Part shown: one piece after another, positions 1-64,000 of the stretch
How positions within the stretch are numbered: the first letter of the stretch is position 1
Layout of the letters: each line of letters opens with the position of its first letter
Assembly: GCA_902538495.1 (NCBI GenBank)
Contig: CACBFJ010000001.1
Span: 1-64,000 of the forward strand
Length of the DNA: 64,000 nucleotides
Source: an uncultured Pelagibacteraceae bacterium
GTDB taxonomy: Bacteria > Pseudomonadota > Alphaproteobacteria > Pelagibacterales > Pelagibacteraceae
Direction: 5' to 3'
Position numbers and translations under genes: made by a program
Notes under the pieces: generated by a model
Database searches by the model: none
What the model was told of the DNA's origin: nothing
Seen by the model: the letters and a program-made list of their open reading frames with translations, nothing else

Positions 1-1137
1 CCAAGCTCCAGAACATGTTGCATGTGATCCCATTACATAAGGCTCAGATGTTGTTAATTCAGGATTAGTATATTTTGGATCAATATTTTGCGAAGCCCAA
101 ACAACAGCTTGCCCAACTGTCATGCCTAAAAAATTTTCCCAACCTACGGTCTCTAAATGAGGATCTTGAAAAGCCTCTTTAGTCACCATGTGGATTGGTC
201 CACCTCCCGCAGCTACTTCTTGAATAAACGCATGATTTCTCAAACATGTTGGTGTTGGATGATGATCAATATATTCACCTACTAACTCTTTTGTTTGGTC
301 ATACCATTTCTTTTCATAGTTTTCACCATTAGCGTTTTGTGTATATGTTTTTAAATGTAAAAAGTATGCACCAACAGGTCCATAACCATCTTTAAATCTA
401 CATAAAACAATTCTGTTTTCCATTTGTGTCATCTTTGCACCAGCTGCTATGGGTAAAGCATATGCTGATCCATTACTCCACGGTGCGTACCAAGTTCTAC
501 CCATACCCTCACCAACAGCTCTTGGTTTAAATATATGTGATGCTCCACCTGCAGAGACGATAACAGCTTTTGCCCTGAACACATGGAAGTCTCCAGTTCT
601 CATATTAAAGCCAACTGCTCCACCAATTCTGTTCTCTTGAGCTTCATCCATTAATAAATGTGTAACCATTATTCTATTGTAAATTTTATCTGCAGATTTT
701 TTTGCTGCTTCAGCTACAATTGGTTTATAACTCTCACCATGAATCATGATCTGCCACTTTCCTTCTCTTAAATATCTTCCTGTTTTTTCATTTTTCATCA
801 TTGGAAGACCCCATTCATCAAACATGTGAACAGTAGAGTCTACATGTCGAGCCATGTCATATCCTAAATCTTCTCTGACCATTCCCATTAAATCATTTCG
901 GGCATATCTTACATGGTCTTCAGGCTGATTTTCATCCCACTGCATACCCATGTAACAGTTTATGGCATATAATCCTTGAGCTACAGCTCCACTTCTATCG
1001 ATGTTAGCTTTCTCAACACAAACAATCTTTAAATCTCTACCCCAATGACGAGCTTCAAAAGTTGCTCCCGTTCCAGCCATTCCACCACCAACAACCAATA
1101 CATCACACTCTTCATAATGGGTCTTATGTTTGGCCAT
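1..1137 (-). CDS. aprA: adenylylsulfate (APS) reductase alpha subunit, partial
   Basis: Flavoprotein subunit of APS reductase, which in SAR11 is thought to run in the sulfite-oxidising direction (sulfite + AMP to APS) in the cytoplasm. The first 379 codons are present and the C-terminus is cut by the window edge. After MAKHKTHYEE comes a beta strand and a Rossmann FAD motif, GGGMAG, at residues 17-22, followed by the AprA-type RSGAVAQGLYAINCY segment. The start ATG shares one base with the aprB stop (TAATG), so the two are translationally coupled. Fumarate reductase/succinate dehydrogenase flavoproteins share the fold, but the aprB and aprM neighbours settle the identity. Confidence 0.95.
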   Translation of the reverse strand, partial: MAKHKTHYEECDVLVVGGGMAGTGATFEARHWGRDLKIVCVEKANIDRSGAVAQGLYAINCYMGMQWDENQPEDHVRYARNDLMGMVREDLGYDMARHVDSTVHMFDEWGLPMMKNEKTGRYLREGKWQIMIHGESYKPIVAEAAKKSADKIYNRIMVTHLLMDEAQENRIGGAVGFNMRTGDFHVFRAKAVIVSAGGASHIFKPRAVGEGMGRTWYAPWSNGSAYALPIAAGAKMTQMENRIVLCRFKDGYGPVGAYFLHLKTYTQNANGENYEKKWYDQTKELVGEYIDHHPTPTCLRNHAFIQEVAAGGGPIHMVTKEAFQDPHLETVGWENFLGMTVGQAVVWASQNIDPKYTNPELTTSEPYVMGSHATCSGAW

Positions 1138-1607
1138 TAATAATAAACTCCTTTTTTAAAAGACTCTTTTGGGACCGATGGTAATTCTTGATTAGTATTT
1201 AAACCCTCTGGCTCACTATATAACCTCTGTGAATTAATTTCTCCTTGATTGGGTGTGTCGCCTTCTGCAAGCTTAGGAATAAATTTCCCCCAAGGTTTAG
1301 TTGTTATAGGTGAGACGAAGTTTTTCTCTGTTCCATTTCTAAATTTGATTTTCCAAGAGATAGTTCCTTTTTCTTCTTCTCTTCTAACTCTAACACTGTG
1401 ACCCATTGGGGCAAAATCAGCATACCCTCTTACATCTATAGCGTGATTAGGACATGCTTTGACACACGAGTAACATTCCCAACAAAAGTTTGGTTCAATA
1501 TTTTTTGCACGTCTAATATTTTCATCAATGTGCATGATGTCTGAAGGGCAAATATCTACGCAATGACCACAGCCATCACATCTCGTCATATATACAAAAG
1601 TTGACAT
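1137..1607 (-). CDS. aprB: adenylylsulfate reductase beta subunit
   Basis: Iron-sulfur electron-transfer subunit that docks on AprA. It has two ferredoxin-like 4Fe-4S motifs: C10-x2-C13-x2-C16-x3-C20 and C42-x2-C45-x2-C48-x3-C52. A C-terminal tail of about 100 residues follows, as in known AprB proteins (about 150 residues; here 156). It lies 29 bases after aprM and overlaps the aprA start by one base, so aprM-aprB-aprA reads as one transcript on the minus strand. Confidence 0.95.
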   Translation of the reverse strand: MSTFVYMTRCDGCGHCVDICPSDIMHIDENIRRAKNIEPNFCWECYSCVKACPNHAIDVRGYADFAPMGHSVRVRREEEKGTISWKIKFRNGTEKNFVSPITTKPWGKFIPKLAEGDTPNQGEINSQRLYSEPEGLNTNQELPSVPKESFKKGVYY

Positions 1608-1636
1608 AATTTTAATTATCCTTTCTATGTAACATA

Positions 1637-2431
1637 TTAATAGTGTTTTGGCTCTTCTCTTTTTATGCCCAAACCAAATTGTTCAGGCGCATCAGCTGGT
1701 GGAGGTAAATTATCTCTTGATCCATCAGCTTCAGCTAAATTTTTTTGAATAGCAGCTCCAGGTTTATAAAACATGTGTGCAAATTTTGACCAATATACAC
1801 CACCAAATAGAATTAAATTAGCTGCAATGAATAAAACTAAAAATAAATAAGACAGACCAATTTGACCATTGAATTGAGTGAAAGACCAAGCTAGCCCAAA
1901 AGTTGAACACGCAAGTAAAGCTAAGACAAACAAATCAGCTTTAATAATTCTATACCAAGGATGAGCTTCAGCCGAAACGTCAACTCGTAAAAAAAACCAA
2001 AACCAATATCCTCCTAAGCATGTGAGTATTGCTCCGACATGCCAAAGCATTGACCAAGTTTGAGAACTAGGTTTATCAGCACCTGTATAACAAAAAACTA
2101 AAATAGCCGAAGATACCCAAAACAAAATTGTACCATACATTCCTAGAACATGAGCAAGTCTCCTCTTTCCAAAACCAAGTTCTGAAGTTGTTCCAATATC
2201 CACTACTGTTGTTTTAGCAATAACAGAGACTCTTTCTCCTACACCTAATTTCTTAGTTGCTGAAAGTTTTGCTTTTTTTGCATTATTAAAAAAATAAGTC
2301 AGATTTTTATGATGTATCATTTGAATAACTGTACCGATTACAATTAACAAAATCATAGCCACAATAAAAGATTGCATGGCCAACGGTGAGATTGTTTCTG
2401 ATAAAATTGAAAAAGGATTATTACTTAACAT
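1637..2431 (-). CDS. aprM: AprM membrane anchor of APS reductase
   Basis: Integral membrane protein of 264 residues with about five hydrophobic segments (near 18-40, 97-115, 128-150, 163-185 and 192-215) and a hydrophilic, proline-rich C-terminus. Pelagibacter and some sulfur-oxidising bacteria carry an aprM gene directly upstream of aprBA. It is thought to anchor the soluble enzyme and pass electrons to quinone. The function here is inferred from position and membrane character. First gene of the apr operon; the 99 bases upstream hold its likely promoter. Confidence 0.85.
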   Translation of the reverse strand: MLSNNPFSILSETISPLAMQSFIVAMILLIVIGTVIQMIHHKNLTYFFNNAKKAKLSATKKLGVGERVSVIAKTTVVDIGTTSELGFGKRRLAHVLGMYGTILFWVSSAILVFCYTGADKPSSQTWSMLWHVGAILTCLGGYWFWFFLRVDVSAEAHPWYRIIKADLFVLALLACSTFGLAWSFTQFNGQIGLSYLFLVLFIAANLILFGGVYWSKFAHMFYKPGAAIQKNLAEADGSRDNLPPPADAPEQFGLGIKREEPKHY

Positions 2432-2530
2432 TTCCGCCTTTGTTAAATTTTTTGAATTATTTTAAATTTTATATATTGTGAATCAATAGTTCAACCTCAA
2501 ACTAAGGTCAATTTGTCTTTTTATACAAGA

Positions 2531-2929
2531 TTAATTATTTCTTTTATAATGTTGTTTGTTTGGAATAACTGATCTTACTCCACCCTGAGGATTATCAACA
2601 TCTCCTTTTCTACGAGGAATTAAGTGAAAATGGCAATGAAAAATAGATTGTCCGGATACTTTTCCAATATTTGTTCCTAAGTTAAATCCTTTAACTGACT
2701 TATCTTTTCTCAATATTTCATTCTTAATTATTTTAATAAGGTCATTACAGGCTAGCAATTCGTCATTAGATAGATCAAAAAAGTCTATCGTATGTCTTTT
2801 AGGAATAATGAGACAATGGTACTCTGAAACTGGGTATGAGTCATAGCTAGCATATGCAAGATTATTATCATGAGTGTATCCTGTTTTTTTAGCATTACAA
2901 AATAAACAAGGTTCGTTTGGATCTTTCAT
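2531..2929 (-). CDS. HIT family nucleotide hydrolase/transferase
   Basis: Small histidine-triad protein of 132 residues. The active-site motif HCHFHLIPR starts at residue 98 (H98-x-H100-x-H102), and the N-terminal C8-x2-C11 pair is typical of zinc-binding HIT proteins. Members hydrolyse nucleotide phosphoramidates or dinucleoside polyphosphates, and the substrate cannot be read from sequence. It follows pabC by 4 bases, so it is probably the last gene of the pabB-pabA-pabC transcript. No functional link to folate is evident. Confidence 0.88.
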   Translation of the reverse strand: MKDPNEPCLFCNAKKTGYTHDNNLAYASYDSYPVSEYHCLIIPKRHTIDFFDLSNDELLACNDLIKIIKNEILRKDKSVKGFNLGTNIGKVSGQSIFHCHFHLIPRRKGDVDNPQGGVRSVIPNKQHYKRNN

Positions 2930-2933
2930 TCTA

Positions 2934-3707
2934 TTAAAATCTATATGAATTACATTTATTTATGGCTGCATTATAATGTTTTGAAAGAAACCTAAATTTA
3001 TCTAAATTTTTTCTTTTCCATTTAATTTCATTTATTGTTTTAACTGATGTAACACCTTTACCAGAACCCAACAATAAGATTTCATCATAACTATTTATCT
3101 CTTTGAGGAAAATATCTTTTTTGATTATCTTTTTTATTTTTGTTTTAAAAAATTTATAAGTATTACCCTCATAATATCCTTTTATAGGGGTAAAAAATTT
3201 TTGATCTTTCACAAATAATAAATTTGAGGTTCCAGTTTCCAATAATCTTTTATTAGATACCAATCCAATGTCTGATTGGGAATTATCCATTTTAGATAAG
3301 TATGATAATATCTTTTTATATTTAAGGTTTTTATATTCAGGTTTTTCTCGTTTTAATTTTACTAATTTCAAATTAAAATTTAATTTTGGTTTAATTCTTT
3401 TTCTTAAAGATATTGAAATTATTTTTTTATTTAGGGCAATTCTTAATAGATGATTATATGTTTTCTTTTTGGATAAATTTTTTTTAATAATAGCTAAAAT
3501 ATCAGCTCGTAAAGATTTCTTAGTAATCTTATATTCTCTTAAGGATTTAATTAAATTATTTAAATGATTTTTAAAAAATAAAATTTTTCCTGGCCTACCA
3601 AAAATCCACATCGTCGTGAAAATTCCATGATCTCCCCAAAGGTCATGAAATTCTATTTCCTCTAAATTTTTAAGCTGATAAGATTTTTTTAATAAGTATT
3701 TTGCCAT
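2934..3707 (-). CDS. pabC: aminotransferase class IV, probable 4-amino-4-deoxychorismate lyase
   Basis: Pyridoxal-phosphate enzyme of the branched-chain aminotransferase/ADC lyase fold, 257 residues. Family features include the N-terminal WGDHGIFTTMWIFGRPG segment and the ETGTSNLLFV segment near residue 160 that forms the PLP phosphate pocket. Sequence alone could fit a D-amino-acid or branched-chain aminotransferase. The operon with pabA and pabB makes ADC lyase, the last step to p-aminobenzoate, the best call. The start lies 38 bases inside the end of pabA; an internal start is possible. Confidence 0.8.
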   Translation of the reverse strand: MAKYLLKKSYQLKNLEEIEFHDLWGDHGIFTTMWIFGRPGKILFFKNHLNNLIKSLREYKITKKSLRADILAIIKKNLSKKKTYNHLLRIALNKKIISISLRKRIKPKLNFNLKLVKLKREKPEYKNLKYKKILSYLSKMDNSQSDIGLVSNKRLLETGTSNLLFVKDQKFFTPIKGYYEGNTYKFFKTKIKKIIKKDIFLKEINSYDEILLLGSGKGVTSVKTINEIKWKRKNLDKFRFLSKHYNAAINKCNSYRF

Positions 3708-4227
3708 TGATTGTTAAAAAAGATTCTGGATGAAATTGAAATCCATATATTTTCTCCTTTTGATTTTCAAATGCCATCGCGACTTTTGAATTTAAACATC
3801 TCATAGTTATCTCAAAATTATTAGATTTAAAAGGTTCTTGTAACTTTAAAGAATGATACCTTCCAACTTTAAATATTTTTCCTTTTTGAAATAAAGATTT
3901 ATCATTAACTACTTTGATATTTGACTGAAAACCATGATATATCTTTTTCTGTTCAATAATCTTTCCACCTTCACAAAAAAGAATGTGTTGAAACCCTAGA
4001 CAAATGCCAATCATCTTTTTCTTTCCCTTAAATCTTTTATAAATTTTAGAAGTTATTGGATAATCTTTTGGATTACCTGGCCCTGGTGAAAAAACTATTG
4101 TTGAAGCTTGTTGGATTTTTTTTTCACTAATCTCATTATAGTTATCACATTCAACTCTATCAAATAAAGCAAATTGATGAACGACATTGTGAGTAAATGA
4201 GTCGTTATGATCTATCACATATATCAT
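3670..4227 (-). CDS. pabA: aminodeoxychorismate/anthranilate synthase glutaminase component
   Basis: Class I glutamine amidotransferase of 185 residues that hands ammonia to PabB. The catalytic triad is visible: Cys76 in GICLGFQ, then His166 and Glu168 in FQFHPES. An oxyanion-region SPGPGNP lies near residue 48. TrpG is nearly identical in fold; the adjacent pabB and pabC favour PabA, though one protein may serve both complexes. The start overlaps the pabB stop by 4 bases (ATGA-type coupling). Confidence 0.88.
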   Translation of the reverse strand: MIYVIDHNDSFTHNVVHQFALFDRVECDNYNEISEKKIQQASTIVFSPGPGNPKDYPITSKIYKRFKGKKKMIGICLGFQHILFCEGGKIIEQKKIYHGFQSNIKVVNDKSLFQKGKIFKVGRYHSLKLQEPFKSNNFEITMRCLNSKVAMAFENQKEKIYGFQFHPESFLTINGKILIKKILSA

Positions 4228-5375
4228 TTAAACAAATCAATTAGTGCTTTGGCTTTTAAAAAATTTTCATTAAACTCATGGTTGGCATTACTATCCACGA
4301 CGACACCTGAAGCGACGGATATCTCTGACATATTTCTAAAATTTAAAATTGATCTAATAATAATATTAAATCTCATATCACCATTAAATTTTATATAACC
4401 AAAGCTACCAGTATAAATATTTCTATTTTCTTTTTCTTGATTATTTAAAAGATTAAGCGTGCTTATCTTAGGACAGCCAATAACTGAACCACCGGGCATC
4501 ATCGATTTAATTATATCCACGTTATTGATATTTTTTCTTAATTTTCCTTTAATTAAACTTACGTAATGAAATAAGTCTTTATATTCCTCAACAATTTTTT
4601 GCTTTGAAAGTCTTACAGATCCGATCTTACAAATTCTTGACAGATCATTTCGTTCCATATCGACAATCATATTATGTTCTTTGGTTTCTTTGAGGTTCTT
4701 TCTAAAATAATTTAATGCTTTTGACTTATTTAGATTTTTTGTTTTTTTTACAGTTCCAGCAATTGGTTTTGTAGATATTTCTGAGCCCTTTTTTGTTATT
4801 AAATTCTCGGGTGAGCAACTGACTATTGAGTAGTTGTTGTCTTTAATCATAAAAGCTTCTGGAGCTAAATTTGTCTTAGATAACCTTGAAAAAAAATCTA
4901 ATGGATCTATTTTAGATTTTGTTTTGTATTTGGTGCAAATTTTAATTTGATAGGTTTCACCTCTTTTAATTTTTTTTTTGAATTTATTAAATATTTTTGT
5001 ATAGCTTTTTTTATTTATATTTATTTTAAAACTTCCCGACTCAAAATCTCTTTTAAAATAACTAAGGTTGTTACTTAATTTGATTTTTTTTTCTGGTTTA
5101 TAAAAAATACCTTTTGGAAAATTTAAATCTTTTTGTCTAGGTAATTTTATATTAATTAGATTATTTAAAAGTTCGTAGCCAAAAAAACCAATATAAAGAT
5201 CAGTATTTTTTATTTTTTTTTTATTTTTCTTCTTCAAAAAACTTTGAATATTTTTATTGTTTAAAACAATTTTTTTTGAAAAATTTGTAAAAAGATCAAA
5301 TCCCGTTTGAGATTTGTATATAATGTAAGGTTTCCCCGATTGGTCTAGTTTTGCTAATTGATTTAATTTGCTCAA
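4224..5375 (-). CDS. pabB: aminodeoxychorismate synthase component I
   Basis: Chorismate-utilising enzyme of 383 residues that aminates chorismate to 4-amino-4-deoxychorismate with ammonia from PabA. Conserved chorismate-binding blocks are seen in the C-terminal half: the KPIAGTVKKTKN region, NDLSRICKIGSV, the PGGSVIGCPK motif and the final ASGVVVDS segment. The N-terminal part is short and divergent compared with typical TrpE/PabB (about 450-500), which fits SAR11 economy. First gene of pabB-pabA-pabC; 1 base separates it from the MFS gene upstream, so cotranscription from further upstream is likely. Confidence 0.88.
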   Translation of the reverse strand: MSKLNQLAKLDQSGKPYIIYKSQTGFDLFTNFSKKIVLNNKNIQSFLKKKNKKKIKNTDLYIGFFGYELLNNLINIKLPRQKDLNFPKGIFYKPEKKIKLSNNLSYFKRDFESGSFKININKKSYTKIFNKFKKKIKRGETYQIKICTKYKTKSKIDPLDFFSRLSKTNLAPEAFMIKDNNYSIVSCSPENLITKKGSEISTKPIAGTVKKTKNLNKSKALNYFRKNLKETKEHNMIVDMERNDLSRICKIGSVRLSKQKIVEEYKDLFHYVSLIKGKLRKNINNVDIIKSMMPGGSVIGCPKISTLNLLNNQEKENRNIYTGSFGYIKFNGDMRFNIIIRSILNFRNMSEISVASGVVVDSNANHEFNENFLKAKALIDLFK

Positions 5376-5376
5376 T

Positions 5377-6597
5377 TTATTCTGTTTTTAATCTTAAAAC
5401 TGGTTCTTCCCTAATTGGTAAGTGGATTATTGCCGCGAATATGGATAAAGCAATTGCTAAATACCACGCGTAATCATATGACCCATATGTATCATGAAAT
5501 AATCCTCCTAAATAAGCCCCAAAAAAAGATCCAATTTGATGACTTAAGAAAACAATACCGTATAAAAGTCCCAAATATTTAGTACCAAATAAATGGGCTA
5601 CTATTCCACTTGTAGCTGGAACTGTCGAAAGCCATAAAAAACCAAAACTTGCTCCAAATAAAAATGCATTAATGTTGCTTGCAGGAAGGAATATAAATAG
5701 TGTAATTGAAATACCTCTTAGAAAATAGATCGCACTTAGTATAATTTTTTTGCTCATCTTTGCTGAAAGATAACCACTTAATAATGAACCGAAAATATTA
5801 AAAACTCCGATTAAAGATAATATTGCTGCAGCTGTCCAGTCTTCTAGTCCTCTATCGACCACATACTTTGGTACATGAGTTCCAACTAAAGTTATATGAA
5901 AACCACAAACAAAAAATCCTGATACAAGTAATATATAACTCTTAGTTTTAAATGCTTCTAAAAGAGCTTCTTTAAATGATTGATCAGAGTTTTTTTCAAT
6001 TTTTTCTGAATCTGATGGAGATCTCACAAAATATGCTGCAACTAATCCTGATAACAAAAATAAACTGAACAGATATAATGTATAATTCCATCCAAACTCA
6101 TTTAATGAATAATTTGTAAAAATTGGTGAAAGAAAATAACCAAATGAACCTATTGCAGTTACAAAACTCATAGCAATTGTTCTTGTTGATAATGGAAAAT
6201 GTTTTCCAACAATTGACATTGGAATACTGATCGCTGTACCACCAAGTCCAATTCCAATTAATAAACCCATATGAATTTGAAAAAATATTCCAGTGTTAGG
6301 TCCCGTGTATAAAAAATAAATACCTAATGTATAAAAAATAAATGCTGTAATTATAGCTATATGTCCACCATATTTATCTGCAATCGCCCCAAAAATAGGA
6401 CCTGTGATACCCCACATAAGCATTTGCATTCCTATAGCAAAACCAAACGCGGTATTACTGATTTTTAAACTTTCGTTAAAATCCATAAAAAATAGTCCGA
6501 AAGTTTGCCTTACTCCTAAAGAAATTAAAACAACTAAACATGCAGCTGTCAAAGTTACAATTGCAGTTTTAGATTGGAAAAATTTTTCAGAGATCAT
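5377..6597 (-). CDS. MFS transporter
   Basis: Major facilitator superfamily carrier, 406 residues with about 12 hydrophobic helices. The loop 2-3 motif is GPIFGAIADKYGGH near residue 65, close to the family signature G-x3-D-R/K-x-G-R. It resembles the oxalate/formate antiporter (OFA/monocarboxylate) branch in its QTFGLFFMDF helix 1 region, but the substrate cannot be read from sequence. It overlaps the stop of the upstream PLP enzyme gene by 4 bases. Confidence 0.85.
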   Translation of the reverse strand: MISEKFFQSKTAIVTLTAACLVVLISLGVRQTFGLFFMDFNESLKISNTAFGFAIGMQMLMWGITGPIFGAIADKYGGHIAIITAFIFYTLGIYFLYTGPNTGIFFQIHMGLLIGIGLGGTAISIPMSIVGKHFPLSTRTIAMSFVTAIGSFGYFLSPIFTNYSLNEFGWNYTLYLFSLFLLSGLVAAYFVRSPSDSEKIEKNSDQSFKEALLEAFKTKSYILLVSGFFVCGFHITLVGTHVPKYVVDRGLEDWTAAAILSLIGVFNIFGSLLSGYLSAKMSKKIILSAIYFLRGISITLFIFLPASNINAFLFGASFGFLWLSTVPATSGIVAHLFGTKYLGLLYGIVFLSHQIGSFFGAYLGGLFHDTYGSYDYAWYLAIALSIFAAIIHLPIREEPVLRLKTE

Positions 6598-7769
6598 CTT
6601 AAATATCTTAACGCTTGTTTGATATCCTGAATTAAGTCTTTAGGGTCTTCTAGTCCTATATGCAATCGGACTAAATGTTCATCTTTTAACAAATTCATGT
6701 ATTTTCTTTTTCCTGTTTCTCTAAATTCTTGATGTAATACCAAACTTTCAAATCCACCCCAGCTATATCCATAACCAAATAATTTAAGCGAATTTACAAA
6801 TTTTTTTACCGACTTAGCACTACTTGATTTTATTTTTAGACCCATTAAACCAGATGCGCCTGAGTAATATTTTTTCCACATTCTATAATTCTCTGAATTT
6901 TTCTTAAATGGATAGAGTAACTGAATTTTTTTATTTTTTGATAAAAAAGCTGCAATTTTTTTAGCATTCTCACTATGTCTATCTAATCTCACATCAAGAG
7001 TTCTCAAACCTCTTGTAATTAAATAAGCATCATCTGGTCCAAGTCTTAAACCTGTGATTTTTTCTGCTGCTTTTACTTTATTAAAAACTTTTTTGTTTAC
7101 TGCTAAACTACCTCCCATCACGTCAGAGTGACCAGAATAGTATTTGGTTGCTGAAACAATTGACATATCAAAACCTAATTTCATTGGTTTCAAATAATAT
7201 GGAGTTCCCCAAGTGTTATCGATCGCAGTAAATATTTTATGTTTTTTTGCGATTGAAATGATTTTACCTAAATCTTGAAAATCAAAAGTATTACTGCCTG
7301 GATTTTCTACAAAAATTAATTTTGTTTTTTTCGTTATATTTTTTTCTAAAGTTTTCAAGTCATGAGGATTATAAAAAACAGTCCTTATATTAAATTCTTT
7401 CAAATAGTTTTCTGTAAGAATTCTTGTTGGACTGTAAACAGGGTCAGCAACTAGCATTTCATCTCCAGGTCTAACTACACTAAATATAGCCAAAAAAACT
7501 GATCCAAAGCCTGTAGGAGTTGTGAAAACGTGATGACTATCTTCAAGCTTAGTCAATATTCTCTGCAATATATAAGTTGTTGATGTTCCTTGTCTTCCAT
7601 AGTCAAAGTGGCCACCTATAGGTTTTTTTTGGGCTTTAACTTGAGTCTTTCTTATGTGTTGCATTGACTTAAAGATAATTGTTGAAGCTCTAACTACTGG
7701 AGGGTTTACTGATTGATTATGAAAATCTTTTGCTGTGTGCTTTAAGAATGTTTTAAAAGATTTAACCAT
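6594..7769 (-). CDS. metC: cystathionine beta-lyase/Cys-Met metabolism PLP enzyme
   Basis: Fold-type I PLP enzyme of the Cys/Met metabolism family. The PLP lysine lies in SATKYYSGHSDV (about residue 209 from the chosen start), with the cofactor aspartate in AIDNTWGTPY before it and GRQGTSTT near the N-terminus. The chosen start gives the usual N-terminus (MVKSFKTFLKHTAKDF); an ATG 13 codons upstream at 7808 is also open. Cystathionine beta-lyase (cystathionine to homocysteine, pyruvate and ammonia) is most likely; gamma-synthase or gamma-lyase activity cannot be excluded. Confidence 0.85.
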   Translation of the reverse strand: MVKSFKTFLKHTAKDFHNQSVNPPVVRASTIIFKSMQHIRKTQVKAQKKPIGGHFDYGRQGTSTTYILQRILTKLEDSHHVFTTPTGFGSVFLAIFSVVRPGDEMLVADPVYSPTRILTENYLKEFNIRTVFYNPHDLKTLEKNITKKTKLIFVENPGSNTFDFQDLGKIISIAKKHKIFTAIDNTWGTPYYLKPMKLGFDMSIVSATKYYSGHSDVMGGSLAVNKKVFNKVKAAEKITGLRLGPDDAYLITRGLRTLDVRLDRHSENAKKIAAFLSKNKKIQLLYPFKKNSENYRMWKKYYSGASGLMGLKIKSSSAKSVKKFVNSLKLFGYGYSWGGFESLVLHQEFRETGKRKYMNLLKDEHLVRLHIGLEDPKDLIQDIKQALRYLR

Positions 7770-7842
7770 AAAAAATTTGATATGATAAGTTGACAATGCT
7801 ATATCCATATGAAAAATTCAATAAATTAATGAAAAGGACTTA

Positions 7843-7926
7843 ATGAGTTACCCAAAGAAACACAGAGGCAGAAGAAAAATGGGTTCTAAAAAGAGAAGAG
7901 CTCGAAAAAAGAACAAGAAAAAATAG
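7843..7926 (+). CDS. 27-residue very basic protein, unknown function
   Basis: A short open frame, MSYPKKHRGRRKMGSKKRR..., of 27 residues with 18 Lys/Arg. It starts with ATG about 5 bases after an AAAAGGAC ribosome-binding site, lies in the 73-base gap between the chosen metC start and the mnmA stop, and ends 1 base before the convergent mnmA stop. Size and composition recall tiny ribosome-associated proteins such as bTHX, but no homology is claimed. The good RBS and exact fit in the gap favour a real gene. Confidence 0.6.
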   Translation: MSYPKKHRGRRKMGSKKRRARKKNKKK

Positions 7927-7927
7927 C

Positions 7928-9046
7928 TTATTCTTTTATCCAACCACCTCCCAAAACTTTATAACCCTGAGAGTCTTTGTTATAAAAAACACATGCTTGA
8001 CCTGGAGATATACCGTCCTCAGATATATCTAGCTCCACGTTTGCGCTATCATTCTTAGTTAATTTAACTTTAGCACCTAATAATTTTCCAGTAGATCTGA
8101 CTTTTACATAAATTTTTTTTTCAAATTCCTGTTTTCCAGATAATAAATTAACATCTTTTAATAAAATTTCTTTTTTCCCTAAAAACTGTCTTGAACCTAC
8201 AATAATCTCATTTTTATCGGAATTTATCTTAACAACATAAAGTGGTTCATTATTTGAAATTTTAATACCTTTTCTTTGACCTATCGTAAAATTTACTATT
8301 CCGTCATGAACACCAATAACTTTGCCCTGTAAGTTTTTAATATTACCTTTTTTAAAAGAGTCAGGCCTAAATTTTTGAATAACAGATGCATAATCGCCAT
8401 TAGGAACAAAACAAATATCTTGGCTATCAGGTTTATCTGCAACATTAAGATCTAACTCTTGTGCTATTTCTCTAGTTTCTCTCTTATGCAAGACTCCTAG
8501 GGGAAATCTTAAGTAATCTAATTGATTTCTTGTGGTGTTAAATAGAAAATAGCTTTGATCTCGATTTTCATCGATTGCTCTATACATATTAGTAATATTG
8601 TTTGAAGTAACACTTTTTACATAATGACCTGTAACTAAAGCATCAGCATTTAATTCTTTTGAAAATTCAAATAAATCTTTGAATTTTACAGTTTGATTAC
8701 ATTGTACACATGGTATTGGCGTTTCACCTTTTAAATAGCTATCTACAAAATTATCAACAACACCTTGTTTAAATTTATTTTGGTAATACAAAACTTTATG
8801 TTCTATATCTAGTTTATTGGCTACTCTCTTGGCGTCCATAATATCTTGACCAGAACAACATTGTTTAGATTTTGCTACATCTTTACTGTCATCGTAAAGT
8901 TTTAAAGTAATGCCGATAACTTTATAACCTTCTTTTTTCATCATACCAGCAACTGTTGAAGAGTCTACACCACCTGACATAGCAACAACCACAGTGGTAT
9001 CCGATGGTTTTTTGTTTAAGCCGATTGAATTTAATTCTTTATTCAT
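7928..9046 (-). CDS. mnmA: tRNA-specific 2-thiouridylase MnmA
   Basis: Thiolates uridine 34 of Lys, Glu and Gln tRNAs. The ATP-pyrophosphatase P-loop SGGVDSS is at residues 24-30 of the chosen start. The two catalytic cysteine contexts are present (PCVQCNQ and QDICFVPNG), as is the [10 protein letters not shown] block and the C-terminal beta-barrel region ending in LGGGWI. The open frame extends 40 codons further, but that part lacks homology signs and would overlap the divergent DUF3553 gene. The internal ATG ([10 protein letters not shown]) gives 372 residues, the usual length. Confidence 0.93.
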
Positions 9047-9087
9047 TTGCTGGTATTTATACTCATTTTTATTATAAATAAAATAGG

Positions 9088-9261
9088 ATGATTTTAGATT
9101 TTGAACCAGGAGATAAAGTAAAAAATCCCGCAAATAGTGAATGGGGTGTTGGTCAAGTTCAATCAATTATTGATGAAAAAGTTACAGTTAATTTTGAAAA
9201 TGTAGGAAAAAAAGTAATTAATATAAAAAATATAGTGTTAATAAAAATATATGAAAGATGA
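9088..9261 (+). CDS. DUF3553 family small protein
   Basis: 57-residue protein reading [20 protein letters not shown], then [22 protein letters not shown]. This matches the alphaproteobacterial DUF3553 pattern as I recall it (PGD-x-V-x-x-P-x4-WGVGQVQS then VTVNFEHAGK): a small beta-barrel, KOW/Tudor-like domain of unknown role. It starts behind an AATAGG-type site, diverges from mnmA by 41 bases and overlaps the start of cysQ by 11 bases in another frame, so it is probably translated with cysQ. Confidence 0.82.
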
Positions 9262-10021
9262 AAATATAAAAAAAATTGTTGAAAATTTAATTTCTACTTT
9301 TTTACACGCTGGTCAAGTAGCTTTAAATTTGAGAGAGAAAGGTCTTAAAAAAAAAATAAAATCTGATAATACACCTGTTAGTAATGGAGATATGGAAGTT
9401 AATTATATTTTAACTACTAAAATAAAATCACTTACCCCTGAATTACCAATCGTTTCTGAGGAAAGTTCTGATAATAAAAGTAATATAAATCTTAATGATT
9501 TTTGGTTAATTGATCCTATTGATGGCACTTATGATTATATAAATAATTTAGAGGAATTTACGCTTAATGCAGGGCTGATTTTAAATAATCAACCAGCTGC
9601 AGGATTAATTTTTGCTCCCGCAAAAAAAAGAATGTTTTATTCATATGGATTAAATAATGCTTATGAGGTTATAGGTAAGAATAAAGTCAAACTAGAATGT
9701 TCAAAAAATTTTAACAAAGATTTTATAAAATTTGTTTCTTATTCAAATAATATTAAGCCTGAAATTGAGACTATTCATAAAAAATTAAATGTAAAAGAAT
9801 TTGTTAAAATGAAAAGTTCTTTAAAATTTTGCGTTATAGCAGCTGGTGAATATGATGGCTATGTAGCAGAGCCGAGAGCCTATGAATGGGATATAGCTGC
9901 AGGCCATGCTATTTTAGAGCACGCAGGTGGTATTGTAACTGATTTCAATAATCAAAAAATTAGATATGGTAAAAGAGACTTTAAGAATCCTAGCTTAATT
10001 TTAAAAAGAAATAGTTTTTAA
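9251..10021 (+). CDS. cysQ: 3'(2'),5'-bisphosphate nucleotidase (inositol monophosphatase family)
   Basis: Metal-dependent phosphatase of 256 residues. Metal ligands are seen in the order Glu70/Glu71 (VSEES), Asp88-x-x-Asp91 in DPIDGTYDY, and WDIAAGHAIL near residue 213. The order and spacing match CysQ, which removes 3'-phosphoadenosine 5'-phosphate formed in sulfate activation; inositol monophosphatase is the alternative. It overlaps the DUF3553 gene and is followed by a small membrane-protein gene at one base distance. Confidence 0.87.
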   Translation: MKDENIKKIVENLISTFLHAGQVALNLREKGLKKKIKSDNTPVSNGDMEVNYILTTKIKSLTPELPIVSEESSDNKSNINLNDFWLIDPIDGTYDYINNLEEFTLNAGLILNNQPAAGLIFAPAKKRMFYSYGLNNAYEVIGKNKVKLECSKNFNKDFIKFVSYSNNIKPEIETIHKKLNVKEFVKMKSSLKFCVIAAGEYDGYVAEPRAYEWDIAAGHAILEHAGGIVTDFNNQKIRYGKRDFKNPSLILKRNSF

Positions 10022-10022
10022 A

Positions 10023-10166
10023 ATGGATGAGCAACTAAGAATAATATTAATTATAATTGTTTCTGTATCAATTTTTGGTCTTTTGGTATTTGTTTTCGTA
10101 AAAAATTATATCAGAAATAAAATTAACAACTTAGTTAGAGATGAAAAAAAAAATAAATCAAAGTAA
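10023..10166 (+). CDS. small single-pass membrane protein, unknown function
   Basis: 47-residue open frame (MDEQLRIILIIIVSVSIFGL then LVFVFVKNYIRNK). It has one strongly hydrophobic helix at about residues 6-26 and a basic C-terminal tail rich in Lys and Asn, which predicts an N-out or N-in single-pass inner membrane protein. It begins 1 base after the cysQ stop, so it is likely cotranscribed, and its end overlaps the convergent recX by 9 bases. No family recognised. Confidence 0.62.
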   Translation: MDEQLRIILIIIVSVSIFGLLVFVFVKNYIRNKINNLVRDEKKNKSK

Positions 10167-10721
10167 TCTAATTATTTTTATAAAATCATCTTTTTGTAAA
10201 TCCATCACTTTTTTCGAAGTTTCAAAATCAAATCCATTTCTTGCTAATAGAGATATATCTTTTTTATAAAATAAAGAGCGGTTATCCTCAGTTCTAGCTG
10301 GACCTATCCTTTTCTTTTTACAAATTTTAATTGCTGAAAAAAAATCTTGATCTGAATTATTCTCATTAATTTTATTAACAGTATCCTTGATGAATTGATC
10401 TTTCACACCTTTTCCGATTAGATAATTTCTAATTTTATTAATCGAGCTTCCCCTACGGATCATACTTTTAGCCTTACTTTCTGAATAAAATTTGTCATTT
10501 ATAAATTTACTCTTTTCTAAATCAGAAAGAACAACGTCAATTAAATTGGTGATGTCTTGTTTTTTTATATTTGGCACTGATAATTTTAAATATTTCTTTA
10601 ATAAATATGTGCGTAATTGTTGTTTTGATGGTGCATATTTATCCACATAAGCCAACGCAAAATTTCTTATTTCATCTACAGTCGCTTGTAATGTTTTACG
10701 TTTATTTCTTATAGGAATCAT
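10158..10721 (-). CDS. recX: regulatory protein RecX
   Basis: RecX-type modulator of RecA filaments, 187 residues. It shows the family's repeated three-helix units: FALAYVDKYAPSKQQLRTYL near residues 17-36, LEKSKFINDKFYSESKAKSM near 89-108, then RRGSSINKIRNYLIGKGV. The first unit carries the typical 'LRRYLLKK' style segment. Standalone gene with no recA beside it. Start ATG at 10721 leaves 28 bases to the divergent ABA4-like gene. Confidence 0.8.
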   Translation of the reverse strand: MIPIRNKRKTLQATVDEIRNFALAYVDKYAPSKQQLRTYLLKKYLKLSVPNIKKQDITNLIDVVLSDLEKSKFINDKFYSESKAKSMIRRGSSINKIRNYLIGKGVKDQFIKDTVNKINENNSDQDFFSAIKICKKKRIGPARTEDNRSLFYKKDISLLARNGFDFETSKKVMDLQKDDFIKIIRLL

Positions 10722-10749
10722 TGTTAGATTTAATATAATATAATTTTAA

Positions 10750-11223
10750 ATGATCGAACAAATTTATGCATATTTTACAATTGAAATTCTTTATTTTTGG
10801 GTAAATTTAGGTGTATTACCTTTTTGGCTGATATTAATTTTTTTTCCTTCATCAAATATAAATAAATTTTTTGTAACTTCTATCTTGCCAATCTTACTGC
10901 TTAGTGGAGCATATATATTTGCATTATATAAATCTTATTTAAATACGTATGATTTTATTGGTAACTTTGAGCTTTACCTAAGTATTTCAAATCTATCCAA
11001 CTTATTTTCAAATAATTTATTTCTTATTTTATTTTGGATACATTTTGTTTCTATAAATTTATTTGTAGGAGGATGGATGGTAAGAGATTCCCAAAAGTTA
11101 GTAATGAACAAAATTCTTGTCGCTTTTCCTTTAATAATAACTTACTTGATTGGTCCTCTAGGAGTATTCATTTATTGGTTGATAAGAATATTTTATGCAA
11201 AAAGTATAAATTTATATGAATAA
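10750..11223 (+). CDS. ABA4-like (DUF4281) membrane protein
   Basis: 157-residue protein with four hydrophobic segments (about 12-31, 38-57, 95-110, 122-150). The features I associate with the ABA4-like family are present: an N-terminal NLGVLPFWLILIF, LFVGGWMVRDSQK in the middle, and the closing PLIITYLIGPLGVFIYWLIR. Plant ABA4 is tied to neoxanthin synthesis; the bacterial role is unknown. The end overlaps the next gene by 8 bases, suggesting coupled translation with the isomerase. Confidence 0.75.
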   Translation: MIEQIYAYFTIEILYFWVNLGVLPFWLILIFFPSSNINKFFVTSILPILLLSGAYIFALYKSYLNTYDFIGNFELYLSISNLSNLFSNNLFLILFWIHFVSINLFVGGWMVRDSQKLVMNKILVAFPLIITYLIGPLGVFIYWLIRIFYAKSINLYE

Positions 11224-11794
11224 GTTAATAGATTTTTATTTTGATTTTATTAGCCCTTATTCATATTTGGCACATAGAAAAATTATTAGTTTAAATCAAA
11301 GGAAAAATTTTAATTATAAGGGTATTTTATTAGGAGGTTTGCATAACCTTGGTAATATTACTGCTCCAGCTTTTAATGAAAGAAAAATGAAAAATATGAG
11401 GAATGACTGCGTTTTAATTGCTGAAAAAAATAAAATACCTTTTAAATGGAATGAAAAATTTCCAATTAATTCCTTATATCTTATGAGGGGATACCTTTTT
11501 ATTAATAAAGATAAAAAAGATAAATTTTTTGATGTATGCTTTAATGCCTACTGGAGAGATAATATAGATATATCAAAAGGAGAAAATATTAAAAAAATTT
11601 TATCTGATAGTGAAATTGATCATAATTCGTTTACCACTGGTATAAAAGATGAAAAAATTAAAGATGAATTAAAGAATTTGACAAATTTGGCATTCAAAGA
11701 AAATATATTTGGTGCTCCTACTTTTGTTGTAAATGATAAACTTTTTTGGGGACAAGATAGACTTGAGTATGCTCTTGATGAATTTAATTCTTAA
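11216..11794 (+). CDS. 2-hydroxychromene-2-carboxylate isomerase family (DsbA-like kappa GST fold)
   Basis: 192-residue thioredoxin-fold protein. It opens with IDFYFDFISPYSYLAHRKI, where the FDFxSPYSYLA motif with serine in place of the CxxC of DsbA marks the HCCA isomerase/kappa-class GST group. The C-terminal IFGAPTFVVNDKLFWGQDRL matches the family's GVPTFV..LFWGQDRL block. HCCA isomerase in naphthalene breakdown is the name-giving member; here the substrate is unknown and probably a glutathione adduct. Ends 4 bases into the convergent rhodanese gene. Confidence 0.88.
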   Translation: MNKLIDFYFDFISPYSYLAHRKIISLNQRKNFNYKGILLGGLHNLGNITAPAFNERKMKNMRNDCVLIAEKNKIPFKWNEKFPINSLYLMRGYLFINKDKKDKFFDVCFNAYWRDNIDISKGENIKKILSDSEIDHNSFTTGIKDEKIKDELKNLTNLAFKENIFGAPTFVVNDKLFWGQDRLEYALDEFNS

Positions 11795-12174
11795 GTAATT
11801 TTAAATTTACTATCTTTTAATTTACCAAAACCTCCGTCGATATGAGAAACTTTTTCAAACCCCATATCTTTTAAAGTTTTTGCTGCCAAAGCAGACCTCA
11901 AGCCACCGGCACAGAAAAGAACCATCTCCTTTTTCATATCTAACTTACCTTCTTTAAAATATGGGCTATCAGGGTCTAACCAAAACTCTAACATTCCTCT
12001 TGGTATGTGAAAAGAATTATCTATTCTTCCTTCCCTCTCAAGTTCCCGAATATCTCTTATATCAATTAAATTACATTGGTTATTACTAAACATTTCATGA
12101 GCTTGCTCACTTGAAACAGTTTTTATTTCTTTAAGTGCTTCAGATACAAGAGTTTGGGATGATTTAATTGTCAT
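11791..12174 (-). CDS. rhodanese-like domain protein
   Basis: Single-domain rhodanese of 127 residues. The DIRDIRELEREGRI segment (about 38-51) and the active loop FCAGGLRSALAA with Cys88 are typical, followed by the GFEKVSHIDGGFG close. Single-domain members carry sulfane sulfur on the cysteine for transfer. No partner is adjacent, so the acceptor is unknown. Confidence 0.88.
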   Translation of the reverse strand: MTIKSSQTLVSEALKEIKTVSSEQAHEMFSNNQCNLIDIRDIRELEREGRIDNSFHIPRGMLEFWLDPDSPYFKEGKLDMKKEMVLFCAGGLRSALAAKTLKDMGFEKVSHIDGGFGKLKDSKFKIT

Positions 12175-12210
12175 AATCAGATAAATATTTATATCATATA
12201 TTTTATATTT

Positions 12211-13179
12211 ATGAAAAAAATTTTTGTAAAGCTTGCAAGATTATTAGGTTACGAAATCATTGATCAAAATAAGTTTGTATCACCATCATTAGAAAAAGAA
12301 TTAAATGATGAACTTTCAATTATTAATCAAAAATCAATAATATTACCTTTAGGAAATGTTAGTATTACAAAAAAAGTTAAGTCGTTATTAATTGTATTAC
12401 GTATGAATACTGAGGTAGAAATTTGGGATCAAAGTAAAAAAAGGTTGTTTGAACATCCAAAAATTGACTATTCAATAAGATCTATAAATTCATTGATCAA
12501 ATCAATAATTGTTTGTCGTAATAGATATCCATATATAAAAATCAAGACAATTATTGTTGATGATCAATCAAAAAAAGACAATTTAGATAGAATAAGAAAA
12601 TTAATTCAAGATCAAAATATTGAAATTATTTCTCTAGATCATGAAAAATATAAGTCCATAATAAAAAAACAAAAAACAACTGAAACCTTTTCTAACCTAG
12701 CAAGTTTACTTCAAAGTTTTGAAATTGGTAAAAATCAAGGTGATGATCTAATTTTTTTTATCGAAGATGATTATATTCACTCTAAAACAATGATAGATGA
12801 AATGATTACTTCCTATGAGAGAATAGCTTCACAAGTTAAAAAAGATATAATTATGTGTCCTGCAGACTATCCTTATCATTATATAAACAATGAAAAAACA
12901 AATATTTTGATTGGTAGCAAAAGGCATTGGAGAACCATAAATAAGACTTTATGCACATTTATGTTGAGTAAAAATTTACTAAATAAATATTGGGAAAATT
13001 TTTACAAAACTTGCTTAGATCGTCATGAACCTTTTGAAAAATATATTAATGAAATTTATAAAAATGAGCTTTGTATTTCACCAATTAAGAGTTTATCTCT
13101 TCATTTAACTAACGTTAACTCAAATTACGGTTTATCTCCTTTCTTAGACTATAAAAAATTGTGGGATGATAATAAATAA
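12211..13179 (+). CDS. putative glycosyltransferase-like protein
   Basis: 322-residue soluble protein. It shows a GT-A-like pattern: a strand plus helix SIIVCRNRYPYIKIKTIIVDD near residues 100-115, and FFIEDDYIHSKTMIDEMI near 190, where the EDD resembles the metal- and sugar-nucleotide-binding DxD of family 2 enzymes. The rest is not recognised. It stands alone, ends at a strong terminator and has no polysaccharide genes nearby, so acceptor and donor are unknown. Confidence 0.55.
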   Translation: MKKIFVKLARLLGYEIIDQNKFVSPSLEKELNDELSIINQKSIILPLGNVSITKKVKSLLIVLRMNTEVEIWDQSKKRLFEHPKIDYSIRSINSLIKSIIVCRNRYPYIKIKTIIVDDQSKKDNLDRIRKLIQDQNIEIISLDHEKYKSIIKKQKTTETFSNLASLLQSFEIGKNQGDDLIFFIEDDYIHSKTMIDEMITSYERIASQVKKDIIMCPADYPYHYINNEKTNILIGSKRHWRTINKTLCTFMLSKNLLNKYWENFYKTCLDRHEPFEKYINEIYKNELCISPIKSLSLHLTNVNSNYGLSPFLDYKKLWDDNK

Positions 13180-13204
13180 AAAGCCCCCGAGGGAGGGGGC
13201 TTTT
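13179..13204. terminator. strong bidirectional intrinsic terminator
   Basis: Stem of 10 pairs, AAAAGCCCCC (13179-13188) against GGGGGCTTTT (13195-13204), with a 6-base loop. The U-run serves the plus gene ending at 13179, and the A-run of the left arm gives a U-run for transcripts coming leftward from amtB. One of the few G+C-rich spots in the window. Confidence 0.88.
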
Positions 13205-13238
13205 ATTTGTTTAACTAACTAGAGAGAGAAAAGTTTTA

Positions 13239-13287
13239 AAGGAACTCTCCGATGAGTAATTTATTTACAGAGAGCGAAGAGTTCCTT
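13239..13287 (-). repeat. inverted repeat downstream of amtB
   Basis: Arms AAGGAACTCT (13239-13248) and AGAGTTCCTT (13278-13287) are perfectly complementary over 10 bases with a 29-base loop. On the minus strand it follows the amtB stop by 14 bases and precedes the strong terminator. Inner CTCT/AGAG segments allow a second pairing. It could protect the 3' end of amtB mRNA or form a leaky first terminator. Confidence 0.55.
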
Positions 13288-13301
13288 AATATTGCAAGCA
13301 A

Positions 13302-14600
13302 TTAGTCTCTAATCGAGTAAGCTATAACTCCAGTCTCTGACACGTCAGTTCCTTTCAGTTCAGCTTCTTTACTCAATCTGATACCCATTGTAGCTTTCAT
13401 CAATGACCAAACTATAAACGCAGCAACAAATACAAATGCATTTATTGAAATTACGCCTAGTAACTGAGTACCAAAATTCGCACCCGAGTTTGTAGCTGGA
13501 ACTATTAAAGTTCCCCAAATACCTGCAAACAAGTGAGCAGGAATTGCTCCGACTACATCATCGATTTTTAAAGCAAACAACATCTTCGTACCATAAACAA
13601 CTATTATACCACCTACTGCACCAATTAAAATTGAAGCAAACGGTGAAGGCATTAATGGCTCTGCGGTGATAGCAACTAAGCCACCAATACATCCGTTAAG
13701 CATTTGTACTACGTCTGTTTTACCAGACAATCTAGTGACAGCTGCAGCTGCCATTACACCACCTGCACCAGCTAATAGAGTGTTTATAAATATTTTTGAC
13801 ACAGCAATTGCATCAGGAGCAGTTCCAATTGCTAATTGTGAACCACCATTAAATCCAAACCAACCTAACCATAGGATGAATACACCCAATGTAACTAATG
13901 GAATTGACGATGCTGCAAAAGGTTTAAGAGGTGCTGGAGCTCCAGACTTAGTAAATCTACCTAATCTAGGCCCAATAATTATTGCACCAGCTAAAGCAGC
14001 TGCTCCACCAGTTGAGTGTACTAATGTTGAACCAGCAAAGTCTGAGAAACCAGCTTTAGCTAACCAGCCGCCTCCCCACTGCCAACCCATTACAATTGGA
14101 TAAATAACACCAGCTAAAATTGCTGCAAATAAAAAGAATGGCCATAATTTAATTCTTTCAGCCATTGTTCCAGAAACAATAGAAACTGTTGTTACACAAA
14201 ATACCATTTGGAAATACCAATCTGATCCATCTGCATAACCAGTATCGATTTTACTACCGTCTTTCCACGGAATGAATTTTCCAATGTATCCTCCTTCTGG
14301 GATACCATATGCTAGGTTATATCCAACTAACCAGAACATTATTGCTCCAATGGATACTAAACCTATATTTTTTGCACAGATTACAGATACACTTTTCGAT
14401 GTAACCATACCTGACTCTAACATTGCAAATCCACAAGCCATAAAAAAGACCAGGAACCCACACATTAAAAATAGTAGAGTATTAAAAATAAACCCTACTT
14501 CAGCAGAAACAGTTGATTCTGCATATCCTGCACTACTCATGTTTAATAAAAAAATTAAACTAACAAGTGGCACACTTATTTTTTTTAATAATTTAGTCAT
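13302..14600 (-). CDS. amtB: ammonium transporter Amt
   Basis: Amt/MEP/Rh channel of 432 residues for ammonium uptake across the inner membrane. A cleavable signal peptide (about residues 1-27, ending AGYAES) precedes 11 hydrophobic helices. The VSGTMAERIKLW block, DFAGSTLVHSTGGAAALAGA and GGSQLAIG segments are typical, including the first pore histidine in LVHSTGG and a second one in GAIPAHLFAGIWG. No glnK gene is adjacent. An AGGGAGGT ribosome-binding site precedes the ATG. Confidence 0.95.
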   Translation of the reverse strand: MTKLLKKISVPLVSLIFLLNMSSAGYAESTVSAEVGFIFNTLLFLMCGFLVFFMACGFAMLESGMVTSKSVSVICAKNIGLVSIGAIMFWLVGYNLAYGIPEGGYIGKFIPWKDGSKIDTGYADGSDWYFQMVFCVTTVSIVSGTMAERIKLWPFFLFAAILAGVIYPIVMGWQWGGGWLAKAGFSDFAGSTLVHSTGGAAALAGAIIIGPRLGRFTKSGAPAPLKPFAASSIPLVTLGVFILWLGWFGFNGGSQLAIGTAPDAIAVSKIFINTLLAGAGGVMAAAAVTRLSGKTDVVQMLNGCIGGLVAITAEPLMPSPFASILIGAVGGIIVVYGTKMLFALKIDDVVGAIPAHLFAGIWGTLIVPATNSGANFGTQLLGVISINAFVFVAAFIVWSLMKATMGIRLSKEAELKGTDVSETGVIAYSIRD

Positions 14601-14672
14601 TAAGACCTCCCTGTTAAGGATGTTCTTATATTTTCAAAAAAACGAAAAACTAACGTTGATTATGAGAATTTG

Positions 14673-14691
14673 ATATGCAGAATTTGCATAT
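14673..14691. promoter_or_regulatory. palindrome upstream of amtB, candidate operator
   Basis: Perfect inverted repeat ATATGCA-N5-TGCATAT, 73 bases upstream of the amtB start on its minus-strand leader or promoter. The spacing (7-base arms, 5-base centre) suits a dimeric regulator, and the TGCA-N5-TGCA core recalls nitrogen-control sites, but no protein assignment is made. Confidence 0.4.
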
Positions 14692-14695
14692 AGTA

Positions 14696-14727
14696 ACAGC
14701 CTTAACACACAATTATGTTAAGGCTGT
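14696..14727 (-). terminator. hairpin after the HU gene, probable terminator
   Basis: Perfect 12-base stem ACAGCCTTAACA (14696-14707) / TGTTAAGGCTGT (14716-14727) with an 8-base loop, 8 bases past the hup stop on the minus strand. Only a short U-run follows, so termination may be partial. Confidence 0.6.
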
Positions 14728-14735
14728 AAAAACCT

Positions 14736-15011
14736 TTATTTATTGAAAACTTCTTTCAAAGCTTTTGCAGGTAAGAATTTGACCTTCTGTGATGCAGCAA
14801 TTTGAATTTGCTCACCAGTTCTTGGGTTTCTTCCAACTCTTGCTTTTCTCTTAGCCACTTTATATGTACCAAATCCAGCAATTTTAACTGAATCGTCAGC
14901 TTTTAAAGCGTCCAAAATAGTGTTGGTAATTGTGTCAAAAGTTCTCTCAGCATCAGCTTTGCTCAAATTTAAAGCTCCTGAAAGCTTGACCACTAATTGT
15001 TTTTTGTTCAT
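14736..15011 (-). CDS. hup: HU family DNA-binding protein
   Basis: 91-residue histone-like protein. It has the N-terminal helices (MNKKQLVVKLSGALNLSKAD), the FGTYKVAKRKARVGRNPRTG beta arm with the conserved arm-tip RNPRTG at about residues 61-66, and the closing FLPAKALKEVFN. This is the HU pattern rather than IHF. It bends and compacts DNA. Preceded by a CGGAGC ribosome site and a leader with overlapping inverted repeats. Confidence 0.93.
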   Translation of the reverse strand: MNKKQLVVKLSGALNLSKADAERTFDTITNTILDALKADDSVKIAGFGTYKVAKRKARVGRNPRTGEQIQIAASQKVKFLPAKALKEVFNK

Positions 15012-15043
15012 TTTAGCTCCGGTTTATTAGGTTATTTGCTATC

Positions 15044-15069
15044 TTTATCAAAAACCTTGATAAATCAAG
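15044..15069. repeat. overlapping inverted repeats upstream of hup
   Basis: TTTATCAA (15044-15051) pairs with TTGATAAA (15057-15064), and CTTGAT (15056-15061) pairs with ATCAAG (15064-15069). The two hairpins share bases and exclude each other. They lie about 35-55 bases before the hup start, where an operator, an attenuator or the end of rseP transcription could sit. Confidence 0.45.
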
Positions 15070-15162
15070 ACTTTTTTTAGTGTAAATAAAATACTTATAC
15101 ACAATATCTAGTATAGTAAAAAAACGTTGATTTTAAAGGCTTTTTTAAAACTTAAATAAATT

Positions 15163-16287
15163 TTATTGTAATACGCCCAGATCCTTCAAATCATTAAATG
15201 TTGTAAAAAACATTAATGTTAAAAGTAAAAAAATACCGATTCGAAAAAAACCCTCTTGAGTTTTTTGCGACAAAGGTCTTCCTAAAATTTTCTCAAATGT
15301 ATAAAACATCAAATGACCTCCATCCAGCATTGGTATTGGGAATAAATTTACTAGCCCAAGACTTATAGATATGTAAGCCATCATGCTTATAAAAGCCAAA
15401 ACTCCAAATTCCGCAACTTGACCAGATATTTTTGCAATTCTAATAGGTCCTCCTAATTGTGATGTATCAGCTTTACCTATTATCATGCTACCTATGTATT
15501 TTAATGATGCAGTGCTTACATAGATAACTTCATTAGCTGCATGGTATAGAGCTTTAACAGGCCCTAACTTTACATGATTAACTTCATTATTGTATGCACC
15601 TAATTTAATGCCAACCATTCTTTTTTGTATTTTATTACCAAGGTTATCTTCACCAAGAACAGTGTTTGGTTTTACTTTAAGTATAATTTCATCAGAAAAT
15701 CTTTTGACCTTAAAATCTATAATATCAGCTGAGGACATTGTTATATATTTAGACACATCCATAATACTTTGAACCTCGTTACCATCAATTTCTAAAATAA
15801 TGTCATCTTGTTTAAGACCACCAATCATTGCAGGGCTATCTTTTTGTACTTCATTAATAACAGCAGGAGTAAAATCTTTTCCAATAAAAGTATAAATTGA
15901 AAAAAAGATGACTAAAGCTAAAATAAAATTAGCTAGTGGACCACCAAATACTATCAATACTCTTTGATATAACGGTTTGAGAACAAATAATTTTTTCCTA
16001 TCTTGATCATTATATTGTTTAATTAATTCTTCTTGGTCAGCTTGAGAAAAAACATTTCGATCTCCAAAAAATTTTACGTAGCCTCCAAGTGGTATCCAAC
16101 ATAATTTCCAACGCGTACCAGACTTATCATTCCAGCCAAATATTTCTTTACCGAATCCAATTGAAAAGTCTGTAACACCTACACCGTATTTTTTTGCAAA
16201 GTAATAATGTCCATATTCATGGATGAAAACAACAATCATTATAAGTATAAGAAATGGAATTAAATAACTCAGGATAAATGAAATCAT
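15163..16287 (-). CDS. rseP: site-2 intramembrane zinc metalloprotease RseP
   Basis: 374-residue integral membrane protease of the M50B family that cuts membrane-bound anti-sigma factors and signal-peptide remnants. The zinc motif HEYGH is at residues 23-27 in the first helix. A PDZ domain around residues 125-200 (PAMIGGLKQDDIILEIDGNEV) and the second active-site motif NLFPIPMLDGGH near 315 follow. Upstream gene overlaps by 4 bases. The usual neighbours bamA and dxr are not in view. Confidence 0.92.
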   Translation of the reverse strand: MISFILSYLIPFLILIMIVVFIHEYGHYYFAKKYGVGVTDFSIGFGKEIFGWNDKSGTRWKLCWIPLGGYVKFFGDRNVFSQADQEELIKQYNDQDRKKLFVLKPLYQRVLIVFGGPLANFILALVIFFSIYTFIGKDFTPAVINEVQKDSPAMIGGLKQDDIILEIDGNEVQSIMDVSKYITMSSADIIDFKVKRFSDEIILKVKPNTVLGEDNLGNKIQKRMVGIKLGAYNNEVNHVKLGPVKALYHAANEVIYVSTASLKYIGSMIIGKADTSQLGGPIRIAKISGQVAEFGVLAFISMMAYISISLGLVNLFPIPMLDGGHLMFYTFEKILGRPLSQKTQEGFFRIGIFLLLTLMFFTTFNDLKDLGVLQ

Positions 16288-16913
16288 TTTTTGTTTACAA
16301 TATATTCAAAATTTTGTGTAGACTCGTTTACTTGTAACAATTTAGCGCCATTTCTTAAGTGAAATTTCGTCGCCATATCCGTTAACGGAGACAAAGTTAC
16401 CAACCTATTTAAATGATTTGATTTTTTAATTTTTTTAAACACCTCTTTTACAATTAATTTTCCACCACCTTTTTTTTTAGACCAAACGGTATATGCAATA
16501 GCAATTTGCCCAACAGTTTGACCCCTTTGAGTGCTTTGTAAGAAAGCATCATGACTAAATTTATCCAGTTGCGTAACATCTTTGGGTACTTTGTTTGTAA
16601 ATGCAAAACACATTACCGCATGAATTTCGTTTTTATATCTAACTCCATATATTTTTCTTCCATAACTTGTTCTAAAAACGTTGTCTAATTCTGGTCTTAC
16701 AGGGTCCTCATTTGTATTACATTCTTTTAATTCAACTAATTCTGCTCCTTTAATCCAATCAAAAAAGTTACTTAAATTTTTACTTAAAATTTGTTTATTT
16801 TTTCTTAATCGAGCTTTAATTCGAGGTTTAAATTTTTTATTACTTTTGGATAAGCTGTTTTCTAGATACTTTGAAGCCAATTTATCCCTTACATTTTTCA
16901 ACATTTCTCTCAT
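16284..16913 (-). CDS. GNAT-like protein, function unknown
   Basis: 209-residue protein with a very basic N-terminal 50 residues followed by a region that looks like an acyltransferase fold. The GQTVGQIAIAYTVWSKKKGGGKLIVKEVFKKI stretch has the strand-loop-helix of an acetyl-CoA site, and MATKFHLRNGAKLL recalls the closing GF/NGA motif of GNAT enzymes. No substrate can be inferred. The 3' end overlaps rseP by 4 bases. Confidence 0.45.
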   Translation of the reverse strand: MREMLKNVRDKLASKYLENSLSKSNKKFKPRIKARLRKNKQILSKNLSNFFDWIKGAELVELKECNTNEDPVRPELDNVFRTSYGRKIYGVRYKNEIHAVMCFAFTNKVPKDVTQLDKFSHDAFLQSTQRGQTVGQIAIAYTVWSKKKGGGKLIVKEVFKKIKKSNHLNRLVTLSPLTDMATKFHLRNGAKLLQVNESTQNFEYIVNKK

Positions 16914-16952
16914 GATCTAATTTCTATAATTTCAATTTTTAAGTCCATTAAA

Positions 16953-17117
16953 TTAAAAATACAATAAAGCCATTACAATAGTTAAAATTACAACAAAAAT
17001 AGCCAATAAAATATAGTTCATTTTAATATTAAACTTATTATAAAAAAATTCTTGTATTTTTTCCCAAAATAACACAATTAAAAAAACAATAATTGCTGGA
17101 ATAATAAATTTTAACAT
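16953..17117 (-). CDS. small two-helix membrane protein, unknown function
   Basis: 54-residue open frame (MLKFIIPAIIVFLIVLFWEK... NYILLAIFVVILTIVMALLYF). It has two hydrophobic helices (about 3-18 and 34-53) around a short charged loop with EKIQEFFYNKFN. It starts 5 bases after the stop of the RamB-like regulator on the same strand, so it is probably cotranscribed. No family recognised; conservation beside this regulator in other SAR11 genomes would confirm it. Confidence 0.6.
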   Translation of the reverse strand: MLKFIIPAIIVFLIVLFWEKIQEFFYNKFNIKMNYILLAIFVVILTIVMALLYF

Positions 17118-17122
17118 TATTT

Positions 17123-18556
17123 TTAATTTTTCTTATCACTTACATAGATAGAAACACCTCTTGTATTTATATCTACGTCAAATTTTTTGTGTAATGGTGG
17201 AAATGCTCTTTGAGAACAGTCTAATCTATCACAGGTTCTACATGATACACCAATTGGTATCTCTGTTGATTTATCACTCATACTTAAATTTTCTGTGTAA
17301 ATAAAGTCTTTTGCATATTTTGCTTCACACCCTAATCCTATGGATAAAATACTTTTAGTTCTACCAAACCTACCTATCCCCTTTTCAACCGTTCTAGCGA
17401 TACAAACATACTTTTCACCATTAGTCATTTTACTCACTGCACTCTGAATAACTCCTGGTCTAGTAAATGCAGAATACACATTCCATCTAGGACATGCTCC
17501 ACCATATCTTGGAATTTCAATACCAGATAAAGAAAATCTTTTTGATATATTTCCAGCCATGTCGACTCTTAAAAAATGGAATGGAATTCCTGGTAAATTT
17601 GGATCCTGCAAACAAGTTACCCTATGTGCAACTTGTTCAAAGGATGTTGCAAAAGTATTTTGAAGTAACTCTAAATCATACTTAAGTTTCTTACACTCAG
17701 AGTGAAAAAGTTTATACGGCATTAAAATTGCGGCACCACAATAATTTAATAATGCTACCTTAGAAAGTTTTTTAGATTCTTCAGACGGAAAAGAAAATTT
17801 AGATAGATAATTTTCTATATCTTTACTCGCACCCTCTTGCGCAATTTGAGCAGCTGCGTGAAGTTTTTTTGTTTCTAATGAGCTATAATCACTCAATAAA
17901 AGTTCCTTTTTATTTTTGTTAAAAATTTTTGAAAAAGGTTTATTTTCCTCAGGAATTACATCTTTTACAACAATGTCATACTCAGATTTTAAATATTCAC
18001 AAAGAGCAATATATCTTGTTCTATTATTTTTTTGTACTTTTCCAAAGACTTGATTTGCAAAATCTTCCAATTTTGGAAAATAATTTTTATTTTCTTGTAA
18101 AAAATCTGAAATGACCTCACCTGGAAAAGAATTTTTCCTATTATCCACAATCTTACCAGAAATTTTTTCAATTTTATTTACTAACTCATGATCCTTTTTT
18201 TTTAAAATATCACCCAAACGTACTATTGCTCTACCAATTTTAGGATTTGTGCTTACTAAATCTTTTACTTCTGGACCCAGAATATCTAAGTCTTCGAACA
18301 ACTTATCATCTAAAATTTCTGATAAAGTATTTTCTAAGTTTACATCAATTTTTGAGGATAATTGCGAAAGCTCTATATTTAACTTATCACAAATTTTTAA
18401 CAGTAAATCTCCATCTATCTTTCTTTTTCCACCTTCAATAAGATTTAAATAACTTGGTGAGATGTTTAATTCCTCTGCAAGTTTATTAGCTTGTAAACCC
18501 AACTGTCTTCTAAAAGCCTTTATTTTAGGGCCTATTTTTAGGTTTAATTGACTCAT
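17123..18556 (-). CDS. XRE-family regulator of the ScfR/RamB type
   Basis: 477-residue transcription factor with an N-terminal helix-turn-helix (residues about 10-62, including LAEELNISPSYLNLIEGGKR), a middle ImmA/IrrE-like region and a C-terminal DUF2083 domain with the cysteine cluster VSCRTCDRLDCSQRAFPP. Relatives (RamB of actinobacteria, ScfR/PrpC-type in proteobacteria) control acetate, propionate and glyoxylate genes in response to short acyl-CoAs. The usual zinc HExxH of the middle domain reads LHAAAQ here, so protease activity is not expected. It diverges from aceA. Confidence 0.87.
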   Translation of the reverse strand: MSQLNLKIGPKIKAFRRQLGLQANKLAEELNISPSYLNLIEGGKRKIDGDLLLKICDKLNIELSQLSSKIDVNLENTLSEILDDKLFEDLDILGPEVKDLVSTNPKIGRAIVRLGDILKKKDHELVNKIEKISGKIVDNRKNSFPGEVISDFLQENKNYFPKLEDFANQVFGKVQKNNRTRYIALCEYLKSEYDIVVKDVIPEENKPFSKIFNKNKKELLLSDYSSLETKKLHAAAQIAQEGASKDIENYLSKFSFPSEESKKLSKVALLNYCGAAILMPYKLFHSECKKLKYDLELLQNTFATSFEQVAHRVTCLQDPNLPGIPFHFLRVDMAGNISKRFSLSGIEIPRYGGACPRWNVYSAFTRPGVIQSAVSKMTNGEKYVCIARTVEKGIGRFGRTKSILSIGLGCEAKYAKDFIYTENLSMSDKSTEIPIGVSCRTCDRLDCSQRAFPPLHKKFDVDINTRGVSIYVSDKKN

Positions 18557-18564
18557 ATTTTCTA

Positions 18565-18583
18565 TTTGTAAATTTTGTAAATT
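18565..18583. promoter_or_regulatory. paired TGTAAATT repeat, probable operator near regulator start
   Basis: TTTGTAAATTTTGTAAATTT contains two TGTAAATT units at 18567-18574 and 18576-18583, offset by 9 bases. The array begins 9 bases upstream of the regulator's start codon, the right place for autoregulation. The same pair recurs at 18637-18656 in front of the aceA-side genes. Confidence 0.6.
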
Positions 18584-18636
18584 TATTTTTACAATAATTT
18601 TCCTTTGTTTACAAGCATTTTTTGTTTTTTTGTAGA

Positions 18637-18656
18637 TTTTGTAAATTCTGTAAATT
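18637..18656. promoter_or_regulatory. paired TGTAAATT repeat, probable operator on the aceA side
   Basis: TTTTGTAAATTCTGTAAATT holds two TGTAAATT units (18640-18647 and 18649-18656) again offset by 9 bases, ending 11 bases before the start of the 53-residue ORF. Together with the first pair it brackets the divergent promoter region; inverted copies of the core (TTTTTACAA at 18586-18594, GTTTACAA at 18607-18614) lie between them. Confidence 0.6.
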
Positions 18657-18667
18657 ATAAGGATTAC

Positions 18668-18829
18668 ATGGAAGATAAACTAAAAAATTACGAAAATGAG
18701 GCTCAAATCATCAACAATGAGGACCTTGCTAAACACAATAACCGAGGTACCTACATGAGAGACGATCATTGTGATTGGGGTTCAAGTGGAATGCAAGATC
18801 TAGTTGAGACCCTAAAAGAGTCAAACTAG
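18668..18829 (+). CDS. 53-residue hypothetical protein upstream of aceA
   Basis: Acidic-hydrophilic small protein starting MEDKLKNYENEAQIINNEDL and ending GSSGMQDLVETLKESN. It has a HNNRGTYMRDDHCDWGSS centre with one Cys and two His but no recognised fold. An ATAAGGAT ribosome site sits 5 bases before the ATG, and aceA follows 49 bases after the stop. The frame is open further upstream only with a TTG start. Cotranscription with isocitrate lyase is likely; role unknown. Confidence 0.65.
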   Translation: MEDKLKNYENEAQIINNEDLAKHNNRGTYMRDDHCDWGSSGMQDLVETLKESN

Positions 18830-18878
18830 TTGAATTTCTACCATCTCATTTTCACAGCCTAATTTAGAAAGAGAATAA

Positions 18879-20153
18879 ATGAGTGCAGAGAATATATCAT
18901 ACGACTTAAAAAGATTTGCTGGAATTAAAAGAGATTATACCCCTGAAGAAGTGGAGAGGTTAAGAGGTTCAATTAAAATTGAATATTCATTATGTAAACA
19001 ACAATCAGTTAAATTATGGAATCTTTTAAATTCAGAGCCATATGTTAATACTTTAGGATCCTTGTCAGGAAATCATGCAGTTCAACATGCAAAAGCAGGT
19101 CTTAAAGCAATCTATTTAAGTGGTTGGCAAGTAGCAGCTGATGCAAATAGTGCTGGTGAAATGTACCCAGACCAATCTTTATATCCTTATGACAGTGCGC
19201 CTAAATTAGTTGAGTCTATGAACAATGCTTTAATTCGAGCAGATCAAATTCAACATATGGAAATTAATGATGGTGATATGAAAAAAGAAAACAGAATAGA
19301 TTATATGCTTCCAATTATTGCTGATGGTGAGGCAGGTTTTGGTGGACCATTAAATGTATTTGAACTAGCGAAAAAATTTATCAAAGCTGGAGCGGCAGGT
19401 GTACATTTTGAAGATCAATTAGCGAGTGAAAAAAAATGTGGTCATATGGGTGGTAAAGTTCTTGTTCCTACAGGAACTATGATTAAAAATTTAAAAGCTG
19501 CAAGGTTAGCTGCTGATATAGCAGATGTTCCATTAATAATTTTAGCTAGAACTGATGCTAATGCTGCAAAACTTATTACTAATGATTATGATGATAATGA
19601 CAAACCTTTCTTAACTGGAGAAAGATCACCAGAGGGCTTCTATTACGTAAAAGCAGGAATTGATCAAGCGATTTCAAGAGGATTGGCTTATGCGCCTTAT
19701 TCAGATTTAATATGGTGTGAAACTGCAACTCCTAATCTTAAAGAGGCAAAAAAATTTGCAGATGCTATCCATGAGAAATTTCCAGGAAAGCTATTAGCTT
19801 ACAATTGTTCACCATCATTTAATTGGAAAAAACATTTATCAGATAGCGAGATTGCAACTTTTCAAACTGAAATAAGTAAAATGGGATATAAATTTCAGTT
19901 TATTACTCTTGCAGGATTTCATACTCAAAATATAGCTATATTTGAATTAGCAGAAAAATATAAAAATGAAGGAATGACCGCTTATTCAAAAATTCAGCAA
20001 CAAGAATTTGCTCGAGAAAAAGATGGATACACAAGCGTAAAGCATCAAAGAGAAGTTGGAACATCTTATTTTGATGCTGTATCAAATACAATTAGCAGCG
20101 GAAAAAGTTCAACTACAGCTATGGAAGGCTCAACTGAGTCTGAGCAATTTTAA
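18879..20153 (+). CDS. aceA: isocitrate lyase
   Basis: Splits isocitrate to succinate and glyoxylate, the first step of the glyoxylate bypass. 424 residues. The catalytic KKCGH motif is at residues 185-189, the metal-site [10 protein letters not shown] at 147-156 and the [10 protein letters not shown] segment between them, and the NCSPSFNW block near 312 is the standard isocitrate lyase signature. Malate synthase is not in the window. Control by the divergent ScfR/RamB-type regulator is likely. Ends at a stem-loop terminator. Confidence 0.96.
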
Positions 20154-20182
20154 TAGTTCAATTCCTCTTGTATATTAGTTCA

Positions 20183-20212
20183 TAACTGGCCCACAAATGG
20201 GTCAGTTAGCTT
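20183..20212. terminator. intrinsic terminator between aceA and ABC permease
   Basis: Stem TAACTGGCCCA (20183-20193) / TGGGTCAGTTA (20198-20208), one G-U pair, 4-base loop, followed by GCTTTT. It stands between convergent genes; the right arm reaches into the permease stop codon. Confidence 0.75.
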
Positions 20213-20973
20213 TTAATATTATATCCTTTTTTAAGTAGTATTGAGACAGCAAATACACAAATTATAAGGAATAAAATCATTAACCCAACACTGATCAAAA
20301 TATTAAAATCTGAAATACCATAAAAGGAATATCTAAGACCATTTATTAAATAAACTACCGGGTTAAAATAAGTAATCATTTGCCAAAATTCTGGCAGCAT
20401 ATCTAAGGAATATAAACTTCCACCTAAGAACACCATAGGTGTTATAACTAATGATGGAACAATAGACATCTGTTCAAAATCTTTACTCAAAATCCCAATT
20501 AAAAATCCAAATAAAGCAAAAGTAAAAGATACCAGTATTAATAAGAAAATCATTAGTAAGGGAAATTGAACCTCAACATCAACAAAAAATGAGGCTGTTA
20601 TAAAAATTACAGTACCAACTATTAATGTTTTGGTCGCACCAGCGCTTACAAAAGCTAATACAATTTCAAAAGTAGAAATCGGTGCAGCCAAAATTTCATA
20701 AATAGTTCCATTAAATTTAGGAAAGAAAATACCAAAAGAAGTGTTACTTATCGATTGTGTTAATAAGGTTAACATCAAAAGTCCAGGCACAATATAAGAT
20801 CCATAACTGATCCCATCAATTTTTTGAACGTAGCCACCTATTACTGAGCCAAACACAATAAAATATAACGAAGTCGATATTACAGGAGATAAAAGTGACT
20901 GACCTAATGTTCGTCTAAAACGATCCATCTCGTGTAGATAAATAGCTTTTAAGCCATAAAGATTAATTTTCAT
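20206..20973 (-). CDS. ABC-2 type transporter permease
   Basis: 255-residue inner membrane protein with six hydrophobic segments, the layout of ABC-2 exporters. The segment VITPMVFLGGSLYSLDMLPE near residue 180 matches the family's conserved region before the last two helices. It overlaps the ATPase gene by 11 bases, so the two form one exporter of unknown substrate (the family includes drug and polysaccharide exporters; NodJ/YadH-like is closest in layout). Confidence 0.88.
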   Translation of the reverse strand: MKINLYGLKAIYLHEMDRFRRTLGQSLLSPVISTSLYFIVFGSVIGGYVQKIDGISYGSYIVPGLLMLTLLTQSISNTSFGIFFPKFNGTIYEILAAPISTFEIVLAFVSAGATKTLIVGTVIFITASFFVDVEVQFPLLMIFLLILVSFTFALFGFLIGILSKDFEQMSIVPSLVITPMVFLGGSLYSLDMLPEFWQMITYFNPVVYLINGLRYSFYGISDFNILISVGLMILFLIICVFAVSILLKKGYNIKS

Positions 20974-21898
20974 TGTTCTCCCTTACTAACGTAACAAATA
21001 TTTTTTCCAGGTTACTCTGCTCAGTCTTTAAATCTTTTAGTCTTAAACCAGAATCTTTAATATCTTGTAAAAGATTAGTAATACCTGTTTGCTTCTCTCT
21101 AAGGTTATAAGTGTAATCTAAAGATATATTATTATTCCCGATTGACAAATTGTATTTTTTTAACGACGTCGGTATTTCATTTATTTCTTGTTGTAACTCA
21201 ACAGTCAATGTTTTGTGACCCATTTTTTTTAATAACTCATTTTTTTCTTCTACAATAATTATTTCTCCTTGATTAATTACGCCGACTCGATCTGCAATAG
21301 CTTCAGCCTCTTCAATATAGTGCGTTGTAAGAATTATGGTAACACCTGTCTCTCTTAAAGACTTTACTACTTTCCACATTTCCTGTCTTAACTCAACATC
21401 TACTCCTGCTGTTGGCTCATCTAAAAATAAGATCCGAGGTTCATGTGATAAAGCTTTTGCGATTAAAACTCTTCTTTTCATTCCTCCTGACAACTGTCTA
21501 AGGATTAAATCTCTTTTATCCCATAATGATAATTGTCTTAAAACTTTTTCTATGTGTTTTGGATCCGGTTTTTTTCCATATAAACCCCTTGAATATGAAA
21601 CATTATTAAAGACAGTTTCAAATTGCTCTAGTGTAAGTTCTTGTGGGACTAGTCCTATTCTTGATCTAGTTTCTCTATAGTCTTTAATTATATCAAAATT
21701 TTCTACGGTAATTTTTCCAGAAGACGGTTTTACTATACCACAAATTATACTTATTAAAGAAGTTTTACCAGCTCCATTCGGGCCCAACATTGCAAAAATC
21801 TCTCCTTTATTGATTTGTAAATTAATATTATTTAAAGCTTTGAATCCATTGTCATAAACTTTAGAAAGATTGTTAATTTCAATTTGTTTTTCCACCAT
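20963..21898 (-). CDS. ABC transporter ATP-binding protein (exporter, CcmA/YadG-like)
   Basis: 311-residue ATPase. Walker A GPNGAGKTS at about residues 39-47, signature LSGGMKRRV near 139, Walker B ILFLDEPTAGVD near 157, and a switch histidine in TTHYIEEAE near 192. A C-terminal extension of about 90 residues is typical of ABC-2 drug-type ATPases. Paired with the downstream permease. Confidence 0.92.
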   Translation of the reverse strand: MVEKQIEINNLSKVYDNGFKALNNINLQINKGEIFAMLGPNGAGKTSLISIICGIVKPSSGKITVENFDIIKDYRETRSRIGLVPQELTLEQFETVFNNVSYSRGLYGKKPDPKHIEKVLRQLSLWDKRDLILRQLSGGMKRRVLIAKALSHEPRILFLDEPTAGVDVELRQEMWKVVKSLRETGVTIILTTHYIEEAEAIADRVGVINQGEIIIVEEKNELLKKMGHKTLTVELQQEINEIPTSLKKYNLSIGNNNISLDYTYNLREKQTGITNLLQDIKDSGLRLKDLKTEQSNLEKIFVTLVRENNEN

Positions 21899-21942
21899 TA
21901 GAAGTTTTATATAACGATTAATTTGACTTATACAATCTTGTA

Positions 21943-23385
21943 TTATTTTAATTTTGTAATCTTCAAAACAACTAAAGGTAAAAATGTAGCAATTATAAAT
22001 GATAGGAACAATAATGATTGATTAATAAAAGGTGTAAACAAATCCTTTGATAAAATAAGACCAACTAATAAACTTTTAGAAAAATCTGGTGATGGAAACA
22101 GCAGCACACCACCTAGCAGTCCTATTATTATTGAAAAATATGCAATTTTTTCATCAATCCTAGTATCAAAAAAACTATAAAAAGTTGTTAAAACAAAAGC
22201 ACAACAAAATAAGTCAGCTAAAAGAAAAAGATATAAAATATCAAATCCATTAGATGCTATTAAAAAAGCGATTAATGAGAGTATGATAATGATATATTTT
22301 GAGAGTTTTAAATAATCTGTTTTTCCTTTTAGTTTATATACTGCTCTTCCATCGACAACTATTAAACTTGAGATAGCATTAACCAAAGTGTCAATCGTTG
22401 AAATGGTTAAGGCAAGTCCTAAAATTACTACTAAGAAAGATAATAAAATTGTATTTTGTTTGAGCAATAAAGAGAAAAAACCAAGATCTGGTCTACCCTC
22501 TGGATCAATTGAAAAGGCGACCATTCCTACAAAACCCATATAAAAAATAATTGGGACAATTATTAAAAAAGAAATTAGTAGACTTTTTTTCAATGTTAAA
22601 AAATCTTTTGCAGCATAAACTCTTTGCCAATTTCCCTGATGGAATAAATTTGTAGCTGCAACCGCAATAAAGAAAGTAAATCCTGCAGTATAACCAGGTA
22701 AATACGAAGCGCTTATTAAATGCGGGTTTTTTTGTCTGAGAAAATCAAACGTGAATTGTTCACCAACAAAACTTTGAATAATAAAAAAAGAAATTATCAA
22801 AAGAATTATGATGAGAACCATTTGTATATTATCAGTAAATAAAGAAGCTCTTAAACCCCCATAAAGTGTATAGGTTAAAGTAGCTAATAAAACTATTAAC
22901 GCTGTTAACCATAATGGAGTTCCTGAAATATAATTAATGAGCACAGAAACTGCAGTAATCTCAGCACATAAAAAAATAAACATATAAAAAATCGTCATCA
23001 ATAAAATTAGTTTAAAAAGACTTTTTCCAAATTTTTTTCTTAAAAATTCAATTAAAGATGACCCTTTTGGAAAGTCTTGCCTAATTTTTTTTCCAAGAAA
23101 AATTAAAAAAATCATTGGAAAGGCTGTACCAAGTGAATAACCAATTATAGCACCTATACCCCCCCAAGTTGAGGCCGCTACAGGACCAAATAATATCCAA
23201 GCCCCAAGAGCAGACGCAGTTAAACTTGTAGTGAGAGAAAATAATCCAATATCTCTATTTGCTGTTAAATAATTCTTTAAACCTTGAAATTTTTTTGAGT
23301 ACAAAATTCCAAAAAGGGTGAAAATTAAACAAGTTATAATGACAAGTGATATTGAGGAATATTGACTTATAAAAAAATTGTTCAT
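21943..23385 (-). CDS. thiV: sodium:solute symporter, probable HMP (thiamin pyrimidine) importer
   Basis: SSS-family symporter, 480 residues with about 13 hydrophobic helices. The sodium-site region near helix 1-2 reads TASALGAWILFGPVA and the ATNLFHQGNWQRVYAAKD loop is typical. A TPP riboswitch directly in front ties it to thiamin. In Pelagibacter the equivalent riboswitch-controlled SSS gene, thiV, has been proposed to import the pyrimidine precursor HMP, which these cells cannot make without thiC. The assignment rests on riboswitch plus family; transport itself cannot be seen. Confidence 0.85.
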   Translation of the reverse strand: MNNFFISQYSSISLVIITCLIFTLFGILYSKKFQGLKNYLTANRDIGLFSLTTSLTASALGAWILFGPVAASTWGGIGAIIGYSLGTAFPMIFLIFLGKKIRQDFPKGSSLIEFLRKKFGKSLFKLILLMTIFYMFIFLCAEITAVSVLINYISGTPLWLTALIVLLATLTYTLYGGLRASLFTDNIQMVLIIILLIISFFIIQSFVGEQFTFDFLRQKNPHLISASYLPGYTAGFTFFIAVAATNLFHQGNWQRVYAAKDFLTLKKSLLISFLIIVPIIFYMGFVGMVAFSIDPEGRPDLGFFSLLLKQNTILLSFLVVILGLALTISTIDTLVNAISSLIVVDGRAVYKLKGKTDYLKLSKYIIIILSLIAFLIASNGFDILYLFLLADLFCCAFVLTTFYSFFDTRIDEKIAYFSIIIGLLGGVLLFPSPDFSKSLLVGLILSKDLFTPFINQSLLFLSFIIATFLPLVVLKITKLK

Positions 23386-23452
23386 TTTTCCCTTTCTGAA
23401 TTACCGGACAGGTTCTTAGGGTTTATTCTCAGTCTTCTAGGACACCCCTATA
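23386..23452 (-). promoter_or_regulatory. TPP (THI-box) riboswitch
   Basis: On the minus strand the conserved THI-box landmarks occur in order: GGGGTGTCC, CTGAGA, ACCCT, GAACCTG, then CCGGTAAT and AAGGGA. Stem P2 is formed by AGGGGT with ACCCT; P3 is cut down to about GTC/GAC around a 6-base loop. The terminal AAAGGG also serves as ribosome-binding site 4 bases before the thiV ATG, so ligand binding should block translation. Confidence 0.9.
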
Positions 23453-23500
23453 TATAACTTAATTCTATACTCATTATATTTCAATTAAAATCTAAAAAAA

Positions 23501-24796
23501 CTAATCTTTTTGACTTTCACTTAAAATGAACTTAACTAATTCACTGTATCCTATAGGTGAAAAATGCGCCCTATCTTGACCTAAAGCATACATTTTTTTG
23601 TATTCACCATTTTTATTTTTTAAATGTTTATAAAAGTCTAAAAAAATTAAATTATCAGATGTCCCACTTAATTTCTCAAACCTCTTACTACATTCTAAAG
23701 ATCTATGGGTAAAACAATTAGTTTCAGGCAAATAAACTACATAAATTTTTTTTTCAGGATAAATAAAAGTTAATTTCTCAAATATATTTTCAAATAATTT
23801 TCGTTGAAAAACAAAAGTGTCCTCGGGATTATTCCGGTGAATTAACTTATTTATTCTTGAAATCACAGCTTTTAATTCAAAAAAACTTTCTTTAAATGAA
23901 AAACCTTTTTTAAAACTTTCAAGATTATCTTCAATATATTTCTTTTGAAATTTATAAGCTTCATCAATATTTTGGAAATATTCATTATTATCAAAATTTT
24001 TATTTAAGTAATTTTTTAAGAAACTTGACTGAATTTCTAAATTTAAATCGTAAAAATCGTTATCAAATATTAACCAAATGATTGTATGAAAATCAATTAA
24101 AGGTTTTATTTCATGTGCCAAGGCAAGACTTAATAAAGGACCATTACCAGATATACCAATGTTATAAGTTTTTAAACTATAGTTTTGATTTAATAGATTA
24201 GCAGGTTCGTCTAATTGATTTACACATGATCCTTCGGCAAAAGAGTCTCCCATCAATAAAATGTCAAATGTATCAATAAATCTCTCATTATTTAGACCAA
24301 GTTTATCAGTTTTAATTTTTTTCCACTCTCCAAATTCATTGCATGATACAAAAAGTGTATTAGCCATTGGTGTAAGAGGAATTTTTTTTATATTTTTTTT
24401 TAAAAATTCTCTTGGTACTACTTGAGGATAAATTTCTAAATTTTTGGATCTTTCATCTTTAACAACTTCAATAATAGATCTTTTATCGAGAGTTTTGTTC
24501 TCTTTTTCTAAAACTTTTTCAAATTTTTTTTGTGGAGTATTTTGTATATTAAAAAATAACAGTAAACCATTAACTGAATACAAAATCAAAATAAAGTATC
24601 CAAAAAAAACAAGACTAATTTTTGTAAACTTCCTTATTAAAAATCCTAAAAAAAAATTTATTAATAAAATGAAAAGTATCAAAATTTTCGCAAAATCATT
24701 CTGTGAGTAATATTTATTGAACTTCTTAAACAAAATTATTGTAATTATAAGAAATAAAAAAAAAGTAATTATCTGTGAAAATTTGTTTTTAAACAC
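23501..24796 (-). CDS. membrane-anchored SGNH-hydrolase-like protein
   Basis: 431 residues: three hydrophobic helices in the first 90 (about 10-23, 33-51, 58-82), a charged linker, then a soluble domain with SGNH marks. These are the GDSFAEG serine block near residue 198, NIGISGNGP near 220 (the G and N blocks) and a closing DRAHFSPIGYSEL with the Asp-x-x-His pair near 411. Such proteins often modify surface glycans by acyl removal or transfer (AlgX/DltD-like). No sugar operon is adjacent, so the substrate is unknown. Confidence 0.68.
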   Translation of the reverse strand: MFKNKFSQIITFFLFLIITIILFKKFNKYYSQNDFAKILILFILLINFFLGFLIRKFTKISLVFFGYFILILYSVNGLLLFFNIQNTPQKKFEKVLEKENKTLDKRSIIEVVKDERSKNLEIYPQVVPREFLKKNIKKIPLTPMANTLFVSCNEFGEWKKIKTDKLGLNNERFIDTFDILLMGDSFAEGSCVNQLDEPANLLNQNYSLKTYNIGISGNGPLLSLALAHEIKPLIDFHTIIWLIFDNDFYDLNLEIQSSFLKNYLNKNFDNNEYFQNIDEAYKFQKKYIEDNLESFKKGFSFKESFFELKAVISRINKLIHRNNPEDTFVFQRKLFENIFEKLTFIYPEKKIYVVYLPETNCFTHRSLECSKRFEKLSGTSDNLIFLDFYKHLKNKNGEYKKMYALGQDRAHFSPIGYSELVKFILSESQKD

Positions 24797-24800
24797 TTTC

Positions 24801-25382
24801 TTAAGTAATTTTCTCTATTTGCTCTTCTGCTTCTTTAATAGATTTTTCATAATCTAATGCCATTTGATCTGCATTAATTGTCTCTATTTCCTCAATTCCA
24901 AAAAAATTTAAAATAAATTTTAGCCAAGGTGTTAAAAAATCTTCCTTACTATTTAATTTAGTTCCACCTGATGTAATAACGAGATACGCTTTTTTGTTTT
25001 TTAACAATCCCTCCCTTCTTCCGTTTGGTTTAAATTTAAAAGTTTCACCAACCCTTGCAGCTAAATCTGACCATGCTTTTAATGTAGCTGGTGGCCCATA
25101 ATTATAAATTGGAGCTGAAATTATAATAATATCGCTTTCTTTTAGCTCTTTAACCAATTGATCTGATAACTCGAACATTTTTTTATGATGATCAGTTTGA
25201 TCTTTTTTTTCAATATTCATCCCTGACTCTGTTAGCCCTGAAACGAAAACCATTTCCTCATTTAAATCTCTGTAAATTATCTCATCCTCTGGATTTTTAA
25301 TTTTATCTAATAACTTTTTAGCTAAAGCTCTTGAAGTTGATCCCTCTTTTCTTGCGCTTGAATCTATTTGATAAATTTTCAT
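24801..25382 (-). CDS. azoR: FMN-dependent NADH azoreductase/flavodoxin-fold quinone reductase
   Basis: Flavodoxin-like fold of 193 residues. It begins MKIYQIDSSARKEGSTSRAL, where SSARKEGSTS is the FMN phosphate loop; APIYNYGPPATLKAWSDL near residue 95 and VITSGGT near 140 bind the flavin ring. The family (AzoR/quinone reductases) detoxifies quinones using NADH. A TTG at 25397 would add 5 residues, but the ATG 7 bases past the ccdA stop is preferred. Confidence 0.85.
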   Translation of the reverse strand: MKIYQIDSSARKEGSTSRALAKKLLDKIKNPEDEIIYRDLNEEMVFVSGLTESGMNIEKKDQTDHHKKMFELSDQLVKELKESDIIIISAPIYNYGPPATLKAWSDLAARVGETFKFKPNGRREGLLKNKKAYLVITSGGTKLNSKEDFLTPWLKFILNFFGIEEIETINADQMALDYEKSIKEAEEQIEKIT

Positions 25383-25389
25383 TTTTTTA

Positions 25390-26094
25390 TTATCCAAAAT
25401 TTTGAAGAAAAGGAAATATATTTAATAAATAAAAGCCAAGTGCTTGTAGGTGATTGGTTATCATTAAAATACCAGTAATTAACAATATAGATCCCCCAAC
25501 TTTAGATACCATATAAATATTTTTTCTAAAGTTTTTTGAAAATACTAAAAATCTTTGTATTAAATATCCTGCCAATATAAATGGCACTGCTAATCCAATT
25601 GAATAAAAAGTTAAAAGTAAAATACCTTGTTGTAAACTTTCTTCTGTTGAAGCTAAAACTAGTATTGATCCAAGTATTGGACCAATACAAGGAGTCCATC
25701 CAAATGCAAAAGCCATACCAATCAAAGCTGGACTAAAAAAATTTCTTTTTATATCTGTTTGCACTCTTTTTTCATAATTTAAGAATTTTATATTTATAAT
25801 TCCAATTATATGAAGAGATAGAATGATAATTACCACTCCTGCCACTATTCTTAACTCATAAGAATTTTGTAAAAGAACTTGTCCAAGTAATGTAGAGGCT
25901 GCACCAAAAAAAATAAAAACTATTGAAAAACCAACTGTAAATAAAATAATTGGTAATAAATTTACATTTTTTTTTTCAATTAATTCATTAATTGAACTTC
26001 CGGATATGTAAGAAATATACCCTGGAATAAGTGGTAAAACGCATGGGGATAAAAAACTTATCAATCCAGCTCCTAACGCAATGAATAGTTCCAT
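25390..26094 (-). CDS. ccdA: cytochrome c biogenesis protein CcdA
   Basis: 234-residue membrane protein with six helices that carries electrons from cytoplasmic thioredoxin to the periplasm. The two membrane cysteines are in the typical motifs: LSPCVLPLIPGY near residue 15 and GWTPCIGPILGS near 136. It lacks the extra domains of DsbD. Twelve bases downstream of the FAH-family gene on the same strand. Confidence 0.92.
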   Translation of the reverse strand: MELFIALGAGLISFLSPCVLPLIPGYISYISGSSINELIEKKNVNLLPIILFTVGFSIVFIFFGAASTLLGQVLLQNSYELRIVAGVVIIILSLHIIGIINIKFLNYEKRVQTDIKRNFFSPALIGMAFAFGWTPCIGPILGSILVLASTEESLQQGILLLTFYSIGLAVPFILAGYLIQRFLVFSKNFRKNIYMVSKVGGSILLITGILMITNHLQALGFYLLNIFPFLQNFG

Positions 26095-26106
26095 TATTTA
26101 ATTGTA

Positions 26107-26955
26107 TTAATCTTTATAAGGAATGACTTTATGTTTTTGTTGACCTAGCTTGTCTATTCCTAAAATAACTTCTTCACCACCTTTTAAGAAAACAGGTGGC
26201 TTCATATTTTCACCAACACCAGGTGGAGTTCCTGTACAACAAATATCGCCAGGATGTAAACTCATGCACGAGCTCATGTAAGAAACTAAAGTTTTAATAT
26301 CAAAAATCATTTTACTTGTATTTCCAGTTTGCATCCTTTTTCCATTGACATCTAAAAACATATCTAAATTTTGATAGTCTGGTAATTCATCTGTAGTAAC
26401 TATGAATGGACCTATTGGACCAAAAGTATCAAAACCCTTTCCTTTATCCCAAGTTAAACCTCTATTTTTTTGGAAATCTCTCTCACTCACATCATTAACT
26501 AGAAAAAAACCAAGAACATGGTCTAAGGCGTTTTCAATACTAACATTTGTAGCTTTTTTTCCAATCACAAAACCAATTTCAACTTCCCAATCAGTATGGT
26601 TAGATCCCTTAGGAACAATGATAGGATCGTTTGGTCCAGTAATACAACTAGTAAATTTTGAGAAAATAATCGGTTCTTTTGGTATCGGCAAATTTTGTTC
26701 TTCGGCATGATCTTTGAAATTTAAACCAATACCAATAAATTTTGATGGGTTAGAAACGCATGCACCTATTCTAGAACTTGAATCAAGCTTTGGTAAACTT
26801 GAAATATCAGTTTTTTTTATTTTCTCTAATGTGTCAAAATTTAATGTGCCAGGGTTTAAATCATTTATAATTGATGACAAATCTCGGTAATTGTTTTCAC
26901 TATCTATGATTGCTGGTTTTTCTTCTCCAACACTACCTATTCTACATAATTTCAT
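26107..26955 (-). CDS. fumarylacetoacetate hydrolase (FAH) family protein
   Basis: 282 residues. The C-terminal FAH domain starts at FIGIGLNFKDHAEEQNLP (about 72). Metal ligands lie in the WEVEIGFVIGK block (about 122, EVE) and in VNDVSERDFQ (about 154). GDICCTGTPPGVG near 237 is the closing motif. Members hydrate or hydrolyse 2-keto acids, including 2,4-diketo-3-deoxy sugar acids, fumarylpyruvate and oxaloacetate tautomers. The neighbouring sugar-acid genes make a diketo-sugar-acid substrate plausible, not proven. Confidence 0.88.
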   Translation of the reverse strand: MKLCRIGSVGEEKPAIIDSENNYRDLSSIINDLNPGTLNFDTLEKIKKTDISSLPKLDSSSRIGACVSNPSKFIGIGLNFKDHAEEQNLPIPKEPIIFSKFTSCITGPNDPIIVPKGSNHTDWEVEIGFVIGKKATNVSIENALDHVLGFFLVNDVSERDFQKNRGLTWDKGKGFDTFGPIGPFIVTTDELPDYQNLDMFLDVNGKRMQTGNTSKMIFDIKTLVSYMSSCMSLHPGDICCTGTPPGVGENMKPPVFLKGGEEVILGIDKLGQQKHKVIPYKD

Positions 26956-27016
26956 ATTTCTCTTCCTGGACTTAAATAATTAGCTCCTTTTGTAGTAAAT
27001 GAATTTTATTCACTAG

Positions 27017-27919
27017 TCAATAATTAGTGGTTCTTGCTAATCGAGCTGCACCCCGAACACCGCTTGCATCACCAAATTTGGGTTTTAAAAAAGTCCCCTC
27101 AAATTCACCCCCTGCTACAAATTTTTTCATTTTTTGTTTAATTTCATCTAAAAAATTTATTTCGTTAGATACCCCACCCCCGAAAACAAACACATCTGGA
27201 TCAATAATATTAACAACAGTGGCTAAAGACATAGCGAGTTGATCTTTATATTTATCAATTAATTTTTCTGCATCTAAATCAAGTTTTCTATGCATCTCAA
27301 ATATCTTTTGGGCAGATAAATCCTTTTTAAACTCGTTTTTGAACGCTTTAGAAATACCTATACCCGCAACAAAGTTTTCTATTTCTCCAGCTCTTAAATT
27401 GGTTTTTTTTATTTGAACACCTTCAATACAAGCGCTCGGTATTTGATTATGCCCCCATTCTCCAGTAATCCCATTAGGTCCATTGACAATTCGTTTATCT
27501 ATAACTAAACCGCCCCCAACACCAGATCCAAGAATTACCCCAAAAACTATTTTGTAATGTTTTCCAGAACCATCTATTGCTTCTGATAAAGCAAAACAGT
27601 TTGCATCATTTTCACAATAAATTTCTTTACCAATCTCACTCCGTAAATCTCTTTGTAAAGGTTTGCCATTTATCCAAAAAGAATTAGGCGCATTTTTAAC
27701 TAGTCCTGTTTGAATAGAATGAATCCCTGGATGACATACACCCACTGGTAATTCTTTACCAGCTTTACGCTCAAGTTCGATAACTATTTTTTTAATTATG
27801 GATAATGTATCTTTATAATTTTTTGGAACCTCAGTTCTTTCTCTATGATGCTCATTGCCAACATCATCTAATAACACATACTCTATCTTACTTGCCCCAA
27901 GATCAATACCAATCTGCAT
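27017..27919 (-). CDS. ROK family sugar kinase
   Basis: 300 residues. N-terminal phosphate loop DLGASKIEYVLLDD at 6-19, catalytic ENDANCFA (Asp105), and GVILGSGVGGGLVIDKRIVNG near 130. The GEWGHNQI histidine follows, but the ROK zinc motif CxCGxxGCxE expected after it is replaced by IPSACIEGVQIKKTNLRAGEIENFVAG. Family members phosphorylate glucose, fructose, GlcNAc or ManNAc. Here it ends the minus-strand Gfo/Idh-iolD run by 3 bases and may phosphorylate a cyclitol breakdown sugar. Confidence 0.85.
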   Translation of the reverse strand: MQIGIDLGASKIEYVLLDDVGNEHHRERTEVPKNYKDTLSIIKKIVIELERKAGKELPVGVCHPGIHSIQTGLVKNAPNSFWINGKPLQRDLRSEIGKEIYCENDANCFALSEAIDGSGKHYKIVFGVILGSGVGGGLVIDKRIVNGPNGITGEWGHNQIPSACIEGVQIKKTNLRAGEIENFVAGIGISKAFKNEFKKDLSAQKIFEMHRKLDLDAEKLIDKYKDQLAMSLATVVNIIDPDVFVFGGGVSNEINFLDEIKQKMKKFVAGGEFEGTFLKPKFGDASGVRGAARLARTTNY

Positions 27920-27922
27920 ATT

Positions 27923-29083
27923 TTATCTCATTAATTTATTTATTTCTTTATTAATAAAAAGTTTTGGAATTTTACATGTTGTACTAAGTCTAATTGGTTT
28001 ATTTGTTTTAGCAGATTGCATAGTTGATTGTATCAAGTCAAGAACATGCAAAGATACTTCTCCATTGCATCTATGTATCTTTTTTTTATCAATACAATAA
28101 GCCATTTCTGCAAGACCAACTCCTCTGTAATTTGCGTTAGTAGGTGACTCATTTGCTCTAGAACTTTGGGTTCTAATATTAATTTTTCCTAGTGGCATTT
28201 GATTTGTTTTAAATTCTCTCCATGGGCTTCCTAATTTTTTACATACATAAACTGAACCACCAAACATATTAGGATCTGGCACAATCATTGAACCTTTGGT
28301 TCCATAAAGTTCGATATGATTTCTTTGATGGGCTATAACATCAAAAGATAAAGTGAGTCTGATTATGCTTCCATTTTTAAATATGATTGTTGTAAAATAT
28401 GTCGTCGGACAATCTACCTTAATTCTTTTTCCTTTTTTTGGACCAATACCAATTGTTCTAAATCTTGAACCTTTCATTAAACTTGCTGCTTTTACCTCTT
28501 TTGCTGGACCCAATAAATTTACTAATGCTGTGAGATAATAAGGTCCCATATCAATTACTGGACCACCTTCTTTTTTTGCAAACCATGGTTCTGGGTCTGG
28601 ATGATAAGATTGAACTCCTGGAAAAGCAAAAATCGCATTACCTAAATTTACTTTGCCTATACTTTTACTTTCTAATAATTCTTTTGATTTTTGATTACCT
28701 CCTCCTAAAAAAGTATCTGGAGCATTTCCTAAATATAATTTCTTTTTTTTTGAGAGCTTTAGTAATTCTTTTCCGTCTTTTAAATTAATTGCTAATGGTT
28801 TTTCTGAGTATACATGTTTTCCATTTAACAAAGACTTTTTTGCAATTTGGTAATGAACTTTTGGAGGGGTTAGATTTAAAATTATTTCAACCTGTTTATC
28901 TTTAAATAAATTACTTACCGAAACTGCTTCAATTTTATTAATTTTAGCACATTTCTTAGATGCTTTTTCTTTAACATCTGCACATTTAATGATTTTAAAA
29001 TTTTTGAAATATTTGTGAGCTCTGAAATATGTTTCAGCGATATGACCACAACCAATTAAGCCAACTTTAAATACTTTGCTCAT
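27923..29083 (-). CDS. Gfo/Idh/MocA family oxidoreductase
   Basis: 386-residue NAD(P)-dependent dehydrogenase. Rossmann motif GLIGCGHIAETY at residues 8-19, the signature EKP in YSEKPLAINL near 94, and GPVIDMGPYYL near 174 with the aspartate of the active-site G-x-x-x-D-x-G-x-H-like pattern. The usual catalytic histidine is Tyr here (GPYYL). Relatives oxidise cyclitols or aldoses. It lies 5 bases past iolD and may act on an inositol isomer or inosose. Confidence 0.88.
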   Translation of the reverse strand: MSKVFKVGLIGCGHIAETYFRAHKYFKNFKIIKCADVKEKASKKCAKINKIEAVSVSNLFKDKQVEIILNLTPPKVHYQIAKKSLLNGKHVYSEKPLAINLKDGKELLKLSKKKKLYLGNAPDTFLGGGNQKSKELLESKSIGKVNLGNAIFAFPGVQSYHPDPEPWFAKKEGGPVIDMGPYYLTALVNLLGPAKEVKAASLMKGSRFRTIGIGPKKGKRIKVDCPTTYFTTIIFKNGSIIRLTLSFDVIAHQRNHIELYGTKGSMIVPDPNMFGGSVYVCKKLGSPWREFKTNQMPLGKINIRTQSSRANESPTNANYRGVGLAEMAYCIDKKKIHRCNGEVSLHVLDLIQSTMQSAKTNKPIRLSTTCKIPKLFINKEINKLMR

Positions 29084-29088
29084 TAGGG

Positions 29089-30933
29089 TTATACTCCCTG
29101 TCTTTGTTTTGCTTTACCTTCTTTGTGTAATTTAAGAGCTTTTTCGTTTTCTTTAGTTTTAGGAATCTCTAAAGTTGGACTTTCCCAATAAGCTGATCCT
29201 TCAAGCCATTGATACGAATGAGTTTTGATTGAAATAACGTAAGTCACTTTTGATTTCTTCGCTCTTTTGAAAGCTTCCTCTAATTCACTGATAGAACTTA
29301 CCTCTTCAGACTTTGCCCCCATACTTTCTGCATGTTTTGCAAAATTTACTTTTACTAAATTTGAAACATTTGAACTCTCAAACAAACAATTAAATTCTTT
29401 TCCACCTTTAAATAATTGAAGTCTATTAATGACAGCATGACCACCATTATCACAGACAATCACAATTAGTTTATTATTAGTTATTACAGATGAATATATA
29501 TCTGAATTATAAAGTAAATATGATCCATCACCTACAAATGTGATAACTTCTTTGTTTGGATTGGCCATTTTAATTCCTAAAGCTCCAGAAATTTCATAAC
29601 TCATACAACTAAAGCCCCACTCTGTTTCATGAGTATTAAGTTCTCTTGGTCTCCAAATTTGAACAACTTCACCTACCAAACCTCCAGCTGCAGTGACAGC
29701 AATATCACTTGGATCAGAGTTTCTATAAATTGCACCAACTGCATGAGCATAACTTGGGAGTTTTTGATTGGTTGGTCCACTTTCTTTATCAACATAATCA
29801 TTCCAAGATTTAAGTTCATCTCTGGATTTTTTATGCCATTCCTCGGATGCTTTCCAATCACCTAAAGCTTGTGATAGTTCATTTAAAGAAACTTTTGCAT
29901 CTCCAATAATTGATTGTGCCATATGTTTACTAGCATCAAATCTTGCAACATTAATTGATACTAGTGAAAAATTTGGATTTTCAAAATTAGACCATGACCC
30001 AGTTGTGAAATCTCCTAACTTAGTTCCGATAGCAATCGCTAAATCAGTTTTTTTTGCAAAGTTATTTGCTGCTTTTCCCCCTAAACCTCCAATAGGTCCT
30101 AAAAAATGAGAATGATCTCTTTTCATAGAAGAATAACCCATTACAGTTTGTGTTACAGGGATATTGTGTTTAACTGCAAAAGTAGAAAGTTCCTCCATTG
30201 CATCTGAGTAAAAAACACCTCCACCAGAAATTATGATTGGATTTTTTGATTTTTTAATTTTTTTAGCTGCCTCTTTAATTTGAAAATCATCAGGTCTTGG
30301 TCTTCGTATATTATGGATTTTTTCTTTAAAAAAATCCTCAGGATAATCAAAAATTTCTCCTTGTATATCCTGGCATAAAGATATGCATACCGGGCCACAA
30401 TCAGCTGGGTCTAATAAAACTTGTACAGCTTGGGGAAATGTTTGTAAAATTTGTTCTGGTCTGGTTATTCTATCAAAATATTTTGTAACTGGTTTAAAAG
30501 CATCATTTTGAGTAATTCCTGGATTATTAAAATGTTCTACTTGTTGTAAAACTGGATCAGGCATCCTGTTTGCGTAAGTATCACCTGGAAGGAATAAAAT
30601 TGGCAGTCTATTACTCATCGCAACTGCTGCAGCTGTTACCATATTTGTAGAACCAGGACCTACAGAACTTGTTGCTACAAATACTTGTTTTCTTCTTTTT
30701 GCTCTAGCGTAAGCAATTCCTGTTAAAGCCATATTTTGCTCATGATGACCTCTATAAGTTGGAAGTTTATCTTTATTTTCCTCTAAAGCTTGTCCTAAAC
30801 AAGCTACATTACCATGACCAAATATTCCAAAAGCACCAGCGAATAAAGGTTCTTTTTTACCATCGATAAGAATTTTTTGAGAAGTCAGGAACTTTACAAT
30901 TGCATGAGCACATGTAAGCTTTATTTTTTTCAT
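29089..30933 (-). CDS. iolD: 3D-(3,5/4)-trihydroxycyclohexane-1,2-dione hydrolase
   Basis: TPP-dependent C-C hydrolase that opens the ring in myo-inositol breakdown, giving 5-deoxy-glucuronate. 614 residues. IolD features include the N-terminal FAGAFGIFGHGNVACLGQAL, YRGHHEQNMALTGIAYARA with the cofactor-activating glutamate, and SSVGPGSTNM. The TPP/Mg motif GDGSYLLYN lies near residue 469. Other acetolactate-synthase-like enzymes share the fold; the GIFGHGNV start and the iolE and iolG neighbours favour IolD. Starts divergent from the aldehyde dehydrogenase gene, 54 bases apart. Confidence 0.9.
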   Translation of the reverse strand: MKKIKLTCAHAIVKFLTSQKILIDGKKEPLFAGAFGIFGHGNVACLGQALEENKDKLPTYRGHHEQNMALTGIAYARAKRRKQVFVATSSVGPGSTNMVTAAAVAMSNRLPILFLPGDTYANRMPDPVLQQVEHFNNPGITQNDAFKPVTKYFDRITRPEQILQTFPQAVQVLLDPADCGPVCISLCQDIQGEIFDYPEDFFKEKIHNIRRPRPDDFQIKEAAKKIKKSKNPIIISGGGVFYSDAMEELSTFAVKHNIPVTQTVMGYSSMKRDHSHFLGPIGGLGGKAANNFAKKTDLAIAIGTKLGDFTTGSWSNFENPNFSLVSINVARFDASKHMAQSIIGDAKVSLNELSQALGDWKASEEWHKKSRDELKSWNDYVDKESGPTNQKLPSYAHAVGAIYRNSDPSDIAVTAAGGLVGEVVQIWRPRELNTHETEWGFSCMSYEISGALGIKMANPNKEVITFVGDGSYLLYNSDIYSSVITNNKLIVIVCDNGGHAVINRLQLFKGGKEFNCLFESSNVSNLVKVNFAKHAESMGAKSEEVSSISELEEAFKRAKKSKVTYVISIKTHSYQWLEGSAYWESPTLEIPKTKENEKALKLHKEGKAKQRQGV

Positions 30934-30987
30934 AATTGTAGATATATTCTCTTAAAATTTCGCTTAATTAACCATAAAATAAAAATT

Positions 30988-32430
30988 ATGTATAGTAAAT
31001 TTGGGCAGTTCATTGATGGTAAGTGGCAACAGGCGGAAAAAAAAGAAACTTACGATGTTATAAATCCTGCTACGGAAGAAATTATTGGCCAAGCGTCTAA
31101 AGCGTCTTCAGCAGATGTTCAAAAAGCTCTTAAATCTGCAGAGAAAGGTTTGGAAGTTTGGAAAAACACTTTACCTTGGCAGAGATCATATATTATTAGA
31201 AAAATTGCTGATCTTTTAAGAAAAAAACAAGATGTTTTAGCAAAATGGTTAACGATTGAAGTTGGAAAACCTTTAGCTGAGGGAATTGGCGAAACTGGTG
31301 GGGCTGCTGATATTTTTGAGTGGAATGCTGAAGAAACAAAGAGAATTTATGGACAAACAGTCGAAAGTCGATTTCCAGATACGAGAGTTCATGTTTATTA
31401 TCAGCCAGTTGGAGTTGTAGCAGCTTTAGTGCCATGGAATTTTCCTTTAATTCTAGCAGCGAGAAAAATTTCAACAGCATTAGCTGCTGGATGTTCAGTA
31501 ATTTGTAAGCCTGATGTAATTACTCCAGGAACAGTAATGGAGTTAGTAGATATTTGTAAAGAAGCGGGAGTCCCTCCTGGAGTTGTAAACTTATTGTCAG
31601 GAGATCCTGAAAGTATTTCAAATGAGTTGTTAGAGTCTGATATTATTAAAAAGGTTTCAATTACTGGATCAACAAGAGTAGGAAAATTAATCTTAAAAAA
31701 AGCCGCAGACAAAGTTCAAAGAGTAACAATGGAGCTTAGTGGACACTCACCTTTTATAGTTTTTGATGATGTTGATATAAATAAAGTTGCAGATATGGCA
31801 ATTACTGCAAAATTTAGAAATAATGGTCAAGTTTGTATTTCACCTAACAGATTTTATATACAAGAAAATAGAAAAGATGAATTCATTAATGCGTTTATTG
31901 AAAGAACAAAAAAATTAAAAATTGGAAATGGTTTAGATGAAGGAGTTCAATTAGGTCCATTAACAACTGCAAAAAGATTAGGAGAAATCGAAGAATTGGT
32001 TGAAACAACTAAAAAGGAAGGAGCAAAAGTTTTGTTGGGTGGAAAAAGACCTCAAGGTTTTAACAAAGGATATTTTTATGAGCCAACAGTTTTTGACAAT
32101 GTAAAGGATAATTTTACAATAATGAAACAAGAACCATTTGGTCCACTAGTTCCAATGTTGTCATTTAAAACTTTTGATGAAGTAGTTGAGAGAGCTAATG
32201 ATAATGACTTAGGATTATGTAGTTATATTTATACAAATTCTATGGACAAAGCTCACAGAGCTTCAGAATTAATGGAAACTGGTACTGTAGCGGTTAATAC
32301 TCCTGCAGTTGCGATAGCTGAGGCACCTTTTGGTGGAATTAAACAAACTGGATATGGACGTGAAGGTGGTTCAATGGCAATTAAAGATTATCTTAATATA
32401 AAGTACACTCACCTTGGTTTGAAATCTTAA
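30988..32430 (+). CDS. NAD(P)-dependent aldehyde dehydrogenase
   Basis: 480 residues from the chosen ATG (MYSKFGQFIDGKWQQAEKKE). The open frame runs 37 codons further upstream into iolD, but that part lacks family features. The catalytic glutamate lies in MELSGHSPF and the cysteine in FRNNGQVCISPNRF; the VGVVAALVPWNFPL and EAPFGGIKQTGYGREGG blocks are standard. It groups by look with succinate/2-oxoglutarate semialdehyde dehydrogenases. In this cluster it may oxidise a uronate-type aldehyde or malonate/tartronate semialdehyde. Confidence 0.88.
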   Translation: MYSKFGQFIDGKWQQAEKKETYDVINPATEEIIGQASKASSADVQKALKSAEKGLEVWKNTLPWQRSYIIRKIADLLRKKQDVLAKWLTIEVGKPLAEGIGETGGAADIFEWNAEETKRIYGQTVESRFPDTRVHVYYQPVGVVAALVPWNFPLILAARKISTALAAGCSVICKPDVITPGTVMELVDICKEAGVPPGVVNLLSGDPESISNELLESDIIKKVSITGSTRVGKLILKKAADKVQRVTMELSGHSPFIVFDDVDINKVADMAITAKFRNNGQVCISPNRFYIQENRKDEFINAFIERTKKLKIGNGLDEGVQLGPLTTAKRLGEIEELVETTKKEGAKVLLGGKRPQGFNKGYFYEPTVFDNVKDNFTIMKQEPFGPLVPMLSFKTFDEVVERANDNDLGLCSYIYTNSMDKAHRASELMETGTVAVNTPAVAIAEAPFGGIKQTGYGREGGSMAIKDYLNIKYTHLGLKS

Positions 32431-32431
32431 A

Positions 32432-33223
32432 ATGAGGCCAAATAAAATAAAAAAGATGATGAGAGATGGTGAGCAAATAATTAATGGCTGGTTACAAATT
32501 CCTAGCTCTTTTTCAGCGGAAGTAATGTCTCATCAAGGTTGGGACTCGCTTACAATTGATATGCAACATGGTGTTATAGATTATCCAAATGCATTACAAA
32601 TGCTGCAATCAATTTCATCTACGGATGTTACTCCTTTAGCAAGAGTAAACTGGAATGAACCAGGACAAATAATGAAAATTTTAGATGCAGGGTGCTACGG
32701 CGTAATTTGTCCAATGGTGAGCAACAAATTTGAAGCTGAAAAATTTGTTCAAGCATGCATGTATCCCCCTAAAGGGTATAGAAGTTTTGGACCAATTAGA
32801 GGATTAATTTATGGAGGTTCAGATTATGGAGATTTTGCAAATGATGAGATTTTAAAAATGGCAATGATAGAGACAAAAGAAGCCTTAGATAAATTAGATG
32901 AAATTATGAGTACGCCTGGAATAGATGGAATTTATATTGGACCTGCTGATTTAAGTCTGGCTATAGGTCAAAAACCAGCTTTTGATAATCGTGAAGGAAG
33001 TCCAACTTATGAAAAGATTTTGAATATCTTGGAACATGCAAAAAAAAATAAAATTTTTGCAGGTATTCATAATGCTAGTCCAGAGTATGCAAAAAAAATG
33101 CTTAATTTAGGATTTAATTTGGTAACCATTGGATCCGATCAAAGGTATATGAGTGCAGGTGCAAAAGATGCTGTATCTAAATTAAAATCAATCAAATCAA
33201 AAGAAGACTCTAAAGCTTACTAA
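32432..33223 (+). CDS. HpcH/HpaI family class II aldolase
   Basis: 263-residue metal-dependent aldolase that splits 2-keto-3-deoxy acids or 4-hydroxy-2-oxo acids to pyruvate and an aldehyde. Family features: WDSLTIDMQHGVID near residue 40 (catalytic His), PLARVNWNEP near 70, CMYPPKGYRSFGPIRG near 108, and YIGPADLSLAIG near 170. It starts 1 base after the aldehyde dehydrogenase stop. Likely cleaves the sugar-acid end product of the pathway encoded here. Confidence 0.9.
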   Translation: MRPNKIKKMMRDGEQIINGWLQIPSSFSAEVMSHQGWDSLTIDMQHGVIDYPNALQMLQSISSTDVTPLARVNWNEPGQIMKILDAGCYGVICPMVSNKFEAEKFVQACMYPPKGYRSFGPIRGLIYGGSDYGDFANDEILKMAMIETKEALDKLDEIMSTPGIDGIYIGPADLSLAIGQKPAFDNREGSPTYEKILNILEHAKKNKIFAGIHNASPEYAKKMLNLGFNLVTIGSDQRYMSAGAKDAVSKLKSIKSKEDSKAY

Positions 33224-33229
33224 ATTTAA

Positions 33230-34195
33230 GTGTCAGATAAAAAAAAAATTTTGATAATTCAACCTATTCATAAAGCGGGGATAGATCTCATAAAGAATAA
33301 CACAAATTATGATTATGAGATTATTGAAAACATAGATGACAAAGATATTAAACAAAAAATTTTGGAGTGTGATGGTCTATCAATTAGAACAGCAAATTTA
33401 TCTAGCGAATTAATCAATATATCAAAAAAACTTAAGATTATATCTCGCCATGGCGTTGGGTACGACAATATTGATCTCAAGTCTTCTAAAGAAAAAAATA
33501 TCACCTTGGCAATTACGGCTACAGCAAATGCTGTTGCGGTGGCAGAACATGTTATGTTTATGTTGCTCAATATATCAAAGAGAAAAAACATGTATGATGA
33601 GGCTGTTAAAACAGGAAATTTTTCTAATAGAAATAAACTTCCAAAAACAATTGAACTTTGGAAAAAAAATATTTTAATTGCTGGATTTGGTAGAATTGGT
33701 CAATCTTTAATTAGAAGATGCAAAGGATTTGAAATGAATGTTTTTGTTTATGATCCATTTGTTTCAAAAGATATTATTGAGGAATTGGGTGGAAAAAAAG
33801 TTGAAGATCTTACAGAAGCAGTAAAATCTATGGATGCCATCTCTTTACATATGCCTCTTAATGAAAAAACGAAAAATATTATCAATTATGACTTAATTAA
33901 AACAATGAGGAAAAATTGTATAATTATTAATGCTGCAAGAGGTGGAATGATTAATGAGAATGACTTAGATAAAGCATTAAATGAAAGTCTTATATTCGGT
34001 GCAGGTTTAGATGTTTTTGAAACAGAACCACCTAAAGAAGATAATCCTTTGCTAAAAAACAATAAAGTTTTTTTAAGTCCTCATACCGCTGCATTTACTG
34101 AGGAATGCATGATAAGAATGGGAAAAGAAACAATACAAAATATAATTGATTTTTTTGAAAAAAAATTAGACAAATCAAAAATTATTAAACTTTAA
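33230..34195 (+). CDS. D-isomer-specific 2-hydroxyacid dehydrogenase
   Basis: 321 residues, GTG start 6 bases past the aldolase stop. NAD-binding GFGRIGQSLIRRC lies at about residue 150 and the catalytic Arg in NAARGGMINENDLDKAL near 234. A catalytic Glu lies in FETEPPKEDNP and the His in LSPHTAAFTEE near 284. Relatives include phosphoglycerate, glyoxylate/hydroxypyruvate and lactate dehydrogenases. Given the aldolase beside it, reduction or oxidation of a short hydroxy acid such as glycerate, tartronate or lactate is plausible. Confidence 0.9.
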   Translation: MSDKKKILIIQPIHKAGIDLIKNNTNYDYEIIENIDDKDIKQKILECDGLSIRTANLSSELINISKKLKIISRHGVGYDNIDLKSSKEKNITLAITATANAVAVAEHVMFMLLNISKRKNMYDEAVKTGNFSNRNKLPKTIELWKKNILIAGFGRIGQSLIRRCKGFEMNVFVYDPFVSKDIIEELGGKKVEDLTEAVKSMDAISLHMPLNEKTKNIINYDLIKTMRKNCIIINAARGGMINENDLDKALNESLIFGAGLDVFETEPPKEDNPLLKNNKVFLSPHTAAFTEECMIRMGKETIQNIIDFFEKKLDKSKIIKL

Positions 34196-34197
34196 TT

Positions 34198-34698
34198 ATG
34201 CGAATAAATTTCAAAAATTTTGGACTATTAGAAGCATTAGTATTGTTATCATTGGTATATGTGGTTGGGATGTTGATTTGGACCGCAAGTACAAGGCCCG
34301 CAGTTGAAGCAAAAGCTAACTTAGTCAAAGAAAATCATAAGAAAGTAGTCGATTTTATCAATGGAGAAATAAATAATTGCGGGAATAATGATGAAGGTAA
34401 ATTGACTGTTTGGGGTGATCCGTGTAATGGCGAGTGGTCCTCATCCAAAGTTGTGAATTATATAAACAAAAATCTTAATATAGAGAATCCTTTTTCAGAG
34501 GATACTAAAGTAAAAACTGATCCTGATCCTAGAATTAAAGCAGAAGGTAAGGCGGGGCAATCAGTTGAGATGGGTGTTATATTTGTGATGTCATCAAATT
34601 TTTTACCTAATCCTGGATCTGAATGGGTTGTGGGTACTTGTTTTAAATCTCCATGTGTTGCTGCCGGAAATAATGAACTAACTTCACTCTATAGATAA
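34198..34698 (+). CDS. pilin-like small membrane-anchored protein, unknown function
   Basis: 166 residues. N-terminal FGLLEALVLLSLVYVVGMLI (residues 8-27) looks like a type IV pilin/pseudopilin helix with glutamate at the fifth place (F8 as +1, E12 as +5). The -1 residue is Asn7 instead of Gly. A charged helix follows (AVEAKANLVKENHKKVVDFI), then a small domain with four cysteines in two pairs (C61/C75 and C147/C152 approx.). Starts 2 bases after the dehydrogenase stop. No assembly genes are near. Confidence 0.6.
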   Translation: MRINFKNFGLLEALVLLSLVYVVGMLIWTASTRPAVEAKANLVKENHKKVVDFINGEINNCGNNDEGKLTVWGDPCNGEWSSSKVVNYINKNLNIENPFSEDTKVKTDPDPRIKAEGKAGQSVEMGVIFVMSSNFLPNPGSEWVVGTCFKSPCVAAGNNELTSLYR

Positions 34699-35601
34699 TC
34701 AATTTTTATAAATTTCAATTTCAGATTTTTTTAATGTATCTGTAAGATAATTATAACCAATTTTTGCATACTCTAACGGATTTGCTTTTGCCGGATCCTG
34801 CTCTGCCTCAACTACCAACCATCCTGAATAATTATTATTTTTTAATACATTAAATAAAGGTTGATAATCAATACAACCATCTCCTGGTACTGTAAACGCA
34901 CCTTCTAAGAAAGCACCTCTAAAACTTAAGTCCTCTTTCAAAGATTTTTCAAGAACTTGTTTTCTTATATCTTTACAATGGACGTGCAAAATTCTCTCAT
35001 GATAATTTTGTAATATGTATTTTGAGTCCCCTTTTGCAAATAACATGTGTCCTGTATCTAATGTTAATTTTACACTTTCATGAGTATTTTCTATGAGTCT
35101 TTCAGTGTCTTTTTGAGTTTCAATTACTGTTCCCATGTGATGATGATATGCCAAAGGCATCCCTTCATCCTCTAAATATTTTCCTAGTTCAGAAATTTTT
35201 TCACAAAACTTCTGCCATTCATCCCTTTCCATTTGAGGCCGAGTTGATAATTTTCTATTAGGATCTCCTTGTATAGAGCCAGAAACTTCCGCGAAAACTA
35301 TACAAGGTGCATCACAATCTTTAAATAAATCTAGTTGTTCTTGAATGGATTTTTTTTCTTCCTCAACAGAATTTTTTCTTAGATTAGCGCCATACCATCC
35401 TGAGCAAAGTTTAAGATTAAATTGATCTAATTTTGGAATTAATTCCGAAGATTTCTTTGGAAATTTTCCACCAGACTCTATGCCTATGTAGCCTGCTTCA
35501 TTGGCTTCTTTTAAACATTGTTCTAATGTAGTTTCACCACCTAACTCAGGCATGTCATCATTACTCCATGCGATAGGTGCAACTCCTAATTTTACTGACA
35601 T
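34699..35601 (-). CDS. iolE: myo-inosose-2 dehydratase
   Basis: TIM-barrel enzyme of 300 residues that removes water from 2-keto-myo-inositol. It opens VKLGVAPIAWSNDDMPELGG, the IolE-type start, and has the sugar isomerase/epimerase metal ligands: GYIGIESGG near residue 38, AYHHHMGTVIE near 150, LTLDTGHMLFAKGD near 182, and HVHCKDIRKQ near 210. Convergent with the pilin-like gene and divergent from iolG, 44 bases apart. Confidence 0.9.
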   Translation of the reverse strand: MSVKLGVAPIAWSNDDMPELGGETTLEQCLKEANEAGYIGIESGGKFPKKSSELIPKLDQFNLKLCSGWYGANLRKNSVEEEKKSIQEQLDLFKDCDAPCIVFAEVSGSIQGDPNRKLSTRPQMERDEWQKFCEKISELGKYLEDEGMPLAYHHHMGTVIETQKDTERLIENTHESVKLTLDTGHMLFAKGDSKYILQNYHERILHVHCKDIRKQVLEKSLKEDLSFRGAFLEGAFTVPGDGCIDYQPLFNVLKNNNYSGWLVVEAEQDPAKANPLEYAKIGYNYLTDTLKKSEIEIYKN

Positions 35602-35645
35602 AAGAAATTTTTTTAGTTAAGTTATTATTTTAATACAAATTTTAA

Positions 35646-36647
35646 ATGATTGATATAGCTTTATTTGGACTTGGTAGAATTGGTATTATGCATGGAAAAA
35701 ATTTAATGCGTAGTAAAGATTTTAATCTTAAATATATTTATGACATTGAACAAAAATTATCAAAAAGATATTCAAAAACATTAAAAACAAAAGCTATAAA
35801 CAATCCATCTGTGGCTTATAAAGATAAAGATGTAAAAGCTATTTTTATTGCCTCAACAACATCGACACATATTAGATTTATTTTAGATTGTGTTAAAAAT
35901 AGAAAAATTATCTTTTGTGAAAAACCACTGGATTTAAGTATTAAAAAAATTGAGTCCTGTAAAAAAAAAATTAATAAATTAAATCCAAAAATACAATTAG
36001 GTTTTAATAGACGATATGATCCAACACACAATAATTTAAGAAAACAATTACTTAGTGGAAAAATAGGTAAATTAGAAAAAATTATTATCACTAGTCGTGA
36101 TCCTGCCCCACCAACTATGAAATATCTAAAAGAATCTGGTGGTATTTTTAGAGATATGATGATCCATGATTTTGATCTTGTTAGATTCTACCTTGGTAAT
36201 GATGAGCCTATAAAAATAATAGCTTCTGGTAGCAACATATCAGACAAAAGATTTGATAAAATAAAAGATTTTGAATTAGCATCGACCATAATTAGATCTA
36301 GAGCTGGTGTTCAGTGCATAATAACTAATTCAAGACATTGTAGTTTCGGTTATGATCAAAGAATAGAATTATTTGGATCAAAAGGTATGTTAATTTCAGA
36401 AAATAAAAGACAAAACGAGACATCTTTATATTCTGCACAATCAACTTCGAACAAATCTCCTTTGCTTAATTTTTTTATTGAGAGGTATAAAGATGCTTAT
36501 AATAATCAACTAAAGGATTTTGCGAAATATATAAGAAAGAAAATTCAACCTCTTGCAGGATTTGAAGAGGGAAGAAAAGCTCTGATAATTGCAAATGCAG
36601 CTCAAAAATCTTTACGATCAAAAAAGTTTGAAAAACTTAATTTTTAA
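35646..36647 (+). CDS. iolG: inositol 2-dehydrogenase
   Basis: Gfo/Idh/MocA dehydrogenase of 333 residues oxidising myo-inositol to 2-keto-myo-inositol. GLGRIGIMHGKNL at 8-20 binds NAD, FCEKPLDLSI near 95 carries the EKP signature, GFNRRYDPTHNNL near 120 is the IolG-type block, and IFRDMMIHDFDLVRFYLG near 170 has the catalytic Asp and His. Opens a plus-strand run leading into the sugar ABC transporter. Confidence 0.88.
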   Translation: MIDIALFGLGRIGIMHGKNLMRSKDFNLKYIYDIEQKLSKRYSKTLKTKAINNPSVAYKDKDVKAIFIASTTSTHIRFILDCVKNRKIIFCEKPLDLSIKKIESCKKKINKLNPKIQLGFNRRYDPTHNNLRKQLLSGKIGKLEKIIITSRDPAPPTMKYLKESGGIFRDMMIHDFDLVRFYLGNDEPIKIIASGSNISDKRFDKIKDFELASTIIRSRAGVQCIITNSRHCSFGYDQRIELFGSKGMLISENKRQNETSLYSAQSTSNKSPLLNFFIERYKDAYNNQLKDFAKYIRKKIQPLAGFEEGRKALIIANAAQKSLRSKKFEKLNF

Positions 36648-36721
36648 TTGAATCAACCCTCAGTAGAATACAACCTGTCTGCTTTACAACTAAATAATAT
36701 TTTGATTAGATTTTATTTTTA

Positions 36722-36733
36722 AAAGTTAACTTT
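36722..36733. promoter_or_regulatory. palindrome in front of the sugar-binding protein gene
   Basis: AAAGTTAACTTT is a perfect 12-base palindrome, 15 bases before the likely start codon of the binding-protein gene. It could be an operator half or chance in an AT-rich leader. Confidence 0.3.
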
Positions 36734-36748
36734 AATATGAGGAAAATA

Positions 36749-37672
36749 ATGAAAACAATAAAGAACTTTATATTAGCTTTAGCTGCATGGGCAATGATGT
36801 CTGTATCTGCTTTAGCTGTAGATATAATTGTGGTTTCTCATGGTCAAGCAAACGATCCTTTCTGGTCAGTTGCTAAAAATGGAGTTGATGCTGGATGTAA
36901 AGACATGGGAGTGTCTTGCAAATACACAGCACCAGCTACTTTTGACATGGTAGAAATGGCAAAATTAATTGATAATGCTGTATCACAAAAACCAAAAGGT
37001 ATAGTGATCACATTACCAGATGCTGCAGCCTTAGGAAAATCAGTTAAAGCTGCAATTGCTGCTGGTATTCCTGTAATATCAATGAACTCTGGATCTGATG
37101 ATTATGCATCTTTAGGAATTAGTGCACACGTTGGACAAACTGAGTTTGAAGCAGGTGTAGGTGGTGGACAAAAAATGAAAGCTGCTGGTGGAAAAAAAGC
37201 ATTATGTGTTAACCATGAGGTAGGAAACGTTGCACTTGATAGAAGATGTGCTGGTTTCAAAAAAGGTTTTGGTGGATCTGTTGATATTTTAGGTACATCA
37301 AATGACCCAACAGAAATTCAAAAAGCTGTTGCTGCAAAATTAGGTGGTGGCTATGACACTATTCTAACTTTAGGTGCTGGATTATCTGGAGAAGCAGCTT
37401 TGAAAGCACTTGAGTCAGCTGGAAAAGTTGGTTCTGTAAGATTAGGAACATTTGATATGTCTCCAAATATGTTAAAAGCTGCTGCTGCAGGAAAAGTAGA
37501 GTTTTTAATTGACCAACAGCAATATCTACAAGGATATTTACCAATAGCTATCTTTGGACAATATATGAGATGGGGAACAATGCCAGCAGGTGTAGTAATG
37601 ACTGGACCTGGGTTTGTTACTCCTGACAATGCGTCTAAAGTAATTAAATGGGCAGCTCAAGGTTATAGATAA
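36749..37672 (+). CDS. sugar ABC transporter substrate-binding protein (RbsB/PBP1 type)
   Basis: 307 residues from the ATG behind an AGGAAAAT ribosome site (an ATG 4 codons earlier is also open). Signal peptide MKTIKNFILALAAWAMMSVS ending ALAVD; then IIVVSHGQANDPFWSVAKNG, the pentose/hexose-type binding domain, with PKGIVITLPDAAALGKSVK near 75 and the late FVTPDNASK. Periplasmic receptor for a sugar or cyclitol. Next to iolG and iolE, inositol is the leading candidate ligand; ribose- or fructose-type ligands remain possible. Confidence 0.9.
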   Translation: MKTIKNFILALAAWAMMSVSALAVDIIVVSHGQANDPFWSVAKNGVDAGCKDMGVSCKYTAPATFDMVEMAKLIDNAVSQKPKGIVITLPDAAALGKSVKAAIAAGIPVISMNSGSDDYASLGISAHVGQTEFEAGVGGGQKMKAAGGKKALCVNHEVGNVALDRRCAGFKKGFGGSVDILGTSNDPTEIQKAVAAKLGGGYDTILTLGAGLSGEAALKALESAGKVGSVRLGTFDMSPNMLKAAAAGKVEFLIDQQQYLQGYLPIAIFGQYMRWGTMPAGVVMTGPGFVTPDNASKVIKWAAQGYR

Positions 37673-37683
37673 AAATATGAATT

Positions 37684-37718
37684 AAAGGCCTGACTAATAT
37701 TAGTCAGGCCTTTTTTTT
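37684..37718 (+). terminator. strong intrinsic terminator inside the ABC operon
   Basis: Perfect palindrome GGCCTGACTAATATTAGTCAGGCC (37687-37710), extended by AAA/TTT, followed by eight T. It stands between the binding-protein gene and the permease gene and should leave most transcripts with only the binding protein. Confidence 0.88.
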
Positions 37719-37744
37719 AGTCATCTTTAAATTATAATTTTTAT

Positions 37745-38872
37745 ATGTCTGTAAAATCAGAGAGTATTCAATCTAAAAAAGATAGTGGACAAGATGAAAG
37801 ACTTAAAAAAATTTCACCTCTAAGAGTTTTATTAAACAGACCAGAGCTTGGTGCTTTGGGCGGCTCAATTTTAGTTTTTATTTTTTTTGGAATAGTTGCT
37901 GGTGACACTGGAATGTTTAGCGCTTATGGGACATTAAATTTTTTAGATGTTTCAGCTAATTTAGGAATTATTGCTATCGCTGCTGCAATGTTAATGATAG
38001 GTGGAGAGTTTGATTTATCAATTGGTTCAATGATTGGTTTTGCAGGAATCTGTATCACTATACCTGCAATTTATTGGGGCTGGCCTTTATGGACAAGTAT
38101 TATTTTTGCTTTTGCTATGGCAGTACTAATTGGTTATTTCAATGGTATAATGGTAGTAAAAACAGGTCTTCCATCCTTTATAGTAACACTAGCAATGTTG
38201 TTCATTTTAAGGGGGGCAACTTTGGCTATTACGAGATTAATTACAGGAAGAACTCAAGTACCAGGATTAAGAGTTTTGATAGAGGATGATCCAATCGCTT
38301 GGTTGTTTGCAACTGATACTTTTCAATGGTTATTCACATGGCTGGGATCGATGAAATTAATTGCACTGAGAACTGACGGTACACCATTAGCTACAGGTAT
38401 TCCACCATCAGTAATATGGTTTATTGCTCTTACATTATTTGCGACTTGGATACTTATGAAAACTAGATATGGAAATTGGATATTTGCATCAGGTGGAGAT
38501 AAAGTTGGTGCTACAAATGTTGGTGTGCCTGTTGGAAGAGTAAAAATAAGTCTATTCATTGGAACAGCTGTAGCATCGACAATATTTGCTTGTATTCAAG
38601 TTTTAGATGCAGGTTCTGCAGATACTATGAGAGGAACTTTAAAAGAATTGGAAGCAATAGCAGCTGCCGTGGTTGGCGGCTGTCTTTTGACTGGAGGTTA
38701 TGGCTCTGCCATCGGAGCAGCATTGGGCGCTATAATTTTTGGTACTGTATCAATGGGAATTTTTTATACAGACGTTGATACTGATTGGTTTAAGGTTTTT
38801 TTAGGTGCAATGATGTTAATCGCAGTTGTATTCAACAATTACATTAGAAAAAAGGTTACGGAGACTAAGTAA
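37745..38872 (+). CDS. sugar ABC transporter permease (RbsC/FrcC type)
   Basis: 375 residues with a hydrophilic N-terminus of about 40, then about ten hydrophobic helices. Family segments: [18 protein letters not shown] near residue 84, [27 protein letters not shown] near 137, [19 protein letters not shown] near 250 (EAA-like loop) and [22 protein letters not shown] near 310. Forms the membrane channel for the upstream binding protein; its stop shares a base with the ATPase start (TAATG). Confidence 0.92.
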
Positions 38873-39666
38873 TGTCTGAATATTTAGTTCAATTCAATAA
38901 TATAAGTAAATTTTTTGGTAAAGTGATTGCTTTAAAAGACGTCACCATGAAGCTAAAAAAAGGCGAAATAATGTGCTTACTTGGTGACAATGGAGCTGGA
39001 AAATCTACTTTGATAAAAACTTTAGCAGGGGTTCATAAGCCTGATGAAGGTGAAATTATTTTTGAAGATAAAAAAATAGTTTTTGACTCACCACGAGATG
39101 CTTTGGATATTGGGATAGGTACTGTTTATCAAGATCTAGCGTTGGTTTCCCTTATGAGTGTTACTAGAAATTTTTTTATGGGTAGAGAACCACAAAAAGG
39201 TTTACCTTTTTTTAAAACTTTTGACATTGAAAAAGCAAACAGCATAGCTGCAGAAAGAATGGGTCAAATAGGTATCGATGTGAGAGACCCATCACAAGCT
39301 GTCGGTACGATGTCTGGAGGTGAAAGACAATGTCTCGCTATTTCTAGAGCAATTTATTTTGGAGCAAAAGTTTTAGTATTAGATGAACCAACGTCAGCAT
39401 TAGGTGTGCATCAAGCTTCAATGGTCCTGAAATATATTGTTAAAGCAGCATCGCAAGGTTTAGCCGTAATTTTAATAACACACAACGTTCATCATGCTTA
39501 TCCTGTTGGAAATAGTTTTACAGTTTTAAATCGAGGAAAAAGCATGGGAACATTTCAAAAAAAAGATATATCTAGAGAAAAACTTTTAAGCATGATGGCA
39601 GGTGGCGAGGAATTAGATAAGTTAGAAGTCGAACTTAAAGAAATGGACCGAATAGAAAATAATTAG
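38872..39666 (+). CDS. sugar ABC transporter ATP-binding protein (FrcA type)
   Basis: 264-residue single-cassette ATPase: Walker [10 protein letters not shown] at about 38-46, signature [14 protein letters not shown] near 148, Walker [16 protein letters not shown] near 168, and switch His in [11 protein letters not shown] near 203. The single cassette (not the double RbsA form) and the GVHQ tail of Walker B match FrcA-like importers. Completes a binding protein-permease-ATPase set. Confidence 0.93.
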
Positions 39667-39734
39667 ACAAATATACCACTTCTACATACATAAATTTTGC
39701 TATAATATTTTTAAAAAAAAGAAAGGGGTAACAT

Positions 39735-40052
39735 ATGAAAGCATATATAATGGGAAACTACACTGAAAAAGCTTTTCAAGGTTTTTTAAAAGATCCAACT
39801 AGTGACAGAAAAGCTGTAGTAGAGCAACTTACAAAAGCAATGGGGGGAACTATGCATAGCATGGATATTGTGAGAGGTTCATTTGATTTTGTTGTTGTAG
39901 CAGAAATGCCAAGTTTCGATGACTTTGCAGCAATTAAATTAGTTGTTGAAGGGTCTGGTGCAGTTAAAAATTTAACAATGTTGGAGGCTATTGATTTTAC
40001 TAAAGCTACATCAAAAGCTAGTAAAATAGGCTATAAAGCACCTGGTCAGTAA
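39735..40052 (+). CDS. GYD domain protein
   Basis: 105 residues: MKAYIMGNYTEKAFQGFLKD, GGTMHSMDIVRGSFDFVVVAE and AAIKLVVEGSGAVKNLTMLEA match the small ferredoxin-fold GYD domain, whose role is unknown. An AAAGGGGT ribosome site stands 7 bases before the ATG, so expression may be high. It follows the ABC operon by 68 bases and ends at its own stem-loop. Confidence 0.82.
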   Translation: MKAYIMGNYTEKAFQGFLKDPTSDRKAVVEQLTKAMGGTMHSMDIVRGSFDFVVVAEMPSFDDFAAIKLVVEGSGAVKNLTMLEAIDFTKATSKASKIGYKAPGQ

Positions 40053-40060
40053 TTTAGATT

Positions 40061-40089
40061 ATAACTTCCAGTCCGCCACTGGAAGTTAT
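40061..40089 (+). terminator. stem-loop terminator after the GYD gene
   Basis: Perfect 12-base stem ATAACTTCCAGT / ACTGGAAGTTAT (40061-40072 and 40078-40089) with loop CCGCC. The T-rich GATAATTATTTTTTT follows on the plus strand. Lies between convergent genes. Confidence 0.75.
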
Positions 40090-40094
40090 GATAA

Positions 40095-40565
40095 TTATTT
40101 TTTTAGTTTTGACGAAAACTTTAAATTATCATTCTTAAAACTTGAAGAATATTTCTTTATGTAATCATCCATAATCTCTACCTTTTCATTTTCAAACTCA
40201 GAAACTTTTCTAGAATTAAGATCAACGTACAAAGCTAATATTTCAATTGTCGATGCTAAATATTTTTTTTTCTTATGGATCATTTCCATTTTATATTGCA
40301 GTCTTTTTTTATCATGATCGAAATAAATTAAATTAATATCTACTTCATCATCAACTTTTAATTCTTGATTATAAGTAATATTCGATTCAACAATCATAGT
40401 ACTTTTACCTGTTGTTTTTGCTGAATGCTCTCCCATTTTGAATATATTATTTAGAGTATCTGCACCATATTTATCAAAAATTAAAAGGTAGTAAGAAACA
40501 TTCATGTGATTATTGTAATCAATCCATTCTTTAATTATTTTTTGGGAACTAAGATAAATAGACAT
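40095..40565 (-). CDS. thioesterase superfamily protein (hotdog fold)
   Basis: 156 residues. The N-terminal IIKEWIDYNNHMNVSYYLLIFD (residues 10-31) is the 4HBT-type motif (D-x-x-G/N-H-x-N), and DEVDINLIYFDHDKKRLQYKMEM forms the central strand pair. Closest in look to betainyl-/acyl-CoA thioesterases of carnitine and betaine genes. The substrate is not readable. The stop lies 5 bases from the GYD terminator. Confidence 0.82.
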   Translation of the reverse strand: MSIYLSSQKIIKEWIDYNNHMNVSYYLLIFDKYGADTLNNIFKMGEHSAKTTGKSTMIVESNITYNQELKVDDEVDINLIYFDHDKKRLQYKMEMIHKKKKYLASTIEILALYVDLNSRKVSEFENEKVEIMDDYIKKYSSSFKNDNLKFSSKLKK

Positions 40566-40586
40566 TTTAAAAAATTTTGAGATTAT

Positions 40587-40940
40587 TTAATGATTTGGAT
40601 TATCATTATCGACAACAAGACAAATTTCAGATTTTGTTAAGAATCTTCTTCCTGTGCCATTATCCAGTGAAAACATTCCACCAATGCCTTTTACTGCATC
40701 TATTGTTAAATCAGTGTGTTTCCATTTTTCATATTGGTCTCCATTCATGTAAAACGGGACGCCTCCAATTTCACCTAGTTTTATATCATTATCACCTAAA
40801 GGAAATTCACCTTCCTGAAAACACATAGGCGCACTTCCATCACAACATCCTCCAGATTGGTGAAACATCAATTTTTCACCATACTTTTCTTTTAATTCAG
40901 ATAATAAGCTTAAAGCCGAACGTGTTGCAGATACTTTCAT
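40587..40940 (-). CDS. DUF779 family protein
   Basis: 117 residues from MKVSATRSALSLLSELKEKY. The conserved HQSGGCCDGSAPMCFQEGEF (cysteine pair near residue 38, third Cys near 45) and the GVPFYMNGDQYEKWKHTDL block are typical of DUF779, a family that routinely sits beside acetaldehyde-type aldehyde dehydrogenases, as here. An ATG 6 codons earlier lies inside a perfect hairpin, so the later start is preferred. Role unknown; the cysteine cluster suggests metal binding. Confidence 0.87.
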   Translation of the reverse strand: MKVSATRSALSLLSELKEKYGEKLMFHQSGGCCDGSAPMCFQEGEFPLGDNDIKLGEIGGVPFYMNGDQYEKWKHTDLTIDAVKGIGGMFSLDNGTGRRFLTKSEICLVVDNDNPNH

Positions 40941-40949
40941 ATTTTTTCT

Positions 40950-40978
40950 CTGGCCCATGATATCGAATCATGGGCCAG
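40950..40978 (-). other. perfect hairpin between the aldehyde dehydrogenase and DUF779 genes
   Basis: 12-base stem CTGGCCCATGAT / ATCATGGGCCAG with a 5-base loop, located 15 bases after the dehydrogenase stop and 9 bases before the DUF779 start on the minus strand. After the stem comes AGAGAAAAAATATG, so it lacks a terminator U-run on this strand. Likely an intra-operon mRNA stabiliser or processing site. Confidence 0.65.
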
Positions 40979-40992
40979 TATATATTATTTGT

Positions 40993-42711
40993 TTAAAAGA
41001 AGCCTAATTTTTTCTCAGCATAAGAAACGTGTAAGTTCTTATTCTGTCTATAATGATTAAGCATCATTTTGTGAGTTTCTCTACCAACTCCGGATTGTTT
41101 GTAACCACCAAATGGAGAGTGAGCCGGATAAGCATGATAGCAATTAGTCCATACTATCCCTGCTTGTATCGCTCTTCCCATTCTATGAGCTATGTTTCCA
41201 TTTCTGGTCCATACAGCTGCGCCTAAACCATAAAGAGTATCATTAGCAATTTTTAATGCTTCTGCTTCATCTTTAAATTTAATCACAGATACAACAGGTC
41301 CAAAGATTTCCTCTTGTGATATACGCATGTCGTTTTTAGCTTCAAAAACAGTAGGTTGGATATAGTTTCCTTTCTCCAATCCACTATTTAATTTAGCAAC
41401 GCTACCACCGGTCAGAACTTTAGCACCTTCTTTTTTACCAAGCTCTAGATAAGATTTTATCTTCTCCATTTGCTCTACTGATGCTTGAGCTCCAATCATT
41501 GTTTCCATTTTTAACGGATTATCTTGAACAACAGCTTTAGTTCTAGCAATAGCTCTTTCCATGAATTTGTCATAGATCGACTCTTGTATTAAAGCTCTGC
41601 TTGGACAAGTACAAACTTCACCTTGGTTAAGATTGAACATGACGAAACCTTCGATACATTTATCAAAGAAGTCATCATCTTTTTCCATAACATCTTCAAA
41701 GAAAATATTCGGAGATTTTCCCCCTAATTCCAAAGTAATTGGAATGATGTTTTGTGCAGCATACTGCATAATCAATCTTCCAGTTGTTGTTTCACCAGTA
41801 AATGCAACTTTAGCAACTCTTTTAGAGGACGCTAATGGTTTACCAGCTTCTAATCCAAAACCACTAACAATGTTAACTACTCCTGGAGGCAATAAATCTC
41901 CAATTAGTTCCATCATTACCATAATTGATGCTGGAGTTTGCTCAGCTGGTTTTAAAACTGAACAGTTTCCTGCAGCAAGTGCTGGTGCTAACTTCCATGT
42001 TGCCATTAATAATGGGAAATTCCACGGAACTATCTGACCAACTACTCCTAATGGTTCATGAAAATTGTATGAGTATTGGTTATTAGCAATTTCAGCGATA
42101 GATCCTTCTTCCGCTCTAATTACTCCAGCAAAATATCTCCAATGATCAATAACCAAAGGTAAATCTGCCGCCATACATTCTCTGATAGGTTTTCCATTAT
42201 CTAAACATTCAGCTACAGCTAATAAGTTTAGATTTTTTTCTAAAACATCAGCAATTTTATACAAGATGTTTGATCTTGTAGTGATGTCTGTCTTTCCCCA
42301 CTCAGGGAAAGCTGCGTGAGCTGCATCTAATGCCGCCTCAACGTCTTGCTCATTTGAACGCGCAACTGAACAGATTTTCTCATTAGAAATCGGACTAACA
42401 TTATCAAAATATTTGCCTGATTTAGGTTCCACAAATTTTCCATTTATGTAGTTTCCATATTTAGCCTTAAATGGAAATTTAACCTTTAAATGAGAGGTAT
42501 CTAATACAGATGACACTTTCATTGCTTCTGCACTCATTTTTACTCCTCTTTTTTTACGTTTATTTGTTTTTGACTTAAGATTTTTTTTAGGTTTTTTTAC
42601 TGAAGAAAGTTTCTTGTGTCGTCTTGATTTAAGTTTCTTTGTTTTTTTAATCGACTTTTTTGTTTTCTTTCTTTTTTTTGTTGCAGCTTTTTTCCTTTTT
42701 TTCTTAGCCAT
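40993..42711 (-). CDS. aldehyde dehydrogenase (ExaC/acetaldehyde type) with Lys-rich N-terminal extension
   Basis: 572 residues if the first ATG is used. Residues 1-58 are almost only Lys, Arg, Ser and Thr ([20 protein letters not shown]...). From residue 59 ([13 protein letters not shown]) a normal 514-residue aldehyde dehydrogenase follows: [33 protein letters not shown] (catalytic Glu), [15 protein letters not shown] (catalytic Cys) and [17 protein letters not shown]779 next door supports the ExaC-like acetaldehyde/short aldehyde group. A strong ribosome site before codon 59 suggests the short form is at least one product. Confidence 0.9.
42535..42549 (-). promoter_or_regulatory. internal ribosome-binding site and start in the aldehyde dehydrogenase frame
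   Basis: On the minus strand AGAGGAG (42549-42543), a 5-base spacer and ATG (42537-42535) form an ideal translation start at codon 59, exactly where homology to aldehyde dehydrogenases begins. The ATG at 42711 has no comparable site. Confidence 0.7.
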
Positions 42712-42786
42712 TTTTTATAAATATAATTAAAGACCTTTTTGATAATGTTGTAAATGGGTCAATAAGATTTACAACTTCAAATTGTG

Positions 42787-43686
42787 TTAATCAGCATTGA
42801 TTTTACTGGTGTTATTATCTGCTTTTCTTACAAAATAAATTCCAACTGAAACTGCGATCAAGGAGATTAAAACTTTAAAAGTAATTAGCTCTTTTAAAAA
42901 TATATAACTTAAAATTGTTCCAAAAATTGGGATTAAATAAGAAACTTGTGATTGGAAGATTAATCCATTTTTCACTAAAATTTTAAATCTTAATAGCCAT
43001 GCTATTCCTGTCGAGACTAAACCTAAATACATTACTGATATTGTAGAGTCTAATCTAGGATTTACATTCCATGGTTGTTCTGCAAAACTTACAATTGGTA
43101 TCAAAATTATCACGGCCCAAATTAATATTGAACCTGTCACATTTTCATTTTTTTTCTCACTAATTCTAAGAGTTAAAACGCCACCTATTACATAACAAGT
43201 TGAACCTAAGAGAATTAATAATGCAGATAGAATATTATTTTCGTTAATCAAAATATTGTCAGAGAATAGATATAGTATTCCGGAAAAACCTATTAAAATG
43301 CCAATTGTTTTAACAAAATTAAATTTTTCATTTTTAGTATAAAAATGACCTAATACTGTAGAGCTTAATGGTGTTGTTGACATTAATATTGCAGCTAAAT
43401 TACTTTGAACCGATTGCACCCCATAAGCAATTAGATAAAAGGGTGCAACTAAATTTATAAAACCAATCATAGCGAACCAGTGCCAGTCTTTGGAAAATGC
43501 CTCCACTTTTATTTTTTTGTAATAACAAAGCAATAGAACAGGTATTGCTCCAAAAAAAACTCTCAAAAATGCAATTGTGACAGGCCCAAATGAATAGGTT
43601 GCAATTTTTATATTAAAAAAAGCAGATGCCCAAATTAATGCTAAAAAAATTAATAAAAGGTAATCAAATAAAGTTGGCTGTTTCAT
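42787..43686 (-). CDS. EamA/DMT family transporter
   Basis: 299 residues with ten hydrophobic helices in two EamA repeats (about 10-140 and 155-285); typical segments are LIWASAFFNIKIA, SNLAAILMSTTPLSSTVLGHF and YLGLVSTGIAWLLRF. Exporter or importer of small metabolites such as amino acids; the substrate is not readable. Overlaps the YbaK-type gene stop by 4 bases. Confidence 0.88.
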   Translation of the reverse strand: MKQPTLFDYLLLIFLALIWASAFFNIKIATYSFGPVTIAFLRVFFGAIPVLLLCYYKKIKVEAFSKDWHWFAMIGFINLVAPFYLIAYGVQSVQSNLAAILMSTTPLSSTVLGHFYTKNEKFNFVKTIGILIGFSGILYLFSDNILINENNILSALLILLGSTCYVIGGVLTLRISEKKNENVTGSILIWAVIILIPIVSFAEQPWNVNPRLDSTISVMYLGLVSTGIAWLLRFKILVKNGLIFQSQVSYLIPIFGTILSYIFLKELITFKVLISLIAVSVGIYFVRKADNNTSKINAD

Positions 43687-44162
43687 TCTATTATATCTTC
43701 AATTACACCCTTGGTAATTTTTTTTAAATCTAAAAAGCTTATTTTGAATATACAATTTGGATGTCCAGCTGCAGCAAACAAAAAGTCGAATCTTTCTAGT
43801 GAGTTATCGATGTAAATATCTACTTTGTTTATATGGCCTACTGGAGAAACACCTCCAATAGTGTATCCTGTTATACTTTTTACCTCATCAGCAGAAGCCA
43901 TTGAAACATCAGAAAATCTAATATTTTTTTTTATCTTTTTTAAAGAAGCCTTCTTATCACCAGCTATTAAAAATAAAGAATATTTATTATCTGTCTTAAA
44001 AAGTAAACTTTTGACAATTGCCCCAACTTCGCAATTTAAGGAAGTTGCTGCCTCGAGGGCTGTTCTTGCTGATGTTTTTAAAACATTTACACTTAAATTC
44101 TCGTCAAATTCCTTAATTATCTTTTCAACTCTTTTAACAGGCTCTTTATCTCTAAGCATCAT
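43683..44162 (-). CDS. YbaK/ProRS-associated-domain protein, probable Cys-tRNA(Pro) deacylase
   Basis: 159 residues from the ATG. The YbaK fold is shown by TAREAA-like RTALEAATSLNCEVGAIVKSLLF, FLIAGDKKASLKKI (catalytic-type Lys), the GYTIGGVSPVGH motif near residue 108 and VYID..L-type ending FAAAGHPNCIFKIS. Editing enzymes of this family clear mischarged tRNA. Exact specificity cannot be told. Confidence 0.85.
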   Translation of the reverse strand: MMLRDKEPVKRVEKIIKEFDENLSVNVLKTSARTALEAATSLNCEVGAIVKSLLFKTDNKYSLFLIAGDKKASLKKIKKNIRFSDVSMASADEVKSITGYTIGGVSPVGHINKVDIYIDNSLERFDFLFAAAGHPNCIFKISFLDLKKITKGVIEDIIE

Positions 44163-44204
44163 TTTCAACTTCTAATTGTTAGTTATTTTTCTAATTTCAT
44201 TATA

Positions 44205-44229
44205 CACTTATGATAAAAATGCATAGGTG
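44205..44229. repeat. imperfect inverted repeat upstream of glnA
   Basis: CACTTATG (44205-44212) and CATAGGTG (44222-44229) match as inverted arms at 7 of 8 positions, 9 bases apart, and overlap a TATACA-type -10 candidate (44201-44206). May be an operator of glnA; weak. Confidence 0.3.
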
Positions 44230-44300
44230 TTATTAAGTAAAAGAGGATTATTTATCAATCTTTATTTGGTATCAAATCCACAGAATTACGGAGGCTATAA

Positions 44301-45707
44301 ATGAGTTCAAGCAATGTGCTAAAGACAATAAAAGACAAAGAAATTGAGTACGTAGATTTAAGATTTACCGATCCTAGAGGTAAACTTCAACATGTAACCA
44401 TGGATGCCAAAATGGTTGATGAAGATATGTTGAAAGATGGAATTTTTTTTGATGGTTCATCTATAGCCGGTTGGAAAGCTATTAATGAGTCTGATATGAT
44501 CCTAAAACCAGATAATTCTAGAGCAATTGTTGATCCATTTACCTCTCACAATACATTAAACCTTTTTTGTGATGTTTTAGATGCAATCAAAAAAGATCCT
44601 TATGAAAGAGATCCGAGAGGAACAGCTAAAAAAGCTGAGGCATATCTAAAAAGTTCAGGAATTGGAGATAAAGCGTTTTTTGGTCCTGAAGCTGAATTTT
44701 TTGTATTCGACGATGTAAGATTTAAAAATGACATGAATGAAACTGGATTTAAAATAGATAGTAAGGAAGGTCCTTACAATTCAGGTAAAGAATATGAAAA
44801 TGGAAACATGGGTCACAGACCAGGAATTAAAGGCGGTTATTTCCCAGTTCCTCCTGTTGATAGTGAACAGGATATGAGAAGTGAATATTTAAAAGCAATG
44901 AAAGAAATGGGAATTAAAGTTGAAAAACACCACCACGAAGTTGCACCTAGCCAACATGAACTTGGAATGTATTTTGGAACTCTTGTGGACCAAGCAGATA
45001 ACCTACAACTGTATAAATATGCTGTTCACATGGTTTCTCACTCATTTGGTAAGACAGCTACGTTTATGCCTAAGCCTGTTAAAGGTGACAATGGTTCAGG
45101 TATGCACGTTCACCAATCGATTTGGAAAGGTGATAAAGCGTTATTTTCTGGTGATAAATATGCTGGTTTATCCGATACAGCTTTACACTACATTGGTGGA
45201 ATTTTAAAACATGCAAAAGCTATAAATGCTTTTTCAAATGCTACAACGAATAGTTACAAAAGACTAATTCCAGGATTTGAAGCTCCTGTTTTATTAGCTT
45301 ATTCGGCAAGAAACAGATCAGCATCTTGCAGAATTCCTATTACTTTAAGTAAAAAAGCAGCTAGATGTGAAATTAGATTTGGTGATGCTGCTGGTAATCC
45401 ATATTTAACATTCGCTTCAATGTTAATGGCTGGATTAGATGGAATTAAAAATAAAATTGATCCAGGTAAATCCTTTGATAAAGATCTTTATTCTTTATCA
45501 GAAGATGAAGTTAAGAAAATTCCAACTGTTTGTGGATCTTTAAGAGAAGCAATGGAAAGTCTTGATAAAGATAGAGATTTCTTAAAACAAGGTAATGTAT
45601 TTACCGATGATCAAATAGATGCTTACATTGCGTTAAAGTTTGAAGAAATACACAATTTTGAACACACACCTCATCCTATAGAGTTTGAGATGTATTACAG
45701 TTGTTAA
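44301..45707 (+). CDS. glnA: glutamine synthetase type I
   Basis: 468-residue enzyme making glutamine from glutamate and ammonia. [16 protein letters not shown] near residue 51 and [12 protein letters not shown] near 130 (metal Glu) are present, as are [10 protein letters not shown] near 212 and [18 protein letters not shown] near 256. The adenylylation site DLYSLSEDE with its tyrosine lies near 395, so GlnE-type control is possible. Ribosome site ACGGAGGC stands 7 bases before the start. No glnB is adjacent. Confidence 0.97.
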
Positions 45708-45709
45708 TT

Positions 45710-45880
45710 TTATTGTCTAGTTTTAGCAATTTTGTTTTTGCCAGAACCTTTTTTAACAATGTAATCAAGTGTTCCATTTGCTCCAGTATCAACAGACTTT
45801 ATTAGAGATCTTAAAAAAGTTTTTCTCTTCTCTTTCCTGTCCTCGCTGTTTTGCAAATTTTTGATTTCAAAGACGTTCAT
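45710..45880 (-). CDS. small basic hypothetical protein
   Basis: 56-residue open frame MNVFEIKNLQNSEDRKEKRK then TFLRSLIKSVDTGANGTLDY, ending in a Lys-rich tail. It fills the gap between glnA (convergent, 2 bases apart) and the suf operon end. Mixed charged helix and a GANGTLDYIVKKG segment; no family recognised. Coding is supported by the fit and the Lys/Asn-rich composition of SAR11 proteins, not by homology. Confidence 0.5.
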   Translation of the reverse strand: MNVFEIKNLQNSEDRKEKRKTFLRSLIKSVDTGANGTLDYIVKKGSGKNKIAKTRQ

Positions 45881-45936
45881 AGATAGATATTATCAGCCTA
45901 TGCGTTTATTGCAACTCTGATATGTTCAAAATGGGA

Positions 45937-46269
45937 TTATATTTTAAAAGACTCTCCGCAACCACAACGCTCGGTTTCATTGGGGTTATTGAAGACAAAT
46001 GATGATGAGAAATCTTCCTTTTTATAATCCATCTCAGTGCCTAAAAGATACATAACTGCTGCCGAATCGATGTAAACTTTTACTCCTTTATCTTCGATCA
46101 ACTCATCATTAGGATTTACCTCTTTTGAATATTCCATTACATATGACATGCCTGCACAACCACCTGATTTTACAGAAACTCTTACACCTATAGCATTTTT
46201 TTCAGCGTTAGACATTATTTCTTTAATTCTTAAAGCTGCATTATCACTTAATTTAATAATAGGGTTCAT
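45937..46269 (-). CDS. A-type iron-sulfur carrier (SufA/ErpA/IscA family)
   Basis: 110 residues. The three cluster cysteines are C38 in SGGCAGMSY and C102 and C104 in RCGCGESF, at the family spacing. It receives clusters from the SufBCD scaffold and hands them to targets. Last gene of the suf operon; its start shares a base with the stop of the DUF59 gene. IscA, SufA and ErpA cannot be separated by sequence alone. Confidence 0.92.
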   Translation of the reverse strand: MNPIIKLSDNAALRIKEIMSNAEKNAIGVRVSVKSGGCAGMSYVMEYSKEVNPNDELIEDKGVKVYIDSAAVMYLLGTEMDYKKEDFSSSFVFNNPNETERCGCGESFKI

Positions 46270-46565
46270 TATAAGTTTAACTCCAATTTCGCTGCATCTG
46301 ACATCATATCTTTATTCCAAGGAGGATCCCAGACCAATTCAAGATTTACATCATCTATTCCCTCTACTTGCATTGCACCCTCTTTTACTTCTTTTGGTAA
46401 ACTTTCTGCAACGGGACAATTCGGTGTAGTTAATGTCATCTTAATGTCAGCTTTACGACCATTTACTTGTATATCATAAATTAAACCAAGTTCGTATATG
46501 TTCACTGGTAATTCAGGGTCATAAATTTTTTTAATTTCGTCAATAATTTTATTTTTTACTTCCAT
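46269..46565 (-). CDS. sufT: SufT-like MIP18/DUF59 family Fe-S assembly protein
   Basis: 98 residues: IKKIYDPELPVNIYELGLIYDIQV near the start, with DPELP and the YELGLIYD signature, then MTLTTPNCPVAESLP with the conserved Cys, and VWDPPWNKDMMSDAAKLEL at the end. DUF59 proteins help insert Fe-S clusters, and the gene sits inside the suf operon. The symbol follows the common name for suf-linked members. Confidence 0.88.
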   Translation of the reverse strand: MEVKNKIIDEIKKIYDPELPVNIYELGLIYDIQVNGRKADIKMTLTTPNCPVAESLPKEVKEGAMQVEGIDDVNLELVWDPPWNKDMMSDAAKLELNL

Positions 46566-46567
46566 AA

Positions 46568-47032
46568 TTAACTTTCTGTAGTTATTTCTTTCCCATCATT
46601 TTCCATTGCAGATATCAAAGTGTGCCATGATAAGGTAGCACATTTAACTCTCATTGGATATTGTTTAACACCTGATAGACACATCAATTTTGTTTTATCA
46701 TCCTCTTTTAAAATATTATTTTTAAGTTCAGGATTTTCTTTAATCATTCCTAAAAAATCTTCTATTATTTCTTTAGCTTCATTATCACTTTTACCTTTAA
46801 TCAAATCAGTCATTATAGAAGCTGATGCCATTGATATTGCACACCCACTTCCTTCGAAAGAAATATCCTCAACTTTTCTTTGGTCATTTAATTTAAGATA
46901 TACATGTACATTATCTCCACATAATGGATTATTGCCTTTTGCATCTTTATTAAAATTTTCTGTTTTCCCTAAATTTCGAGGATTCTTTCCATGCTCTAAA
47001 ATTATTTCTTGATATAATTCTTTTAAGTTCAT
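46568..47032 (-). CDS. sufU: SufU-type Fe-S scaffold/sulfur acceptor
   Basis: 154 residues. Zinc/cluster ligands are C38 and D40 in NPLCGD, C64 in GSGCAIS and C131 in VKCATLSW. The insert of about 18 residues between the second and third cysteine (DFLGMIKENPELKNNIL) marks SufU rather than IscU. It accepts sulfur from SufS. The start overlaps the sufS stop by one base. Confidence 0.92.
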   Translation of the reverse strand: MNLKELYQEIILEHGKNPRNLGKTENFNKDAKGNNPLCGDNVHVYLKLNDQRKVEDISFEGSGCAISMASASIMTDLIKGKSDNEAKEIIEDFLGMIKENPELKNNILKEDDKTKLMCLSGVKQYPMRVKCATLSWHTLISAMENDGKEITTES

Positions 47033-48249
47033 TATAAATCAAAAATTTTTTTACAATTATTAATACCTTCATTTAGTTTATCTAAATCATCTTTGGTATT
47101 ATAAACTCCTAATGATGCTCGCGCACTTGCGGGTATACCTAGTTTGTCATGAAGTATTTGACAACAATGATGACCGGCTCTAATAGCAACTCCAGTTTCA
47201 TCTAGAATAGTTGCAATGTCATGTGGGTGTACCCCTTCTACAGTAAAAGATAGAACTCCGCCTCGCTCTTTTGGATTTCCAATTAGCTTCACAGAATTAT
47301 TTTTTTTCAAAATTTCTTGGCCGTATTCTATTAATTCTTTTTCATGTTTAATAATATTATCAATTCCAATACTTTCTAAAAATTTTATTGATTGGTCGAA
47401 CGCGATGACTTGAGCTGTAGCCATTGTTCCAGCTTCATACTTATTTGGAAGCTCGCCATAAGAAATTCTATCTTTTTTAACTTCATTTATCATTCCTCCA
47501 CCTCCTTGGTATGGTGGAAGTTGCTCTAACCATTTCTTTTTTCCATACAAAACTCCAAGTCCTGTCGGGCCATACATTTTATGACATGATATTGCGTAAA
47601 AATCGCAATCAAGGTCTTGCATATCTAATTTTAAATGTGGTCCTCCCTGACATCCATCTACTACAACAACTATGCCCTTTGAATGTGCTAATTGAGTTAT
47701 CTCTTTGATTGGTAAAACTGCACCGGTGACATTGGATAAATGAGTTATTGCTATTACTTTAGTTTTATCTGTAATTTCTTTTTCTATATTTTCAATCGGA
47801 ATATCTCCATCTTCATTTATCTCTGCAAACTTTATTTTTATATTTTTGGATTTTCTTAAAAAATGCCATGGAACATAATTTGAATGATGCTCTAGTTCTG
47901 TAATTAAAATTTCGTCATTTGGTTCCAAGATTGCTTGACCTAAAGTGTTAGCGACCAAATTTAAAGCTTCTGTAGCACCTTTAGTAAATACAATTTCATT
48001 TTTATCTTTCGCATTTATATATTTTTGTACAGAAATTCTTGTATTTTCATACAAATTAGTGGCTGCAACAGCTAAATAATGTATGCTTCTGCCTACATTT
48101 GAAAACTGTTTTGAATAAAAATCATTTATTCTATCTAGGACTACTTTGGGTTTTTGAGAGGAATTAGCACTATCCAAATAAACTAAATCGTTATTCTGAA
48201 TTTTTTCGTCAAAAATTGGAAATTCTTTTTTAATATTGTCTATATTCAT
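47032..48249 (-). CDS. sufS: cysteine desulfurase SufS
   Basis: 405-residue PLP enzyme releasing sulfur from cysteine. TELEHHSNYVPWHF near residue 118 and the PLP lysine K224 in SCHKMYGPTG are present, as is the catalytic cysteine in RAGHHCCQ near 362, the class II (SufS) form of the active loop. Overlaps sufD by 4 bases. Works with SufU just downstream. Confidence 0.95.
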   Translation of the reverse strand: MNIDNIKKEFPIFDEKIQNNDLVYLDSANSSQKPKVVLDRINDFYSKQFSNVGRSIHYLAVAATNLYENTRISVQKYINAKDKNEIVFTKGATEALNLVANTLGQAILEPNDEILITELEHHSNYVPWHFLRKSKNIKIKFAEINEDGDIPIENIEKEITDKTKVIAITHLSNVTGAVLPIKEITQLAHSKGIVVVVDGCQGGPHLKLDMQDLDCDFYAISCHKMYGPTGLGVLYGKKKWLEQLPPYQGGGGMINEVKKDRISYGELPNKYEAGTMATAQVIAFDQSIKFLESIGIDNIIKHEKELIEYGQEILKKNNSVKLIGNPKERGGVLSFTVEGVHPHDIATILDETGVAIRAGHHCCQILHDKLGIPASARASLGVYNTKDDLDKLNEGINNCKKIFDL

Positions 48250-49493
48250 TCTTTTAATCCAATAATATTCTTAATTAAGTTCCTAATTTCAGGGTCTGTA
48301 ATCTTTTCAACAACATCTAATAAAAACCCATTTATTAGAAGTTCTTTTGATTGTTGGTAATTTAAACCACGAGACATTAAATAAAAAATTGATTCTTCAT
48401 TTAAACTTCCAGATGCTGATCCATGAGAGCATTTTACATCATCCGCATAAATTTCTAATTCTGGTTTTGCGTTAAACTCTGATGTTTCATCTAACAGTAT
48501 TGCTTTGCTTAATTGATACCCATCAGTTTTTTGAGCTTTAGAGTCTACAAATATTCTTCCCTGATATGCAGATTTTGAGTTTTTTCCAAGCACACTTTTA
48601 ATAAGTTGATAACTTTTAGTGTTCTCAACCAAATGATTAATTGTGGATCTAATTTCGTGCTGTTGATTTTCCTTTAAAGAAAGAACTCCATTTATAAAGG
48701 CAGATGAGTATTCACCGTTTAAGTTACAATTAACCTCATTTTTCAAATAATCTGAACCAGCAGACAATATAAATGTTTCTGAAATACTATTATCATCCTG
48801 TTCAATATTATTAAAAGAATACTTTAAATTATTATTTCTAAACTTATCTAATTTATAATTTTTAAGAATTGAGTATTTTTTCAAATTAAAATTATACAAA
48901 ATATTTACAAAATTTTTATCTGCATTATCGCTAAAATAGTCAATTAGCCTTAGGCAACTATTTTCCTCTAATTCAAAATTTAAACTTAAATTTATATTTT
49001 TTGATCTTATTTTATCATTAGTAGAGTGGTAAATTATTAAAGGTTTTTTGAAAGAATAATTCTTTTTTACTAAAATTTTAAAAACTTTATTTGTAAACGC
49101 ATTATTTAAATCAATTAATGAATTTTTAGTATCAAATATGATATTTTTTCCAGTTTCATCATTTATTTCAATTTGATTTTGATCTTCATAATTAAAATCA
49201 ATTTTTTCAATTCTACCATTGATAAAAATAATTTTATTGTGTTCTAAACCATCAACAAAAATAGATGTATCAATTTTGTTTGGTAATGAGTAGTCATTAA
49301 AAAAACTTAGGTCACCAATATTTTTTTTGATGATTTGACTAATATCTAAAAACTTCCAATCCTCTTGCTTTCTATTTGGAAAACCGTTTTTAATAAATTT
49401 TCTTAGAAAACTTTTTTTTAATTGAATTTCTTTTTCTGAAATGTTTAAAGTTTTTATTATTTTATCAAAATCTAATTGTAATTGTTCAATCAT
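48246..49493 (-). CDS. sufD: Fe-S assembly protein SufD
   Basis: 415 residues, diverged in its N-terminal half (rich in Asn, Ile, Lys), with a clear SufB/D C-terminal core. The core shows LVENTKSYQLIKSVLGKNSKSAYQGRIFVD near 290, YADDVKCSHGSASGSLNEESIFYLMSRGL near 355 with the conserved Cys-Ser-His, and LLINGFLLDVV. Partner of SufB and SufC in the scaffold complex. Confidence 0.93.
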   Translation of the reverse strand: MIEQLQLDFDKIIKTLNISEKEIQLKKSFLRKFIKNGFPNRKQEDWKFLDISQIIKKNIGDLSFFNDYSLPNKIDTSIFVDGLEHNKIIFINGRIEKIDFNYEDQNQIEINDETGKNIIFDTKNSLIDLNNAFTNKVFKILVKKNYSFKKPLIIYHSTNDKIRSKNINLSLNFELEENSCLRLIDYFSDNADKNFVNILYNFNLKKYSILKNYKLDKFRNNNLKYSFNNIEQDDNSISETFILSAGSDYLKNEVNCNLNGEYSSAFINGVLSLKENQQHEIRSTINHLVENTKSYQLIKSVLGKNSKSAYQGRIFVDSKAQKTDGYQLSKAILLDETSEFNAKPELEIYADDVKCSHGSASGSLNEESIFYLMSRGLNYQQSKELLINGFLLDVVEKITDPEIRNLIKNIIGLKE

Positions 49494-50228
49494 TTAATTA
49501 AAGCTTTCATAACCTTTTTTTTCTAATTCTATTGCTAATTCTGGGCCTCCAGATCTAATAATTTTTCCATTCATTAAGACATGAACAAAGTCCGGTCTTA
49601 TGTAGTCTAATAACCTTTGATAGTGAGTAATTATTAAAAAAGAATTATTTTTATTTCTTAATGTATTAACTCCATCAGCAACTATTTTTAAAGCATCTAT
49701 GTCTAAACCTGAGTCCGTTTCATCTAAAATAGATAGTTTTGGAGCCAACATAGACATTTGTAAAATTTCATTTTTCTTTTTTTCTCCTCCTGAAAAACCA
49801 ACATTTAGTTGTCTGTTAAGTTTTTCCTCATCAAATTTTAATTCTTTAGCTTTTTGTTTAACAAGCTTTAAGAATTCAATTGCATCTAATTCTTTTTCTC
49901 CACGTGCTTTTCTAATTGCGTTTAATGATGTTTTTAAAAATATATTTGTATTTACACCTGGAATTTCTAAAGGATATTGAAAAGCTAAAAATATTCCTTT
50001 ATGTGCTCTTTCCTCGGTCTCAAGATCAAACAAATTTTTATTTTCAAATAAGATTTCACCTGATACCTCATACCCTTTTTTTCCTGATAAAATATTAGAC
50101 AGTGTGCTTTTTCCTGATCCGTTTGGACCCATTATTGCATGAACTTCGCCAGGATTTATATCTAAAGAAAATCCTTTTAATATAGATTTGTTTTCAATAT
50201 TCGCGTTTAAATTACTTATTTTAAGCAT
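49494..50228 (-). CDS. sufC: Fe-S assembly ATPase SufC
   Basis: 244-residue ABC-type ATPase. Walker A GPNGSGKST at 34-42, the SufC-form signature VGFSGGEKKKNEILQM near 147, Walker B LSILDETDSGLDIDAL near 170, and switch His in ITHYQRLLDYI near 200. It powers the SufBCD scaffold. 1 base before sufD, and its start shares its last codon region with the sufB stop. Confidence 0.96.
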   Translation of the reverse strand: MLKISNLNANIENKSILKGFSLDINPGEVHAIMGPNGSGKSTLSNILSGKKGYEVSGEILFENKNLFDLETEERAHKGIFLAFQYPLEIPGVNTNIFLKTSLNAIRKARGEKELDAIEFLKLVKQKAKELKFDEEKLNRQLNVGFSGGEKKKNEILQMSMLAPKLSILDETDSGLDIDALKIVADGVNTLRNKNNSFLIITHYQRLLDYIRPDFVHVLMNGKIIRSGGPELAIELEKKGYESFN

Positions 50229-51670
50229 TAACCAACGCTCCCCTCTAAGCTAATACCTACAAGTTTCTGAGCTTCAACTGCAAACTCCATTGGTAATTGT
50301 TGTAATACTTCCTTGCAAAAACCATTAACAATTAATCCTACAGCTTCTTCAGAATTAAGTCCTCTTTGTTGACAATAATGTAATTGTTCTTCGCTAATTT
50401 TTGATGTTGTAGCTTCATGTGCAATATTTGAATCAAAATTTTTATTTTTTATATAGGGTACTGTGTGCGCACCACACTTGTTGCCCATTAATAAAGAATC
50501 ACATTGCGTATAATTACTAGAATTTTTAGCTTTTGAATTAACATCTACTAAACCTCTGTAAGTCATATCTGAAAATCCAGCGCTTATTCCTTTGGAAATA
50601 ATTTTACTTTTAGTATTTTTTCCTAAATGAATCATTTTTGTTCCAGTGTCTGCCTTTTGATGATTATTGGTAATTGCTATAGAATAAAATTCACCAATTG
50701 AATTATCACCTTTTAAAATACAGCTTGGATATTTCCAAGTTATAGCTGAACCAGTTTCAACTTGTGTCCAAGAAATCTTAGAATTTTTCCCCCTGCATAA
50801 GCCTCTTTTAGTTACAAAATTATAAATTCCTCCTTTGCCGTTTTCATCGCCCGGATACCAATTTTGTACTGTTGAATATTTTATTTCCGCATCATCTAAG
50901 GCAATTAATTCTACATTCGCTGCATGTAATTGGTTTTCATCTCTCATTGGAGCAGTACATCCTTCGAGGTAACTTACGTAACTGCCTTTATCTGCAATAA
51001 TTAATGTTCTTTCGAACTGTCCTGTCTCTGATGCATTAATTCTGAAATAAGTCGATAGTTCCATTGGACACTTAATACCTTCAGGGATATAAACAAATGA
51101 ACCATCTGTAAAAACAGCAGAATTTAGTGTGGCAAAGAAATGATCAGTAACTGGTATTACAGTCCCTAAATATTTTTTTACTAAATTGGGATGTTTTTGA
51201 ATAGCCTCTGACATTGAGCAAAAAATTATTCCATGTTTGGTCAATTCACCCTTAAAAGTAGTAGCGACTGAAACAGAGTCAAACACAGCATCAACAGCAA
51301 TTCCATTTAATCTTGCTTGTTCTTGTAATGGAATCCCAAGTTTTTTATAAGTCTCCAAAAGTTTCGGGTCAAGCTCATCTAAACTTTTTGGTTTGTCCTT
51401 CATACTTTTTGGGGCTGAGTAGTAATATAAATCTTGATAATCAATTTTGGGATATTTTGGTTTTTGCCAATTAGGTTCTTTTAAAAGTTTTAATCGCTCA
51501 AAAGCTTTTAACCTAAAGTCTAACATCCACTGCGGCTCTTTTTTAATATTAGAAATAAATTTTATTACATCTTCGTTCAAACCTTTTGGAGCTTTGATAT
51601 TTTCTATATCAGTAGTAAATCCGTATTTATAATCTTTTAACTTTTCTATGTCTTTTTCGCTAGTATCCAT
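50228..51670 (-). CDS. sufB: Fe-S assembly scaffold SufB
   Basis: 480 residues from [13 protein letters not shown]. The frame opens 6 codons earlier only at a TTG; the ATG has an AGAGAAG site and lies 1 base past the iscR stop. Core features: [25 protein letters not shown] near 237, [29 protein letters not shown] near 285, and the SufB C-terminal C-G-A-H/CQQRG blocks ([34 protein letters not shown]). Central scaffold for cluster building. Confidence 0.96.
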
Positions 51671-51671
51671 T

Positions 51672-52097
51672 TTAAATTCTTCTCTCAATATTATCTTTTA
51701 TTAAATCTTCTAAACTTTTTTTTTCAAAAAAATCATTTATATGATTTTCAAGCTCATCCCATAAATTATGAGTTAAACATTTTGTAGGTTTTCCATTACA
51801 GCCTTTTTTTGACTCTTTTTTACACTGCACAGTTTTTACTTTTTCATCAACAGCATCGAAAATGTTGGTAAGTTTTATTTCATTGGCTTTTTTATTCAAA
51901 ACATAGCCGCCCTGATTTCCTCTAACGCTTTGAACAATTGCTTTTTTTCTTAGTTTAGAAAAAATTTGTTCTAAATAGTCTAGAGAAATGCCTTGTCTCA
52001 ACGATATATCTCTTAGAGAAACTGGATTAATATCATTAAACTTTGCCAGGTCCACTAAAGCCATTACCGCATATCTGCCTTTAGATGTTAGTTTCAT
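51672..52097 (-). CDS. iscR: Rrf2-family Fe-S regulator IscR
   Basis: 141 residues. Winged helix-turn-helix at the start ([20 protein letters not shown], then [20 protein letters not shown]) and three cluster-binding cysteines in [24 protein letters not shown], near residues 92-107. It senses Fe-S status and controls the suf operon behind it; a matching DNA box lies upstream. First gene of the operon. Confidence 0.93.
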
Positions 52098-52124
52098 AAA
52101 CCCTTATTTTCCAAGCATATATAT

Positions 52125-52149
52125 AAACCTGACTAAATTAGTCAAGTAT
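52125..52149. promoter_or_regulatory. IscR-type operator (type 1-like box) before iscR-suf
   Basis: AAACCTGACTAAATTAGTCAAGTAT fits the E. coli type 1 IscR consensus (ATASYYGACTRWWWYAGTCRRSTAT, from memory) at all but the second base. It contains the perfect 15-base palindrome TGACTAAATTAGTCA. Placed 28 bases upstream of the iscR start and shared with the divergent hydrolase gene. Confidence 0.85.
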
Positions 52150-52231
52150 CTGACAACAAAAAAAAATAACAATTTGTCACGCACATGTGATATGTCTAAA
52201 TTTTTTTTGAGAATAGTTATCAATAACAATT

Positions 52232-52888
52232 ATGGATAATAAAATTTTAGAAATTTTTATTCCTGGTCCTGCTGGAAGACTTGAAGCTAAATATTTTAAA
52301 AGTAAAAAAAGTACTTCACCAATAGCATTGATATTACAACCACATCCCCAGTATGGAGGAACAATGAATAACAAAGTTGTTGTGGAAACATTTCACTCTT
52401 TTATGGATAACAACTTTTCAGTTTGTCGTGTAAATTTTAGAGGTGTTGGAAAAAGTGATGGGGAATTTGATAACGGACAAGGTGAACTTGCTGATGCAGC
52501 TGCTGCATTAGATTGGCTAGAGAGGGAAAATTTTGATAATTCACAGTGTTGGATCTCCGGTTTTTCTTTTGGATCATTAATTGCTATGCAACTTTTAATG
52601 AGAAGACCAGAAATAAATAGATTTATCGCAATTTCACCTCAGCCAAACGTTTATGATTTTTCTTTTTTATCACCCTGTCCATCTTCTGGATTAATGGTTT
52701 ATGGAAAAAAAGATGAATTAGTGCCAGTTGATTATATCAATGAATTAAATAAGAGACTGAGTGATCAAAAAGGTATAAAAGTTGAGTTTCAAGCTGTCCA
52801 AGATGCTAATCATTTTTTTTCGAAAAATGAGACCAATTTAGTTAAAGTTTTAGATAAATATATTAAAAAAGAAACTGCATTATATTAA
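52232..52888 (+). CDS. alpha/beta hydrolase
   Basis: 218 residues, with HPQYGGTMNNKVVVE near residue 34 (oxyanion side), nucleophile Ser in GFSFGSLIA near 107, Asp in VYGKKDELVP near 155 and His in DANHFFSKNE near 194. This 'PHPQYGGTM' group is common in Alphaproteobacteria and is of unknown substrate. Divergent from iscR, convergent with anmK (ends overlap by 4 bases). Confidence 0.87.
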   Translation: MDNKILEIFIPGPAGRLEAKYFKSKKSTSPIALILQPHPQYGGTMNNKVVVETFHSFMDNNFSVCRVNFRGVGKSDGEFDNGQGELADAAAALDWLERENFDNSQCWISGFSFGSLIAMQLLMRRPEINRFIAISPQPNVYDFSFLSPCPSSGLMVYGKKDELVPVDYINELNKRLSDQKGIKVEFQAVQDANHFFSKNETNLVKVLDKYIKKETALY

Positions 52889-54048
52889 AAGTTCTGAATT
52901 ATTTCACCTCCAGAAATTGGTTTTTTACATCCAGTTGTATTAGGAAAAGAAATAGGTAAATTTAAAATAGATCTAATTGCAAGATATCCAAAAGCTTGGG
53001 ACTCTACAAAGTCACCGTCGATACCATATTCCTCAATGGGATAAAAGTTTAATTTTTTTGAGTCTTTAATAATATCAAATGATTTTAAGATTGATTTCAT
53101 TAAATATTCATTTTTTCTACCTCCACCACAAACCAAAAATATTGTATTTTTTTCCGGGTCTTTGAAATGTTTGAGAGCTTTTGAAATTTGTGATGATGTA
53201 AAATCTGCTAATGTCGATGTTCCATCTTCCAAAGAAAGACCTTTTGCAAAAGATATATCAAAATCTTTTATATCTAATGAATCTTTATAAGGTGGGCCGA
53301 TGTTAAAATTTTCTAAAGCTTGATTTAGAATTAATTCATCTGTTTTGCCAATACTTGCTAGTGTTCCACCAATATCATATTTCTTTTTCGATTTTTTTCT
53401 AACCCACTCATCTATCAAACAATTTCCTGGAGCTATATCACATGCTTTTATATAATCTTTTTTTTTATCTAATTCATCCCATTTAACTGTTTGTGTAATA
53501 TTTGAAATTCCTCCTATATTAACAATATTAATAGAATAAGATTTATCCAATTTTTCTTTTAAATATTTATTTGCAATCAAGTTATGAAAAATTGGTGTTA
53601 ACGGAGCACCTTGACCTCCATTTTTTAAATCATTTTGTCTAAAATTATAAACTACCTTTTTTTTTGTTAATTGTGATAAAAGTTTTCCATCACCTAATTG
53701 TTTAGTAATTCTTTTTTTACTATCGTGAAATATCGTTTGTCCGTGAAAGCCTAATAAATCTACATCTATTTTATTATTGTTTAAAATTTCCTTAACTACA
53801 TTTGAATGGAAGAGTGTAATTTCTCTTTCAATATCTTTAATTTCGCCTTCATGTTTAATAAGGTGGTCTGGAACTAAAATTTTTGCTCTAATATCAAGTA
53901 TTTTTTGTCTTATTTTATCTCCATACTCAAAATACCTGTCAAATAAAGCTGAATATACTCGCTTACCATCAGACTTTATAATAGATGCATCTACTCCATC
54001 CATTGAAGTTCCACTCATTAATCCTAATACTGTATATAATTTACCCAT
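52885..54048 (-). CDS. anmK: anhydro-N-acetylmuramic acid kinase
   Basis: 387 residues. The N-terminal GLMSGTSMDGVDASI (residues 9-23) is the AnmK phosphate loop; DLLGFHGQTIFHD near 95, VNIGGISNIT near 175 and CDIAPGNCLIDEWV near 203 follow, and VCGGGRKNEYLM near 300 is the family's ending block. It recycles cell-wall anhydroMurNAc to MurNAc-6-phosphate. Confidence 0.94.
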   Translation of the reverse strand: MGKLYTVLGLMSGTSMDGVDASIIKSDGKRVYSALFDRYFEYGDKIRQKILDIRAKILVPDHLIKHEGEIKDIEREITLFHSNVVKEILNNNKIDVDLLGFHGQTIFHDSKKRITKQLGDGKLLSQLTKKKVVYNFRQNDLKNGGQGAPLTPIFHNLIANKYLKEKLDKSYSINIVNIGGISNITQTVKWDELDKKKDYIKACDIAPGNCLIDEWVRKKSKKKYDIGGTLASIGKTDELILNQALENFNIGPPYKDSLDIKDFDISFAKGLSLEDGTSTLADFTSSQISKALKHFKDPEKNTIFLVCGGGRKNEYLMKSILKSFDIIKDSKKLNFYPIEEYGIDGDFVESQAFGYLAIRSILNLPISFPNTTGCKKPISGGEIIQNF

Positions 54049-54096
54049 TATTATTTTTTTTTAAAAAAAATTTGTATATTGTAAGACTATAAACTT

Positions 54097-55326
54097 ATGA
54101 ATAAATTTTTAAAAGAATTTAAAGAAAGAGGTTTTTTTTATCAATGTACTAATGAGAAAGAGCTCTCAGAGTTATTAAATAAAAAAAAAATTTCAGCATA
54201 TATAGGTTTTGATTGCACCGCTGAAAGTCTTCATGTGGGTAGTTTACTTCAAATAATGTGTTTAAGGCTTCTACAAAAGCATGGTCATAGACCAATAGTG
54301 TTATTAGGAGGGGGTACCACAAGAATTGGGGACCCATCTGGGAAAGATAAAACACGTAAATTGTTATCTGAAAAAGAGATTTTAAAAAATTCAAAAAATA
54401 TTAGAAAAACATTAGAAAAATTTTTAGATAAAAAAAATAAGAAAACTAAACCAATATTTGTGGATAATTATAAATGGTTAAAGGATCTTAACTATATTAA
54501 TTTTTTAAGAAAAATTGGTAAACACTTTACTATAAATAAAATGCTATCATTTGATAGTATTAAAACACGTTTGGAAAGAGAACAGTCATTGAGTTATATG
54601 GAGTTCAATTATATGATACTCCAGGCATACGATTTTTTAGAATTAAACAATAAAGAAAATTGCTTATTGCAAATAGGCGGGTCAGACCAGTGGGGAAATA
54701 TAATTAATGGTGTTGATTTAATCAAAAAATATTCTGATAAAGAAGCTTTTGGTTTAACCACGCCATTAATTACTTTAGCAAGTGGAGCTAAGATGGGCAA
54801 AACTGCTGATGGCGCAGTTTGGCTTGATAAAAAATTTCTTTCACCATACGACTATTGGCAATTTTGGCGAAATACAGATGATAGAGATGTAAAAAGATTC
54901 TTAAAATTTTTCACGGATAATGAAACTGGAGAAATTGAAAATTTTAGTGACAAAAATATAAATCAGTTAAAAATTTTACTTGCAAATAAAACAACTGAAA
55001 TGCTTCATGGTAAAAAAGAGTCATTAAAATCAGAAAAAATCGCAAAAGAAGCATTTTCTGATAATTCTTCAGGTTCAAGTCTTCCATCAATTGAATTGAG
55101 TAAAAGAAAATTGAATGAAAATATAAATATTATTGATTTAGTTGTTTTGGCAAAATTTGAGCAATCAAAAAGTGAAGTAAGAAGATTGATTAAAGGGAAG
55201 GCAGTCAAAATAAATAATCAAATTATTGAGGATGAAAAATTTATAATTTCAGATAAAATTTTTAAAGATAACTATGTAAAATTATCGATTGGAAAAAAAA
55301 GACATATTAGAATTCAATTGAGTTAG
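54097..55326 (+). CDS. tyrS: tyrosyl-tRNA synthetase
   Basis: 409 residues, class I. HVGS at 46-49 stands for HIGH, IGFDCTAESLHVGS forms the ATP site, GGSDQWGNI near 195 binds tyrosine, and KMGKT (232-236) is the KMSKS loop. A C-terminal S4 domain (FEQSKSEVRRLIKGKAVKINNQ) binds tRNA. Its end overlaps the convergent AsmA-like gene by 4 bases. Confidence 0.96.
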   Translation: MNKFLKEFKERGFFYQCTNEKELSELLNKKKISAYIGFDCTAESLHVGSLLQIMCLRLLQKHGHRPIVLLGGGTTRIGDPSGKDKTRKLLSEKEILKNSKNIRKTLEKFLDKKNKKTKPIFVDNYKWLKDLNYINFLRKIGKHFTINKMLSFDSIKTRLEREQSLSYMEFNYMILQAYDFLELNNKENCLLQIGGSDQWGNIINGVDLIKKYSDKEAFGLTTPLITLASGAKMGKTADGAVWLDKKFLSPYDYWQFWRNTDDRDVKRFLKFFTDNETGEIENFSDKNINQLKILLANKTTEMLHGKKESLKSEKIAKEAFSDNSSGSSLPSIELSKRKLNENINIIDLVVLAKFEQSKSEVRRLIKGKAVKINNQIIEDEKFIISDKIFKDNYVKLSIGKKRHIRIQLS

Positions 55327-57509
55327 TTTTTTTTAATTTTTTCTAGAGTTCTTGTTATAAATCTTGGAGTTAAAGTCTTGATCGGATTAACAGATGTCTC
55401 TAAATTTTTAGGTGAACCTTTAATCTTAAAACTTACACCAAAAACACCCTCCCCAGTTTTAGAGCCAACTAATATTTTCCCCAAAACGGGGATAGTCCCT
55501 ATTGCTTTATTAATTGTAGTTGCTGGAACTAATGTTCCCCTTAGGCTTATCAACTTATCTTTTTCGACGTATCCATTCATCAATACAGATATCGCAGGTC
55601 CAATTGCATAGATTTCATTTATAGTCATTAACTTTTTTTTATTTTCAAACTTCATCTCAAATTCATCAAATCTAATTCCCTCACCAGATAAAATATCAGC
55701 AATACCTTGTAAAGAAGCAAGAGTTAGTAATTTGGTTAAAGTAGGAAGTTCTTTTAACTTAAAATCATAGATTTTTAGGGTAGAATTCGAAATATCACCA
55801 TCTTTAATACTATAAAAGTCTAAAATCCCATCATCAAACCCTTTAATAAATTTATATTTTTTAACTATTGGTTTAGCAAAATCTAAAAATAAAGTGGTAA
55901 TAGTTTTATTATCTTTCGTAATAACTGTAAATTTCATCTCTTTTTGTTTTGTAAAATCTCCTTTGAGATTTCCTTCAAACAATTTTTGTTTTTTAAATTT
56001 TAAATTACCGGATAAATTTTTTAAATTAAACTCACTGTCTAAACGAACATTTTTAATTTTAAGAGACAATTCAAAATCTTCATTAAAATAATCTTTATTC
56101 TCATCACCAACCAAAATATTTTCAAGTAGGCTATCCCCATTAAAAGCACTTCCCTGTAGTACATATTTATTATTGGTTTTTTTTATGTTAAAAATATTTT
56201 CTTGATTTTGGGTATCTACATAATCAGCATTAATATTGGTAATACTTTTTATCTTAAATTTAGAGGAAAGTTGAATATTTTTTGCCTCAATAGTGTTTTT
56301 ATATTCATCGAGCCTAATCGATTTTAGAAAAATTTTTTTTGAAGCATCCCTATATCCGTTAAATTTAATTTTTGTCTCATAATTTTTATCTTTTTCAAAG
56401 TTTAAGAAATTTATAATGAAAGGATTTTTATCTAATTTTATCAAACCCTCAAAATTTATTAGTTGATTTTTTTTTTCAACTTTAAAATCAATATAGTCTT
56501 TATTATTTTGAAGATAAATATCACCTTTTCCCTCAATATAAAGATTATTTTTATTATATTCTATTTTTAGATTATTATTTTCAATGAAAATTTTATCATT
56601 AATTTTTGGGAAAACATTTTTTAATTTAAAATTATTTGTTATTTGAAATCTTTTAATATCAATATTAGAAAGTATATACTCATTTGAAATTTTAAAATTT
56701 TTATCTAAGTTAAGTGAAAATTCATTTTTCGAACTAAAAATAATTTTTTCAACACTTAAATCTGGGATAATTTTTTCTTCAAACAAAGCACGATTTTTAT
56801 TGTTTAACTCAACAATCTTATTATTAAGGTTTCCTTTTAATGTGTATCCTTGTTTATTTTTTTTTAAATTTATTTTATCTGAAATAAAATTAATATCATT
56901 TAATATAAATTCACTATCTTGAATTTCTAAGTTATCTCTCTCAATTTTAAATACAAAATTTAAGTCATCTAATTTATAATTCTTAAATAAACTCAATTTT
57001 GTATCTTTTACATATCCTTTTACAAAATAATTATTTTTTATATTTCCTTTGTTATCAAAATTAATTCTTAAATCTGCTACAATAAAACCTTTAACTTGAA
57101 AAAATTTTTCAAAAATTATGATATTTGGGTTATTATAAAAATTTTTTGTAAATGATATTAAATCCTCAATATTTATAGACTTGGTTGAAATATCAAGATT
57201 TTTAATTAAGAATTCGTTTTTAAAAAAAGAAATTAACGATATTTTTGTTTTAATACTTTCAGTTTCTAAGACCTCCCTTTTATTTTTAATTTTCGAGCCT
57301 AAAATTTTTACATTTATTTTTAATTCTAATGGGTTAAACTTTAAATTTACTTGCTTTAATTCAAGGTCGAGGTCCTTATTTATACTTGTCAATTTATTTT
57401 TTATTTGATTGTTAAATTGATCTGTTTCAATACCTACCAAACTAAAATAAGTTAAAAATATAATAATAACTAAGGTAAATATTATTATAATTTTGGAAAT
57501 TATTTTCAT
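55323..57509 (-). CDS. AsmA/YhdP-like membrane-anchored protein
   Basis: 728 residues with one N-terminal transmembrane helix (about 5-25) followed by a long beta-rich periplasmic region. The C-terminus (about 570-715) contains FDDGILDFYSIKDGDISNSTLKI, PTLTKLLTLASLQGIADILSG and GTLVPATTINKAIGTIPVLGKIL, the DUF3971/AsmA-like C-terminal pattern. Relatives (YhdP, TamB) are proposed bridges for phospholipid traffic to the outer membrane. Overlaps the prfB stop by 4 bases. Confidence 0.82.
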   Translation of the reverse strand: MKIISKIIIIFTLVIIIFLTYFSLVGIETDQFNNQIKNKLTSINKDLDLELKQVNLKFNPLELKINVKILGSKIKNKREVLETESIKTKISLISFFKNEFLIKNLDISTKSINIEDLISFTKNFYNNPNIIIFEKFFQVKGFIVADLRINFDNKGNIKNNYFVKGYVKDTKLSLFKNYKLDDLNFVFKIERDNLEIQDSEFILNDINFISDKINLKKNKQGYTLKGNLNNKIVELNNKNRALFEEKIIPDLSVEKIIFSSKNEFSLNLDKNFKISNEYILSNIDIKRFQITNNFKLKNVFPKINDKIFIENNNLKIEYNKNNLYIEGKGDIYLQNNKDYIDFKVEKKNQLINFEGLIKLDKNPFIINFLNFEKDKNYETKIKFNGYRDASKKIFLKSIRLDEYKNTIEAKNIQLSSKFKIKSITNINADYVDTQNQENIFNIKKTNNKYVLQGSAFNGDSLLENILVGDENKDYFNEDFELSLKIKNVRLDSEFNLKNLSGNLKFKKQKLFEGNLKGDFTKQKEMKFTVITKDNKTITTLFLDFAKPIVKKYKFIKGFDDGILDFYSIKDGDISNSTLKIYDFKLKELPTLTKLLTLASLQGIADILSGEGIRFDEFEMKFENKKKLMTINEIYAIGPAISVLMNGYVEKDKLISLRGTLVPATTINKAIGTIPVLGKILVGSKTGEGVFGVSFKIKGSPKNLETSVNPIKTLTPRFITRTLEKIKKN

Positions 57510-58601
57510 ATATCTTGATACAATGATTTCTCTAAAAACTGATCAATATCTCCGTTTAACACTTTATCTGGATCTGAACTTTCATGATTTGACCTATTGT
57601 CCTTAACAAGTCTATAAGGTTGTAAAACATAAGATCTAATCTGATGACCCCATCCAATTTCTGATTTTGTAGATTCATGACTTTGATTTTCTTTTTCCTT
57701 TTTTTTTATTTCAAAATCATAAAGTCTTGCTTTAAGCATATTTAAACATGTTTCTTTATTTTTATGTTGAGATCTCTCATTTTGGCACTGAACAACAATT
57801 TTTGTAGGTAAATGAGTAATTCTTACAGCGCTATCTGTAGTATTAACATGTTGCCCGCCTGCTCCACTCGAACGATAAGTATCAATTCTTAAATCTTTAT
57901 CCAATATTTCTATGTTGATGTTTTCATCTACGACTGGATAAACCCAAATACTTGCAAAACTTGTGTGTCTTCTAGCACCAGAGTCAAATGGTGAAATTCT
58001 CACCAGTCTATGAATACCTGACTCTTTTTTTAACCATCCAAAAATATAATCTCCCTCGATTTTAATTGTAGATGATTTAATTCCTGCTTCGTCACCTTTG
58101 TGTTCACTAATCAAACTTGACTTAAACTTTTTTTGAACAGACCATTTTAGATACATTCTTCTCAACATTTCTGCCCAATCTTGACTTTCTGTACCACCCG
58201 CACCTGCATGTATTTCTATATAGCAATCAAGAGAGTCTGCCTCATTTGACAAGAAACATCTTATCTCATTTTTTTTTACTAATTCTCTTAGACCTTTAAT
58301 GTTTTTTATTAATTCATTTTGAAAACTTGTATTTCTTTCCTCTATAGCTAACTTATTTAGTTCATCAAAATCTTTTAAATTATTTATAGATTTTTCGTAG
58401 GAACTTACTAATTCTTCGTACAATTTTTTTTCTTTAATAACTTTCTTGGAGGTTGATTTATCTTTCCAAAAATTTGCTTCGAGTATCTTTTTATTATGGG
58501 TTTCTAATTTTTTATAGATATCGTTCTTTTCAAAGATACTCCTTCACTCTTTGATTAATTTTTTCGATATCTCTTTTAAAGTCTAAGTATTTTGAATCCA
58601 T
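57506..58601 (-). CDS. prfB: peptide chain release factor 2, programmed +1 frameshift
   Basis: RF2, ending translation at UGA and UAA. The first frame reads MDSKYLDFKRDIEKINQRVK then EYL and stops at UGA (58532-58530). Skipping one base continues into EKNDIYKKLETHNKK and on to the rest, for 364 residues, the usual length. GGQ is in SSGAGGQHVNT and the domain 2/3 blocks (YIEIHAGAGGTESQDWAEML) are intact. The start ATG overlaps the PBP1A stop by one base. Read without the frameshift, the gene would seem truncated at its 5' end. Confidence 0.93.
58530..58544 (-). promoter_or_regulatory. prfB programmed +1 frameshift site
   Basis: Reads AAG GAG TAT CTT TGA on the minus strand: a Shine-Dalgarno-like AAGGAG, 3 bases (TAT), the slippery CTT and the in-frame TGA. 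This is the classic RF2 autoregulation signal with the same spacing as in E. coli. Confidence 0.93.
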
Positions 58602-60937
58602 TAATAAAACCTTAATATATTATTGCTATCTAATCTATTATTATTTGAATATAATATTTTACCATCAATTACATTTTTGCTTTTATAAGCCTCTAAAATC
58701 GTGTTCTTTGATGTAAATTTAGCTTTTTGTCCAGTTAATTGATCAACTACCATCATTGTAATACCTTTTGATACTTTAAAAGGTCTCGCATCTGATTTTT
58801 TCACAGCTCTTTCAACAAATTTTTTAAATATAGGTAAAGCTGTTTTTGAACCAGTTTCAAACTTACCCAAGGGTTCGGGGTTATCCATTCCCACATAAAC
58901 ACCTATAACTAAGTTTGATGTAAAACCAATAAACCATGTATCAGTATTTTCGTTAGTTGTACCAGTTTTGCCTGCTAGATTTAAGTTAAGATCTCTTAAT
59001 TTTTTTCCAGTTCCTCTTTTAACTACTCCCTCCAATAGTGATGTAACTTGATAAGCTGTTTGAGGTGAAAAAATTTGCTTATAAGTATCTTTAATTTCAG
59101 GATAAGCATTTCCAGTGAATGAGATCATTTCACAATTACTACAAATTCTTTTTTCATTATTTAAAATCGTATTTCCTTCACTATCTTGAATACGATCAAT
59201 TAAAATTGGTGTTACTAACTTGCCTCCATTAACAAAAGCAGAATAAGCAGAAGTAAGTTTTAATAGTGTAGTTTCCGCAGAACCTAAGGATATCGATAAC
59301 AGTTCATCAGGTTCATCATATATACCAAGATTTTTGGAAAATTTAGCCAAATTTTTTACACCTATTTTTTGTGCAATTCGGACTGTCATTAAATTTCTAG
59401 ATTTTTCTAAACCTACTCTTAAAGTAGAAGGTCCATAAAATTTTTTTCCATAATTTTCAGGTTTCCACATTTTTAAATCTGATCCTTGATCTAAAACTAG
59501 AGGCGCATCTAAAACTAAAGACGAAGGAGTGAAATTATTTTCCAAAGCTAGAGCATATACAAAAGGTTTAAAGGCTGATCCTGGTTGCCTCAAGGCTTGT
59601 GAGGCTCTATTAAACTCACTATTTTTAAAACTAAAACCTCCTGAAATAGCCATTACTCTTCCAGTATAAGGATCCATAACAACGATACCCCCATTAATTT
59701 TTGGAATTTGTTTAAGACTAAAATTATTTTCTGAAACTTGCTTAACATACACAACATCTCCAACTTTTAATAAATCATTGAATTCTTTTTTAGTCCAAGT
59801 TATATCTTGATATTTTATAATGCCTTTTAATTTATCTTTAGTTTCTACTTCGGCTGAAAATTTATCTACTTTTTTTACTATCGCTATTTTCCAGTTTATA
59901 GATTTTTCAATCTTGTAGTTATCAAGACCATTAAACCAATTTTTGTTTATTTTTTTATTCATGATTGGGCCTCTCCAACCTTTTCTTTTGTCGTACTCAA
60001 TTAATCCTTCCCTAAGTGATGTAGTGGCAATTTTTTGTAATTTTAGATTGATAGGCGTATTGATATTAAATCCTTGTTTATAAACTTTTTCGTAAGTTAA
60101 GTTTTCAATTACACTTTTTCTAACATCCTCAATGTAATATTGAGCATCCTCTAAAAAAATTTTTTTCGCTTTTTTAAGTTGGATTTTTTGAGATTTAAAA
60201 TTTTTATATTGATTTAAATTAATAAAATTATTTTCTAGTAAATTTTTTAGTACTAAATCTCGTCTGAATTTAGCTAATTCCGAATTACGGTACGGGTTAT
60301 ATTTACTTGGTGCCTTAGGTAATGCTGCTAGCATCGCAGACTCAACATAATTTAATTCTTTTATTGATTTATCAAAATATTCTAAACTGGCTGCCGCCAC
60401 CCCATATGCACCACTCCCTAAATAGATTTGATTTAAGTATAACTCTAGTATTCTCTCCTTCGAAAGTGCTCTTTCAATTCTAAATGCAAGAATTGCTTCT
60501 TTAATTTTTCTATTTATACTTACTTCGTTAGTTAATAAAAAATTCTTTGCTACTTGCTGAGTAATTGTAGACGCTCCTTCTAATCTTTTTGAAGTTAATA
60601 TATTAGTAATATTGTTTATAATTGCTCGAAGAACTCCTTTTGCATCTACCCCAGGATGTGAAAAAAAATTTTTATCTTCGGCAGATAAAAAAGCATTAAT
60701 AACTTTTTGTGGAATGGAACTATAAGGAACAAATATTCTTTTTTCTTTTGAGAAATCAGATACTAATTCACCATTTCCTGAATACACTTTGCTTGATACT
60801 GGTGGTTTATAGTTCTTTAAAAACTTATAGTCAGGGATATTATTTGAAAAATTCCACAAAATTACCATTATTAAAGTAAAGGTAATTAGTGAAACACCAA
60901 TAATACCAATAAATATTTTTTTTATAATTCTATTCAT
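58601..60937 (-). CDS. mrcA: penicillin-binding protein 1A (transglycosylase/transpeptidase)
   Basis: 778 residues, class A PBP. N-terminal membrane helix (about 8-30). Glycosyltransferase domain with SAEDKNFFSHPGVDAKGVLRA near 89 (catalytic Glu) and EGASTITQQVAKNFLL near 118. Transpeptidase domain with RQPGSAFKPFVYALA near 450 (SxxK), KSRNLMTVR near 512 (SRN-type) and GKTGTTNENTDTWFIG near 660 (KTGT). Builds and crosslinks peptidoglycan. Stop overlaps the prfB start. Confidence 0.95.
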   Translation of the reverse strand: MNRIIKKIFIGIIGVSLITFTLIMVILWNFSNNIPDYKFLKNYKPPVSSKVYSGNGELVSDFSKEKRIFVPYSSIPQKVINAFLSAEDKNFFSHPGVDAKGVLRAIINNITNILTSKRLEGASTITQQVAKNFLLTNEVSINRKIKEAILAFRIERALSKERILELYLNQIYLGSGAYGVAAASLEYFDKSIKELNYVESAMLAALPKAPSKYNPYRNSELAKFRRDLVLKNLLENNFINLNQYKNFKSQKIQLKKAKKIFLEDAQYYIEDVRKSVIENLTYEKVYKQGFNINTPINLKLQKIATTSLREGLIEYDKRKGWRGPIMNKKINKNWFNGLDNYKIEKSINWKIAIVKKVDKFSAEVETKDKLKGIIKYQDITWTKKEFNDLLKVGDVVYVKQVSENNFSLKQIPKINGGIVVMDPYTGRVMAISGGFSFKNSEFNRASQALRQPGSAFKPFVYALALENNFTPSSLVLDAPLVLDQGSDLKMWKPENYGKKFYGPSTLRVGLEKSRNLMTVRIAQKIGVKNLAKFSKNLGIYDEPDELLSISLGSAETTLLKLTSAYSAFVNGGKLVTPILIDRIQDSEGNTILNNEKRICSNCEMISFTGNAYPEIKDTYKQIFSPQTAYQVTSLLEGVVKRGTGKKLRDLNLNLAGKTGTTNENTDTWFIGFTSNLVIGVYVGMDNPEPLGKFETGSKTALPIFKKFVERAVKKSDARPFKVSKGITMMVVDQLTGQKAKFTSKNTILEAYKSKNVIDGKILYSNNNRLDSNNILRFY

Positions 60938-61035
60938 TTTAATTCCATTATATACGGGAATTTGTTAAAGATATGGCATAAAGAATAAACAAAATTTATA
61001 ATGAATTATTTAATTAAAAAATCAAAAATAAAACC

Positions 61036-62814
61036 ATGGAAAAAAATTTGTATATCGATGCTTCGCATCCGAATGAAACTAGAGTTGTACTTAAATCCAA
61101 TAATAATATTGAAGATTACGAGTACGAGGGCTTAAAAAATAATTTAATTAAAAATAATATTTATTTAGGCAAGGTAAGTAGAATTGAGCCTTCTTTACAA
61201 GCTGCTTTTATAGATTTTGGAAGAGAAAGACACGGCTTTCTATCATTTAATGACATTCAATCAGACTACTATCAAATACCTAGAAGTGATCTTGAAATAA
61301 TTAAATTGGAAGAAGAAAAAGCTCGAGAAGAACTATCAAAAAAAGTAGAAGAAAAAGAAGAAGAGCGAATTGCTGAAGGAAATTTAGAGTTAGAAGATCC
61401 CATTGAGATTAAAAATCAAGATGAAAAAGAAAATATTGAAGATTTTAAAGATAAAAAAAATAACAATAAAACAAAATTTAAAAGGTATAAGATACAAGAA
61501 GTTATCAAACCTAACCAGGTAATACTTGTTCAGGTTATAAAAGATGAAAGAGGTCAAAAAGGTGCTGCCTTAAGCACTTTTATATCTATAGCAGGTAAAT
61601 ATATTGTTTTGATGCCTAATACCCCTAAAGGAGGAGGAATTTCTAGAAAAATATTTAACCCTGCTGATAGGAAAAAAATTAGATCAATACTTAATGAAAT
61701 TGAAATACCAAAACAAATGGGATTGATAGTTAGAACAGCTGGAAGTAATAAAACAAAAAATGAAATCAATCATGATTTAACGACACTGATAAATACCTGG
61801 AATCAAATAAAAGAAAATGCAATTAATTCAATTGCACCCTCTCTGATTCATCAAGAAAGTGAAATTATAAAAAGAACACTTAGGGATATGTACGATGAAA
61901 ATACTCAAAACATATTTGTAGAGGGAAATGAAGGTTATAAAAAAGCACAAAATTTTATGAAAATGATGATGCCTTCACACGTGAAAAAAATAAAAAAATA
62001 TAGAGGTAAGAATCCATTATTCATTGAAGAAGGAATTGAACAGAGGCTCAATCAAATATTTGAAACAGAAATAAAATTAAGATCTGGGGGGTACTTAGTT
62101 GTAAATCCAACTGAGGCTTTAGTTTCGATCGATATAAATTCAGGGAGTTCAATAAAACAAAAAAATGTAGAAAGTACCGCTTTAGACACCAATCTTGAGG
62201 CAGCAGATGAAATTGCCAGACAAATTAAAATTAGAGATTTATCAGGATTAATAATTATTGATTTTATAGATATGCTTAGTTATGGGAATAGAAAATTAGT
62301 AGAGAGAAGATTAAAAGAGAAATGTAGAGCTGATAGAGCAAGAATTCAAATTGGAAGAATAAGTAATTTTGGCTTATTAGAAATGTCTAGACAAAGGTTG
62401 AGAGAAAGTGCAGTTAAATGGAAAGTAAATCTTACTGATGAATCTTTTGCATTAAAAATTTTGAAATTAGTTGAAATTAAAACAGTTATAAATAAGGCGA
62501 AATATGTAAATTTAAAAGTATGTGAAAAAATCTCAAATTTTTTAAAAGAAAATTTTATTGAGGATTTAAAATATTTTGAGAAGAAGAATAAAATGAAAAT
62601 AGATATAATAACAGATAACAGTCTGATTATACCTGAATATATAATCGATTTAAAAAATAAATCAAAAAAAACTCTTGAACTAATAGAACATTATGAAAAA
62701 TTAAAAAATATAGATACAAAAGTGCCAAAGGAAAATGTAATTCAATTAAAAAATAAGAGAGTATACAAAAAGAAAATCTATAAAAAAAAAAGATTTTATA
62801 AAAAGGCTAAATAA
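61036..62814 (+). CDS. rne: ribonuclease E/G
   Basis: 592 residues, the catalytic half only, without a long C-terminal degradosome scaffold. S1 domain at about 35-180 is split by a charged insert of about 70 residues rich in Glu/Lys (LEEEKAREELSKKVEEKEEE). PKGGGISRKI near 196 (5' sensor region) and the catalytic VSIDINSGS near 366 and LIIIDFIDM near 403 follow. The Cys pair of the zinc link is not evident. It processes rRNA and decays mRNA. Confidence 0.92.
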   Translation: MEKNLYIDASHPNETRVVLKSNNNIEDYEYEGLKNNLIKNNIYLGKVSRIEPSLQAAFIDFGRERHGFLSFNDIQSDYYQIPRSDLEIIKLEEEKAREELSKKVEEKEEERIAEGNLELEDPIEIKNQDEKENIEDFKDKKNNNKTKFKRYKIQEVIKPNQVILVQVIKDERGQKGAALSTFISIAGKYIVLMPNTPKGGGISRKIFNPADRKKIRSILNEIEIPKQMGLIVRTAGSNKTKNEINHDLTTLINTWNQIKENAINSIAPSLIHQESEIIKRTLRDMYDENTQNIFVEGNEGYKKAQNFMKMMMPSHVKKIKKYRGKNPLFIEEGIEQRLNQIFETEIKLRSGGYLVVNPTEALVSIDINSGSSIKQKNVESTALDTNLEAADEIARQIKIRDLSGLIIIDFIDMLSYGNRKLVERRLKEKCRADRARIQIGRISNFGLLEMSRQRLRESAVKWKVNLTDESFALKILKLVEIKTVINKAKYVNLKVCEKISNFLKENFIEDLKYFEKKNKMKIDIITDNSLIIPEYIIDLKNKSKKTLELIEHYEKLKNIDTKVPKENVIQLKNKRVYKKKIYKKKRFYKKAK

Positions 62815-63580
62815 TTCCTCTTGATGGAGAAGAAGCGCTACCCATCAAATTTTTTTGAATTCTTCCAGAACGATAAGATTGTCTTCCTGCTATCACAGCA
62901 TTCTTAAATGCAAGAGCCATATCAAAAGGTTTTCTAGCTTTTGCTATTGCAGTATTAACTAAAACACCATCACATCCAAGCTCCATTGCAATCGTTGCAT
63001 CTGATGCTTGACCAAGACCAGCATCAATAATTAAAGGTAATTTTGTTTGTTTTCTAATTATTTTAATATTTGTTTGATTTTGTATACCAAGTCCTGAACC
63101 AATTGGAGCAGCTAAAGGCATAATTGCACATGCTCCTACGTTTTCTAATCTCTTAGCCATTAAAGGATCATCATTACAGTAAACCATAACTTTAAATCCC
63201 TCTCTAGACAAAACCTCTGTTGACTTCAGTGTTTCAATCATTTCTGGAAATAAATTTTTCTTATCACCCAAAACTTCTAATTTTACTAATTTCCATCCTC
63301 CAATTTCTCTTGCTAATCTTAGTGTTCTCAAAGCATCTTTTGAGTTGAAACAGCCTGCGGTGTTTGGCAAATAAGTGATTTTCTTTGGATCAATATAATC
63401 CATTAATAGAGCTTTTTTTTTATCGGTTATATTAACTCTTCTTACAGCTACGGTAACTATACTTGCACCTGATAATTTTACTGCCTTAGCACATTGCGAC
63501 ATACTTTTATATTTTCCTGTCCCAACAATCAAACGAGATTTAAAATTTCTTCCAGCAATTATAAATTTATCTTTCTTCAA
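62807..63580 (-). CDS. thiG: thiazole synthase ThiG
   Basis: 257-residue TIM-barrel enzyme forming thiamin's thiazole phosphate from DXP, ThiS thiocarboxylate and dehydroglycine. SRLIVGTGKYKS near 15, KITYLPNTAGCFNSKDALRTLRLAREI near 67, WKLVKLEVLGD near 96 (Schiff-base Lys region), and PLIIDAGLGQASDATIAMELGCDGVLVNTAIAKA near 185. Downstream of thiS by 1 base on the same strand. Confidence 0.95.
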   Translation of the reverse strand: MKKDKFIIAGRNFKSRLIVGTGKYKSMSQCAKAVKLSGASIVTVAVRRVNITDKKKALLMDYIDPKKITYLPNTAGCFNSKDALRTLRLAREIGGWKLVKLEVLGDKKNLFPEMIETLKSTEVLSREGFKVMVYCNDDPLMAKRLENVGACAIMPLAAPIGSGLGIQNQTNIKIIRKQTKLPLIIDAGLGQASDATIAMELGCDGVLVNTAIAKARKPFDMALAFKNAVIAGRQSYRSGRIQKNLMGSASSPSRGII

Positions 63581-63581
63581 A

Positions 63582-63800
63582 CTAGCCGCCTCCGATAAAG
63601 TGAACTATTTCTATTTTATCATTATTTCTTAAAATTTGTTTATTTAGTTTTTTTTTATCTACTATTTCTTGATTTAACTCTATTGCCACTTTTTTTAATG
63701 GTATTTTTAAAGTTTTTAAAAGATTAGATAAATTGGTATTGTATTTTATAAATTTAAAACTACCATTTATTTTAATTTTTATTTTTTTTATTTTTTTCAT
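63582..63800 (-). CDS. thiS: sulfur carrier protein ThiS
   Basis: 72 residues from MKKIKKIKIKINGSFKFIKY, a ubiquitin-like fold ending in GGG, the C-terminal glycine pair that takes sulfur as thiocarboxylate. The open frame reads 43 codons further upstream over the divergent aroQ start and is rejected there. Directly in front of thiG, 1 base apart. Confidence 0.9.
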   Translation of the reverse strand: MKKIKKIKIKINGSFKFIKYNTNLSNLLKTLKIPLKKVAIELNQEIVDKKKLNKQILRNNDKIEIVHFIGGG

Positions 63801-63816
63801 CGTATATAAAAGCTGA

Positions 63817-64000
63817 ATGAATAATAAAATAATTATTATTAATGGTCCAAATATTAATCTATTAGGTGAAAGAGAACAATCACAATATGGCTCAGTTACT
63901 TTCAAAGAACTAAAAGAAATCTGCACCAAAAAATCAAATGAATTGGGTCTAAAGGTAGAATTTGCTCAATCTAATGTTGAAGGAATATTGGTAAATATAA
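63817..64000 (+). CDS. aroQ: type II 3-dehydroquinate dehydratase, partial
   Basis: First 61 codons before the window ends. MNNKIIIINGPNINLLGERE then QSQYGSVTF is the AroQ signature (NGPNLNLLGxREPxxYG with the catalytic Tyr), and VEFAQSNVEG matches the EFRQSNHEG block, with Val in place of His at the usual substrate-binding position. Third step of the common shikimate reactions, feeding chorismate to enzymes such as PabB. Confidence 0.93.
   Translation, partial: MNNKIIIINGPNINLLGEREQSQYGSVTFKELKEICTKKSNELGLKVEFAQSNVEGILVNI

Follow-up and report, generated by a model that had tools for sequence, protein, structure and literature searches.

Bacillus subtilis, Salmonella and the rhizobia degrade myo-inositol by the canonical pathway of IolG, IolE, IolD, IolB, IolC, IolJ and IolA. 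A variant pathway in Thermotoga maritima (IolM, IolN, IolO and IolK) is not known to use IolD and runs to tagaturonate. Rhizobia also catabolize rhizopine (moc catabolism), and we know of no lower branch like the one described here as part of it. SAR11 bacteria are among the most numerous in the ocean; the literature that we searched contained no report of inositol breakdown by them. The enzyme order of the canonical pathway is set out in the portion of a genome survey used here (PMC9430895), and in that same portion the presence of three of iolB, iolC, iolD and iolE is the criterion for inositol degradation. Here we describe an island in SAR11 DNA that we read, at a rough probability of 0.58, as a system for inositol catabolism whose lower branch is oxidative and free of phosphate.

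Gene content of the island

The window is a stretch of 64,000 nucleotides from an uncultured SAR11 bacterium of the Pelagibacteraceae, and the island occupies positions 26107-40052 (Table 1). Every gene that an earlier note on this DNA had named is an intact open reading frame. In particular, the calls of iolG, iolE and iolD were borne out, with all three products exceeding the NCBIfam equivalog cut-offs that we used as the pass mark. Pfam likewise confirmed the ROK kinase, the FAH-family hydrolase, the aldehyde dehydrogenase (ALDH), the HpcH/HpaI-type aldolase (HpcH), the 2-hydroxyacid dehydrogenase (2HADH) and the extra Gfo/Idh dehydrogenase, and the transporter beside the iol genes proved to be a sugar-type set of binding protein, permease and ATPase. 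Note that the binding protein scores below the cut-off of the rhizopine model, and that the start of ALDH was set at 30988 (the mechanical ORF start is 30877).

Table 1. Genes of the island, by position in the window. Named SAR11 loci are 80 loci fetched by HpcH; the 45 of at least 20 kb are called long.
Feature	Position	Strand	Evidence
FAH-family hydrolase, accessory	26107..26955	-	nearest 2,4-didehydro-3-deoxy-L-rhamnonate hydrolase; NF053535 390 bits, cut-off 500
ROK-family sugar kinase, accessory	27017..27919	-	PF00480 210 bits
Second Gfo/Idh/MocA oxidoreductase, adjoins iolD	27923..29083	-	PF01408/PF22725; in 45/45 long named SAR11 loci
IolD, ThDP-dependent ring-opening acylhydrolase	29089..30933	-	TIGR04377 806 bits, cut-off 715; HpcH-associated IolD lineage
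Aldehyde dehydrogenase, succinate-semialdehyde type; proposed 5-deoxyglucuronate dehydrogenase	30988..32430	+	PF00171 539 bits; SSADH model 487 bits, below cut-off 646
HpcH/HpaI-type metal-dependent 2-oxo-acid aldolase	32432..33223	+	PF03328 110 bits, cut-off 25
D-2-hydroxyacid dehydrogenase, phosphoglycerate-dehydrogenase-like; proposed 5-deoxyglucarate 2-dehydrogenase	33230..34195	+	PF02826 and PF00389; TIGR01327 268 bits, below cut-off 454
Conserved 166-aa protein between 2HADH and iolE	34198..34698	+	in 53/80 named SAR11 loci; matched neither NCBIfam nor Pfam at E 0.001
IolE, 2-keto-myo-inositol dehydratase	34699..35601	-	TIGR04379 412 bits, cut-off 290
IolG, inositol 2-dehydrogenase	35646..36647	+	TIGR04380 356.8 bits, cut-off 355; only just over
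Periplasmic binding protein, rhizopine/inositol type	36737..37672	+	NF052284 316 bits, below cut-off 420
Sugar-type ABC transporter permease	37745..38872	+	PF02653; sugar permease models
Sugar-type ABC transporter ATPase	38872..39666	+	PF00005; sugar ATPase models
GYD-domain protein at island edge	39735..40052	+	PF08734 67.5 bits; 27/45 long named SAR11 loci

Later enzymes of the canonical pathway

The earlier note had found neither iolB nor iolC in the window, and our searches well beyond it did not find them either. IolB (PF04962) was found neither in the source genome, a metagenome-assembled genome that is 86.5% complete, nor in any of the 51 iolE-bearing genomes of the family (the source genome included), and none of these 51 has an IolC over the cut-off (TIGR04382; the highest score in SAR11 is 110 bits against 300). 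Because this holds for all 51 genomes, the absence of IolB and IolC is hardly an accident of assembly. IolA (MMSDH), also missing from the window, was not found in the incomplete source genome but was found in 44 of the 51 carriers, among them a one-contig relative with a near-identical island (G003); none of the 44 places lies inside the iolE locus. In genomes of the G176 type, IolB-, IolC- and FBA-like genes lie about 15 kb from iolE; no relative of the FBA-like protein of G176 was found in 50 SAR11 loci around iolE, each 20 kb long at most.

A conserved module in SAR11

Among 147 genomes of the family, 46 have both iolE over the cut-off and HpcH (counted at an identity of at least 67%), 5 have iolE only, 9 have HpcH only and 87 have neither (Fisher p = 2.8e-23, a statistic that ignores kinship). 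ALDH is present in all 80 named loci; in the 45 long ones, ALDH, IolD and Gfo occur in 45 each, 2HADH and IolE in 41 each and IolG in 40. ALDH-HpcH-2HADH is a fixed module, and it accompanies iolD and iolE across SAR11. Together with the absence of IolB and IolC, this co-conserved module gives good support to the earlier note's proposal of a variant inositol pathway.

The note had offered two versions of that pathway. In the first, ROK would replace IolC and HpcH would replace IolJ, so that the products would be DHAP and malonate semialdehyde. ROK kinase genes occur in this island, in 46 of the 80 named loci (27 of the 45 long ones) and, when loci are sampled by iolE, in 34 of 50. They are nevertheless absent from 18 of the 45 long loci, and no ROK relative was found in the six plasmid regions described below. 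Moreover, there would still be no IolB to make the ketone, and ALDH and 2HADH would have no use. The IolJ substrate is not a 2-oxo acid. HpcH-type enzymes, in the part of the structural report cited here, bind 2-oxo acids via a metal (PMC10099721). We consider this version highly improbable. The second version, an oxidative branch with cleavage by FAH and HpcH enzymes, fared better: the oxidative branch is favored, but its core would be 2HADH and HpcH rather than FAH, which occurs in only 24 of the 45 long loci and in 8 of the 50 sampled by iolE.

The module and its IolD lineage outside SAR11

In a tree of 44 IolD rows, in which the IolD of the window is represented by the near-identical copy from G003 (L021), a branch at 100/100 sets 17 canonical rows apart from 9 SAR11 rows, 6 plasmid rows and those of genomes G161, G216, G230, G176 and G306. 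SAR11 and plasmid carriers of the module share a separate IolD lineage.

Nine plasmid regions were read. Six of them, four alphaproteobacterial and two enterobacterial, have the order ALDH-HpcH-2HADH, divergent from iolD-iolE, in hosts that belong to Rhizobium, Paracoccus, Acidiphilium, Pantoea and Klebsiella; the other three have no iol genes. Of the plasmid records, 23 have an IolD that shares 65% identity or more with that of R. leguminosarum, and in every one of them HpcH lies within 14 kb; none of the 33 plasmid records with a less similar IolD is among the 34 HpcH records. Neither an HpcH nor a 2HADH match was found in any of 18 control loci with IolB. In G216 the genes form one run (2HADH-HpcH-ALDH-IolG-IolD-IolE), and the six enzymes IolG, IolE, IolD, ALDH, 2HADH and HpcH recur together in SAR11, on plasmids, in G161 and in G216. 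Note that the plasmid Gfo is only 23% identical to the second Gfo/Idh of the island and is at most a distant relative. The earlier suggestion of a pathway suited to a streamlined ocean bacterium was too narrow: plasmids of soil bacteria, and of others too, carry the same module.

The plasmid regions without iol genes bear on a further reading, in which the lower genes are part of some unrelated pathway for aldarates or sugar acids and adjoin the iol genes by chance. In two of these regions, relatives of HpcH at 52-55% identity lie inside galactarate/glucarate clusters. We nevertheless think such a coincidence very unlikely, given that the linkage recurs in SAR11, six plasmids, G161 and G216, with HpcH drawn from at least two separate branches of its tree, that no galactarate/glucarate dehydratase or GlxR-type (tartronate-semialdehyde) reductase was recognized among the island genes, and that the 18 canonical control loci have neither HpcH nor 2HADH. 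The same relatives suggest that the subfamily handles 2-keto-aldarates, the compound class proposed for the island.

Residues of the lower enzymes

HpcH belongs to the HpcH/HpaI family by its Pfam domain and its metal-binding and catalytic residues. It scores below the cut-offs of the HpaI, GarL and RhmA equivalogs (158/369, 134/407 and 117/441 bits), HpaI being its best NCBIfam model. The closest solved structures are those of SwHKA (185 bits), and equivalents of SwHKA His44, Arg69, Ser116, Glu145 and Asp171 are present in all 46 genomic HpcH rows. Histidine stands at the position of SwHKA Phe210 in 45 of the 46; because it is general in the subfamily, it is no marker of inositol-linked enzymes. 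2HADH is a member of the D-2-hydroxyacid dehydrogenases, with Arg237, Glu266 and His285, which we take to be the catalytic Arg-Glu-His triad, invariant in 8 aligned sequences. According to the part of the structural report used here, SwHKA was crystallized with hydroxypyruvate (PMC10099721).

A proposed lower branch

Probably, the module replaces IolB, IolC and IolJ by some oxidative route. We propose that an inositol enters the cell through the ABC transporter of rhizopine type and that IolG, IolE and IolD (assigned by family) would convert it to 5-deoxy-D-glucuronate. ALDH would oxidize C1 to give 5-deoxy-D-glucarate, 2HADH would oxidize the D-configured C2 hydroxyl to give 2-keto-5-deoxyglucarate (2-oxo-3,4-dihydroxyadipate), and HpcH would cleave C3-C4, releasing malonate semialdehyde and, as the C3 2-oxo acid, hydroxypyruvate. 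MMSDH, encoded elsewhere, would turn malonate semialdehyde into acetyl-CoA. The six recurring enzymes would thus fit six steps one to one, and no ATP would be spent on phosphorylation in the oxidative branch. Every substrate and product after IolD is a prediction; what we observed are the enzyme families, their co-conservation and recurrent clustering, the failure to find IolB and IolC, and the common IolD lineage.

We rate hydroxypyruvate as the C3 product just short of even odds. Neither known family of glycerate kinase (PF13660, PF02595) was found in the 147 SAR11 family genomes, so that the exit from hydroxypyruvate to glycerate seems closed in SAR11; for this reason we guess that hydroxypyruvate may be transaminated to serine there. 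Also against hydroxypyruvate, pyruvate carboxylase adjoins two plasmid clusters and ppsA lies near a third, which would suit pyruvate as the product (note that one of the contrast clusters, in which there are no iol genes, has a pyruvate carboxylase nearby as well). Pyruvate would arise, after the same oxidative entry, if 5-deoxyglucarate were dehydrated at C2/C3 to 4-hydroxy-2-oxoadipate and HpcH split this into pyruvate and malonate semialdehyde. The HpaI substrate is a one-carbon-longer analogue of that intermediate, in line with the best model for the aldolase, and pyruvate would need no glycerate kinase. The dehydration would fall to an enzyme not recognized as a dehydratase, be it a TIM-barrel isomerase, FAH or Gfo/Idh. 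Among the recurrent genes of the island and the plasmid clusters we recognized no member of a known family of aldarate dehydratases, and FAH occurs in only 24 of the 45 long loci. Moreover, the recurrent 2HADH would be left with a side role and no step. We judge the route to pyruvate unlikely.

Further points speak against the preferred reading. Some module carriers also hold canonical genes: G161 and G216 have iolB/iolC, genomes of the G176 type have the IolB- and IolC-like genes described above, and in Paracoccus ferrooxidans an iolC lies next to the module. In G453, two PF04962 genes are close to an IolD that falls in the HpcH-type lineage. Outside SAR11, having an HpcH relative somewhere in the genome does not go together with lacking IolB (9/18 without IolB versus 11/29 with it), and the iol-linked rows of the HpcH tree are not one clade. 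The dual gene sets would be expected if the island served another cyclitol (chiro-, scyllo-, amino- or methyl-inositol) from which IolD would give a stereoisomer unusable by IolB, with dual-set organisms using both substrates. The separate IolD lineage, the clusters' additional Gfo/Idh and SDR genes and a binding protein nearest the rhizopine model are consistent with this. However, IolE clears its myo-inositol equivalog cut-off and IolG just clears its own, and no IolB or over-cut-off IolC for myo-inositol was found in SAR11 carriers or in G230. We hold another cyclitol to be rather unlikely as the substrate; this reading overlaps the preferred one, and the lower chemistry may be identical.

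Discussion

In full, our proposal is of a lower inositol pathway, oxidative, ATP-free and so far undescribed, that would run via 5-deoxyglucarate and 2-keto-5-deoxyglucarate to hydroxypyruvate and malonate semialdehyde, in about one-third of the Pelagibacteraceae genomes sampled, spreading on plasmids, with its own IolD lineage and an aldolase recruited more than once. We advance this whole tentatively, with less than even confidence. If it is true, rules for annotating inositol degradation miss a class of degraders. Because only two of iolB, iolC, iolD and iolE are present, the SAR11 cluster would be passed over by the survey criterion as given in the portion cited (PMC9430895), and a missing iolB would not by itself be a sign that the pathway is broken or incomplete. 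SAR11 could have a direct way from a cyclitol of plants and algae to a serine/glycine precursor, HpcH-type aldolases would have a new use, and the compact plasmid-borne module in culturable Rhizobium would make the branch directly testable.

The island resembles the canonical pathway in IolG, IolE and IolD and in the malonate semialdehyde and MMSDH expected of it; it differs in that no IolB and no over-cut-off IolC was found in the 51 SAR11 carriers searched, in that ALDH-HpcH-2HADH is present instead, and in an IolD of another lineage. The Thermotoga maritima variant is likewise a non-canonical inositol route, but the island has IolD, and its IolE scores 27.8 of 300 bits against the IolO model. 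Rhizopine catabolism of rhizobia shares a similar binding protein and Gfo/Idh dehydrogenases, although the binding protein of the island is below the model cut-off. In the galactarate/glucarate pathways (GarL/HpcH), an aldolase close in sequence to that of the island is expected to have a 2-keto-aldarate as its substrate, but the island is linked to iolD/iolE and has no recognized aldarate dehydratase or tartronate-semialdehyde reductase. Finally, SwHKA of Sphingomonas wittichii RW1 is the closest solved sequence to the island HpcH, which conserves its metal ligands (Glu145, Asp171 and Ser116) together with His44 and Arg69, and which differs in having histidine for Phe210.

An intact island, with IolB and IolC not found

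The inositol island lies in a 966-kb MAG (26 contigs, completeness 86.5%), and identical or near-identical islands occur in named uncultured Pelagibacteraceae (SAR11) records such as AG-916-I02 (L144). The island genes named in the earlier note are all intact. In tests against curated models IolD and IolE are clear equivalogs and IolG barely passes; the nearest model to the transporter binding protein (SBP) is of the rhizopine type, with a score below that cut-off.

The search of the rest of the genome for IolB that the earlier note had proposed found none in the MAG itself. IolB was likewise found in none of the 51 family genomes bearing iolE; completeness reaches 90% or more, with contamination no higher than 5%, in 27 of them. 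None of these 51 genomes has an IolC above the curated cut-off, the kinases there reaching at most 110/300 bits. MMSDH, the enzyme for malonate semialdehyde, was found in 44 of the 51, including the one-contig relative with a near-identical island (G003), and was not found in the 86.5%-complete MAG.

A recurring module in SAR11 genomes

Among 147 family genomes, iolE scores above the cut-off in 51, an HpcH/HpaI aldolase (HpcH) at least 67% identical to that of the window is present in 55, and 46 have both. In four of the five genomes with iolE and no HpcH (G084, G138, G140 and G142) a contig ends within about 2.5 kb of iolE; the nine with HpcH and no iolE are each at most 86% complete, and one of them (G125) has an iolE fragment.

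Gene order was compared at 50 family loci taken by iolE and at 80 named loci fetched by HpcH. Across both samples the gene set whose conservation in SAR11 was in question proved to be one recurring module, with aldehyde dehydrogenase (ALDH) and HpcH divergent from IolD and with the 2-hydroxyacid dehydrogenase (2HADH), IolE and IolG nearby. At the 45 named loci that span 20 kb or more we found ALDH, IolD and Gfo 45 times each, 2HADH and IolE 41 times each, IolG 40, SBP 29, ROK 27 and FAH 24 times. The corresponding counts at the 50 iolE-sampled loci, many of which stop short of the IolD side (several such genomes carry HpcH just past the stretch), were IolG 48, 2HADH 43, ALDH and IolD 36 each, ROK and Gfo 34 each, HpcH 13 and FAH 8. 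Because ROK and FAH are patchy across both samples we regard them as accessory, and FAH is thus rejected as a core enzyme of the proposed oxidative branch, a role the earlier note had entertained for it.

Several SAR11 islands that lack ROK have in its stead, beside Gfo/IolD, another ABC transporter and an additional 2-hydroxyacid dehydrogenase that is only distantly related to the first. In some SAR11 genomes two oxygenase-type genes (PhyH and 2OG-Fe(II)) lie between HpcH and 2HADH, as do a DUF1907 gene and one resembling ketopantoate reductase. The window's island also encodes a 166-aa protein, between 2HADH and iolE, with what is by eye an N-terminal hydrophobic, pilin-like stretch; it has no match in Pfam or NCBIfam and has a relative at 53 of the 80 named loci. 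A GYD-domain protein varies from 33 to 92% identity among otherwise near-identical islands (L021, L027 and L031). Just beyond the island, a DUF779 gene adjoins one for an ExaC-type acetaldehyde dehydrogenase (864/900 bits), each with relatives at 27 of the 80 loci. (Note that an AlphaFold model of the second Gfo/Idh protein, from 5 sequences, had a mean pLDDT of 53.7 and was set aside.)

Coordinates of accessory and neighbouring features
Feature	Locus	Positions	Strand
166-aa protein	window	34198-34698	+
GYD-domain protein	window	39735-40052	+
DUF779 and ExaC-type genes	window	40587-42711	-
Second 2-hydroxyacid dehydrogenase and ABC transporter	L026 and alike	17202-20000	+
HpcH-2HADH interval with oxygenase-type genes	L029	11571-15421	
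SDR oxidoreductase behind iolE	L226	2867-3679	-
SDR oxidoreductase behind iolE	L123	7933-8754	+
SDR oxidoreductase behind iolE	L122	12483-13301	+
IolC-like, IolB-like and class II aldolase trio (G176)	L127	14891-17531	

The module on plasmids

Nine named-plasmid regions were examined, six with iol genes and three for contrast. In all six, from Rhizobium leguminosarum Vaf-108, R. daejeonense, Paracoccus ferrooxidans, Acidiphilium multivorum, Pantoea sp. At-9b and Klebsiella aerogenes, iolE-iolD is divergent from ALDH-HpcH-2HADH; iolG is annotated in five, and in five a Gfo/Idh gene is next in the operon or behind iolG. The Vaf-108 proteins are 50% (IolD), 46% (HpcH), 44% (ALDH), 41% (IolE) and 37% (2HADH) identical to those of the window. 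The earlier note had also suggested that ROK replaces IolC and HpcH replaces IolJ; with ROK at 27 of the 45 long named SAR11 loci and no ROK relative in any of the six plasmid stretches, that reading is rejected. In the contrast regions the aldolase is accompanied by galactarate/glucarate dehydratase genes (Leisingera and a Comamonadaceae bacterium) or by a mandelate-racemase-family gene (Agrobacterium cucumeris).

HpcH lies 2.5-13.8 kb from IolD, measured between starts, in all 23 plasmid records where IolD shares 65% identity or more with the Vaf-108 protein. The 34 HpcH records include none of the 33 with a less similar IolD; some near-copies are included, such that these counts do not represent independent events. 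Since the module is carried by enterobacterial plasmids, namely K. aerogenes pC9_001 (L230), which is typed as conjugative, and that of Pantoea sp. At-9b (L229), it may move between bacterial classes. An SDR oxidoreductase gene stands behind iolE in five of the six plasmid clusters and in two genomes outside SAR11 (G176 and G216). Of the 50 SAR11 iolE loci, only 2 have a relative, at 43% identity.

Linkage in other genomes of the class

Of 385 genomes sampled across the class, 86 from outside the family have an HpcH relative, at 38-56% identity; with G000 and G003 counted in, the number at E 1e-50 is 88. Genes for inositol catabolism were near HpcH at 1 of 28 small loci (1.5 kb per side; G161) and, among 20 larger stretches, in G161 and G176. 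G216 has a single run of 2HADH-HpcH-ALDH-IolG-IolD-IolE, and G161 has IolE, 2HADH, ALDH, IolG, HpcH and IolD inside about 16 kb. In G176, HpcH-IolG-IolE adjoins a related transporter and IolD-2HADH is at another place; in G230, ALDH-HpcH-2HADH and IolE-IolD-IolG are on separate contigs. Because some carriers (G161, G216 and Paracoccus) retain canonical iol genes, the substrate in these may be a different inositol isomer.

Outside SAR11 there was no association between an HpcH relative and a missing IolB (9 of 18 genomes without IolB versus 11 of 29 with it), and genome-level IolB absence was dropped as a predictor of HpcH. The case outside SAR11 rests on linkage and on the lineage of IolD.

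G176 also has a trio of IolC-like (296/300 bits), IolB-like (152/205 bits) and class II aldolase genes, the first two scoring below cut-off. Since related trios stand beside canonical iol genes (iolB/iolC) in G416 and G357, the trio (seen also at L242 and L243) may be a third module, possibly for a deoxy-uronate.

Lineages of IolD and of the aldolase

At 18 control loci whose stretch includes IolB, neither HpcH nor 2HADH had a match, and ALDH had one at three of them, at 27-28% identity only. A 44-row IolD tree, built with 17 of these control loci (L246 was left out) and the 9 of 11 chosen SAR11 loci that yielded a row, is divided by a 100/100 branch: on one side are the 17 canonical rows and 3 rows of IolB-less genomes, and on the other 9 SAR11 rows, 6 plasmid rows, G161, G216, G230, G176, G306 and four more. 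In 11 rows (8 from SAR11) the letter composition is unusual, which can mislead tree models. G453, on the SAR11/plasmid side, has two PF04962 (IolB) genes near IolD and is a genuine exception.

The closest solved structure to the window's aldolase is that of the hydroxyketoacid aldolase of Sphingomonas wittichii RW1 (SwHKA; 185 bits versus 133 for HpaI). SwHKA has been crystallised with hydroxypyruvate, and 2-oxo acids are described as bound bidentately on the metal, which is held by Glu145 and Asp171 (PMC10099721). The equivalent metal and catalytic residues are conserved in the aldolase rows. (The residue at SwHKA Phe210, tried as a marker of inositol-linked HpcH, does not discriminate, since all but one of the 46 genomic rows (45) have His there.)

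In an HpcH tree to which 6 of 8 chosen SAR11 loci contributed a row (not L048 or L052), and in which SwHKA and two more rows are long branches, the SAR11 aldolases form one clade (100/100) whose position relative to the others the tree does not settle. The plasmid, G216, G230 and G176-type rows form a second clade (100/99), with an Agrobacterium row within it, and G161 groups (99/93) with three rows, of which two are aldarate-linked and the third is unlinked. The tree thus does not show a single inositol-specific HpcH clade. That inositol-linked rows fall in separate clades suggests that the aldolase was taken into this setting at least twice.

A proposed oxidative branch

IolD forms 5-deoxyglucuronate, a chain that begins with an aldehyde (C1) and ends in a carboxylate (C6), with hydroxyls on C2-C4 and a CH2 group as C5. 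We propose that ALDH would oxidise C1 and 2HADH would oxidise C2; this would give a 2-oxo acid with a C4 hydroxyl, and therefore retro-aldol cleavage by HpcH would yield malonate semialdehyde and hydroxypyruvate. Each of the six recurrent enzymes would thus take one step, acting past IolD on substrates that we infer. The 2HADH scores better against the phosphoglycerate dehydrogenase model (268 bits) than against those of glyoxylate/hydroxypyruvate reductases (192 and 149), all below cut-off, which hints weakly that it oxidises a 2-hydroxy acid. Neither of the two known glycerate kinase families was found in the 147 SAR11 family genomes (0 for each), which argues against D-glycerate as the end product there; hydroxypyruvate would therefore be transaminated or otherwise used.

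Were 5-deoxyglucarate dehydrated instead, pyruvate would be a product, which would suit the pyruvate carboxylase gene beside two plasmid clusters (R. daejeonense and P. ferrooxidans) and ppsA beside a third (K. aerogenes); pyruvate carboxylase is also near the A. cucumeris contrast cluster.

Among the titles and abstracts listed on inositol in SAR11 and AEGEAN-169, on variant inositol routes and on iolD, no description of the proposed oxidative branch was found, and an earlier one is possible. The inositol passages of two SAR11/SAR116 papers (PMC6018831 and PMC12262181) concern di-myo-inositol phosphate synthesis. A large survey counted a cluster only when three of iolB, C, D and E were present, and it suggests that where the fourth gene is missing the genome may be incomplete or wrongly assembled, or the gene frameshifted (PMC9430895). 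Because its rule asks for three of four genes, a two-gene iolD-iolE cluster would escape the count.

The branch that we propose, with oxidation preceding cleavage by HpcH, would share one C3 compound with the canonical pathway, namely malonate semialdehyde.
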